A stretch of 33,586 nt of DNA, taken from positions 1 to 33,586 of the forward strand of contig JAOUET010000003.1 of assembly GCA_029858605.1 (NCBI GenBank), given 5' to 3'. Below the pieces are notes generated by a model. That model worked only from the letters and a program-made list of their open reading frames with translations. It was not told where the DNA came from and made no database searches. This document shows positions 1 through 33,586 of the stretch, in pieces. The first letter of the stretch is position 1. Each line of letters opens with the position of its first letter. Position numbers and translations under genes: made by a program. The DNA is from Coriobacteriia bacterium (GTDB taxonomy: Bacteria > Actinomycetota > Coriobacteriia > Anaerosomatales > JAENZW01).

Positions 1-139
1 CGTACCCCAGGTCATGTCGCCTCGAAGGAACGTCGAGGTCGACGGCGTGCCGCTCGTGCCGATGTCGGTAGCGGCGACCGCGGCGACGCTGACGGCTGCT
101 CCGGCCGAGGTCTGCTTCAGGAAGTGGACCGCTCCTCCG
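1..139. repeat. Terminal direct repeat, left copy
   Basis: This stretch is repeated at 33448-33586. The copies differ at one base only (G at 127, A at 33574), which is silent because both give Val in the fibre gene. The reading frame runs intact across the join, so the ends belong together and the molecule is circular or circularly permuted. An assembly overlap is the simplest explanation. The mismatch suggests a mixed population or a read error. Confidence 0.9.
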
Positions 140-837
140 GTCGTCGAGATGTCGGCAGCGAGGCCGCCGATCGACAGCGCCAGCGTGCCGCTCGTGATGT
201 TGCTCGCGACGTGGTTGTGCGTCGGGAGATCGGTCGCCGCGATGGCTGCGACGCTGACCGCTGCTCCGGCCGCCGTCTGCTTGAGGTAGTGGACCGCTCC
301 GCCCGTCGTGCTGATGTCAGCGGCGAGACCGCCGACGCTGAGCGCAAGGGTTCCGCTCGTGATGTTCGAGGCGACGTGATTGTGCGTCGGAAGATCGGTC
401 GCGACCAGAGCCGCGACGCTGACCGCGCCGCCGGCGCTCGTCTGCTTCAGGACGTGACCGGCTCCTCCGGTCGTCGAGATGTCAGCGGCGAGACCGCCTC
501 GAGCGAGCGCGACGGTCCCGGAGTTGATGTAGGACGCCGCGTGCGTCCCGATCGCGATCGTCAGAGCCGCACCGGCTCCGGCATCGGTCGACGCGAGGCC
601 GGTTCCGATCGTCAGCACGCGCTCGGCCGAGAGGCTCGTCGAGGCCGTGAGGACGAGGTAGGAGAGGTTCGTCGGCGCTCCGCCTCCTCCGCCGCCGCCG
701 GTGATCTCGATGCCGCCGGCGGTCGAACCGTCGCCGACGTACAGCGCCTGCGTGTCTGTCACCCAGATCGGTTCGCCTGCGGCCGGCGTGATCGCGGTCC
801 GCTGAGCATCCGTACCTCGTCTGAACTGAAGCGGCAT
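1..837 (-). CDS. Tail fibre protein, N-terminal part (continues at the other end of the window)
   Basis: The ATG at 837 opens a frame that runs without a stop to base 1 and continues, through the terminal repeat, from 33462 down to a stop at 32929. The full protein is 451 residues. The N-terminus (MPLQFRRGTD, then GEPIWVTDTQALYVGDG) is of the kind found at the start of many phage fibre and tail-spike proteins. A glycine run near residue 47 is followed by three tandem repeats of about 55 residues (residues 96-258) carrying LPTHNHV, GGLAADIS and LKQT. The motif FLRGDMTWGTP at 269-279 resembles the FLRGDGTW signature common in phage fibres. The ATG inside that motif (33462) is therefore internal, not a start. 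The gene begins 3 bases after the upstream stop and has a weak ribosome site, so coupling is likely. Role: host adsorption, by family resemblance. Confidence 0.85.
   Translation of the reverse strand, partial: MPLQFRRGTDAQRTAITPAAGEPIWVTDTQALYVGDGSTAGGIEITGGGGGGGAPTNLSYLVLTASTSLSAERVLTIGTGLASTDAGAGAALTIAIGTHAASYINSGTVALARGGLAADISTTGGAGHVLKQTSAGGAVSVAALVATDLPTHNHVASNITSGTLALSVGGLAADISTTGGAVHYLKQTAAGAAVSVAAIAATDLPTHNHVASNITSGTLALSIGGLAADISTTGGAVHFLKQTSAGAAVSVAAVAATDIGTSGTPSTSTFLRGDMTWGT
64..552 (-). repeat. Three tandem repeats of about 165 bp inside the tail fibre gene
   Basis: The units lie at 394-552, 229-393 and 64-228, the latter two exactly 165 bp (55 codons). Each encodes a THNHV-like start (degenerate in the first copy), SGT, GGLAADIS, GG..H.LKQT, then AG.AVSVAA and ATD. 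The first copy is the most diverged. The 139-bp terminal overlap lies partly within this array and is shorter than one unit, so the assembler may have collapsed copies. Confidence 0.85.
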
Positions 838-840
838 GGC

Positions 841-1068
841 CTAGATCGTACCGAAGTCGATCGGCAGTCTCGACGGCGACGTGATCGAGCCGAAGTCGAA
901 GGTCACGTTCTCGAACGCCGCGGTAATCGAGCCGGCGTCGTAGCCGATCCCGGTAAAGCCGAACGGCATCGCTCGCCCGTCCTCGACCATGATCGCCAGG
1001 TACTGCGGAGCCTGGACGATCTCGTCCTCGCCGAGCGTCGACGGTATGCGACGCAGCGTCGGATTCAC
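841..1068 (-). CDS. Small protein of unknown function next to the fibre gene
   Basis: A 75-residue protein. I place the start at GTG 1068, which overlaps the upstream stop as GTGA and has GGAG eight bases before it. The longer frame back to 1149 lies wholly within the preceding gene and looks like shadow. The sequence (begins NPTLRRIPSTLGED, with VEDGRAMPFGFTGIGYDAGS in the middle) shows no membrane segment or motif I recognise. Its place between the putative lysis genes and the fibre, with weak hydrophobic strands, would fit a small virion component, but that is inference only. Confidence 0.6.
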   Translation of the reverse strand: MNPTLRRIPSTLGEDEIVQAPQYLAIMVEDGRAMPFGFTGIGYDAGSITAAFENVTFDFGSITSPSRLPIDFGTI

Positions 1069-1331
1069 CGCTTCGGCTCCGACCAGTCGTATTGTACGAC
1101 CGTGAAGCCGGGCAGTGTCGATGCGTCCTTCCAGCCGAGGTCGATCCACTCTCCTTTCGCGTTCATCGCCGCGAGGCGAACGCGACCAGATCCCTCCATG
1201 ACGAGCATCGGCTCACCGGTCGGAACGATCATCGGATCGCGGCCTGAACTTGTCGAGCAGCAGCCGGACGGCATGAGCATGACCATAGCCGCCGCCGACG
1301 CGAGGCTGAGCCGGGCGATCTGCACGGTCAA
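1065..1331 (-). CDS. Putative small lipoprotein, possible outer-membrane spanin
   Basis: The frame ends at 1065. Its C-terminal part (IVPTGEPMLVMEGSGRVRLA, then GEWIDLGWKDASTLPGF) looks like genuine protein. Before it lies a hydrophobic stretch, SLASAAAMVMLM, followed by PSGCC, which resembles a lipoprotein signal peptide with an atypical lipobox. The start is uncertain: TTG 1331, GTG 1325 and ATG 1286 are all possible and none has a clear ribosome site. The frame remains open to 1394, but that extension is Arg/Ser/Trp-rich and looks like shadow. It follows two small membrane proteins, the arrangement seen in phage lysis cassettes, where an outer-membrane lipoprotein partners an inner-membrane spanin. 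The function is inferred from position and the signal-like segment only. Confidence 0.5.
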   Translation of the reverse strand: MTVQIARLSLASAAAMVMLMPSGCCSTSSGRDPMIVPTGEPMLVMEGSGRVRLAAMNAKGEWIDLGWKDASTLPGFTVVQYDWSEPKR

Positions 1332-1389
1332 GCAGCGCGACCATGAGCGCCACGAAGAACGGAACCAGAGCCGCGAGGATCTCGACCAC
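1213..1389 (-). CDS. Possible 58-residue membrane protein overlapping the lipoprotein gene
   Basis: In the frame next to the lipoprotein gene, GTG 1389 opens a 58-codon frame. Its N-terminus is strongly hydrophobic (VEILAALVPFFVALMVALL) and looks like one transmembrane helix; a basic, polar tail follows. It begins 2-4 bases from the holin-like gene's stop, so translational coupling is possible. Nested genes in lysis cassettes are common (Rz/Rz1 type). Against it: the tail is rich in Arg, Asp and Gly, as an out-of-frame translation would be, and there is no strong ribosome site. Confidence 0.35.
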   Translation of the reverse strand: MVEILAALVPFFVALMVALLDRADRPAQPRVGGGYGHAHAVRLLLDKFRPRSDDRSDR

Positions 1390-1390
1390 G

Positions 1391-1600
1391 TCACGGCTCG
1401 ACCTTCGGGCCGCCGGGCAGGCCGGTGACCTTGGCGTCCTTCGCGAAGAGCAGGCCGATACCAGCCGAGATCGCGGCGACGAGCGCGGCCATGTCCGGCT
1501 CGGTCGTCGGATCGCCGTCGATGGTCGCTTTCACGAAGCCGGCGACGGCGGTCACGATCGCAAGGATGCCGAGGGTAGTCGTTCTCCAGCTCTTATTCAT
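1391..1600 (-). CDS. Holin-like small membrane protein
   Basis: A 69-residue protein. I chose ATG 1600 because AGGAG lies about eight bases upstream; a longer frame to 1645 overlaps the previous gene and adds only polar residues. Two hydrophobic segments, TLGILAIVTAVAGFV (residues 8-22) and MAALVAAISAGIGLLFA (about 36-52), are separated by a short acidic loop, and the end is charged. Length, two helices and position next to other small membrane proteins fit a phage holin, which forms pores in the inner membrane. No sequence family is certain. Confidence 0.6.
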   Translation of the reverse strand: MNKSWRTTTLGILAIVTAVAGFVKATIDGDPTTEPDMAALVAAISAGIGLLFAKDAKVTGLPGGPKVEP

Positions 1601-1865
1601 GCCCGTTCTCCTGCCGCTGCTCGCGGCCGTTTCGGTGTCCGACATGGTACGCGAGCCGGTTGAGTTCGCTCTGTACCTGGCCGAGGCTGATCTCGAGCTG
1701 CCGGATGCGATGCTCGACGTGCTCGCGGTCCTTTCGGATCTCGGTCGCGAGGCTCTCGATCCGTCCCTCGAGCCGTGCCATGCGAGTCGAGACGGCCGCG
1801 ATCGTGCCGCCGATCGTAAGCAGGACGCTCGCCAACTGAAGGACGATCGGCATCCAGTCGTTCAC
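1593..1865 (-). CDS. Membrane-anchored coiled-coil protein, probable lysis-block member
   Basis: A 90-residue protein starting at GTG 1865, which overlaps the preceding stop as GTGA and has GGGAG about nine bases upstream. The N-terminus (WMPIVLQLASVLLTIGGTIAAV) is one membrane helix. From about residue 28 the sequence is a heptad-like charged helix (MARLEGRIESLATEIRKDRE) continuing to a polar, His/Gln/Arg-rich end. This layout is shared by inner-membrane spanins and by XhlA-like proteins that accompany holins. It overlaps the holin-like gene by 8 bases. Assignment between those two options is not possible from sequence alone. Confidence 0.6.
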   Translation of the reverse strand: MNDWMPIVLQLASVLLTIGGTIAAVSTRMARLEGRIESLATEIRKDREHVEHRIRQLEISLGQVQSELNRLAYHVGHRNGREQRQENGHE

Positions 1866-2197
1866 GTCGTACTACTCCCGGTCGCGATCTGTACCGCTGG
1901 CGTCCATTCGCCGTATCCGTCCGCGTTCTCTCGACGCAGACGCACGCTGCAATCCCGCGTGACAGTCAGGGCCGCGATGCTCAACGTCGCGGCGACGGCA
2001 GTGCCGGCAGCGGTGACGGCGCTTGTACCGCTCGACGGGCTGAGCAGCTCGTACTCGATGTGCGTCGTGATCGCCGAGTAGGCGCCGGGAGGTCCGTTCC
2101 TCCATGCAACGTCGACGCTGTCGAACGAGGTCGAGATCAGCGACACGTCATAGGACGGAAACGGCAGCGTATGGCACTTGAAGTACCGGATCGGCAT
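1862..2197 (-). CDS. Small beta-rich protein, possibly fibronectin type III-like
   Basis: A 111-residue protein with ATG at 2197, 14 bases after the phosphoesterase stop. Alternating strands such as STSFDSVDVAWRNGP, YSAITTHIEYELL, the Thr/Ala-rich middle and DCSVRLRRENADGYGEWTPA fit the pattern of a fibronectin III-type fold (W in strand B, Y/E strand, R-x-N-x-x-G-x-G before the last strand). Such domains occur in phage virion proteins and may aid weak cell-surface binding. I found no catalytic motif. Fold assignment is by eye and moderate at best. Confidence 0.55.
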   Translation of the reverse strand: MPIRYFKCHTLPFPSYDVSLISTSFDSVDVAWRNGPPGAYSAITTHIEYELLSPSSGTSAVTAAGTAVAATLSIAALTVTRDCSVRLRRENADGYGEWTPAVQIATGSSTT

Positions 2198-2211
2198 CGC
2201 AGGAGTTTACC

Positions 2212-3090
2212 TTACGTCGCCTCGTCGATCCGCGTCTCGATTCGGCATCGCTGCCCGTGCTGATACGACAGCGTCAGCCATGCGGCTCCTCGCGGCTTTG
2301 GAGGCATGCCGCGCTCGATCGCCCAGCCTTCGCCGTCGAGGAACTCGCCCTTGTAGCCGGCGATGCGTACGTGCGTCTGCCGGTCCTCGCGGACCTTGCC
2401 TTGATCGGTGACACGCGCTCGAGCGATCGGCATCGTCCAGGCGTCATGCGTATGACCGCTCACGACGAGGTCGGCGTCGGGCAGGTAGAGACCCATGCGC
2501 GCGGTCTGGATGACGCCGCGAGTCACCGGGCCGCCGCCGCCGTAGCCATGGTGGTAGTAGATGCGGAACGTCGACGACTTCTTCGGGTCTCGCTCGTTGT
2601 GGAACCGGACGAGAATCCAGCCTGCGTACGTGCCTCGATGCAGGAGCGGAGCGCGGCCGGCGGTCTTGAGCGACCGGACGAGCCGATCGGTGAGGTCGAT
2701 CTCGTGCCGCTTGCCGACGCTCGTCTCGTGGTTGCCCGGCGACATCATCACCCAGCGATCGGCGAACGGCGCGTACCGCTCGGCCGCGACATCGACGAGC
2801 CGATCGAGGTAGTGGCCTTCCCAATACTCGGGCCGCAGGTCGCTTCGGTCAGGTCCGCGTCGCGGATCGAACTTGCCCTGCATGGCGTCGAACAGGTCGC
2901 CGAAGTCGAGGATGTACGCGTCGCTCTCGACGGCCTCGCGGAGATGCCGTTCCTCCATCGAGCGGTCGGCGTGCGTGCTGTCGTGATGCGCATCCGACCG
3001 CATCAGGAACCGCAGCTCGTCGCCTGGTGCGACCTTGGCGCGAACGATCAGGACGGAGGCATCGGCACGCTCGACGGTGACGCTTGGCAC
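2212..3090 (-). CDS. Calcineurin-like metallophosphoesterase
   Basis: The metal-binding motifs of the calcineurin-like superfamily appear in order: D-x-H (SDAHHD, about residues 32-37), GD (DFGDLFD, about 64-65), GNHE (about 119-122), a His-rich YYHHG segment (about 178-182), and GHTH (about 212-215). The family hydrolyses phosphoester bonds with two metal ions. Phage members may act on DNA or nucleotides, and the substrate here is unknown. I prefer GTG 3090 because AGGGAG lies seven bases upstream; ATG 3126 in the same frame is possible but poorly placed. The gene overlaps the RusA gene by 43 bases, so they are probably translated together, which hints at a role in DNA processing. Confidence 0.85.
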   Translation of the reverse strand: MPSVTVERADASVLIVRAKVAPGDELRFLMRSDAHHDSTHADRSMEERHLREAVESDAYILDFGDLFDAMQGKFDPRRGPDRSDLRPEYWEGHYLDRLVDVAAERYAPFADRWVMMSPGNHETSVGKRHEIDLTDRLVRSLKTAGRAPLLHRGTYAGWILVRFHNERDPKKSSTFRIYYHHGYGGGGPVTRGVIQTARMGLYLPDADLVVSGHTHDAWTMPIARARVTDQGKVREDRQTHVRIAGYKGEFLDGEGWAIERGMPPKPRGAAWLTLSYQHGQRCRIETRIDEAT

Positions 3091-3500
3091 GCGGTCGCTC
3101 CCTGACCCTCGGAGCCGATCGTCCATAGATCGACTTCGACCCTCGGTCGATCTCGATCGTATCCGATGACGGCCGGCCAGTGGACGAACGTGCGGTCGTC
3201 GACCTTGAGCGCCTCGGCGATGCCGTCGAACGCGTGCTTCATCGAGGCGAGCAGGTTGTCGGCGTCGCGTCGTCGGCGGTCACGGAAGAACCATCGGCAT
3301 CGGACGCCGAAGTTCTGGTCAGTCGTAAGCTGCTGGTTTGGCATTGTCCCGAGCGATACGCCGGGCATTTCGAGAACCTCAACGGTCTCGAAGAACGCGA
3401 CAGCGTGCTGACGCTTTGCGGCCTTCGAGCGAACCGCCCAGTGCGAACGGGCGTTCGGCGAGAGGCAGCGGTCCGGGAGCGGAAGCGAGACCGTCACCAT
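3048..3500 (-). CDS. rusA: RusA-like Holliday junction resolvase
   Basis: A 150-residue protein. The N-terminal PLPDRCLSPNARSHWAVRSK and the central RRDADNLLASMKHAFDGIAE followed by ALKVDDRTF match the RusA family, in which the aspartates of the D-x-D-N segment and the later DD bind the catalytic metal. RusA cuts four-way DNA junctions during recombination and before packaging. The ATG at 3500 sits inside a 26-bp direct repeat shared with the start of the methyltransferase gene. The C-terminal 25 residues, overlapping the phosphoesterase start, go beyond the usual family length and are probably unstructured. Confidence 0.85.
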   Translation of the reverse strand: MVTVSLPLPDRCLSPNARSHWAVRSKAAKRQHAVAFFETVEVLEMPGVSLGTMPNQQLTTDQNFGVRCRWFFRDRRRRDADNLLASMKHAFDGIAEALKVDDRTFVHWPAVIGYDRDRPRVEVDLWTIGSEGQGATACQASPSSVPMPPS

Positions 3501-3519
3501 GTGAAGAGGCTCGCGTCCT
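3494..3519 (-). repeat. 26-bp direct repeat, downstream copy bounding the methyltransferase gene
   Basis: These 26 bases are identical to 4645-4670. On the minus strand they encode the end of one gene (DASLFTW, stop) and contain the overlapping ATG GTG of the next (RusA here, the methyltransferase at the other copy). The copies are 1,151 bases apart and mark the two edges of the methyltransferase gene. Confidence 0.95.
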
Positions 3520-4651
3520 TTGCGAAGGCGCTGATCCTTGCTCGTGCTATCTCAACGTACTCGGCTTCGCGTTCAATGCCGATGAACCGAAAGCCTTCAA
3601 CGACTGCCGCCTTTCCGGTCGAGCCGCTGCCGCAGAACGGATCGAGGATCAGTCCTCCCGGCGGCGTGACGAGGCGGCAGAGGTAGCGCATCAACTCGGT
3701 AGGCTTGACGGTCGGATGCGTGTTACGAGCCATCTTCGTAAAGCGGTCGCTTACGGGATCGCCGTCCGCGTCATTTCCGTTATTCATCTTGACTCGAACG
3801 ACAGGGCGCGCCTCTAACCCTTCATCCCGATCTGCCTTGCTCGCCTTCGCGCAGTAGAAGAAGCGAGCGGCGGAACCAGTGAGCGACTCCACCTCATCGC
3901 TGCCGTCGTGGATAAGGTTTGCAGGCCAGCGGCCTTGAAGGGCAGAATCGTCCATGCTGCCACTTGTCGGCGAGCCGATGCACCAACCTTTCGAGGGGTC
4001 TGCCTTTCGCCTGGTGTCGTCTGCGTCGCGGTCGTAGCCAACTCTGCACCCATCCACGTTGATCCCGCCCGTGCCGTGCTTGACCACGTTCTCCGCGACA
4101 GTGCCGATGAGCGACTTGCGAGCGACAATGATCGGCTCCCACGCTGGCTTCAACGCAGTTCCCCAGCCGGACCACTGACGAGCCGCTTCAGTGGCGGGAA
4201 CGGTAAGTAGTCCGCTGCTGCGGTCTTGGAACCACTCGGGATCGGCAATGGCTCCGCTGTTCGGCCTGTAGTTGCGGTTTGGCCCAATCACTTCTCGCTC
4301 TGCTCCCGCCGCCTTGTCTATCGCCTTGCTAACATCGTGCGACTTCGGGAAGCCGCTGCCGTAGACCCACATAACGCAATCGCGGATCTCCCAGCCTGAA
4401 TCCTCGATGGCACACGCGAGCCGGTGATAGGTCCGCGTGCCGCCGAACGCGAGCAAGTGCGATCCCGGCTTCGCGACTCGCAAAGCCTCCATCCAGAACT
4501 CGACGCCGGGAACGCCGTGATCCCAGCCCTTGCCCATGAAAGAGAGACCGTACGGCGGATCGGTGACGATCGCGTCCACGCTCTCGGCATCCATCGAGGC
4601 CATGACCTCGCGACAGTCTCCAAGCCTGACCTCTGCCGCTCGCTTCACCAT
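3494..4651 (-). CDS. Site-specific DNA methyltransferase (beta-class N6-adenine or N4-cytosine)
   Basis: A 385-residue protein. Motif IV, TDPPYG, is at residues 30-35 and the SAM-binding motif I, DPFCGSGSTG, at about 337-346, with THPTVKPTELM just before it. This order (IV first, I last) defines beta-class amino-methyltransferases. The long region between them carries the target recognition domain. It methylates adenine-N6 or cytosine-N4; the site cannot be read from sequence. No restriction endonuclease is adjacent, so it is probably an orphan enzyme protecting phage DNA or marking it. The gene is bounded by 26-bp direct repeats, and its last residues (KDASLFTW) copy the end of the upstream gene, which suggests insertion as a cassette. 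Confidence 0.92.
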   Translation of the reverse strand: MVKRAAEVRLGDCREVMASMDAESVDAIVTDPPYGLSFMGKGWDHGVPGVEFWMEALRVAKPGSHLLAFGGTRTYHRLACAIEDSGWEIRDCVMWVYGSGFPKSHDVSKAIDKAAGAEREVIGPNRNYRPNSGAIADPEWFQDRSSGLLTVPATEAARQWSGWGTALKPAWEPIIVARKSLIGTVAENVVKHGTGGINVDGCRVGYDRDADDTRRKADPSKGWCIGSPTSGSMDDSALQGRWPANLIHDGSDEVESLTGSAARFFYCAKASKADRDEGLEARPVVRVKMNNGNDADGDPVSDRFTKMARNTHPTVKPTELMRYLCRLVTPPGGLILDPFCGSGSTGKAAVVEGFRFIGIEREAEYVEIARARISAFAKDASLFTW

Positions 4652-4670
4652 GTGAAGAGGCTCGCGTCCT
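4645..4670 (-). repeat. 26-bp direct repeat, upstream copy bounding the methyltransferase gene
   Basis: Identical to 3494-3519. It covers the last codons and TGA of the upstream small gene and the methyltransferase ATG (cACATGGTGA arrangement, stop and start overlapping). Confidence 0.95.
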
Positions 4671-4983
4671 CGGAGTCGTCGGCGTCAGGCTCGACCGGCG
4701 GTCGCTGGTGCTTCCGCTCCTCGCTCACGACGGCATCGCAGGCGCAAGCGACTATCGCCTCGACGGTATTCGGGCCGTCGCCGCCGACCTCGGCTTCGGC
4801 TCCTGCATGACAGACGGTGGCGGTCCCGATCCGCAGGATGCGAACCTCGCCGTGCCGGACGAGGATCGCGTCGAGCACCTGGAGCGCTACGGCGAGCTCG
4901 CCGCCGGTCTCGGGCCTCAGATCGAGCATCCGTGCCGCGGCTGCGGCTCGGCGGTCCTGAGGCTCGTCCGGCTGTCTCAACAT
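4645..4983 (-). CDS. Unknown 112-residue early protein with an acidic-aromatic C-terminus
   Basis: ATG 4983 overlaps the stop of the preceding gene. The frame stays open much further upstream, but that part is Arg/Ser-rich shadow. The protein has an Ala-rich helical N-terminal half (RRAAAAARMLDLRPETGGEL, then VALQVLDAILVRHG), a central VRILRIGTATVCHAGAEAEV, a helical Cys-containing segment (EAIVACACDAVVSEERK) and an acidic tail ending DDSEDASLFTW. An acidic tail ending in hydrophobic residues recalls the protein-interaction tails of SSB proteins, but this is only a resemblance. I do not recognise the family. Confidence 0.65.
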   Translation of the reverse strand: MLRQPDEPQDRRAAAAARMLDLRPETGGELAVALQVLDAILVRHGEVRILRIGTATVCHAGAEAEVGGDGPNTVEAIVACACDAVVSEERKHQRPPVEPDADDSEDASLFTW

Positions 4984-5228
4984 GGCGGTTCGGTTCGGCC
5001 GGTCACGTCGCGTAACGGTAGCACTTTCGCGAGTTTGCAGAAGAACTGCGACGCGTCGAGGACCGGCTCGACCGCCCGGAAGATCCACTCGGAGCCGTCC
5101 GTCAGGAAGATCGAGGCGGAGCCGCTCTCGGCGGTCTCGACGAGGACGACCTCGTCCCAGTCGTACGCGAGAGCGCCCCTGGCATCGCCGGCGAGCCAGC
5201 ACGGGAACTCCTCGCGGTCGCGGCTCAT
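4977..5228 (-). CDS. Unknown 83-residue early protein
   Basis: ATG 5228 overlaps the preceding stop (ATGA). The frame extends to 5309 but the extension is Arg-rich and lies within the upstream gene. The protein starts MSRDREEFPCWLAGDARG and continues with alternating strands (DEVVLVETAESGSASIFLTD, SEWIFRAVEPVLDASQFF), which suggests a compact beta-rich fold with a terminal helix. There is no known motif. The position in the early operon between a nuclease-like gene and the methyltransferase cassette says only that it is probably expressed early. Confidence 0.65.
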   Translation of the reverse strand: MSRDREEFPCWLAGDARGALAYDWDEVVLVETAESGSASIFLTDGSEWIFRAVEPVLDASQFFCKLAKVLPLRDVTGRTEPPC

Positions 5229-5734
5229 ATCGAGATCCCGAACTGACGCTGGTAGACGCGGACGCAGAGCGCGCCGATGTCCTGATCGAGCACGGCTCCG
5301 GGAATCCACCTAGCCGGCGGATGACCGCGGTCCGTTCGGAACGGGAACCGGTCGTCGTTGTTGATCTCCTCGGGCGTGATCCAGCCGACGAGCCGGACGA
5401 ACCTCCGCTCGGGCGACACGACCGCGAGGACGTGGTCGGCGGTCGCCTGCGGCTGTCGGATGATGAGATGCCCGTTCGCATGCGTCGTCGTCCTGACCTC
5501 GACGCCGCAGACATCCGGCTCGGTCGGATCGTCCTTGAACATCTCGACCATCGGATCGACTCCGAGCAACTGGCAGAGCGCGGCCTCGCCCCAGGCTCCG
5601 ATCTCGTCTGGATCGTCGACGACTTTCCACGCTCGCCGCTCCTTGCGTTCGATCGCTCTTGCCCGTTGCCAGGCCGGCTTCTGCATGGCGGCGTCGCGCC
5701 ACTTTCCGACGATCTCGATCGGTTCGCGCATCAT
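5225..5734 (-). CDS. PD-(D/E)XK nuclease-like protein with an altered catalytic lysine
   Basis: A 169-residue protein. It contains DEIGAWGEAALCQLLG (about 43-58), then EPDVCGVEVRTTT (about 72-84) and HLIIRQPQATADHVLAVVS (about 89-107), ending with a strand RFVRLVGWITPEEI. The order helix with E, then D, then E-x-K strand is the PD-(D/E)XK layout, as in Holliday resolvases and phage nucleases. Here the third motif reads EVR, so the catalytic Lys is replaced by Arg. The protein resembles the product of 6235-6870, which has EVK. It may be inactive or bind DNA without cutting. Two consecutive ATG codons (5734, 5731) follow GAGGA, and the start overlaps the upstream stop. Confidence 0.6.
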   Translation of the reverse strand: MMREPIEIVGKWRDAAMQKPAWQRARAIERKERRAWKVVDDPDEIGAWGEAALCQLLGVDPMVEMFKDDPTEPDVCGVEVRTTTHANGHLIIRQPQATADHVLAVVSPERRFVRLVGWITPEEINNDDRFPFRTDRGHPPARWIPGAVLDQDIGALCVRVYQRQFGISI

Positions 5735-5991
5735 TCCTCGGGATCTCCAAGGAGCGCCTGCGACCGCTCGAGCGCCTGGAACGCTCCGGTCTTCTCGGCG
5801 TGCAGGGCGACGAGCTCGTCGGCTGCGGTCCGCATCGTCCGGGCGTGCGCTCGCATGGCCGGGCAGGTCTCGTCGATCCGGTCAGCGCCTGCCCGTAGCA
5901 GGACGGCGAGTACGCCGATCGGCTCGCCGCGTCGCCAGATGTCGGACGCGTCCGCAGGCGAGACCTTCGAGGATCTCGGCGACGGGTTCAA
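5731..5991 (-). CDS. Unknown 86-residue early protein with a TTG start
   Basis: TTG 5991 is preceded by AGGAGG six bases away, the best ribosome site in the area, so I prefer it to ATG 6075, whose extra residues look like shadow. After a polar beginning (NPSPRSSKVSPADASDIWRR) the protein is helical: GEPIGVLAVLLRAGADRIDE, then MRAHARTMRTAADELVALHA and a last helix ending LLGDPEE. There is no known motif. A second frame with its own ribosome site (5882-6025) overlaps its first 110 bases, so the true arrangement could be two genes or one gene split by a frameshift. Confidence 0.5.
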   Translation of the reverse strand: MNPSPRSSKVSPADASDIWRRGEPIGVLAVLLRAGADRIDETCPAMRAHARTMRTAADELVALHAEKTGAFQALERSQALLGDPEE

Positions 5992-6025
5992 ACCATTCCT
6001 CCTCGTCGAAGTCGATCGGCAGCAT
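5882..6025 (-). CDS. Possible 47-residue acidic protein overlapping the next gene
   Basis: ATG 6025 has GGAGG seven bases upstream. The first 22 residues (MLPIDFDEEEWFEPVAEILE plus GL) look like real protein: acidic, amphipathic and low in Arg. From about residue 24 on the frame becomes Arg-rich, like out-of-frame translation of the following gene. Its codons DEEEW contain the AGGAGG used by the TTG start at 5991. Either it is a short gene coupled to the next, or it is the N-terminus of one protein interrupted by an indel. Confidence 0.35.
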   Translation of the reverse strand: MLPIDFDEEEWFEPVAEILEGLACGRVRHLATRRADRRTRRPATGRR

Positions 6026-6055
6026 CGCGACACCTCCGAGAGCGAAGGTATCCGG

Positions 6056-6238
6056 TCACTTGGCGGCCTCCTCAACGAGGTCTCTTAGCCGCTCGATCTC
6101 AGCTTGAGCGCCTCTAAGCACTCTTACCGCGGCGTTGCGTTCCCTCGTGAGCCGCTCGATCTCGTCGGCGGCGTCGGTGCAGACGTTCGGCACGATCGGC
6201 CCGGCCATCGCTCGCAGGCGGTCGACGATGTCGGTCAT
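6056..6238 (-). CDS. Small coiled-coil early protein
   Basis: A 60-residue protein, ATG 6238, with AAGGGA about eight bases upstream and a short overlap with the preceding gene. It begins MTDIVDRLRAMAGPIVPNVC and then forms a continuous charged helix, TDAADEIERLTRERNAAVRV followed by LRGAQAEIERLRDLVEEAAK. Short proteins of the form TDIVDRLR...DAADEIERLR are frequent in phage early regions and have no assigned function. Confidence 0.75.
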   Translation of the reverse strand: MTDIVDRLRAMAGPIVPNVCTDAADEIERLTRERNAAVRVLRGAQAEIERLRDLVEEAAK

Positions 6239-6870
6239 GGCTGGATCCCTTGAAGGTTGCGCCTGAGTTCTGAAACGTTCTTCAGGTGCTTCGGCTGAAT
6301 CCTCCATTCGGGCCGGTTTGATTCCGGCTCGAATCGTTCGCAGTCTGATCCATGGCGCCAGCCGACGATCCAGATATCGCGATATTGCACGAGGAGTTCA
6401 TCGTTCGATGACTGCTCGCTCCCGTACTCCATCGGCTTTACCGGAGTTGTCAGGACGTATGGACGGCCAAGGATCTTCCGGTCCCGATCCTTCATGGCGA
6501 TGCGAAGCCGAGGATCGGCCCTGCTGCAAAACTTGACCTCGATCGGTCCGACATCGGCCTCATCGAGCGGATCGCCAAACAGGACAGACCGCGGAGCTCC
6601 GAACCAGACCGCTACCGCAGCCTCGCCGAGCTTGCCTTTCATTCTGTCCCAGTAGTTCTCGCTTCGTCCGTCGAGCGGTTGTGCGCCGCACATGACGCGA
6701 TCGAGATGCTCGGCAGCCGCTCGAACGGCGCTGAGCCATTGATCGTCGAGCGTGATCTTGCAGTGACCGGACGGCCATGACTGCATCGATTCGGCTCGCG
6801 GCCCGAGCGAAACCGAAGCCTCTGGCTTGTCTTGATTGTTCTTTACGAACATCCATCCACTCAGGTTCAT
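6235..6870 (-). CDS. PD-(D/E)XK nuclease-like protein
   Basis: A 211-residue protein. After a polar N-terminus comes KGKLGEAAVAVWFG (about 78-91), EADVGPIEVKFCSR (about 104-117) and LRIAMKDRDRKILGRPYVLT (about 122-141), followed by IWIVGWRHGSD. The E...D...E-x-K arrangement, with a strand before and after, fits the PD-(D/E)XK nuclease superfamily, whose phage members include recombination and restriction-type nucleases. The core matches that of the 5225-5734 product in order and spacing, suggesting a shared fold. ATG 6870 has CGGAG eight bases upstream. It could process DNA ends together with the ERF recombinase, which is inferred from the shared operon. Confidence 0.6.
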   Translation of the reverse strand: MNLSGWMFVKNNQDKPEASVSLGPRAESMQSWPSGHCKITLDDQWLSAVRAAAEHLDRVMCGAQPLDGRSENYWDRMKGKLGEAAVAVWFGAPRSVLFGDPLDEADVGPIEVKFCSRADPRLRIAMKDRDRKILGRPYVLTTPVKPMEYGSEQSSNDELLVQYRDIWIVGWRHGSDCERFEPESNRPEWRIQPKHLKNVSELRRNLQGIQP

Positions 6871-6882
6871 GCGTCGACTCCG

Positions 6883-7275
6883 TTACAGGCTGTTGAAGAG
6901 ATCCCGAAACTCGATCCGCCCCAGAGCGATCAGATCCTCGATGTCGTCGCTGTTCAGATGCGAGAGGCTCGTGGAGACCGCGTAGTAATCGCCACGATGC
7001 TGATCGGTTCCCGCCTCAACGACGCCGATCGCTTCGAGTTCTCTAAGCGCCCTGCGTGCGACCTGCATCGTGCAGCCTGCATGTCCGGCAAACCAAGACA
7101 GCGTTGCGGAGTCGCATGAGTACGCGTAGAAGTGCAGTCGATCGTCAATGACCTGGCAGGCCACGGACCTCGCGCGCAACCGATCCCAAAGCACCTGGGC
7201 AGCAAAACTGACATTGCGCCACCGCTGGTTTTGCGAGATCTGCTCAAGGATGTGTGCCAGTCTTTCAGGTTCCAT
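6883..7275 (-). CDS. Winged-helix DNA-binding protein, possible replication or regulatory factor
   Basis: A 130-residue protein. ATG 7275 has GGAGG six bases upstream; the frame is open to 7314 but that part overlaps the previous gene. The segment TLSWFAGHAGCTMQVARRAL followed by RELEAIGVVEAGTDQHRGDY has the helix-turn-helix plus beta-wing pattern of winged-helix proteins (start S-WFA-x-H-x-G, turn, recognition helix VARRALRELEAIGVV, wing GDYYAV). It could be a regulator or replication helper. No effector domain is visible. Confidence 0.6.
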   Translation of the reverse strand: MEPERLAHILEQISQNQRWRNVSFAAQVLWDRLRARSVACQVIDDRLHFYAYSCDSATLSWFAGHAGCTMQVARRALRELEAIGVVEAGTDQHRGDYYAVSTSLSHLNSDDIEDLIALGRIEFRDLFNSL

Positions 7276-7576
7276 CGGGAGCCTCCGTTGCGTCGTGCCG
7301 CTCAATCTGGTCACGCATGCCGACCGCGTCTGCTTCGGCGAGGCGCTTCCGCATCGAGGCGAACTCGCCGTACATGGTCGGCAGGTGCGAGTCGTCGTCG
7401 AGCATGTGGAACGCGATGTCCGTCGCGAGGTAGTCGAACCGGTACGCCTCGCGGTTGTAGGCCGCGATCAGCCTGCGGACGGTCTCGCGATCGAACTGCA
7501 TCGTGCCGCCGGCGAGTTCGGCCTGCACGCTGGCGACGAACGCGCGCTCGCGCTTGGTCGGACTGGTGTCGCTCAT
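7265..7576 (-). CDS. Unknown helical early protein
   Basis: A 103-residue protein starting at ATG 7576 with GAGG about six bases upstream, and overlapping the preceding stop. It is largely helical: KRERAFVASVQAELAGGTMQ, RETVRRLIAAYNREAYRFDY, then FHMLDDDSHLPTMYGEFASM and RKRLAEADAVGMRDQIERHD. There are no cysteines or membrane segments, and no motif I can name. It lies between a putative replication protein and a winged-helix protein. Confidence 0.65.
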   Translation of the reverse strand: MSDTSPTKRERAFVASVQAELAGGTMQFDRETVRRLIAAYNREAYRFDYLATDIAFHMLDDDSHLPTMYGEFASMRKRLAEADAVGMRDQIERHDATEAPDGT

Positions 7577-8100
7577 GCAGCACCTCGCGCGAGGATCTCG
7601 GCCCGTACCTCGGCCGGCTGCATCGCCGCCCAGATCATGCCCAGCCGGAACGCGCCCCAGGCACGCGGATCGTCCGGCAGGTTCTCGACGACGACTGCGA
7701 CCATCGACCGCGACAGGTACTCGCGAGCGGCCGGCAGCCGCTCGAGGTTGCCGAGAACCCAGGCGAGCATCCGCTCGCGGTCCTGCTCGGCCTCGATCCG
7801 CATCCGCTCGAACGCTGCGGCCCGTTCGGCCGCTCGCTCGTCCGGCGTCTTCGCGGCACGCTCACCGGCCGAGGAGTTGCCGCGCTTGATCTCGTGGAAC
7901 TCGTTCCAGAACCACGACATCTCCGGCACGTGCGACGCACGCCGGAGCTTCACGCGGTTGATCGCCTCGGCGAGCCATTCCTGGTTGAGGTTGCGGAACG
8001 TGTCGCGGAAGAGGTCGATCCAGTCGACCGAGAGTCCGGCGCTCGGCCAGAGTCCGAGGATGCGCTCGATGTTGCGACCGATCGTGAGCGGTTCAGACAT
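7573..8100 (-). CDS. Putative helicase-loader-like or replication accessory protein
   Basis: A 175-residue protein. The N-terminal 75 residues (RNIERILGLWPSAGLSVDWI, LFRDTFRNLNQEWLAEAINR, ASHVPEMSWFWNEFHEIK) have the pattern of helical loader domains such as G39P: a helix with a WP or YP turn, a W/L-rich helix, an Ala-Ile helix and a segment equivalent to PPS. A charged Ala/Glu/Arg linker follows, then a helical C-terminal domain (REYLSRSMVAVVVENLPDDP). The start at 8100 carries GGAGGTGACCGATG, a close variant of the repeated start module. It lies two genes after the replication initiator gene. The function is inferred. Confidence 0.5.
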   Translation of the reverse strand: MSEPLTIGRNIERILGLWPSAGLSVDWIDLFRDTFRNLNQEWLAEAINRVKLRRASHVPEMSWFWNEFHEIKRGNSSAGERAAKTPDERAAERAAAFERMRIEAEQDRERMLAWVLGNLERLPAAREYLSRSMVAVVVENLPDDPRAWGAFRLGMIWAAMQPAEVRAEILARGAA

Positions 8101-8356
8101 CGGTCACCTCCTCGGGCAGCATGTCGCGGAGTTCGGTGATCTGCTCGGCGCGTTCTCCGGCGATGCGCTCGAGCTCCGCGACGCGTTGACGGAGCGCGAG
8201 GATCGTCTCGACCGCCTCGCAGGCGATCGGCAGGTTCAGGCTCACGTCCTGCCGGAGCAGCCGGCAGCAGATGTCGGCGCGATCGAGGCGGCTCAACCGG
8301 AACTCGCGCTGGAGCATGTCGATCCGGCGTCGCGTGTCGTTCCAGGTATCAGGCAT
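8093..8356 (-). CDS. Coiled-coil early protein, paralogue of the adjacent upstream gene
   Basis: An 87-residue protein, ATG 8356, overlapping the upstream stop. It contains DICCRLLRQDVSLNLPIACE, AVETILALRQRVAELERIAG and a helical end, ERAEQITELRDMLPEE. The part around C-x-EAV-x-TILALR recurs in the neighbour (8349-8669) at the same relative position, including the DI..RLL segment before it. The two genes are therefore probably a tandem duplication. The long heptads suggest a dimer or heterodimer. The function is unknown. Confidence 0.7.
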   Translation of the reverse strand: MPDTWNDTRRRIDMLQREFRLSRLDRADICCRLLRQDVSLNLPIACEAVETILALRQRVAELERIAGERAEQITELRDMLPEEVTDV

Positions 8357-8669
8357 TCGCGACCGCCTTTCGCATCGGTCCGAGGATCATCTCGAGCCGG
8401 ATCTTGATCTCGTCGACCTCCTGCCGTGCGGTCTCGATCGCGGCCTGGAGCCGCGCGTTCTCGGCGTCGCTGGCCTGGACGATCGTGCGATAGGCGACGA
8501 TCTGATCGCGAAGCGCGAGGATCGTGTCGACCGCCTCCATGCAGTCGAGGTCGACCGCTCGCGTGTAGTGATCGACGCGATCGAGCAGTCGGTGCGTGAT
8601 GTCATTCGCCGGCACGCCGAGAGCGGCGAGTTCGGCCCGTAGTTGCGTTGCGCGTTCATCCGGTGTCAT
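8349..8669 (-). CDS. Coiled-coil early protein, paralogue of the adjacent downstream gene
   Basis: A 106-residue protein. ATG 8669 is part of an exact GGAGATGACCGATG module whose first bases are also the last codons of the replication gene upstream (stop and start overlap as ATGA). The protein has PANDITHRLLDRVDHYTRAV, then CMEAVDTILALRDQIVAYRT and a long helix, DAENARLQAAIETARQEVDE. It aligns with the 8093-8356 product across DI..RLL and EAV.TILALR. No known function. Confidence 0.7.
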   Translation of the reverse strand: MTPDERATQLRAELAALGVPANDITHRLLDRVDHYTRAVDLDCMEAVDTILALRDQIVAYRTIVQASDAENARLQAAIETARQEVDEIKIRLEMILGPMRKAVANA

Positions 8670-9544
8670 CGGTCATCTCCTGTCATTCCAGGTCGGTACA
8701 TCCGAGCGCCGCTCGCCGTTCGAGCGACGCCATCGGCGTCGATCCAGCATCCGAGCGGCAGTGTGCGCTCGGCGTTTCGTTTCGTCAACTCGGGACCGCT
8801 CGAGCGGCGGTCCGCGTAGGCCTGACCTCGTGCCATCCATCGCCGCAGTCCGGCCCGTACGTTTCGCCAGCGGCCGGACGGCGACTCGGCCGCGAGCCAT
8901 GCGTGCGCCCTGGCGAGCTCGGCGTCGACATCGACCGCCGGATACGCCGCCGCCCAGGCTCGCCGGTCGGCGTCGGTGACGCCTGCGAATCCGGTCTCGG
9001 GATGCCACTCGATCGGAGAGGTTCGCGAGGCTTTCGGCTCGTTGGCGGTCCCGGTCGATGGCGTTTCGACATCGACAGGGACAAGACTGGAACCGCTAGG
9101 TTCCAGTCCTTGGTTTTCTGTCTTGGTCTTACTCTTACTCTTACTCTTGGCATTGCAGTCGGAATGCGGTCGCATTGCATCCGCATCCGCCTGCTCGTCT
9201 GGATGCCATCGGGCGGAGGCTGCCCGGCGAGCCGACGCCGACCGCCGCTCGCGGATCTCCGCCAGCGTCTCGCCCGGCCACGAGAACCGGATCGTGCCGG
9301 ACCGGCGATTCGCTGTAGCCCAGCCAGAGGCGATTAGAGCGTCCGTCGTGCCTGGAGGTACGCCGGTAGCCTCGTCGACCGCGGACGCGTCTAAAGCCGT
9401 CTGCGGCCCGTAGGATTGAACCCAGCACCAGATCGCCAGCACGCGACCGGCTCCCTCGAACCGTCCTACTTGCAGAGTCCGGCAGAATGCCACAAAGCGA
9501 GGCTTCCGGAACAGGTCGACATCCACGGGAATCCATCGTTCCAT
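8666..9544 (-). CDS. Replication initiator-like protein (lambda O / DnaD-type layout)
   Basis: A 292-residue protein. The N-terminal domain (residues 3-95, WIPVDVDLFRKPRFVAFCRT, GAGRVLAIWCWVQSYGP, then a wing-like TANRRSGTIRFSW) resembles the winged-helix domains that open many phage replisome organisers. A flexible linker at about 130-175 contains alternating Lys/Ser/Thr (KSKSKSKTKTE). The C-terminal domain (WAAAYPAVDVDAELARAHAW, LAAESPSGRWRNVRAGLRRW) is the small helical module seen at the end of such proteins. It probably binds the phage origin and recruits host helicase. The start at 9544 carries an exact GGAGATGACCGATG. No phage helicase or polymerase gene was found. Confidence 0.75.
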   Translation of the reverse strand: MERWIPVDVDLFRKPRFVAFCRTLQVGRFEGAGRVLAIWCWVQSYGPQTALDASAVDEATGVPPGTTDALIASGWATANRRSGTIRFSWPGETLAEIRERRSASARRAASARWHPDEQADADAMRPHSDCNAKSKSKSKTKTENQGLEPSGSSLVPVDVETPSTGTANEPKASRTSPIEWHPETGFAGVTDADRRAWAAAYPAVDVDAELARAHAWLAAESPSGRWRNVRAGLRRWMARGQAYADRRSSGPELTKRNAERTLPLGCWIDADGVARTASGARMYRPGMTGDDR

Positions 9545-9573
9545 CGGTCATCTCCGATCATCCGGTCGAAGAA

Positions 9574-9613
9574 CCGGCCCGGCCGCCGCCAAGGAGAGCG
9601 ACGACCGGGCCGG
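9574..9613 (-). terminator. GC-rich inverted repeat between the Gp157-like gene and the replication gene
   Basis: CCGGCCCGG (9574-9582) is repeated inverted as CCGGGCCGG (9605-9613), a perfect 9-bp stem with a 22-base loop. It fills most of the 80-base gap before the replication gene. No U-run follows, so it may attenuate or process the transcript rather than end it. Confidence 0.5.
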
Positions 9614-9624
9614 CGTGAGAGGAG

Positions 9625-10134
9625 TCAGCGGATCGCGAGGCGCTTGCCTCGCTCTCCCAGTCTGGCGAACGGTAACGCCTGCCCGGCCTCGATGGCAAGC
9701 CGGATGCGTTCCTTATCCGGCTCCGTCCGCGTGACGGTCTTCGTCCAGTCGGCCGGAACCTCGCCATCGAGCAGCAGCGGAGCCTTCCCGCCGTTGCCGA
9801 CGACGCTCACCGCGTACCGGTCCGTCTCGAGCTTCTTCATGCCTCGAGCGTCCAGAGCGGCGAGCAGCCTCGCCGCGAGCCAGTCCGCCGACGCCTCGTC
9901 GACCTGGGCGCGACGGGCGAGGCGCTCGGCCTCGGCACGCCGGATATCCGCCCGAGCGCGGATCGACGTGATGAGCGCGGCGTAGTTGTCGACCTTGCCG
10001 GTCAGGTTCGCGTCGATCTCGGCGAACCACGCGTCGACGATCTCGGACACCTTCGGATCGGTAACGTCGCCGCCGACCTCGGCGAGCAGGTCGTCGAGCG
10101 CCTGCATGTCATCGGTGATCTGTAGCAGCCTCAT
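9625..10134 (-). CDS. Siphovirus Gp157-like protein
   Basis: A 169-residue protein with the layout of the Siphovirus Gp157 family: an acidic helical start (LLQITDDMQALDDLLAEVGG), a long coiled helix (YAALITSIRARADIRRAEAE, RLARRAQVDEASADWLAARL), then a short beta part RYAVSVVGNGGKAPL and VPADWTKTVTRTEPDKERIR, ending IEAGQALPFARLGERGKRLA. Family members occur in phage recombination operons and one has been linked to phage resistance; the molecular role is not established. The start at 10134 uses GAGGTGAACCGATG, a variant of the repeated start module. Confidence 0.82.
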   Translation of the reverse strand: MRLLQITDDMQALDDLLAEVGGDVTDPKVSEIVDAWFAEIDANLTGKVDNYAALITSIRARADIRRAEAERLARRAQVDEASADWLAARLLAALDARGMKKLETDRYAVSVVGNGGKAPLLLDGEVPADWTKTVTRTEPDKERIRLAIEAGQALPFARLGERGKRLAIR

Positions 10135-10391
10135 CGGTTCACCTCGTTTCGGTTTGACCAGGCCGTGCCTGGGTTCTCGTCAATGTGCGTGTATTGCGTC
10201 TCGCGCTTCGGCTCGTTGATGAACGCCTCGACCTGCGACGGGCGGAACCGCCAGACGCGAGGACCGATCGCGACCGGAGAGAGCCGGCCCTGCTTGATCC
10301 AGCGGTAGACGGTGTCGCGGCTGATGCCGAACCTCGCGGCGAACTGCTCGGGCGAGATCGACGGCGAGTCATCAGAAGGGGATCTCGACAT
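10131..10391 (-). CDS. Excisionase/MerR-like helix-turn-helix DNA-binding protein
   Basis: An 86-residue protein. ATG 10391 has AAGGAGG six bases upstream. Residues 13-60 (SPEQFAARFGISRDTVYRWI, KQGRLSPVAIGPRVWRFRPS, QVEAFI) match the short winged HTH family that includes excisionases and MerR-like regulators: helix, turn GIS, recognition helix TVYRWI, then wing. With no integrase in the genome it is more likely a regulator or recombination accessory factor. The ERF gene upstream overlaps it by 20 bases. Confidence 0.85.
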   Translation of the reverse strand: MSRSPSDDSPSISPEQFAARFGISRDTVYRWIKQGRLSPVAIGPRVWRFRPSQVEAFINEPKRETQYTHIDENPGTAWSNRNEVNR

Positions 10392-11154
10392 CGTCGTCCT
10401 CCTTCGCGACCGGCTTCGCATGCGACTTCGCGCCGCGGATGTCGAGCAACTCGATCCCGCGGCCGCTCTCCTTCACCAGCACGTCGGCCTCAACGCCGAC
10501 GAGCTCGAGCGCCCGTCCGCCGTGCGTCGCGGAGAACGTCGAGAATCGCTCGCCGCCGGTCGTGAACACCGAGTAGAGACGCCACGGGCCTTTCGCCGAC
10601 TGGCCGTCCTTCGTCTCGACTTTCTCGACGGTCACGCGTTCCCAGCCGTCGTCGAGCGTGACCGGCTCGACCGGCTTCGCCGCCGGCTTCGCCTGCGGCT
10701 TCGGAGCCGTCGCCGCGTGAGCCTGCGGCATCGAGACCTGCCGCTGCGGCTTCGGCTCGTTCGTCGCGTTCCCGTCGTCGTCCTCGTCGCCGACCACGCC
10801 GAGAGCGGCCGACAGGCTGTACCGCCTGGCGTACGTCATCGCCGAGCCTGTCGCCTGAGGCTTCGCGAGGTCGACGCGGACTGGCACGGGCGCGAGCCGG
10901 ATCGTCTCGCCGCTTGCGTCGCGGATGACGGTCCAGCACATCAGGTTCCCGTCCGGCATCGGCTCGAAGTCGCTCGCGAGCGCGAGGCCGAACCGGGCGA
11001 GGTGCGGTCGGCACGTTTCGAGGAACGAGCCGAGGCTCGCGTACTTGAACCGGCCGAACGCGGTGTTGACCTTGTCGAGCGCCGGCGACGGCATCTCGGC
11101 AAGTGCCGCGGCGAACGCCGCCGCGATCGTCTCTGTCTTCTTCTCAGGCTTCAT
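10372..11154 (-). CDS. erf: ERF-family single-strand annealing protein fused to an OB-like domain with an SSB-type tail
   Basis: A 260-residue protein; ATG 11154 has GGAGG six bases upstream. The N-terminal part (residues 1-125) is an ERF-type annealing domain: FGRFKYASLGSFLETCRPHL, ARFGLALASDFEPMPDG, then GSAMTYARRYSLSAALGVVG and the acidic DEDDDGN. A Pro/Ala/Lys/Gln linker (about 130-165) follows. The C-terminal part (about 166-240: WERVTVEKVETKDGQSAKGP, WRLYSVFTTGGERFSTFS, VLVKESGRGIELLDI) has the strand pattern of an OB fold. The last residues are EDDDVEIPF, like the DDDIPF tail by which bacterial SSB recruits partners. ERF proteins anneal single strands in phage recombination. I find no separate SSB gene, so one protein may serve both roles. 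Confidence 0.85.
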   Translation of the reverse strand: MKPEKKTETIAAAFAAALAEMPSPALDKVNTAFGRFKYASLGSFLETCRPHLARFGLALASDFEPMPDGNLMCWTVIRDASGETIRLAPVPVRVDLAKPQATGSAMTYARRYSLSAALGVVGDEDDDGNATNEPKPQRQVSMPQAHAATAPKPQAKPAAKPVEPVTLDDGWERVTVEKVETKDGQSAKGPWRLYSVFTTGGERFSTFSATHGGRALELVGVEADVLVKESGRGIELLDIRGAKSHAKPVAKEDDDVEIPF

Positions 11155-11341
11155 CGACGACCTCCTCGATCTTGCCGTCCCGGATCAGGTTGGCGAGCTC
11201 GTCGAGCTCCGCGACCCTCCGCTCGATGTTGAGGGCGATGTCGTATCGCTTCTCCTCGGCGGCCATCTTGCGGACTTGGTTCAACTCGAACGCGGCGCAC
11301 TCAAGCGCAAAGCAGAACATTCCGACTCGTTCAGGTGTCAT
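11144..11341 (-). CDS. Unknown small helical early protein
   Basis: A 65-residue protein whose ATG (11341) belongs to an exact GGAGATGACCGATG module and overlaps the stop of the small membrane protein gene. It is all-helical: MFCFALECAAFELNQVRKMA, then RYDIALNIERRVAELDELAN and LIRDGKIEEVVDEA. It ends inside the ERF start region (11-base overlap). No function is recognisable; tight coupling to the ERF gene suggests a helper or simply operon packing. Confidence 0.7.
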   Translation of the reverse strand: MTPERVGMFCFALECAAFELNQVRKMAAEEKRYDIALNIERRVAELDELANLIRDGKIEEVVDEA

Positions 11342-11469
11342 CGGTCATCTCCATGGCCGGTCTTGATGGTTCCGTCCCGCTTGCCGGCCTCGATCACGAA
11401 CGGGAGGAAGACGCCGGGGATCACGATGATCCCGGCGAGGATGCAGCACGCAAGGTCAAGCCACGACAT
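11338..11469 (-). CDS. Small single-span membrane protein, 43 residues
   Basis: ATG 11469 has GGAGGG about seven bases upstream and overlaps the end of the preceding gene by 14 bases. The translation begins MSWLDLACCILAGIIVIPGV and continues FLPFVIEAGKRDGTIKTG, ending HGDDR. Residues 6-26 form one hydrophobic helix and the rest is charged. Its last codons (GDDR, TGA) are part of the repeated start module of the next gene. Small membrane proteins in phage early regions can block superinfection or alter host membranes, but nothing here shows which. Confidence 0.6.
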   Translation of the reverse strand: MSWLDLACCILAGIIVIPGVFLPFVIEAGKRDGTIKTGHGDDR

Positions 11470-11656
11470 CGACGGTCCCTCCGATGCGAGCGGTCCGCTT
11501 GGCCATCGCGAGATCGTTTCGCAGGCTGTCGAGGTCGACCCTGAACTGATCGAGCTGCTCGGCGAGCCGATCGCGTCCGGCCACGCGTGCCTGTTCGGCC
11601 TGCTGCCCGAGGTTGTAGATCGCGTAGTGAAGCGCGGCAGATTGTCGGTTTGTCAT
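11456..11656 (-). CDS. Unknown small coiled-coil early protein
   Basis: A 66-residue protein whose ATG (11656) is in an exact GGAGATGACCGATG module. It is helical with regular heptads (ALHYAIYNLGQQAEQARVAG, DRLAEQLDQFRVDLDSLRND, then LAMAKRTARIGG). No motif is recognised. It overlaps the membrane protein gene by 14 bases. Confidence 0.7.
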   Translation of the reverse strand: MTNRQSAALHYAIYNLGQQAEQARVAGRDRLAEQLDQFRVDLDSLRNDLAMAKRTARIGGTVDVVA

Positions 11657-11677
11657 CGGTCATCTCCTACGGTGCGA

Positions 11678-11696
11678 GCCTGCGACGTTCGCAGGC
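11678..11696 (-). terminator. Short perfect hairpin in the gap between the first two early genes
   Basis: GCCTGCGA and TCGCAGGC form an 8-bp stem around a 3-base loop, 22 bases before the 11656 start module. There is no U-run. A second weaker inverted repeat (CGGCC/GGCCG) lies between 11700 and 11735. They may stabilise or process the early messenger. Confidence 0.4.
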
Positions 11697-11737
11697 GAAG
11701 CGGCCCGGTCGCGTTTCCGCGGCCGAGCCGTGAGCGG

Positions 11738-11977
11738 TCAGCCGTACTTCAGCGACCAGCCGAGCTCCTTGAAGAGCGGCCGAGCATCGTCCGAGATGAC
11801 GAGCACGTCGTTCCCGCGGCTCCGGCGAATCGACGCAAGCCCGTGCTTGACGAGGATGCGAGCCTGCATCAGGACCGCGCCCGAGATCATGTCAACTTGG
11901 TTGACCTCGTTGCGAGTGTCGATGTCGCGCATCGACTTGGCCACGGCGTGAATCGCGTTCTTGAGTTCGCTGTCCAT
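11738..11977 (-). CDS. First gene of the early operon, unknown 79-residue protein
   Basis: ATG 11977 is in an exact GGAGATGACCGATG module and is the first start downstream of the 12038-12065 promoter. The protein has a helical N-terminus (ELKNAIHAVAKSMRDIDTRN), a second helix (VDMISGAVLMQARILVKHGL) and a beta part (ASIRRSRGNDVLVISDDARP), ending LFKELGWSLKYG. The helix, helix, strand-turn-strand order could be a small winged-helix DNA-binding fold; without a clear motif that is only a suggestion. A promoter-proximal first gene of this size is often a regulator or host-takeover factor. Confidence 0.7.
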   Translation of the reverse strand: MDSELKNAIHAVAKSMRDIDTRNEVNQVDMISGAVLMQARILVKHGLASIRRSRGNDVLVISDDARPLFKELGWSLKYG

Positions 11978-11988
11978 CGGTCATCTCC
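11975..11988 (-). promoter_or_regulatory. Repeated ribosome-binding/start module GGAGATGACCGATG
   Basis: The same 14 bases end in the ATG of five early genes: starts at 11977, 11656, 11341, 9544 and 8669. Variants precede 8100 (GGAGGTGACCGATG) and 10134 (GAGGTGAACCGATG). The module combines a Shine-Dalgarno, an out-of-frame ATG, a TGA and the true ATG. At 11341 and 8669 its bases also encode the end of the previous protein (GDDR and stop). No late gene start that I checked has it. Confidence 0.85.
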
Positions 11989-12037
11989 TGCTTCGCCGCG
12001 AACCCCGCGGCGGTCAGCTCATCAGGCCGACAGGTGG

Positions 12038-12065
12038 AGGATACAGCCTCCTTCGGCCCTGTCAA
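12038..12065 (-). promoter_or_regulatory. Sigma70-type promoter of the early operon
   Basis: On the minus strand TTGACA (12060-12065, perfect consensus) and TATCCT (12038-12043, four of six consensus bases) are 16 bases apart. It points at the first early gene 61 bases away. A CCTGTC box overlaps the -35 element and GACAGG copies lie on both sides, an arrangement suited to an operator. It is the only convincing promoter I found. Confidence 0.7.
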
Positions 12066-12202
12066 CCCCTACGCCGCACTAAATCGGCCTAGATTCTGAC
12101 AGGTCCGGATAACCAGCCTTCTAGAACGTCGTAGGACGCGTCCGAGCCGGGCCGGACCGGACAGGCTCCCGGCTGCTACCAACGTGTCCCAGCGGAAGTA
12201 AA

Positions 12203-12303
12203 CCGGCCCCGCGCCTAGAGGACGCGAGGCCGGGAGATGACTGCTGCCTGAGGCAGCACCGGAGGGGATGAGGCTCCGGGATGGATGGTCGGCGCAAGCG
12301 CCG
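12203..12303 (-). terminator. Array of four hairpins after the late operon
   Basis: In order of transcription: CGGCGC-AA-GCGCCG (12290-12303), CCGGAG-9-CTCCGG (12259-12279), TGCTGCC-3-GGCAGCA (12242-12258), and CCGGCC/CGCG paired with CGCG/GGCCGG with one mismatch (12203-12233). All are perfect or nearly so, and the second and third are directly adjacent. The last late gene ends 30 bases before. There is no clear U-run, so simple intrinsic termination is not assured; RNA stabilisation or an origin/packaging role is also possible. Confidence 0.6.
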
Positions 12304-12332
12304 GTCGGCTCGGGAATCCTACCGGCTCGGCA

Positions 12333-13748
12333 TCACGAGATCAACGCATCCGCGACGGTGACGTTCGTCCCGGTTCCGCTCGGCAGGAAGATCCCGCTCT
12401 CGTACAGGCCGAACATGCGGTCGAGCTCGAGGTTCATCTCGCCGACCGTGTTGTTCGAGATCGCGACCGTCGCGAGATCGCCGCGACGGCTATCCGTCGA
12501 GCCTGCCACGATCGCGACACCAGGACCGCCGGCCGCGAGTCGCTGCATCTCGCAGACCGTTACCTCGTCGATGAGGATCGAGCCGGTCGCGGTGAGCGCC
12601 GTCGTCAACTCGATGACGAGGTCGGTCTCGTCTGGAATGTTGACCGGCGAGACGACCGCGAAGCCGTGCCTGACGTAGGACGTTGTCAGGCTACCCCAGG
12701 CGACCGAGACCGTCATCGAGCCGAGCACCGTATCGGTCTGATCGCGGAACGAGATTCGCAGCGTGCCGGCAACCGCGGTCCCTTCCTGCCGAAGCCACGC
12801 CGAGAGCAGGTAGAGCGTGTCGCCCTTGAGCTTGCCGTAGGTTCCGCTCCCGTAGTTCATCCGCTGTCGGACCTTCGTCAGCGTCGAGCCGTCGCCGATG
12901 AACTTCAACGCGTACGATCCGCGCTGGGCGGTCGTGCTGCTCGCCACGTGAGTCGTCGCCGTGCCGGTCACGAGTTCCCAGCTCACCGGCACGTCGGACG
13001 CGAATACCTCGAAGTCGCTGTTCGTGAGCAGGTTCAGGCCGGGCGAGCCTCCGGCGTCCTGATCGCCGCAGGTCGCGGTCATCCGCATTGCGGTCCCGCT
13101 GCCGGCTCGCCATCGCCGATCGAGGTTCGGGAACGAACGGTCGCCAGTCACGGTCCAGACCTCGGAGCCGCTGGCGACGCCGGCGGTCTTCGTGTCCTCG
13201 GCGCATGAGAACGTCAGCGTCTCGGCCCGGAGGTACGGCTGGCCTGCGACCTTCGTCGCGAATACCACGTTGTTCTTGATGATCTTTGGAGCCTCGTCCG
13301 AGACGATGACGACCGCGTTCCCGGTGTTCGCCGCGTTGTACGAGGTCGCTCCGATCGTGAAGGACGACACCGCAACCTTCTCGCCGTCTCGGTTCATCTG
13401 AAACGCGAGCTCGCGCATCGCCTCGGGTACGGTCTTGGTCGGGAGCTTCGTGTCGGCGTCGACCATCTCGATGAGCGTCCGCTCGGCTGCGGCCTTGATG
13501 CCGACCAGCGTCCCGAGGCTGGCGTCGGCGACGATGTCCTCGTTGGCGACGGCCTGCACGAGATCGGTCGCCATCGGAAGCGTTCCGGTCGTCGAGGCGA
13601 ACACCGAGTAGATCGTGCGGACGCCGCTGGTCGCGGTCGCCGAGGTCGGCGCGATCGCCTGCTGATGCGTCCGGATCGTCTTCGCCAGGCCGAAGAGCTT
13701 CCCGAGACGCGTGAAGAGACCGCCGGTTCCCGTGAGCGTGACTGCCAT
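12333..13748 (-). CDS. Tail-associated virion protein with a carbohydrate-binding-like module
   Basis: A 471-residue protein, last gene of the late operon. Residues about 235-400 (LNLLTNSDFEVFASDVPVSW, then RGSYALKFIGDGST, LYLLSAWLRQEGTAVAGTLR, and SILIDEVTVCEM) have the layout of CBM_4_9-type jelly-roll modules: N-x-DFE start, W near the first strand, G-Y-A-L-K-F, SAW strand and ILIDEV at the end. These bind sugars. The N-terminal 230 residues are unassigned, with strands and a helix (TVPEAMRELAFQMNRDGEKV). Its position at the end of the tail cluster suggests a tail-tip or fibre protein contacting cell-surface glycans. ATG 13748 has a weak AGG upstream. Confidence 0.7.
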   Translation of the reverse strand: MAVTLTGTGGLFTRLGKLFGLAKTIRTHQQAIAPTSATATSGVRTIYSVFASTTGTLPMATDLVQAVANEDIVADASLGTLVGIKAAAERTLIEMVDADTKLPTKTVPEAMRELAFQMNRDGEKVAVSSFTIGATSYNAANTGNAVVIVSDEAPKIIKNNVVFATKVAGQPYLRAETLTFSCAEDTKTAGVASGSEVWTVTGDRSFPNLDRRWRAGSGTAMRMTATCGDQDAGGSPGLNLLTNSDFEVFASDVPVSWELVTGTATTHVASSTTAQRGSYALKFIGDGSTLTKVRQRMNYGSGTYGKLKGDTLYLLSAWLRQEGTAVAGTLRISFRDQTDTVLGSMTVSVAWGSLTTSYVRHGFAVVSPVNIPDETDLVIELTTALTATGSILIDEVTVCEMQRLAAGGPGVAIVAGSTDSRRGDLATVAISNNTVGEMNLELDRMFGLYESGIFLPSGTGTNVTVADALIS

Positions 13749-13757
13749 GCGACTAGC

Positions 13758-14006
13758 CTACCAATGTCCTTTCGGGCATCGCTCGGAAGCGATGCGCCAC
13801 TTGGCCGAGAGGAAGCAGCCGCAGCCGCCTTTCGCGAGGTCGCAGCGGCTCGGCCGCTCGAGGTAGCAGCCGGACGGGCAAGCCTCGCAGATCGCGATGC
13901 GTCGAGCGACTTCCGCCGGCTCGGCCGGCTCGACTCTCGCGACCGCCTTCGCGATGCCGATCGCGCCGCCGACCGCTCGCAGCATCAGGCCGGGCCGATC
14001 GCTCAT
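13758..14006 (-). CDS. Small cysteine-rich, probably zinc-binding tail-region protein
   Basis: An 82-residue protein. ATG 14006 overlaps the upstream stop (ATGA); the open frame to 14126 is shadow of the previous gene. Seven cysteines occur in the last 40 residues: ICEACPSGCYLERPSRCDLA, then GGCGCFLSAKWRIASERC. The CxxC, CxC spacing suggests a zinc ribbon. The N-terminal half is helical (GLMLRAVGGAIGIAKAVARV). It follows another very cysteine-rich protein. Function unknown; it may assist assembly of that partner. Confidence 0.65.
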   Translation of the reverse strand: MSDRPGLMLRAVGGAIGIAKAVARVEPAEPAEVARRIAICEACPSGCYLERPSRCDLAKGGCGCFLSAKWRIASERCPKGHW

Positions 14007-14812
14007 GTGACATGCACCGTCCCAGGCGACCATATGAGCGTCTCGTTCGCGGCTTGGTACGTCTGCACGTTGAACGGCAGGTAGTCGCCGACGCGTGACC
14101 GGTAGTCGATTCGGCCATCGGCGCAATATGCGACCTGCGGACCCAAGTACAGCACGCCGCTCGCGTCCGGCGTGCCGACTCGACTCACGCCGCCAGTTCC
14201 GCTCCCTGGATCGTTGTGGCAGTAGTCGTAGCCGCTCGACGCGTAGCAGCCGTCACGAATGATCCCGAGGAACCGGATCGGCAGCACGACGTACCAACGT
14301 CCCGCGGTCGGACCTTGCGACGCGGTGTCGGCTCCGAACTCGACGATCGGCACGAACTGCACGTCGCAGACGCCTCCGCTCGCCGTGAGTTCGCCGATTC
14401 CCGAAAGGCACTGATACGCACCGCAGAAGTCCGGCGCTACCTGCTGGCAGGTGTAGAACTGTCCTGAGCCGGGCGGATCTTGCCATTGACACGCACACGG
14501 GCAGTTATAGAAGCCTGTCCCGAGGTTCGCCACGGCTTCGAGTTCGATCCCACACTCGCCGCACGGCGCGAACGGATTCGGATCTGTCCTCGTGATCCGA
14601 CCTCGGCCGACCTGGCCGGAATCGATCGTCGTCTGCCCGTAGCACGGACAGATGAAGTTCGGCACGTCAGGCAGGCACTCGCACGGGTTGAACAGGATCT
14701 GGAACGATCCGCTCCAGTAGATGCCGAACTCGGTCACGCCCGGCTCGCAGCAAGGCGAGCCGCACGGGTTCGCGCCGCAGCAGCACGCCATCGCCGCGAC
14801 GATGGCAGACAT
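14003..14812 (-). CDS. Very cysteine-rich tail-region virion protein
   Basis: A 269-residue protein with 22 cysteines, many in short clusters: ACCCGANPCGSPCC near the N-terminus, PCEC, ICPC, PCGEC and NCPCAC in the first 120 residues, then isolated ones up to about residue 235. The remainder is rich in Tyr, Gly and beta strands (GRWYVVLPIRFLGIIRDGCY; GDYLPFNVQTYQAANETLIW). There is no signal peptide. The clusters could bind zinc or form disulfides in the extracellular virion. The gene starts in a TGATG overlap. Its place in the late operon after the tape measure indicates a tail-tip component; I do not recognise the family. Confidence 0.65.
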   Translation of the reverse strand: MSAIVAAMACCCGANPCGSPCCEPGVTEFGIYWSGSFQILFNPCECLPDVPNFICPCYGQTTIDSGQVGRGRITRTDPNPFAPCGECGIELEAVANLGTGFYNCPCACQWQDPPGSGQFYTCQQVAPDFCGAYQCLSGIGELTASGGVCDVQFVPIVEFGADTASQGPTAGRWYVVLPIRFLGIIRDGCYASSGYDYCHNDPGSGTGGVSRVGTPDASGVLYLGPQVAYCADGRIDYRSRVGDYLPFNVQTYQAANETLIWSPGTVHVT

Positions 14813-15117
14813 CAGGCCGGCACTCCGTGAAACGTGACGGTGACGCCGGCCGCGTCTGCCTTGCCGCGAATCACGTCGCCCTCGTACATCGGGAACCGCG
14901 TCGAGTCGATGAGCGTCCCGTTCGGCGCGATCGCCACGTCGTAGAGGATCGCGTTATCCGTGCCGCTTGCCCTGCCCTGCGTGCAGTGATGCAGCCGGAC
15001 GCGTCGCGTAGCCGCGGTCGTGTTCGCGATGTAGATCGCGTGCATGACCTGCCGCGAGCCGCTCGGCACGACGTAGAGCCGCTCGTCGTTCGTCGTGAGC
15101 GCAAGACTGAGCGCCAT
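14812..15117 (-). CDS. Small beta-rich virion protein of the tail tip region
   Basis: A 101-residue protein; ATG 15117 has GGAGG six bases upstream (the frame to 15171 is shadow). It begins LALTTNDERLYVVPSGSRQV and continues MHAIYIANTTAATRRVRLHH, with DNAILYDVAIAPNGTLIDST and a closing strand AGVTVTFHGVPA. Alternating strands and GD-x-IRGKA suggest a small jelly-roll. Proteins of this size and look, with a Y-V-x-P start, occur in phage tails as fibre-adaptor or decoration proteins. No specific function is claimed. Confidence 0.65.
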   Translation of the reverse strand: MALSLALTTNDERLYVVPSGSRQVMHAIYIANTTAATRRVRLHHCTQGRASGTDNAILYDVAIAPNGTLIDSTRFPMYEGDVIRGKADAAGVTVTFHGVPA

Positions 15118-15911
15118 CAGATGCCTCCGTTCAAGAGCGTTCCGAACGTGCCAGGCGTCGGACCGATGCACTCCGGCCCGAGCGGCGACGGCGCCTCGAA
15201 GGTCCAGACGACATCACCTCGCGGATCGCTCGACAGTACGCCGACGACCGGACCTTTCACCGGACCGAGGATGCGAAGCCGCGACGGTGGATCGTCGAAC
15301 TCGAGCGGCTGGTCGTGGTTCCCGCTCAACTCGTAGACGTTGAACGCGACGCCGATCGGCTGCGTCGGGTTCGGCGACAGGAAGCCGCTCGCGTTGATGT
15401 ATTGCGGCGCGACCTCGTATCGGTACATGCCCGGCACGATCTCGCTCGTGCCGGTGATCGCGAGCAGCGACGCAGCACCGATCGCCGCCGACCGGCCGGA
15501 GAAGCAGAACAGCGGCGTACCGTCCTTCGCCATCATTCGGAAGAGGATCACGGTCTCGCCGACCGCGGCAGTTCCGCCGAGCTGGATCGCACGTCCTGCC
15601 GGCGAGTCGCCGAACTTGGTCGCCTGCTTTCCTCTCTCGGCGATCTCGATCCGCTTACGTTTCGCTCCCTGTCCGACCTGCACCTGCTTCCAGTTCCAGA
15701 TCCTGTAGGTGACGTTGCCCGTACCAGGCTCGAACATCTGGTCGCCAAGATCCTCGGTCAGCCGCGCGACGATCGGCCTCGGGATCTCGATGCGTTGCCG
15801 CTTCCCGTAGTCGCCGAAGCGGCCGACCATCGCGTCCGCGGCGTCGAGAGTCGCGTTCGCCTCGTCGAAGCCGAACCGGCCGACGCCTCCGCTCGTGAAC
15901 CGTACGCTCAT
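15117..15911 (-). CDS. Unknown tail-region virion protein
   Basis: A 264-residue protein. ATG 15911 overlaps the upstream stop (ATGA); the longer frame is shadow. Features: TSGGVGRFGFDEANATLDAA at the N-terminus, a basic patch (QGAKRKRIEIAERGK, about 95-110), beta-rich middle (GETVILFRMMAKDGTPLFCF) and GMYRYEVAPQYINASGFLSP. The region ending NVYELSGNHDQPLEFDDPPS looks like a folded virion domain. No enzyme motif. It sits between two other tail-tip candidates and is translated in a coupled series. Confidence 0.6.
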   Translation of the reverse strand: MSVRFTSGGVGRFGFDEANATLDAADAMVGRFGDYGKRQRIEIPRPIVARLTEDLGDQMFEPGTGNVTYRIWNWKQVQVGQGAKRKRIEIAERGKQATKFGDSPAGRAIQLGGTAAVGETVILFRMMAKDGTPLFCFSGRSAAIGAASLLAITGTSEIVPGMYRYEVAPQYINASGFLSPNPTQPIGVAFNVYELSGNHDQPLEFDDPPSRLRILGPVKGPVVGVLSSDPRGDVVWTFEAPSPLGPECIGPTPGTFGTLLNGGI

Positions 15912-16312
15912 GGGCTGAAGATCTGGAACGAGACGAACGCCTGCGTATTCGTGCCGCTCGTGATCGCCTGGGCGTAGATGTTCGTCGTCGCCGCTCGAGC
16001 GATGCACGATTCGCCGGCGTTCAGCCGGAAGAGCGATATGAGCTGCGTCATGCCGGGCGGCGCCTGCGACGTATAGCCGGTCACGCCGATCTCGATCGGA
16101 ATCGCGGTCGACAGGTTCTGGAAGTACGCGATGCCGTTCGCGGATACGTCGGTGTTCAGGTCGAGCGCCTCGGGCGTCGAGCCGATGACCTGGTTCCCGC
16201 CGGCCGAAGCCTCGCTCGCGAGATCGGCCTGGAGGGTGCTTGGCGCGAAGTAGAACTGAAAAGCGCCCTTCGCGATCTGGAGTCGATGCGTGATTGAGAT
16301 CTCGTTCGCCAT
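15908..16312 (-). CDS. Unknown tail-region virion protein
   Basis: A 134-residue protein. ATG 16312 has AAGGTG about seven bases upstream and lies 1 base after the previous stop. It begins MANEISITHRLQIAKGAFQF and is beta-rich throughout (IAYFQNLSTAIPIEIGVTGY; QTLISLF-like strands; CIARAATTNIYAQAITSGTN), ending QAFVSFQIF. The pattern resembles small tail-tip or baseplate spike proteins in this class of phage, often encoded just after larger baseplate genes. No family can be named with confidence. Confidence 0.6.
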   Translation of the reverse strand: MANEISITHRLQIAKGAFQFYFAPSTLQADLASEASAGGNQVIGSTPEALDLNTDVSANGIAYFQNLSTAIPIEIGVTGYTSQAPPGMTQLISLFRLNAGESCIARAATTNIYAQAITSGTNTQAFVSFQIFSP

Positions 16313-16313
16313 G

Positions 16314-17201
16314 TCAGGTCACCTTCAAGAAGAGCGTATCGATGTTGCGTAACTCGGTCAGGTCTGGGAACGGCTGGACGAACCGGACATCCTCGGCGGA
16401 TGACATGCCGGGCGATCCCGGTCGCGGCCCGAGCAGCGCCTCGCCGTTCATGTCGCGCATCGGAACCTGCCGCATGTGGAAGAACTGGTCGTAGACGAAC
16501 TTGTGCGCATACTGGAACTTCCGTTCCCCGATGCGGTTGACGGCCGCACCGCAGTAGAGCACGCTGCCCGGCTCGCAGTCGAGGAAGTCAGTCTCGTTCC
16601 GCTTCCAGACGAACGCGAGCAGGTTCCGCGGCTTGAACCTGCCGTCGCGGACGAGCGTGATGTTGACCTCGAACTGCCGGAGGATCATCGATACCGGGTG
16701 TCCTCCGGCGTCGATATGGGTTCCTCCGATGTTGAGCTGATCCGGGATTCCGCGAGCGTGCCGGCCGCCCGTAGCGCACTGCGCGATTATGGTCGCCCTG
16801 TCGAATGCGCGCCACGTGTCGACGTGCGACGCCGAGAGCGACGCGTTGACCTCGATGTATCCGTGAACGGCCGCATCGGTCGGCTCGTCCGGCGCCGGCG
16901 GCGGCGGTTGAACGATCGTTCCGCCTCCGGTGACCTCCTGATATTCCCAGGTCACCGACCATAGGTCGTTCTGCCCGTCGACGCGTGCGATGCTCCAGTC
17001 GGTCGCTCCGAGGCTCGTCGTGCCTGGGAACGGCTCGCCGAAGTACGGCAGACCGTACGCGCCGAAGAGTTGCGAGATCTCGTTCGGCGTCGTGAGCGGC
17101 GTCGCGGAATCCCAGACATGGAACGTACGCGTCGCCTTGAGTTTGCCCTGCGTCCTCGAGACGCTTCGGCTGCCGAGCTGTTCTACGACGTTGACGCTCA
17201 C
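16314..17201 (-). CDS. Probable distal tail or baseplate protein
   Basis: A 295-residue protein directly after the tape measure gene, where siphoviruses usually encode the distal tail protein. GTG 17201 overlaps the tape measure stop (GTGA). It contains KLKATRTFHVWDSATPLTTP, DLWSVTWEYQEV, a proline run linker (about 97-106), GYIEVNASLSASHVDTWRAF and MILRQFEVNITLVRD. The beta-rich character and synteny support a tail-tip role. It does not look like the classical Dit sequence, so the call rests mainly on position. Confidence 0.6.
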   Translation of the reverse strand: MSVNVVEQLGSRSVSRTQGKLKATRTFHVWDSATPLTTPNEISQLFGAYGLPYFGEPFPGTTSLGATDWSIARVDGQNDLWSVTWEYQEVTGGGTIVQPPPPAPDEPTDAAVHGYIEVNASLSASHVDTWRAFDRATIIAQCATGGRHARGIPDQLNIGGTHIDAGGHPVSMILRQFEVNITLVRDGRFKPRNLLAFVWKRNETDFLDCEPGSVLYCGAAVNRIGERKFQYAHKFVYDQFFHMRQVPMRDMNGEALLGPRPGSPGMSSAEDVRFVQPFPDLTELRNIDTLFLKVT

Positions 17202-18109
17202 GTGATGACCGTCCCTTGGTTCCTGAGTATCTGGAGGATCTCGCGCGCGGTGAGGACGAGGTTCGCCTGGTATCCGGCCTGCTGCATCGCCGCAGTCTGC
17301 AAGCCGCGGAGGATGTTGTTCTGCGCGAAGTTGAACATGCCTCCGATGCTGGTCGTCACGGAGTTCGCGAGACCGATCCCGGCCGCGCTCGGAGCCTGCA
17401 TCGCCGCCTTCCGTCGCGCTTCCTCCTCGGCCAGCCTCGCGGCCTCGTCGGCCTGCTTCGCCCGTATCGCCTCGACATCCTGCCTCGCCTTCTCGATGAG
17501 CAGAGCTTCCCTCGCGAGATACAGGTTGCGGCTCGTCTTCGCGTCGATCTGGTCGGCCATCTCGAGCATCTCGCTGCGCAGTTGTCGCTTCTCGTATTCG
17601 AGTTGCAACTCGCGCTTCCGGATCGGGTCCATCTCCTTCTCTATGGCCAGCATGTCGCGCAGGTTGCGCACCTCAAGCGACGCCGCTTCGGTACGGTCGT
17701 CGACCTGCTGCTTCATGGCGCGGAACCGCTCCTCTTCCGCCTTGACCGCTTCGAGCACCGCATCGCGATATCCGAGCGCCTGGCCGGTCAGGACGCCGGC
17801 GAGACCGATGATCTTCAGATATGGCGTCGGAAGCATCGCCATCGCCGTACTGACGCTCGTCACGGCGTTCGCCGTCGTCGAGTAGTCGCCCTGCGTCGCG
17901 ACTGCGACCGCCGAAAGACTTCTCGCGAACTTATTCAGTACGGCCGGATCGGTCGCGGCCGCGAACGCTCGCGACAGGCCGGACCGCTGTACGGTCTGGG
18001 TCATCCTGTCCGTCGACCGCGCGACGCTCGATTCGGCCTGGCGTAGGTTGGCCTCCAGTTGCGCCAGATCCGCCGAGATGAGGACCGAGATGAATGCCGC
18101 GTCAGTCAT
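17198..18109 (-). CDS. Short tape-measure-like protein
   Basis: A 303-residue protein. The start (FISVLISADLAQLEANLRQA) is typical of tape measure proteins. Then come an Ala/Thr-rich hydrophobic region with likely membrane-active segments (VTSVSTAMAMLPTPYLKIIG, LAGVLTGQALGY), a long coiled coil (about 125-235, EEERFRAMKQQVDDRTEAAS through ARLAEEEARRKAAM) and a Gly/Asn-rich end. It lies right after the frameshifted chaperone gene, the canonical position. Tape measures set tail length and help DNA entry. At 303 residues it is far below the usual 700 or more; by the common rule of about 0.15 nm per residue, the tail would be about 45 nm. Confidence 0.75.
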   Translation of the reverse strand: MTDAAFISVLISADLAQLEANLRQAESSVARSTDRMTQTVQRSGLSRAFAAATDPAVLNKFARSLSAVAVATQGDYSTTANAVTSVSTAMAMLPTPYLKIIGLAGVLTGQALGYRDAVLEAVKAEEERFRAMKQQVDDRTEAASLEVRNLRDMLAIEKEMDPIRKRELQLEYEKRQLRSEMLEMADQIDAKTSRNLYLAREALLIEKARQDVEAIRAKQADEAARLAEEEARRKAAMQAPSAAGIGLANSVTTSIGGMFNFAQNNILRGLQTAAMQQAGYQANLVLTAREILQILRNQGTVIT

Positions 18110-18691
18110 TGAGTAGCCGCCTCATCTCGCGATCGACGGCCGCGCGACCGCCTTCGGAGTTCTCGCCACGCAGCATATCGCACACGGCGTCGCAGACCTC
18201 CGCGAACATGTCGACCGGCATTCCCAGCGGATCGCCGAAGCCGGGCGCGTGCTTCGCGACGAACGCCGCGCTTCCGATGTAGTCCGGCCGAGTCAGGTCG
18301 TCGAACTCGCCGGACCTTTGCCGTTTCCCGGTTGCGGTTCCTCGCTCATCTCGTAGCCGACCAGCCGTTGCGCCGTGCGGATGATCTCGGCCGGCGTCAT
18401 CGAGCCGAGCGCGACCTCGACATCGGTCCCGGCATTCTTGCCGGCTCGCCTGATGATCTCGGCCGCGAACTCAAGTCGCATCGTCGCCAGCAGGAGCACT
18501 ATCGCGGTCCCGCGTCGAGTCGAATGCTCGCGAAGCGCCGCGAGCCGCTGCTCGGGCATGGCCTGCGACGTGTCCAGATCCTCGAGCACGGAGCGCCGTT
18601 CCGCGTGCCATGCCTGCTCCGTCAGGTCGATCATGTCGCGGATCGTCAGGAGTCGCAGGCAGACGCCGCCTCCGATGTCTACGGTCTTCAC
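18102..18691 (-). CDS. Tail assembly chaperone fusion (gpGT type), made by -1 frameshift
   Basis: After residue 123 of the G-like frame, the ribosome can slip -1 on GGGAAAC (18323-18329) and continue in a 73-codon frame that ends at 18102, giving a 196-residue fusion. The extension contains GEFDDLTRPDYIGSAAFVAK, PLGMPVDMFAEVCDAVCDML and AAVDREMRRLLND, which reads as genuine protein. It has no start of its own and overlaps the tape measure start by 8 bases. In siphoviruses the G and GT products bind the tape measure and recruit tail tube subunits; only a small fraction of translation yields GT. Confidence 0.8.
18282..18329 (-). promoter_or_regulatory. Programmed -1 ribosomal frameshift signal
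   Basis: The heptamer G-GGA-AAC (18323-18329), in the correct zero frame for Pro-Gly-Asn, is a canonical slippery sequence. Seven bases later a stem begins: GTCCGGC (18309-18315) pairs with GCCGGAC (18282-18288). Inside it GAGT pairs with ACTC with one bulged G, giving about 11 bp and an 11-base loop. The spacer length is in the range that stimulates slippage. Confidence 0.82.
18293..18691 (-). CDS. Tail assembly chaperone (gpG type)
   Basis: A 132-residue protein, GTG 18691, overlapping the previous stop as GTGA. It has a G-like start (VDIGGGVCLRLLTIRDMIDL) and helical body (AALREHSTRRGTAIVLLLAT; RLEFAAEIIRRAGKNAGTDV; MTPAEIIRTAQRLVGYEM). The end (EEPQPGNGKGPASSTT) is polar and covers the slippery site. 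Position between tail tube and tape measure genes is diagnostic. Confidence 0.78.
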   Translation of the reverse strand: MKTVDIGGGVCLRLLTIRDMIDLTEQAWHAERRSVLEDLDTSQAMPEQRLAALREHSTRRGTAIVLLLATMRLEFAAEIIRRAGKNAGTDVEVALGSMTPAEIIRTAQRLVGYEMSEEPQPGNGKGPASSTT

Positions 18692-18942
18692 TTCGTGAGC
18701 CTCCCTCGGTTCTCGACGTGCATCTCGGCGACCGAGCCGAACGCATGCACGCGTCGCCGTAGCCTAACGTCGACAAGTTGTCGCGTCCTGTTCCGCCAGC
18801 CGACGACATGCCGAACGCGCTCGAGCGCCTCGGACTCGCTGAGATGCGGCGAGATTCCAAGTCGAGATCGCGTGCCGTCGCTGAACACGACCTCCGCGAT
18901 CCAGTCGTCTGGCGTGAGTACCGTCGTCGGCCAGAGCCTCAA
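18688..18942 (-). CDS. Small tail-region protein with a TTG start
   Basis: An 84-residue protein. TTG 18942 overlaps the tail tube stop as TTGA, and the open frame further upstream is shadow. It begins RLWPTTVLTPDDWIAEVVFS and continues DGTRSRLGISPHLSESEALE, then VRHVVGWRNRTRQLVDVRLR and VHAFGSVAEMHVENRG. Strand-helix-strand order suggests a compact domain. The place between tail tube and chaperone genes is often filled by small tail proteins. Non-ATG start and coupling would keep its level below the tail tube protein. Confidence 0.55.
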   Translation of the reverse strand: MRLWPTTVLTPDDWIAEVVFSDGTRSRLGISPHLSESEALERVRHVVGWRNRTRQLVDVRLRRRVHAFGSVAEMHVENRGRLTK

Positions 18943-19361
18943 GTCTCGTCCCAAGTCTCGGTCGGAACCGCGCCGCCTGCTAGCGCCCAGTTGAACGATA
19001 TCGCAGCCTCGCCGGTCTTGGTGCTGCTGAGCGCGACCTCGGAAATGATTGCCGTCATCGACATCGTACAAGCGGTCGCAGCCGTAGCCGCGCCGCTGCC
19101 GCGAGCGTGCAGGTAGATCGCGTTTCCGTCCGTCTGCCAGTTCGTGACGTTGATGCCCGGCTTATTGCTCGCGGCATCCGCAAGCATGAAGCCGCCGGCC
19201 GAGCCGTTCGCGTCCCAGACGCCGAGCTTCCGACGCCGACCGGCATCGCCGAAGCCGGTGATGTCCGAGACCTGTCGCGAGAACGTGCCGTTCCAGGTGT
19301 TGAACTGCGCGAAGTGCGAGCCAAGATGTACGCCGCCGTCATTGCCAACGAGGTAGCCCAT
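18939..19361 (-). CDS. Major tail (tube) protein
   Basis: A 140-residue protein; ATG 19361 has AAGGG about nine bases upstream. The sequence (VHLGSHFAQFNTWNGTFSRQ, VSDITGFGDAGRRRKLGVWD, ANGSAGGFM, AIYLHARGSGAATA, CTMSMTAIISEVALSSTKTG, AAISFNWALAGGAVPTETWD) has the features of short tail tube proteins: an N-terminal W-x-x-x-x-SR segment, a GF-x-D loop, a G-x-x-GG-F strand and an I-x-F-x-W-x-L-x-G close. Position between the tail completion gene and the chaperones supports this. It should be among the most abundant virion proteins. Confidence 0.75.
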   Translation of the reverse strand: MGYLVGNDGGVHLGSHFAQFNTWNGTFSRQVSDITGFGDAGRRRKLGVWDANGSAGGFMLADAASNKPGINVTNWQTDGNAIYLHARGSGAATAATACTMSMTAIISEVALSSTKTGEAAISFNWALAGGAVPTETWDET

Positions 19362-19362
19362 G

Positions 19363-19767
19363 TCAGGAACCCTTGATAGCGGTCAGTCGGAACCGCGAGG
19401 TCGTCGAGATCGCGTCGTCCTCCATCGCGGGAACGCCCCGCGATTCGGCCCGGATCACGATTCGATCATAGCCGGTAGCCGTCAGCGCCTTATCGTCGAG
19501 CAGCGTATGGAGCTTCTCGGCCGATGCCAGCGCGACGGCGACGCCGGACGTGTGAGGATGGTACTGCGTGAACTCGATCGAGAACGCCTCGCGATCGGTC
19601 CCGAACGTCTGCTCGATCCGATGGTCGACGACGCCATATACGGCCAGCGGCAGCGCCGTATCGCCCGGCGCCTCGTTGACGTAGACGCGTCCTCCGAGAC
19701 CTTGGAACCACGAGGTCGACGCGGTATCCGCGATGCCGGCCGCGATGGTGTCGAGTATCGCTTTCAT
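19363..19767 (-). CDS. Tail completion/terminator-like protein
   Basis: A 134-residue protein, ATG 19767 overlapping the previous stop. It begins AILDTIAAGIADTASTSWFQ, then VYVNEAPGDTALPLAVYGVV and IEFTQYHPHTSGVAVALASA, with EKLHTLLDDKALTATGYDR and strand IVIRAESRG. The pattern, a helical start, P-L-A-V-Y-strand, then Q-x-x-x-x-x-x-x-A helix with LDDK, matches DUF3168-type tail completion proteins that cap the tail tube. Order after the HK97 gp10-like gene agrees. Confidence 0.7.
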   Translation of the reverse strand: MKAILDTIAAGIADTASTSWFQGLGGRVYVNEAPGDTALPLAVYGVVDHRIEQTFGTDREAFSIEFTQYHPHTSGVAVALASAEKLHTLLDDKALTATGYDRIVIRAESRGVPAMEDDAISTTSRFRLTAIKGS

Positions 19768-20219
19768 CTGATCGCACCCGTTGCCCGTCGTAGCGCCTGG
19801 CCGATGTATGCCTTCATCACGCGATCGACTCTCGGCCTGATCCTGTCAAGCGCCGGACGCAGATACGGCCGCGGAGCGATGAAGCCGCCTCCGAACTCCA
19901 GTCGCCGAGCGTATCGCAGGTTCGAGCCGAGCCGCCAGCCGAGCCGCATTCCGGCCGCGACCTTTCGGACCGTGCCTGTCTGCCACGACCGGCGGAGCGT
20001 CCCTGTCTGAACGGCCGGAGGCTGTCCCGGAGCGCTGCTCGTATACCGCAGGCCTGGATGCTTCCTGCCCGAGCCGGCATGTGAGAGGTTCTTCTTGACC
20101 TCGATCTGCGCCTCTAGGATGAGCCGCTGCGTTCCTCGAGCCGCGCCATCGATCACGGCCCGTACGAGCGTCTGCGTCGGCAGCGACCATCGAGAACCGC
20201 CAATGGAGCCGCTAGCCAC
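19764..20219 (-). CDS. HK97 gp10-like head-tail/tail component
   Basis: A 151-residue protein from GTG 20219, with GAGGAGG about nine bases upstream and 8 bases overlapping the previous gene. The end carries the typical signature: NLRYARRLEFGGGFIAPRPY followed by LRPALDRIRPRVDRVMKAYI (Y-A-x-x-x-E-F-G-G and RPYLRPALD). The middle has RYTSSAPGQPPAVQTGTLRR, also frequent in this family (S-A-P-G-x-P-P-x-x-x-T-G-L-R). Family members act at the head-tail joint or as minor tail proteins. Confidence 0.85.
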   Translation of the reverse strand: MASGSIGGSRWSLPTQTLVRAVIDGAARGTQRLILEAQIEVKKNLSHAGSGRKHPGLRYTSSAPGQPPAVQTGTLRRSWQTGTVRKVAAGMRLGWRLGSNLRYARRLEFGGGFIAPRPYLRPALDRIRPRVDRVMKAYIGQALRRATGAIR

Positions 20220-20586
20220 GAGGCAGATCCTCCTCGAGCGTCGCGATCAGGTGATACAGGTTGTCGGCCGTCGACCGGTCGTCCGGCACGCGAACCGAGT
20301 CGACGCGATACGTGCGGACCTCGCTCGCGATCGTGACCGTGAGCACGTCGTTCGCCTTCAGATCCTGCGAGCCGTCGCAGTAGAGCGTCGCGCCGAAGCG
20401 GACGTTCTCGCGTCCGTACCGGAGCGACACGCCGCCTCCGCCGATCTGGAGGTAGCCGGTGATCGTCGCCGTCGTCGTGCCTGCCGTGGTCGATTGAGCC
20501 GCGCCGCCGCTCTCGTCGCGAATCCAGACCGGACGCGTCCTGGTCATCGTCCGACCATAGGCCGAGATCAGCGAGCCGATGGTCAT
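20212..20586 (-). CDS. Head-tail stopper-like protein
   Basis: A 124-residue protein between the connector and the gp10-like gene. It begins MTIGSLISAYGRTMTRTRPV and has TTATITGYLQIGGGGVSLRY, GRENVRFGATLYCDGSQDLK, then ANDVLTVTIASEVRTYRVDS and HLIATLEEDLPRG. The central ATLYCDGS-x-D-L-K-x-x-D-x-L strand order is what is seen in small beta-barrel head closure proteins, which are built around a loop that plugs the portal channel. Synteny is the main support. Confidence 0.7.
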   Translation of the reverse strand: MTIGSLISAYGRTMTRTRPVWIRDESGGAAQSTTAGTTTATITGYLQIGGGGVSLRYGRENVRFGATLYCDGSQDLKANDVLTVTIASEVRTYRVDSVRVPDDRSTADNLYHLIATLEEDLPRG

Positions 20587-21437
20587 CGGATGCGTACCCT
20601 TGCTCCGAGCATGCCGCGAATCTGCTGCACGATGCGACCGGTCGCGGCGACGCTGTACGAGTAGTCGCCGAGGCTCTCGCTCGTCACGCCGAGATCCTTC
20701 TTGCGGTCACGGTACAGGCTCGCAGCCGTTTCGAGGCACGCCTGCTCGATGTCGAACGGGACCGTATCGTGACCTCCGTTGTAGGCCACGAGGACCGAGC
20801 GGTATTCGGCAGGGAACTCGGTCGCCCAGTGATCGCTCGGGAACGCGTCCGAGACCATCGAGATGATGCCGGCCTCCTGATCGACGCGAAGGTCCGCGGT
20901 CGTGTCCCAGGCTGCCGAGAGGTAGGCCGTCGTCGTGAGCACGTTCACGCCGGCCCGAGGATGCAACTGGTACGCGGAGAAGTCCTCGATGGCCGACGCC
21001 TCGAAGCCGGTCACGCCGTTGATATGTGTCGCGAGTTCCGCAGTCGTCTCGTGGTTCGTGAACTGGACCTGCTCGGTCGATTCCGAGCCGGTCGAGGTGA
21101 CGCGGAAGAGCCTGATATGACTCGGCGTGACCTCGACCGTCGCGAGGATGTCCGTCGAGCCTGACGCCGCCGACACGCTGAGCGCGTTCTGCGAGCCGAA
21201 CGCGACGTACTTCACGTGGTTGATCGGCCGCACCTTGACGCCGATCTGATCCGTGCCGAGGCTGTCGTGCCACTCGTACAGGTTCCGCGCCTTGATCGGC
21301 CTTCCGAGGATGGCCTCGATCAAGGCCGAAGCACGGTCGATCGAGCGCTCGAGGATCGTCTCGTCTACGCCGGCAGAGATGCCGAGGTACGACTGGAGGT
21401 TCGCGAGCGTGGTCAGTGAGTTCGCGTCGACGGCCAT
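20583..21437 (-). CDS. Head-tail connector (gp6-like) with an inserted beta-rich domain
   Basis: A 284-residue protein; ATG 21437 has GAGG six bases upstream. The N-terminal part (SLTTLANLQSYLGISAGVDE, TILERSIDRASALIEAILGR) and the C-terminal part (SDHWATEFPAEYRSVLVAYN, VPFDIEQACLETAASLYRDR) match the helical gp6-type adaptors that ring the portal. The middle (about 60-200) is beta-rich (SAASGSTDILATVEVTPSHI, then a segment ending TAELATHINGVTGF), which makes the protein well over twice the usual size of about 100 residues. This extra domain may decorate the neck. Confidence 0.78.
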   Translation of the reverse strand: MAVDANSLTTLANLQSYLGISAGVDETILERSIDRASALIEAILGRPIKARNLYEWHDSLGTDQIGVKVRPINHVKYVAFGSQNALSVSAASGSTDILATVEVTPSHIRLFRVTSTGSESTEQVQFTNHETTAELATHINGVTGFEASAIEDFSAYQLHPRAGVNVLTTTAYLSAAWDTTADLRVDQEAGIISMVSDAFPSDHWATEFPAEYRSVLVAYNGGHDTVPFDIEQACLETAASLYRDRKKDLGVTSESLGDYSYSVAATGRIVQQIRGMLGARVRIR

Positions 21438-22541
21438 TCAAGTCCTCGCGTATGCCGGCTTCCCGCTGGTGACGTACTCGTTATGGTACTGGTGTCGCGC
21501 GGCGAACCTCTCGTCCGGCCACGAGATCATGACCTGCATGTGACCGATGCGGACGCGGTTCGCCTGCCAGACCTTGTAGCCGGATCGCTTCCACTGCCGC
21601 CAGAACTGGATATCGTCGTCGACGCGGCCCTCGCCCCAGGTTCCGTCCGGCGCAGGCTGGCCATGGAACCACGGCTTCGGCAGGTTCCGCAGCGCCTCCG
21701 CCCGGATCAGGGTCAGGCCGAAGTGCGCGGTCGCGACCTCGAGCGCCGGCGCGTTGACCTCCTCGGACGTGAGCGATGTACGCGCGTTGCCTTCGGCGTC
21801 CTCGCAGGTGATGAGGACGGTCTGCCGCTCGCGGCCGATCTGCATCGCCGCGACCGCGTCGAGGTTCCGCTCGGTCGCCAGCCGGTACAGAGCGACCACG
21901 TCCTCCTTCTGGAAGATCGTGTCGTAGTCGAGCGTGAGCACCCATTCGCAGGTCGGCTTCTTGATCGCCTCGGCCAGCAGCCGCGACAGGCACTGGCCCC
22001 AGAATGCGCCCGTGTGTTTCGTGATGTTGATCTTGAGCGGGATGAGAGCGCCGATCGCGCAGAACATGTTCTCCGTCCAGGCGAGCCGCGGCATCGATAT
22101 CAGCGCTTCGACGTTCGGTAGCGTGTGTATCGGAGGAACCTTCCGGGCCGCGATACCGATCGTCCACTGGCCTTCTCCGTCCGGCCATGGCTGGCAGTCG
22201 TCGAGACCGGCTTTCCGAAGCGTCTCGATGACCTTCGTCCGGTTCCAGAGCGAGCCGTGCTCGCCGGTCTTGCCGCAGACGATCGGCTCGATCTCGTGGC
22301 TCGTGCCGTTCTTGTACGCGTCGACGGCTCGATCGAAGTCCGGCACGCTGACACGCAACTCCGCTCCCTCGCGGAGTTTCGCTGTCCAGCGCATAACGGC
22401 TTGCGTAGCGGCCTCGCCGACGAACCGCTCCAGACCTTCCCGCACCTCGATCGCGTCGCAGGAGCCGTCCTCGACCGGCAGGTTCCCGGCCTGCTCGATC
22501 GGATACTCGGTGGCCTGCCCTTCTTTCCAGACGCTGAGCAT
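21438..22541 (-). CDS. Methyltransferase-like/glycosyltransferase fusion in the head gene cluster
   Basis: A 367-residue protein. I chose ATG 22541; the frame to 22709 is Arg-rich shadow. Residues 20-75 (NLPVEDGSCDAIEVREGLER, WTAKLREGAELRVSVPDFDR) match the C-terminal half of SAM-dependent methyltransferases (LP...D.SFD.I....LEH, ...L+.GG.L.ISVPD), but the SAM-binding G-x-G loop is missing. Residues about 150-340 look like a family 2 (GT-A) glycosyltransferase: CEWVLTLDYDTIF with a D-x-D at 205-207, and RVDDDIQFWRQWKRSGYKVW with a late H (RIGHMQ). Placed between decoration-like and connector genes, it may modify virion glycans. Confidence 0.75.
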   Translation of the reverse strand: MLSVWKEGQATEYPIEQAGNLPVEDGSCDAIEVREGLERFVGEAATQAVMRWTAKLREGAELRVSVPDFDRAVDAYKNGTSHEIEPIVCGKTGEHGSLWNRTKVIETLRKAGLDDCQPWPDGEGQWTIGIAARKVPPIHTLPNVEALISMPRLAWTENMFCAIGALIPLKINITKHTGAFWGQCLSRLLAEAIKKPTCEWVLTLDYDTIFQKEDVVALYRLATERNLDAVAAMQIGRERQTVLITCEDAEGNARTSLTSEEVNAPALEVATAHFGLTLIRAEALRNLPKPWFHGQPAPDGTWGEGRVDDDIQFWRQWKRSGYKVWQANRVRIGHMQVMISWPDERFAARHQYHNEYVTSGKPAYART

Positions 22542-22563
22542 GTTTCCGCTTCCCTGTAAGAGA

Positions 22564-22596
22564 CACGGCCGAGCGCCAACGTGACGCCCGGCCGTG
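22564..22596 (-). terminator. Hairpin after the decoration-like gene
   Basis: CACGGCCG (22564-22571) pairs with CGGCCGTG (22589-22596), with further GCG/CGC pairing inside. It sits in the 82-base gap between the decoration-like gene and the glycosyltransferase gene. There is no U-run; it probably lowers read-through or protects the upstream messenger. Confidence 0.5.
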
Positions 22597-22623
22597 CCGT
22601 GATCCCGTGCGGTGCGGATCGTA

Positions 22624-23076
22624 TCAGCCGGCCGCGTTGAAGAGGAGCGCGCCGGCAGCGGTCGCGTTGACCGGAGCCTGTCCGGGATTGTCGAGGATGC
22701 AGACTGCATCCATCGTCGGCGTGTTCGACGACGCGCGGAGGCCGAGGCGCAGATAGCGCTTCTTGCCGCGGAGGTCGACGTTCACGACGGCGAATGCGTC
22801 CTGGTTCGTAAGCGCCGTGCTGTTGATCTGCGTCGGAAGGCCCGACGAGATGGTGGTGATGGCAGCGAACGACGTGCTATTCGTGTCGTCGGCGTGCTCG
22901 ATGATGACGTGCGATGGGACGCTCGTCGCGGTCGCCGAGCGAGCGCCGATGATGAAGGTCGCCGAGTCGAAGCCGCGCACGTCGAGCGTGTTGCCGTAGA
23001 CGTTATTCGTGGACGAGCCGACCGTCTGCGGGACGAGAGCGACGCGAGCCTTGATGTTCTGAGCAGGAACGGACAT
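22624..23076 (-). CDS. Head decoration-like or minor capsid protein
   Basis: A 150-residue protein directly after the major capsid gene. ATG 23076 has AAGGATCC upstream. It begins SVPAQNIKARVALVPQTVGS and has DVRGFDSATFIIGARSATAT, PSHVIIEHADDTNSTSFAAI, then QDAFAVVNVDLRGKKRYLRL and GLRASSNT. Beta-rich, compact and low in charge, with a RYLRLGLR strand, it resembles small proteins found at this position that stabilise the capsid surface. Hairpins before and after it suggest separately tuned expression. Confidence 0.7.
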   Translation of the reverse strand: MSVPAQNIKARVALVPQTVGSSTNNVYGNTLDVRGFDSATFIIGARSATATSVPSHVIIEHADDTNSTSFAAITTISSGLPTQINSTALTNQDAFAVVNVDLRGKKRYLRLGLRASSNTPTMDAVCILDNPGQAPVNATAAGALLFNAAG

Positions 23077-23095
23077 GGGTAGAGGATCCTTTCAA

Positions 23096-23124
23096 GGCGG
23101 AGCCGGCCGAAGCCGGACTCCGCC
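23096..23124 (-). terminator. Strong hairpin with a UUCG loop after the major capsid gene
   Basis: On the minus strand GGCGGAG-T-CCGGC encloses TTCG and pairs with GCCGG-CTCCGCC: 12 bp with one bulged T and a C(UUCG)G tetraloop, which is exceptionally stable in RNA. It starts 21 bases after the capsid stop. The decoration-like gene starts 20 bases beyond. No U-run follows, so partial termination or 3' end protection is more likely than full termination. Confidence 0.65.
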
Positions 23125-23144
23125 GAGGGAAGAAGGCTGATGTA

Positions 23145-24527
23145 TCAGAGCTTGAGCGCGACGATCGGACCGGCGTCCGTGGCGTCGCCGAGGTTGGCGC
23201 ACTTGATGTCGAACCGCTCAGTGCCGCGGACGGCGACCTCGTCCTGCTCGAACGCGTTCAGCGCCGAGTCGGAGAAGGCGATCGAGGTCTGACGGCGGTC
23301 GCCGAAGTAAGCGGCCATCGCCAGATCGCCGAAGAGACACTGAATGGTGTCGGCGGTAAAGGTCTTACGCATGACCTGCACGTACTCGACCGGGTATCCG
23401 AGCAGGGTCGGAGTCGCGGTCCCGTCCTTGAGCTCGCGAGCGGTCACGCCGCCCGAGGCGTAGACGAGCCGCTCGAGGCAGGCGTGATAGAACGCCTTCG
23501 AGCAGTAGAACTTGCAGTTCGGCGAGTCGGCGTAGGCCGGCAGTTTGGCGACGAACGCCATGAGATCCGCCATGTCGAAATCCGAATAGGCGCTCGTCAG
23601 AGCCGCATCGCTGATTCCAGCCGCCGACGAGATGCCCTCGATCTCGGGAATGACGCCGACGATTCCGCCGTAGGTCGACGTGCCGTCGCCGTTGAAGCCG
23701 CACTCGTCCTCCTTCAGCGCGAACGCGTACGCGATCTCGTTCGCGATGTCGTCGCCGAGGTTCACGATGGCGTCCTCGTTGAGCTCGTTGCTCGCTGTCG
23801 TGAGGACCATGAACTTCTGCGCGACGAGGTTGACCTGGTCGAACACCTGCTGCGACTCGGTTCCGGCAGCAGCCTCGCCGACCGCGTAGGCGGTGAGCGT
23901 GGTCTTGCGACGCGGCATCCGCCTGGTGTCGCTGGACATCGGGACGTTCTTCGCGTTCCGGCGGAACACGCCGTAGCGCTCGCGGAGCGAGATCAGCGAC
24001 GACTCGAACTCGTCAGGGACGAGGAAGCCGCCGGCGCTGTTCACGCTCTCGGTGTGGCCCTTGGTGACGATGCCGTTCGACTGACACCAGTCGAGGCTCT
24101 TGCGGTGGCCGCGAGCGGCCATGATGAAGCGGCCGAAGCGATAGGCTTCCTCGGCCGACTTGAGGTGACGGGCGCGGCCGTCGATCTTGATCTGGTCGGG
24201 CATGGTGATCCTCGGTGCAGCGGCGGCCTTGACCTCCGCGGCGATGGTCTTCTGGACGGTGTTACGAACGGCCTTCTCGGCGTCCTCGATCGGCATCTCG
24301 TCGGACGGCTTGACGGCGTCCTCCTCGACTTCGACCTCGGCAGCCGTGGCCGGCATGAGCTTGACCTCGTAGGCGATCTGATCCGGCGCGAGAGGGTTGC
24401 CCTCTGCATCGGTCACGAGCACGCCCTCGAGGTAGAGCGCCTTCGCCTGCTCAAAGCCGGCGGCGCCTTTCTGGTCGGCGATCTTCTGGAGATCGGCCTG
24501 GACCTCGGAAACGGACTTGGTCTTCAT
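23145..24527 (-). CDS. Major capsid protein, HK97 fold
   Basis: A 460-residue protein. ATG 24527 begins MKTKSVSEVQADLQKIADQK; the additional upstream codons look like shadow. Residues 1-130 form a helical, acidic delta-like domain (including VEVEEDAVKPSDEMPIEDAE) that is probably removed by the protease. The mature part shows the family marks: SNGIVTKGHTESVNSAGGFL and VPDEFESSLISLRERYGVFR (GG-x-L-VP), VGEAAAGTESQQVFDQVNL, KFMVLTTASNELNEDAIVNL, EIAYAFALKEDECGFNGDGT (A-x-x-ED-x-x-F-x-G-x-G) and RFDIKCANLGDA near the end. The protease gene is directly upstream and the decoration-like gene directly downstream. Confidence 0.92.
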   Translation of the reverse strand: MKTKSVSEVQADLQKIADQKGAAGFEQAKALYLEGVLVTDAEGNPLAPDQIAYEVKLMPATAAEVEVEEDAVKPSDEMPIEDAEKAVRNTVQKTIAAEVKAAAAPRITMPDQIKIDGRARHLKSAEEAYRFGRFIMAARGHRKSLDWCQSNGIVTKGHTESVNSAGGFLVPDEFESSLISLRERYGVFRRNAKNVPMSSDTRRMPRRKTTLTAYAVGEAAAGTESQQVFDQVNLVAQKFMVLTTASNELNEDAIVNLGDDIANEIAYAFALKEDECGFNGDGTSTYGGIVGVIPEIEGISSAAGISDAALTSAYSDFDMADLMAFVAKLPAYADSPNCKFYCSKAFYHACLERLVYASGGVTARELKDGTATPTLLGYPVEYVQVMRKTFTADTIQCLFGDLAMAAYFGDRRQTSIAFSDSALNAFEQDEVAVRGTERFDIKCANLGDATDAGPIVALKL

Positions 24528-24614
24528 GGTGAATCCCGGTTGGTGCGAATGTGACGACTCAGCGCCGCCGCACCGATCCGGCATTCAGCCACTCGTCCGG
24601 GCAAGGCTACGCGA

Positions 24615-25280
24615 TCATAGCACGATGCGACCGCGTGCCTTCGCGATCTCCTCGCGAGCGATCCTCGTGGCGATCTCGCGTCCGATCGCCGGCACGCTTA
24701 CCGCGATTGAGAACTTCCTGACAGGCGGTCGCTCGATCTTCGCCGGAACGTCGACGCGACCGAAGCGCTCAACAGCGGTTCGCGTCACGTAGCCCTTCTG
24801 GACCGCCGTGATGAGCGCGTCCTGATTCGCCGGCACGCTCACGACCGAGACCTCGAGCAGCTTCCACTTGGAGTAGACGCGTCGCACGTCCGGCCCGTAC
24901 TTGTCAACGTCGCCCTTCGTCGCGAGCCGCTCGCCGCCGTCCATCGGCACAAAGCCGATCGAGACGCCGCGGAGCACCTTCGCCTGTACCAGGCCGCGGA
25001 CGTAGTCGGGGAACCAGTCGCCGTCGAAGTCGTCCGGTCGCTTGGCGAACTCGAAGTCGGCGACGATCTCGCGATCGGCGCGCTTGAGCGTGACGGCCCG
25101 TCCGACAGGCTGCGACGTGTCGTGATTCCAGAGGAGGACCGGGTTCCGCTCGTAGTCCTTCGCGTTCATGCCGGCCGGAACCATCACCTCGCCGTCGCGG
25201 TCTACGCTGTCGGTGGAGATGGTCGCCTTGAACATGCCTCCGACGATCTCGCCTTCGGCCTTGAAGTCTTTACGGTTCAT
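24615..25280 (-). CDS. HK97-family prohead protease
   Basis: A 221-residue protein from ATG 25280, overlapping the portal-MuF stop (ATGA). The catalytic triad residues can be placed: His in LLWNHDTSQPVGRA (about 53), Ser in LRGVSIGFVP (about 107) and Glu in KWKLLEVSVVSVPANQDAL (about 143). FKATISTDSVDRDGEVMVPA at the start is also typical. The enzyme cleaves the capsid delta domain and itself during head maturation. The C-terminal 60 residues are basic and helical. Confidence 0.92.
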   Translation of the reverse strand: MNRKDFKAEGEIVGGMFKATISTDSVDRDGEVMVPAGMNAKDYERNPVLLWNHDTSQPVGRAVTLKRADREIVADFEFAKRPDDFDGDWFPDYVRGLVQAKVLRGVSIGFVPMDGGERLATKGDVDKYGPDVRRVYSKWKLLEVSVVSVPANQDALITAVQKGYVTRTAVERFGRVDVPAKIERPPVRKFSIAVSVPAIGREIATRIAREEIAKARGRIVL

Positions 25281-28267
25281 TCGGGCAGATCCTCGAGGAC
25301 GGGAATGATGTCGCAGCGGCAGTTCGGATGCAGAGGCGGTCCGGTCACGTTGTCGAAGTCGACGACGAAGCGCGAGCCGTCCGAGGCCGTTATGACGTCG
25401 CCGACCTTGTAGAACGCGTCGTTCATGCCTTTCGTCTGGTCTTCGCGTCCGACAGCCTCGCAGAAGGGACATGCCTCGGGCGCGACGAGCCACTTCTTGC
25501 CCGTGACCATGTCGGTCTGCTTCCAGGCCTGAACCTGCCCCTCGACGTAGGCTCGTGCCGACTCGGTCCTAGCGATGGTCTGGGCGCGAGCCGGATCGAA
25601 TCCCTTCGCCTCGATGTCGTCGGCGATCTCGTCGATCGTCTTGCCTTGCTCGAGGCCGCGACCGAGGATCGACTCGACGCGACGTACGGTCGTTCCGCCG
25701 ACGCTGTTCGCGAGTCGCGTCGTCGACCTGTTGACCCAGCGCTGCACCTCGTCGTTCGCGAAGTCGAAGCCGATAGCCTCGGCGACGTCGCGATCTGCAC
25801 GACGCAAGGCCGCCTCGATCGATGAGATGCCGCGATCTCCGCCGAGTTTCATGACCTGCTCGATATGCGGCTTCGCCGCGTCCTTCAGGTCTTGCGAGAA
25901 CTTCGCGATCGCGAGTTCCTGCCGTGCTCGATCGAAGAGCGCCGATCCCTCCAGGCCGCTCCCGCGAAGCGCCCTCACGACCGAGCCGATGCGATCGCGT
26001 CCGACCTTGACGAGCGTCCTCTCCAGTTGCCGGATGATCCGCATCTCGTCGCGGCTGTAGCCTGCGGCCTTCGCGTGGAAGCCGTCGTCCTGCCACGCCT
26101 GCGATTGTGTAATGGTCTCGCCTTTCACGTGCGAGCAGCCGCACTTCTTACTCTTCGACTCGCAGTAGTCGATCGCGATCGCGACCGCTTGGTCCTGCGG
26201 ATAGCCTTCGTCCATTAGCGTTCGGACCTTGTCCGAGACGCAGTCGTCAGCCTGCTTCGTGCCGTCCGTCTCGTCGTCGGCACGGTCCATCCTCTCGACG
26301 ACGCGAGCCGACCAGTCGCGGCCGTCGTCGCCGCCCCAGAGCAGCCACGCGATGAACCCGGCCGAAGGATCGCTCGGATCGTCCCAGCCGGGCCGCTTGT
26401 CGACCGCGTGCCTGGCGAAGTAGGACGCCATGCGACGGACGGTGTCCGGCGACAGTACCTCGCGGTTCTTGAGCTGCGTCGCTCGAGCGACTCCGACCTC
26501 GGTCCCGCCTCGGTTGAACTCGCCGCGGAGCCTGAGACCGCGATCGGCCGCCTCGGACATCTCCTCGGTCGGCGTGAAGTCTATCGCCTCGTACCGGGCC
26601 GGAGCGTCCGCCGTAATCGCCTTTACGGCCTCCTGAGGCGCTTCGGCCGCAACCGTGGCCTCCGGGACCGGCTGCACGTCCGAAGGTTGTATCGTCGCCT
26701 GAGCAGCCACCATACGAGCCGCCTGAGCCGGCGATAGACCAACCGCTACGAGGAGCGCCTCGCCAGCCTGAGGAGCCAGAGATCCGGCCGTGATCGCGAG
26801 CAGGATCTCTTGTGCCGCTTGGATCTGGGCGCCGTTGAGTGGCTCGACCTTCTCGACCGGAGCCGCCGGCTGCGTCGGCTCGACGGTCGGAGCCGTCTCG
26901 GGAGCGGCCTGCGTCGGCGCGTCCGTCAGGTCGCCGCCGAGATCGAGGCCGCTGCCGAGCGGCATCCCGCCGACGATCGGTGCGTCGGCGTCTGGATGGT
27001 CTATGGGATCGAAGCCGCGGAGCTCGCGAACCTCGTTGATGGTCAGCACGCCGGACGAGATGAGTCCCTGATGCTCCTGCAAGTCGAGCGCCCGGTTCGC
27101 CGGGACCGGATCGTCGTACGCGAGGACCGCCTCGTCCTGTAGGCCGAACATCGGAAGCAGCTTCTGGTTCAGCGTTTCCTCGTCAAGCCGCAGGAGCGGC
27201 AGGATCGTCGACTCGCGCCACTGCGCGAAGCCGGTCGTGCTGCTCGCGAGGTTCGGATCGTTCGCCTTGAGCATCGTGACCGGCACGCCGAAGATCGCCG
27301 CGATCTCCTCCACGATCTCGTCGCGACCGCCAAGATCCTTCGGAGGGAACGCCATCGGCTTTAGGTCGACCTGTCCGGTCAACGCGATGAACTTGCCGGC
27401 CTTGCCTGGACCGCGGAGCCGCTCGTTCACGGCTCGCTCGAACTCGGCGATCGCGTCCTCGGATGCGTCCTCGTTCTTGATCGTCGCGAGGTAGTCGGGC
27501 CGAGCGTGATTCGCCGCGAACGCAAGGTCCATCTCGTGGAACGCGTCGTTCAGGTCGACCGCGCCCCAGGCCGCTTCAACCTTGCCGAGACCGTAGAACA
27601 GGTCAGCCGGGTTCGGGCGCTTGAAGTGCAGCACCTCGTCGGGCGCGAGCGTGACCTTGTTCTGAGTCTCGCGGCCGTACAGGTAGCCGGCGATGAACTT
27701 CTGCGGATCAGGAATGATCTCGACCCACTGCGGAGGCATCGGCCAGAGTTCGGCCGGCACGCCGAGCGTGTTCGGGATCACGTGGAGATACGCGTTCCCG
27801 GTCAACTCCTGCCAGAGCGTACGAGTCGCGGCCAGGTCAAACCCGTTCATCGCCGGATTCACCTTGCGGAGCAGGTCGAGGACCGGATGCGCCTCGGTGA
27901 CCTCCTCGAAGTCGGCTCCGAAGTCATGCATTTTCGTCATCACGGAACGAGATGGCGTGCGAGCGGCATCGCCGAGGAGGTACGCCTTTCGTCCCTTGGC
28001 AGGCTTCGCCGTCCGGTACAACTTGCGGCCCGTGCCTCCCTTGACATACAGCCGCAGCGGCACGGCCGAGACGCCGAACGCGTTTATCTGGGCAGCCGCG
28101 TACACCCACGAGCGGTACTTGCGGACGGCTGCGGTCGCCGTGTAGACCGGCCGATGATCGATGCCCGAACCGCCGGAGATGATCCCGAGCGACGCCCGAA
28201 GGTAGCGGTTGACCTGCTGCTGCTCGGCCTGCTTGCGTCGGAAGAGGGATCGGATTCGATCGAGCAT
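25277..28267 (-). CDS. Portal protein fused to a MuF-type head morphogenesis domain
   Basis: A 996-residue protein. ATG 28267 (MLDRIRSLFRRKQAEQQQVN) overlaps the terminase stop as TGATG. Residues 1-450 are a HK97-type portal: SWVYAAAQINAFGVSAVPLR, FDLAATRTLWQELTGNAYLH, LHFKRPNPADLFYGLG, VPVTMLKAND, ATTG-like switch (SSTTGFAQWRESTILPLLRL) and INEVRELRG. An Ala/Pro/Glu/Gln linker (about 455-585) follows. A middle domain (about 590-700) has FNRGGTEVGVARATQLKNRE, TVRRMASYFARHAVDKRPGW and AGFIAWLLWGGDDG; then KVRTLMDEGYPQDQAVAIAI with Cys pairs. The end (about 860-996) is MuF-like: ARTESARAYVEGQVQAWKQT, PEACPFCEA and HPNCRC. Portal and MuF are usually separate genes. Confidence 0.88.
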   Translation of the reverse strand: MLDRIRSLFRRKQAEQQQVNRYLRASLGIISGGSGIDHRPVYTATAAVRKYRSWVYAAAQINAFGVSAVPLRLYVKGGTGRKLYRTAKPAKGRKAYLLGDAARTPSRSVMTKMHDFGADFEEVTEAHPVLDLLRKVNPAMNGFDLAATRTLWQELTGNAYLHVIPNTLGVPAELWPMPPQWVEIIPDPQKFIAGYLYGRETQNKVTLAPDEVLHFKRPNPADLFYGLGKVEAAWGAVDLNDAFHEMDLAFAANHARPDYLATIKNEDASEDAIAEFERAVNERLRGPGKAGKFIALTGQVDLKPMAFPPKDLGGRDEIVEEIAAIFGVPVTMLKANDPNLASSTTGFAQWRESTILPLLRLDEETLNQKLLPMFGLQDEAVLAYDDPVPANRALDLQEHQGLISSGVLTINEVRELRGFDPIDHPDADAPIVGGMPLGSGLDLGGDLTDAPTQAAPETAPTVEPTQPAAPVEKVEPLNGAQIQAAQEILLAITAGSLAPQAGEALLVAVGLSPAQAARMVAAQATIQPSDVQPVPEATVAAEAPQEAVKAITADAPARYEAIDFTPTEEMSEAADRGLRLRGEFNRGGTEVGVARATQLKNREVLSPDTVRRMASYFARHAVDKRPGWDDPSDPSAGFIAWLLWGGDDGRDWSARVVERMDRADDETDGTKQADDCVSDKVRTLMDEGYPQDQAVAIAIDYCESKSKKCGCSHVKGETITQSQAWQDDGFHAKAAGYSRDEMRIIRQLERTLVKVGRDRIGSVVRALRGSGLEGSALFDRARQELAIAKFSQDLKDAAKPHIEQVMKLGGDRGISSIEAALRRADRDVAEAIGFDFANDEVQRWVNRSTTRLANSVGGTTVRRVESILGRGLEQGKTIDEIADDIEAKGFDPARAQTIARTESARAYVEGQVQAWKQTDMVTGKKWLVAPEACPFCEAVGREDQTKGMNDAFYKVGDVITASDGSRFVVDFDNVTGPPLHPNCRCDIIPVLEDLPE

Positions 28268-29472
28268 CAGATGACTCGGAAGCGGAACGTGGCCGGCCGG
28301 TTCGCCGCTCGACGTACGGCCAGGGCGAGCGCCATAACGCCGTCGTCGTGCATACTCGCTGGTGCAGTGTATCGAACGCCGGTACGCGTCGACTCCCACT
28401 CGAACGCCTCGAGCTCGACTCGAAGGAAGCCGTCAGGGAACCGGACCTCGCTCCGCTGGATCGCCGCGGCCAGTCCTTCGAGCAGTTGCTGACGGCTCGT
28501 CGCGGTGAACTTGAACCCCTCGACGTTGGGCCTGCCGCGCTGGAGATCCTCGACGATCGGATCGCCGACGCCGGTCGAGTCGATCATCGTCGGAACCTTG
28601 CCGATGGTGGACGCGATCCGCTCGCGTGTCGCCTGCCAGTCGAGCCGGAAGCGATCGAGGTAGCAGACCGTGCCGGTCGCATCGAGGCCGAGGATCACGG
28701 TCCAGTCTGTCGTCTTGGCCAGGTCGATCCCGAACGCAGCCGGCTCGGCCGTGCTGAGCGGTCGGATCGCCGCACGGATCGCGTCGAGGCCGAACGGGTT
28801 CCCGCCGTCGTCCGACGCCTCGACGAGGTAAAGCTCGCGGAACACGTGGTCGGGCAGTTGCCGCTTCGCCGCCTCGACCTCGTCCGAGGCGAGCACGCCG
28901 CCGGCGACCGCGTCGGCTGCGGTCAACTTGTGGTACGCGCAGTCCGGCTCCGCTCCGGCCTCGGCAAGCCTCGCCAGCCGGTACGCCCAGTTCTTCCGGC
29001 CCTTGAGGTTGCCGATGATCCGGCACGGGCCGCGTGTCGCCGACAGCGTCGACCTGACCGCGTGCCACGACTCCTCCGGGCAGCGTGTCGCCTCGTCGAT
29101 GACCGCGGCGTGAACGTCCTCGCCGTAGAGCGTGTCGGGGTTGTCTGCCGACTTGAACGCGACCTTCGAGCCGTTCGCGAGCTTGATGACGAGACGCGAC
29201 GTGTTCTCTTCCCAGATCCGCTTCTCGGGATCGGCGTCCCGGAGCATCGCCGCGAGCCGCTCGAAGCCGACCGTCTTGGTGACCTCGAACGTCGGCGCGA
29301 CCCACCAGCAGACCGAGTTCGGGCGGTTCCAGGCGAACTCCAGTACCCAGAGCAGGCAGCCAACGGTCTTGCCGCTCTTGGTGCTCGCCTCGATGATGAC
29401 GAACCGGGCCGGATCGCAGATCGCGTCGTGCTGCTTCCGGTACAGCGGCGGGAGTTCGATCGCGGCCTGCAT
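28267..29472 (-). CDS. terL: Terminase large subunit
   Basis: A 401-residue protein. ATG 29472 (MQAAIELPPLYRKQHDAICD) lies 5 bases after the upstream stop; the longer frame is Arg-rich shadow. ATPase motifs: Walker A EASTKSGKT (about 28-36) and Walker B AAVIDEATRCPEE (about 121-133). Nuclease motifs: AFGIDLAKTTDWTVI (about 245-259), TMIDSTGVGDPIVEDL and a final HDDGVMALALAV. It pumps DNA into the prohead and cuts it. Next is the portal gene, the standard order. The packaging type (cos or pac) cannot be read from this sequence. Confidence 0.92.
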   Translation of the reverse strand: MQAAIELPPLYRKQHDAICDPARFVIIEASTKSGKTVGCLLWVLEFAWNRPNSVCWWVAPTFEVTKTVGFERLAAMLRDADPEKRIWEENTSRLVIKLANGSKVAFKSADNPDTLYGEDVHAAVIDEATRCPEESWHAVRSTLSATRGPCRIIGNLKGRKNWAYRLARLAEAGAEPDCAYHKLTAADAVAGGVLASDEVEAAKRQLPDHVFRELYLVEASDDGGNPFGLDAIRAAIRPLSTAEPAAFGIDLAKTTDWTVILGLDATGTVCYLDRFRLDWQATRERIASTIGKVPTMIDSTGVGDPIVEDLQRGRPNVEGFKFTATSRQQLLEGLAAAIQRSEVRFPDGFLRVELEAFEWESTRTGVRYTAPASMHDDGVMALALAVRRAANRPATFRFRVI

Positions 29473-29477
29473 GGATG

Positions 29478-29828
29478 CTAGTCGCGCACTCCGATTCGGA
29501 CCGGTGCGAGTTCTATCCGCTCGGTCGCCTCGCCGCCCTCGAGCCGCTCGATCTTGTCCAGCGTCGCGAGCGCGTTGATGTTGTCGCGGTCGAGCGCCGC
29601 GAGCAGTTCGATCGCTCGCAGCTTCTCGCGGTCGGTCTTGCCCGTGAGCGCGATCCGCTTCGCGATCAGCGGTGCGGCCGATCGGATGTCGTCCGGGATC
29701 GGCCAGCGGTTGCGTACCGCACGTATGAGCATCTGGAGCGTCTGCCGGTCGTGACCGGCGTCGCGCTCGATCTGCCGTGCGAGCGGCACGATCGCGGACG
29801 CGTCGACGGTTGGCTCGGTGTCGCTCAT
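29478..29828 (-). CDS. Possible terminase small subunit
   Basis: A 116-residue protein, ATG 29828, overlapping the Mom-like gene's stop. It is all helical: SAIVPLARQIERDAGHDRQT, LQMLIRAVRNRWPIPDDIRS, APLIAKRIALTGKTDREKLR, AIELLAALDRDNINALATLD, then KIERLEGGEATERIEL. There is no textbook HTH, but size, helicity and position right before the large subunit fit a small terminase. It could instead be an unrelated helical protein; I rely on synteny. Confidence 0.55.
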   Translation of the reverse strand: MSDTEPTVDASAIVPLARQIERDAGHDRQTLQMLIRAVRNRWPIPDDIRSAAPLIAKRIALTGKTDREKLRAIELLAALDRDNINALATLDKIERLEGGEATERIELAPVRIGVRD

Positions 29829-30607
29829 TGAGTGTCAAGCGCCGGGATCGGAGTTGAACCGTCCCTTCCGGACTGGATGCCCGGCGTGCCGCCCTCAGCA
29901 CTTCCGGCGCGCTTGGCTCCGCGATACATGCTTGCGCCTATATCGCGAATCTTGGCGAATGGTATCTCCGGAACCGATAGCGCGCGACGCGCGTCGCGGT
30001 CTATGAAGAAAATGTAACGGAGTTGAAATCCTGGCAATGGCTTTGCGTCGGCCGCTTTCATCAATGCCTCTACCGAAGCGGAAGGCATCTTCAATCTTGC
30101 TCGCAAGATTCTTTGTTGCGGAGTTGGCCTTGCCGTCTTATATGTCATCTTGTGCGCAATCGTTCCATCTCCGAACTTGAATAGTTGGCTGTTCTTTTTT
30201 ATGGCCGTTAGCACAAAGCCTGACGCTCGATAGATCGCTCCGTCTCCGCATTGTGTCGCGTCAGCAAACGAGATTACCCACCGGAGTTGCGGATACGTCG
30301 CCTTCAGCCATCGCATCGCAAAGCCGATTGCGCGACTCTCGCTGTTCCGTGGAAGCCAATCCGCGAACGCCATGCGATTCAACTCGATGAACTCATGCCA
30401 TCGCGTGCCGCGTACGAGACCCTGTATCTTCCGCTTGTCCAAGGACGGGCCGAACTGCATCGCTCCTCCGCATCGTCCGTTCATGAATACGCCGAGATGG
30501 ACCTGCGAGTTCTGGACGATCTTTCCGGAGTAGTGCAGGTCTTGAATGATGCGGTTTCCGTCCGCCGCGGAAATCGGTTTGACGATGATGGTCTTAGCGT
30601 CACCCAT
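29825..30607 (-). CDS. Mom-like DNA adenine modification protein
   Basis: A 260-residue protein of the phage Mu Mom group (GNAT-related). Seen: LHYSGKIVQ (about 24-32), MQFGPSLDKRK, TRWHEFIELNRMAFADWLPR, NSESRAIGFAMRWLKATYPQ, RWVISFADATQCGDGAIYRA and SGFV, the conserved core including N-SR, S-x-AD and G-x-IY. Mom adds a methylcarbamoyl group to adenine in phage DNA and so blocks many restriction enzymes. Base use differs sharply: 30061-30120 has 29 G/C of 60, against 42 of 60 in the terminase gene at 29041-29100, suggesting recent transfer. The start is ATG 30607 (8-base overlap with the ParB-like gene); GTG 30622 is possible. The C-terminal tail beyond residue 190 is basic. Confidence 0.82.
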   Translation of the reverse strand: MGDAKTIIVKPISAADGNRIIQDLHYSGKIVQNSQVHLGVFMNGRCGGAMQFGPSLDKRKIQGLVRGTRWHEFIELNRMAFADWLPRNSESRAIGFAMRWLKATYPQLRWVISFADATQCGDGAIYRASGFVLTAIKKNSQLFKFGDGTIAHKMTYKTARPTPQQRILRARLKMPSASVEALMKAADAKPLPGFQLRYIFFIDRDARRALSVPEIPFAKIRDIGASMYRGAKRAGSAEGGTPGIQSGRDGSTPIPALDTQ

Positions 30608-31211
30608 TGAGATAGGCCGCACATATGAACGTCAAGGCGTTGGCGTTGCCGTTCTCGTTGAGGTCTCCGGTATCGCCTCCTGACTGCTTTGCCTTGCGAA
30701 TCGCGGCGTCCACTGTTTCGGCTTGCTCGTCATGCAGCACGAACGTAACTTGCCGGAACGGTTCTCGATCATCGCTCGGCAGTTGCGGCGGCTCTACTGC
30801 GTCGATGTCGTACGATCCGGACAGGTCGTCGATCATCTGCCGCAACGCTTCGCTGTCCGTCTCGACCGTCGCAACCAGAGACGCGAGCGCGTCGGCATCG
30901 ACCGTCGCCATCGCCGCCAGCGGATCGAGCGTCGCGAGCAACTTGTCGGCCTCGGCCTCGTCAACATCGAGAACCAGGACCGGCACGGCCGTATCGCCGA
31001 CAGTCTCGGCGCGTAGGTGTCCGTCGATCAGTTCGAGCGTACCGTCCTCAAGTTCGCGAGCGACGAGCGCCTCGGCGAAGCCGATCTCGGCGAGCGTGCC
31101 GCGGAGCGCGTCGGCCTGCTCCTTCGGATGCGTACGCCAGTTCTTCGGGTTCGGTCGCAGGCTAGAAGCCGGTACGCGACGCAGTTCCTTGATGCGGTCT
31201 CGGATGTTCAC
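30600..31211 (-). CDS. ParB/Srx-domain protein upstream of the Mom-like gene
   Basis: A 203-residue protein from GTG 31211, with GGAGG seven bases upstream and GTGA overlap with the previous stop. The N-terminal domain has RVPASSLRPNPKNWRTHPKE, QADALRGTLAEIGFAEALVA, then ELEDGTLELIDGHLRAETVG with the DGH-x-R motif (about 63-67) and VPVLVLDVDEAEADKLLATL of ParB-like domains. The C-terminal part (YDIDAVEPPQLPSDDREPFR, then QVTFVLHDEQAETVDAAIRK) is a domain often attached in phage versions. Phage ParB-like proteins occur beside DNA modification and terminase genes and may be nucleases or CTPase switches. The pairing with a Mom gene suggests a link to modification. Confidence 0.85.
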   Translation of the reverse strand: MNIRDRIKELRRVPASSLRPNPKNWRTHPKEQADALRGTLAEIGFAEALVARELEDGTLELIDGHLRAETVGDTAVPVLVLDVDEAEADKLLATLDPLAAMATVDADALASLVATVETDSEALRQMIDDLSGSYDIDAVEPPQLPSDDREPFRQVTFVLHDEQAETVDAAIRKAKQSGGDTGDLNENGNANALTFICAAYLNG

Positions 31212-31807
31212 TCGGTGACCTCCAGCAGCTCGAAGAACCGCGTATGCAGTTCCTCGACATCGAAGACCTGCGGATCGACCCACCAGTCATCATGAGCGAC
31301 CTCGGCGAACAACTCGTAGCCGTTGGCCTCCATAAAGGCACGCATACGCTCCTGCCGAGCCGGACCGCCTTCGCGGTACGAGTCGTGCTCAAGCGCCACG
31401 ATGCCGAACCGGATCGCGTCCCACGGCAGGATACGCATCGCGTACTCGGTCAGCGTCGGAGGCTCCAGGTCGAGCGACAGGAAGTCGCAGCGGCCGCTCG
31501 GGAACACGGTCGAGACCAGCGTCCTCCAGTCGACGAGCAGAGCGTCAGGCAGCACGAAGCCGGCGCGTCGTTCGCGACGGAGCGCCTCGTGGTGCTCGAT
31601 GTCGCAAAGGACGCCGGTCCAGTTCAGGCCGCGTTCAAGCGCGAGCGTGTTCGAGAGTCGGATCGGCTCGCCGGCTCCGATGTCGAGGAACGTCCCGTGC
31701 TGCTTCCGGTTGTACGCCTCGATCACGAACCGATCCGCGCCGAGTTGACCGCGTAGCAGTTCGGGATCGATGCCGGAACACGGCAGATCGATAAAGGTTC
31801 TTCCCAT
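31208..31807 (-). CDS. FkbM-type methyltransferase-like protein
   Basis: A 199-residue protein from ATG 31807, 10 bases after the previous stop and with no clear ribosome site. SAM-binding motif: HGTFLDIGAGEPIRLSNTLA (about 37-56), with LNWTGVLCDIEH as the next strand and CDFLSLDLEPPTLTEYAMRI and RFGIVALEHDS later. The pattern TFLDIGA...SNT..LE...W.G and D.L.LD.E corresponds to FkbM-family enzymes, which methylate sugars or small molecules. It is encoded just after fibre genes, so it may modify a surface glycan or a virion protein. The target is unknown. Confidence 0.75.
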   Translation of the reverse strand: MGRTFIDLPCSGIDPELLRGQLGADRFVIEAYNRKQHGTFLDIGAGEPIRLSNTLALERGLNWTGVLCDIEHHEALRRERRAGFVLPDALLVDWRTLVSTVFPSGRCDFLSLDLEPPTLTEYAMRILPWDAIRFGIVALEHDSYREGGPARQERMRAFMEANGYELFAEVAHDDWWVDPQVFDVEELHTRFFELLEVTE

Positions 31808-31817
31808 GCCCGGCAGT

Positions 31818-32288
31818 CTAGCGGCCGAGCACCTCGTTGACACGAGCAAGCGTGAGGATGCCGATCGCCGAGAGGTAGTTCACGCCGGCGACCGTACGCG
31901 GATCGTCCGAGACGACCTCCTGCGCCGCCAGCGCCGCACGGTAGAACGACTGCACGATCTCGTCGCTCTCGCGAGCCGTCTCGATCTGCGCCATTTCGGC
32001 CGTGCTGAACCGTCCGAGGAAGTCGAGCGCGGTCCAGACCTGCCGCAGCTCGTCGGCGGTCTTCGGACGTACCGTCCAGGTGCGGACGATTCCAACCGAT
32101 GAGACCATTCCCCAGCCGGACACGAGCACCTCGCGAGCGGCGTCGTAGGTCGGCTTCGGATCGTCAATGATCCGCAGGTAGACATCGGCCTTCGGGTTGC
32201 CGGCCGCGATCCACGCGTACCGCACGGCCGGATCGAGGTCGACGATCTCGGCGACGGTCCCGTTCTCCATGCGAGCGTGTTCGGCCAT
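31818..32288 (-). CDS. Fibre-associated protein, possible chaperone
   Basis: A 156-residue protein. ATG 32288 has GGAGG eight bases upstream and overlaps the previous stop (TAATG). The N-terminal half (GTVAEIVDLDPAVRYAWIAA, YLRIIDDPKPTYDAAREVLV, IVRTWTVRPKTADELRQVWT) resembles small proteins downstream of phage fibres whose W-x-V-x-x-x-T-x-x-E region occurs in fibre assembly proteins. The C-terminal half is helical (AQEVVSDDPRTVAGVNYLSA). Placement after two fibre/adhesin genes supports an assembly role. The family is not certain. Confidence 0.6.
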   Translation of the reverse strand: MAEHARMENGTVAEIVDLDPAVRYAWIAAGNPKADVYLRIIDDPKPTYDAAREVLVSGWGMVSSVGIVRTWTVRPKTADELRQVWTALDFLGRFSTAEMAQIETARESDEIVQSFYRAALAAQEVVSDDPRTVAGVNYLSAIGILTLARVNEVLGR

Positions 32289-32929
32289 TACCCGTACCTC
32301 CGATGATGCGGCGTGACTGTCGTCGCGTTCTGGTTCAGCGTGACGCCGCGAGCGTAGTCGGCGATCTCGCGGATGATCGGCGCGTAGAACACGAGCGCGT
32401 TCGGCCTGATCTGCGTCGGCTTGAAGCCTTCAGACAGTGCCTTGATCTCGGCAGCATCGAGCGCGACGTTCCAGATCGCCGCCTCCATGACCTCGCCATC
32501 GAAGTAGTTCGACCGTGTCGCTCCAGGCCTGACTCCGATGCCGAGCGTGTCGATGCCCGACATCGTGAGCGATGTCGTGTTGGCGGTCCCAGCCACTCCA
32601 TCCCGATATGCAAGCCGGTTGTTGGCAGCCGAGAACACGGCAGCTCCGTGGAACCAGTTGTTCGCCGTGAATGCACCGGCCGCGGATGTCGCGTTCGTCG
32701 TTGCTCCCGAGGTGACTCTCGTCTGCGCCTGTACCGGATCGCCGGGCGAGGCTCCTCCTGCGATCAACGCGAACGAGTTGTCGACGGTTCTGGCGGCGAC
32801 CGACAGCATGACGATATTCGTCGTGGCTAGATCTGCGTTGAACCACGCCGCTAGCGTCAGCGGAACGTCGGTCACTGGAGCACTTGTCGCCTCGATGTAC
32901 GAGGTCGTTCCGTTGAAGTCGCGTGACAT
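32288..32929 (-). CDS. LamG-like (concanavalin A-fold) adhesin
   Basis: A 213-residue protein from ATG 32929, overlapping the fibre stop as TGATG. Marks of the LamG/lectin jelly-roll: DFNGTTSYIEATSAPVTDVP, LTLAAWFNADLATTNIVML, FTANNWFHGAAVFSAANNRL, YRDGVAGTANTTSLTMSGID, LGIGVRPGATRSNYFDGEVM, EAAIWNVALDAAEIKALSEG. The final segment (RPNALVFYAPIIREIADYAR) is common in phage adhesins. It probably binds cell-surface glycans, working with the upstream fibre. There is no enzymatic motif. Confidence 0.85.
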   Translation of the reverse strand: MSRDFNGTTSYIEATSAPVTDVPLTLAAWFNADLATTNIVMLSVAARTVDNSFALIAGGASPGDPVQAQTRVTSGATTNATSAAGAFTANNWFHGAAVFSAANNRLAYRDGVAGTANTTSLTMSGIDTLGIGVRPGATRSNYFDGEVMEAAIWNVALDAAEIKALSEGFKPTQIRPNALVFYAPIIREIADYARGVTLNQNATTVTPHHRRYG

Positions 32930-33586
32930 CAGGTCGCGTCCCGGATCTCGACCGCGACGAGGCACGCGTCGTTGGTGAGCGTGTCGCTGGCGTTCGTGCC
33001 GTCGCGGCTGATCTTGATGCGGTAGAAGTCGCCGGCGACGATCGAGTCGAGGTTCGCCGTTCCCGTGATCGTTATCTCGGTTATGACCGGCACGCCGGCC
33101 GTGCCGCTCGCGGCTGCGGTCGCCGTGACCGTGTTCGAGAACGCGTCGGCGTCGAGGTCGGTAGCCGTGTCGATCCTCTGCCACTGGATCGCCCATACGA
33201 CCGCGTCGGTGTTCGTCACGGTGTCGGCGGTCCAGGCGAGCCGTACCTTGAGGCCGCTTGTCGTGACGGCGGCCTCGGGCAGGCAGCCGACGAAGATCGC
33301 AGACTCGAGCGCGGCTTGGTCATAGTCGAGCACGGCGACGCCGCTCGTCCTGGTATCGAGCGTCGCATACGCCGAGGTCGGCGGCTGGTTGTCGAGCGGC
33401 GTGAACGCGGCGTAGGTCTTCGTCCCGCCGCCTCCTCCGCCTGCCGGCGTACCCCAGGTCATGTCGCCTCGAAGGAACGTCGAGGTCGACGGCGTGCCGC
33501 TCGTGCCGATGTCGGTAGCGGCGACCGCGGCGACGCTGACGGCTGCTCCGGCCGAGGTCTGCTTCAGGAAGTGAACCGCTCCTCCG
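32929..33586 (-). CDS. Tail fibre protein, C-terminal part (start is at 837 via the junction)
   Basis: This is the continuation of the fibre whose ATG is at 837. The last 177 residues run from the ATG of MTWGTP (33462), which is internal, to the stop at 32929. They contain a Gly hinge (PAGGGGGGTKTYAAFTPLDN), then a domain with PPTSAYATLDTRTSGVAVLD, TVTNTDAVVWAIQWQRIDTA and GDFYRIKISRDGTNASDTLT, closing ACLVAVEIRDAT. This beta-rich C-terminal domain is widespread in phage fibres. Bases 33463-33586 duplicate the left end of the window. Confidence 0.85.
   Translation of the reverse strand, partial: GGAVHFLKQTSAGAAVSVAAVAATDIGTSGTPSTSTFLRGDMTWGTPAGGGGGGTKTYAAFTPLDNQPPTSAYATLDTRTSGVAVLDYDQAALESAIFVGCLPEAAVTTSGLKVRLAWTADTVTNTDAVVWAIQWQRIDTATDLDADAFSNTVTATAAASGTAGVPVITEITITGTANLDSIVAGDFYRIKISRDGTNASDTLTNDACLVAVEIRDAT
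33448..33586. repeat. Terminal direct repeat, right copy
   Basis: A copy of bases 1-139 with a single silent difference (33574). It marks the overlap at which the molecule closes; the unique length is 33,447 bp. Confidence 0.9.

Follow-up and report, generated by a model that had tools for sequence, protein, structure and literature searches.

The late operon of the phage genome analyzed here ends in a 3' untranslated region (UTR) that carries a 9-nt segment, GUCAUCUCC (12233-12241, minus strand), which is perfectly complementary to GGAGAUGAC, an extended Shine-Dalgarno sequence that early genes of the same genome share. We propose, with a probability of roughly two in three and from comparison of sequences, that this segment is the seed of a late 3' UTR antisense RNA that is directed against the shared early Shine-Dalgarno and blocks translation of early genes. 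Good comparative evidence suggests that the seed beside the terminator is a real finding, as it is unique in the genome and co-varies with the phage's own early ribosome sites. The finding is of a kind already known, that of phage antisense RNA, and takes here the form of a late, terminator-side seed against a shared early ribosome site. We infer the transcription, stability and processing of this RNA, its pairing in vivo and the repressive sign of its effect.

In the proposed mechanism, the 3' end of the late transcript would comprise three upstream hairpins, a single-stranded linker rich in C and an intrinsic terminator. Production of the seed would require transcription of the late operon through to the last base. 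The terminated 3' end would accumulate after late transcription starts, either still attached to the long mRNA or released from it by processing, and its seed would pair in trans with the ribosome-binding sites of early mRNAs. Pairing would block translation and would act as an RNA-based early-to-late switch, with early genes turned off late in infection. Because an RNA that pairs over a Shine-Dalgarno normally represses, shut-off of early genes late in infection is the most likely role. Repression of translation by a pairing RNA that occludes the Shine-Dalgarno is established for mycobacterial B11/6C (PMC10470900).

The Phage Genome and Its Putative Host

The window, that is the whole stretch of 33586 bases that was analyzed, was matched to the IMG/VR phage contig 3300022208_000017. 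Its first and last 139 bases (1-139 and 33448-33586) form a direct terminal repeat with one mismatch, and the contig is therefore most likely a complete genome of ~33447 bp, which is probably circular or circularly permuted. The minus strand carries nearly all recognized genes. The late genes on this strand include those of the terminase (28267-29901), the portal plus minor head protein (25277-28399), the major capsid (23145-24584) and the connector (20583-21437). The last late gene (12333-13748) follows on this strand, downstream of those for terminase, portal and capsid; it encodes a tail-fibre-like protein of 471 aa (phrog_15641 tail fiber, E 7e-5), and the 3' UTR begins at its stop codon. 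Early genes, also on the minus strand, encode Erf (10372-11154), a replication initiation protein (8666-9544), a DNA methyltransferase (3494-4651) and a repair exonuclease (2212-3126). Searches of annotated phage records returned no match at the DNA level, and none for the protein of the last late gene.

A gap of 355 bp (11978-12332) separates the end of the late operon from the start of the early operon. A sequence-only reading had called it the only intergenic region; this was overstated, for it is the largest gap seen and other short gaps exist. The gap contains a sigma-70-like early promoter, TTGACA-16-TATCCT (12038-12065, minus strand; 1 found against 0.1 expected), which is recognizable in relatives. 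A pattern search of viral contigs with the early promoter region returned only the known relatives and unrelated sequences. Upstream of this promoter, relatives share a conserved element at ~12080-12100 on the minus strand (GATTTAGTGCGGC and variants), which is a possible operator or activator site.

Several other features of the genome were observed. Portal and minor head (MuF-type) domains appear to be fused in the single 1040-aa frame at 25277-28399. A Mom-like DNA modification protein (29825-30622) adjoins the terminase gene. A 165-bp unit is present in three tandem copies at 65-559, the later two being 81% and 70% identical to the first. An identical repeat of 26 bp (3494-3519 and 4645-4670) covers the start codons of the neighboring genes 3048-3500 and 3494-4651 (DNA methyltransferase) and gives both the same leader, in which no Shine-Dalgarno is obvious. 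An internal TAG in the capsid gene of a related type (L101) was considered and dropped, as it lies upstream of the real start. The GC content of the assembly bin, G000, is similar to that of the phage contig (0.64, two contigs), and the RNase J of the bin is Coriobacteriia/Anaerosomatales-like (71-79% identity). Binning gives only a hint that the organism of the bin is the host. Hfq was not found in the bin, which is ~90% complete and is assigned as host from binning.

The 3' End of the Late Transcript

The sequence-only reading described four inverted repeats in 12203-12303, two of them (12242-12258 and 12259-12279) directly adjacent, and placed them after the last late gene; all of this stands, with the repeats at 12203-12233, 12242-12258, 12259-12279 and 12290-12303 and the gene at 12333-13748 on the minus strand. 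It also reported that there was no U-run, and its doubt about a terminator arose because the untranscribed strand was read. On the transcribed minus strand, the last hairpin (12233-12203), a stem-loop of 13 pairs, is followed by the U-tract UUUACUU (12196-12202). Relatives have UUUAUUU, UUUUU or UUUUAUUU at this place, with longer U-runs among them. The last hairpin is the strongest terminator-like match of the scanned region. With its G+C-rich stem and the U-tract behind it, on the transcribed strand and after the last gene, it is a textbook intrinsic (Rho-independent) terminator.

Three hairpins precede the terminator on the minus strand. Hairpin A (CGGCG-CUUG-CGCCG, 12290-12303) is invariant in four close relatives and hence has no covariation support. 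Hairpin B (CCGGAG - CCUCAUCCC - CUCCGG, 12259-12279) has a C-rich loop and two compensatory pairs, and hairpin C (UGCUGCC-UCA-GGCAGCA, 12242-12258) has one compensatory pair. A hairpin with a CUCAUC-type loop was also seen by eye in two relatives (L005 and L006). Folding exceeds that of shuffled sequences on the transcribed minus strand only (RNA z = -2.97, DNA z = -3.44, with none of 200 shuffles as stable), the z-score of the plus-strand RNA being -0.60. The four close relatives keep 99% of pair cells, and in these few sequences both-sided changes are found at three pairs, all in hairpins B and C. Sliding the partners abolishes the compensatory-pair signal. The suggestion that the hairpins form a structured RNA is thus upheld by strand-specific folding, compensatory pairs, the terminator and the conserved anti-ribosome-site segment.

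Hairpins A-C are found only in close relatives and may stabilize or present the seed. In distant relatives most upstream hairpins are missing, while the seed and the terminator persist. This loss speaks against the idea that the hairpins form a single-strand origin, a packaging signal or a protein-binding array. Apart from the fact that tandem hairpins occupy the largest non-coding gap, nothing speaks for an origin or a packaging signal, and GC skew showed no switch at this site. We regard this explanation as barely credible; in our reading, the stem-loops belong to the place where the late transcript ends. Taken by themselves, the hairpins amount to a terminator region of the ordinary kind and a 3' UTR whose structure is conserved.

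The Linker and the Early Start Sites

The linker (12233-12241), which the sequence-only reading passed over, sits between hairpin C and the terminator. Its complement GGAGAUGAC is an extended Shine-Dalgarno that lies within an identical 14-mer, GGAGATGACCGATG. Exactly five copies of GGAGATGACCGATG are present on the coding strand, each carrying the start codon of an early gene, and they contain all five coding-strand copies of GGAGAUGAC. On the minus strand these are located at 11975-11988 (early gene 11738-11977), 11654-11667 (ATG at 11656, ORF 11456-11656), 11339-11352 (early gene 11144-11341), 9542-9555 (gene 8666-9544, replication initiation protein) and 8667-8680 (gene 8349-8669). A sixth early gene (7573-8100) starts in the variant GGAGGTGACCGATG (8098-8111, minus strand), which forms one G-U pair with the linker. 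GGAGATGACCGATG occurs in none of the listed late genes. When every 9-mer on both strands of the whole genome was scanned, no position other than the linker was found to complement three start-site regions or more along 9 nt, and the linker matched six of them.

The linker is unpaired in the minimum free energy fold of a longer fragment. In the fold of the isolated UTR it pairs partly with the stop-codon region (probability of being unpaired ~0.4), and exposure of the seed may therefore depend on processing or on ribosomes.

Co-variation of Seeds and Early Ribosome Sites

The comparison covered nine lineages, the window type and eight others, all of which possess the tail-fibre gene together with 3' UTRs and early genes that could be read. 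The eight further lineages have different early ribosome sites, and each has a matching complement in the flank or the loop of the terminator. The complement is 9-12 nt long in five of the nine lineages. It measures 12 nt in L101 (early site CUACUAGGAGAC), 11 nt in L104 (CAAGGAGACCC), 10 nt in L105 (GAAAGGAGAA), and 9 nt both in the window type (GGAGAUGAC) and in L163 (CGAGAGGAA). Three lineages have 8 nt, these being L107 (CUAGGAGA), L164 (GAAAGGGA, at six early starts) and L165 (GAGAGGAA), and one, L096, has 6 nt (GACGAC). The complement lies in the terminator loop in L163 and L165 and in the flank elsewhere. L101 and L107 also match one another. Although short, the L096 match is informative: the early site has changed from AUGAC to ACGAC, and in the linker GUCAUC has become GUCGUC. 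The hypothesis was already in place when L164 and L165 were obtained. L163 and L106 are one contig, for which the first reading, made before the terminator loop was considered, gave no clear match. All three fit.

A second complement that tracks the ribosome-site variant, GCGGTC[A/G]TCTCG, is present in the tail-fibre coding sequence of L094, L095 and L096 (L096:7097-7106), and this is probably a coincidence of valine and isoleucine codons. Relatives by the capsid gene outside the tail-fibre group (G001-G009) have no comparable position, which limits the arrangement to phages sharing this tail-fibre gene. L166, which shares a distant tail fibre and has a different next gene, has no seed.

Because the seeds contain CUCC/CCUCC-like cores, they could be thought to mimic the anti-Shine-Dalgarno of 16S rRNA and to block host mRNAs generally, as a host shut-off RNA. 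However, each seed fits the extended sites of its own phage better than those of other lineages and changes along with them, and we consider this explanation very improbable. The repeated motif could also be a double-stranded DNA site for a phage protein, with the 3' UTR copy merely in the opposite orientation. A reversed DNA site and an antisense RNA seed have identical letters, and phages are known to carry asymmetric repressor sites where genes start, an example being the stoperators of cluster A mycobacteriophages (PMC3203893). Yet the motif includes a Shine-Dalgarno at ribosome-site spacing, the boundaries of the match vary among lineages, and the reversed copy is always in the terminator flank or, in L163 and L165, in the loop, which are places exposed in RNA. 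A DNA site is thus improbable, and an RNA seed is the reading that we carry forward.

Statistics of the Pairing

With hand-picked linkers from six lineages, the true pairing ranked first among all 720 permutations on either measure, duplex energy or longest complement. As the linkers in this first swap test were hand-picked, it was repeated with whole UTRs. In nine lineages with whole UTRs, the observed value was reached by 3, 1 and 218 of 100,000 permutations for 7-, 8- and 9-mers, respectively. When site consensuses of the nine lineages were used, none of 200,000 swaps reached the true pairing. These permutation figures are to be taken as guides and not as exact probabilities, because the site consensuses and the UTR limits were set by the analyst, some of them after matches were seen, and because the nine lineages share ancestry and are not fully independent.

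The statistics also bear on a further alternative, in which the intrinsic terminator and the structured 3' UTR are of the ordinary kind and a C/U-rich linker and an A/G-rich Shine-Dalgarno look complementary without interacting. The terminator is certainly present, and pyrimidine linkers do match Shine-Dalgarno cores through their composition. A control within genomes (whole UTRs, 7-mers) is only marginal for single lineages, with weak p values of 0.02-0.14 that become convincing only once they are combined by Fisher's method (1e-5). Nevertheless, shuffles of the UTR that preserve composition gave p ~0.01 or below in seven of the nine lineages. The matches run past the Shine-Dalgarno core and follow the variant of each lineage, and swapping partners destroys them. 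As swaps keep the type of composition and still fail, a pyrimidine/purine bias alone is insufficient, and we judge this alternative unlikely. Complementarity to the target ribosome sites is conserved beyond chance, as is expected of a trans-acting antisense RNA.

Relation to Known Regulatory RNAs

The 6C/B11 small RNA of mycobacteria is likewise actinobacterial and has C-rich single-stranded segments between stems (PMC10470900). Several mRNAs are repressed by it through base-pairing at their ribosome-binding sites (PMC10470900). It is host-encoded, forms a family of its own and has host targets, whereas the predicted targets of the window's seed are the phage's own early genes. A search of Rfam gave no match at the gathering score; the hits were at chance level (E 3-5) and none was 6C. 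Phage-encoded regulatory RNAs include OOP and PreS of lambda, sar of P22, VpdS of VP882 and c4 of P1/P7 (PMC12197685). These pair with mRNA, as is proposed here (PMC12197685). Unlike the proposed multi-gene seed, those described have as targets a single specific mRNA, a small number of them, or RNAs of the host. The same review contains no late 3' UTR seed directed against a ribosome site common to many early genes (PMC12197685). Bacterial small RNAs derived from 3' UTRs with intrinsic terminators also combine a seed and a terminator at an mRNA 3' end; in the present example the processed RNA is a prediction, and the assembly bin has no detectable Hfq.

Relation to Start-Associated Sequences

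Cluster K mycobacteriophages have a 13-nt Start-Associated Sequence (SAS) at many gene starts, and whether its partner is an RNA or a protein, host- or phage-encoded, was left undetermined (PMC3203893). A paper from 2024 still describes the role of the SAS as ill-defined (PMC11373665). The SAS of cluster K mycobacteriophages and of cluster EF Microbacterium phages is a motif longer than a Shine-Dalgarno at many non-structural starts (PMC3203893, PMC7302621), and the window phage is similar, with GGAGATGACCGATG at five early starts and a variant at a sixth. The motifs differ in sequence, as the repeated motif of the window is not the SAS consensus GGGATAGGAGCCC, and the ESAS promoter repeat was not found in the window phage. 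The texts consulted on the SAS report no antisense partner (PMC3203893, PMC7302621); the putative partner here lies in the late 3' UTR.

The genome of the mycobacteriophage Anaya has one anti-SAS outside coding genes, CCTCCTATCCC, which lies in non-coding sequence near the right end (59870-59882; L124:24870-24882), within a loop closed by a GC stem. CrimD, Validus and Amelie have a lone anti-SAS at the place aligned with that of Anaya, and in the case of Validus there is overlap with an annotated hypothetical gene. No close anti-SAS (at least 10 of 13 positions, outside genes) was found in TM4, in Pixie (15000-61147) or in the aligned regions of Yuna, Bryler, Keshu and Oscar, and the parallel therefore holds for part of K1 only. 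Within that scope, the lone anti-SAS hairpin of K1 is suggestive of a partial parallel to the window's seed.

Implications for Phage Biology

Tentatively, phages may widely use a private, extended early ribosome site together with one antisense seed that silences the whole early set. Seed and sites would drift together, so that each lineage has its own code, and the place of the seed would differ, being the late terminator region here and, in some mycobacteriophages of cluster K1, a lone anti-SAS hairpin. We consider so wide a distribution possible and still doubtful. The finding, if it holds, would suggest a simple screen of the genomes of uncultured phages for a repeated start motif with one reverse complement beside a terminator. 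If the proposed antisense mechanism is true, a single short stretch of RNA would govern many phage genes at once by way of a ribosome site that they share and that co-evolves with it, and the early-to-late switch would be post-transcriptional and would work without a repressor protein. It would also offer a direct, testable answer to the purpose of the Start-Associated Sequences of mycobacteriophages.
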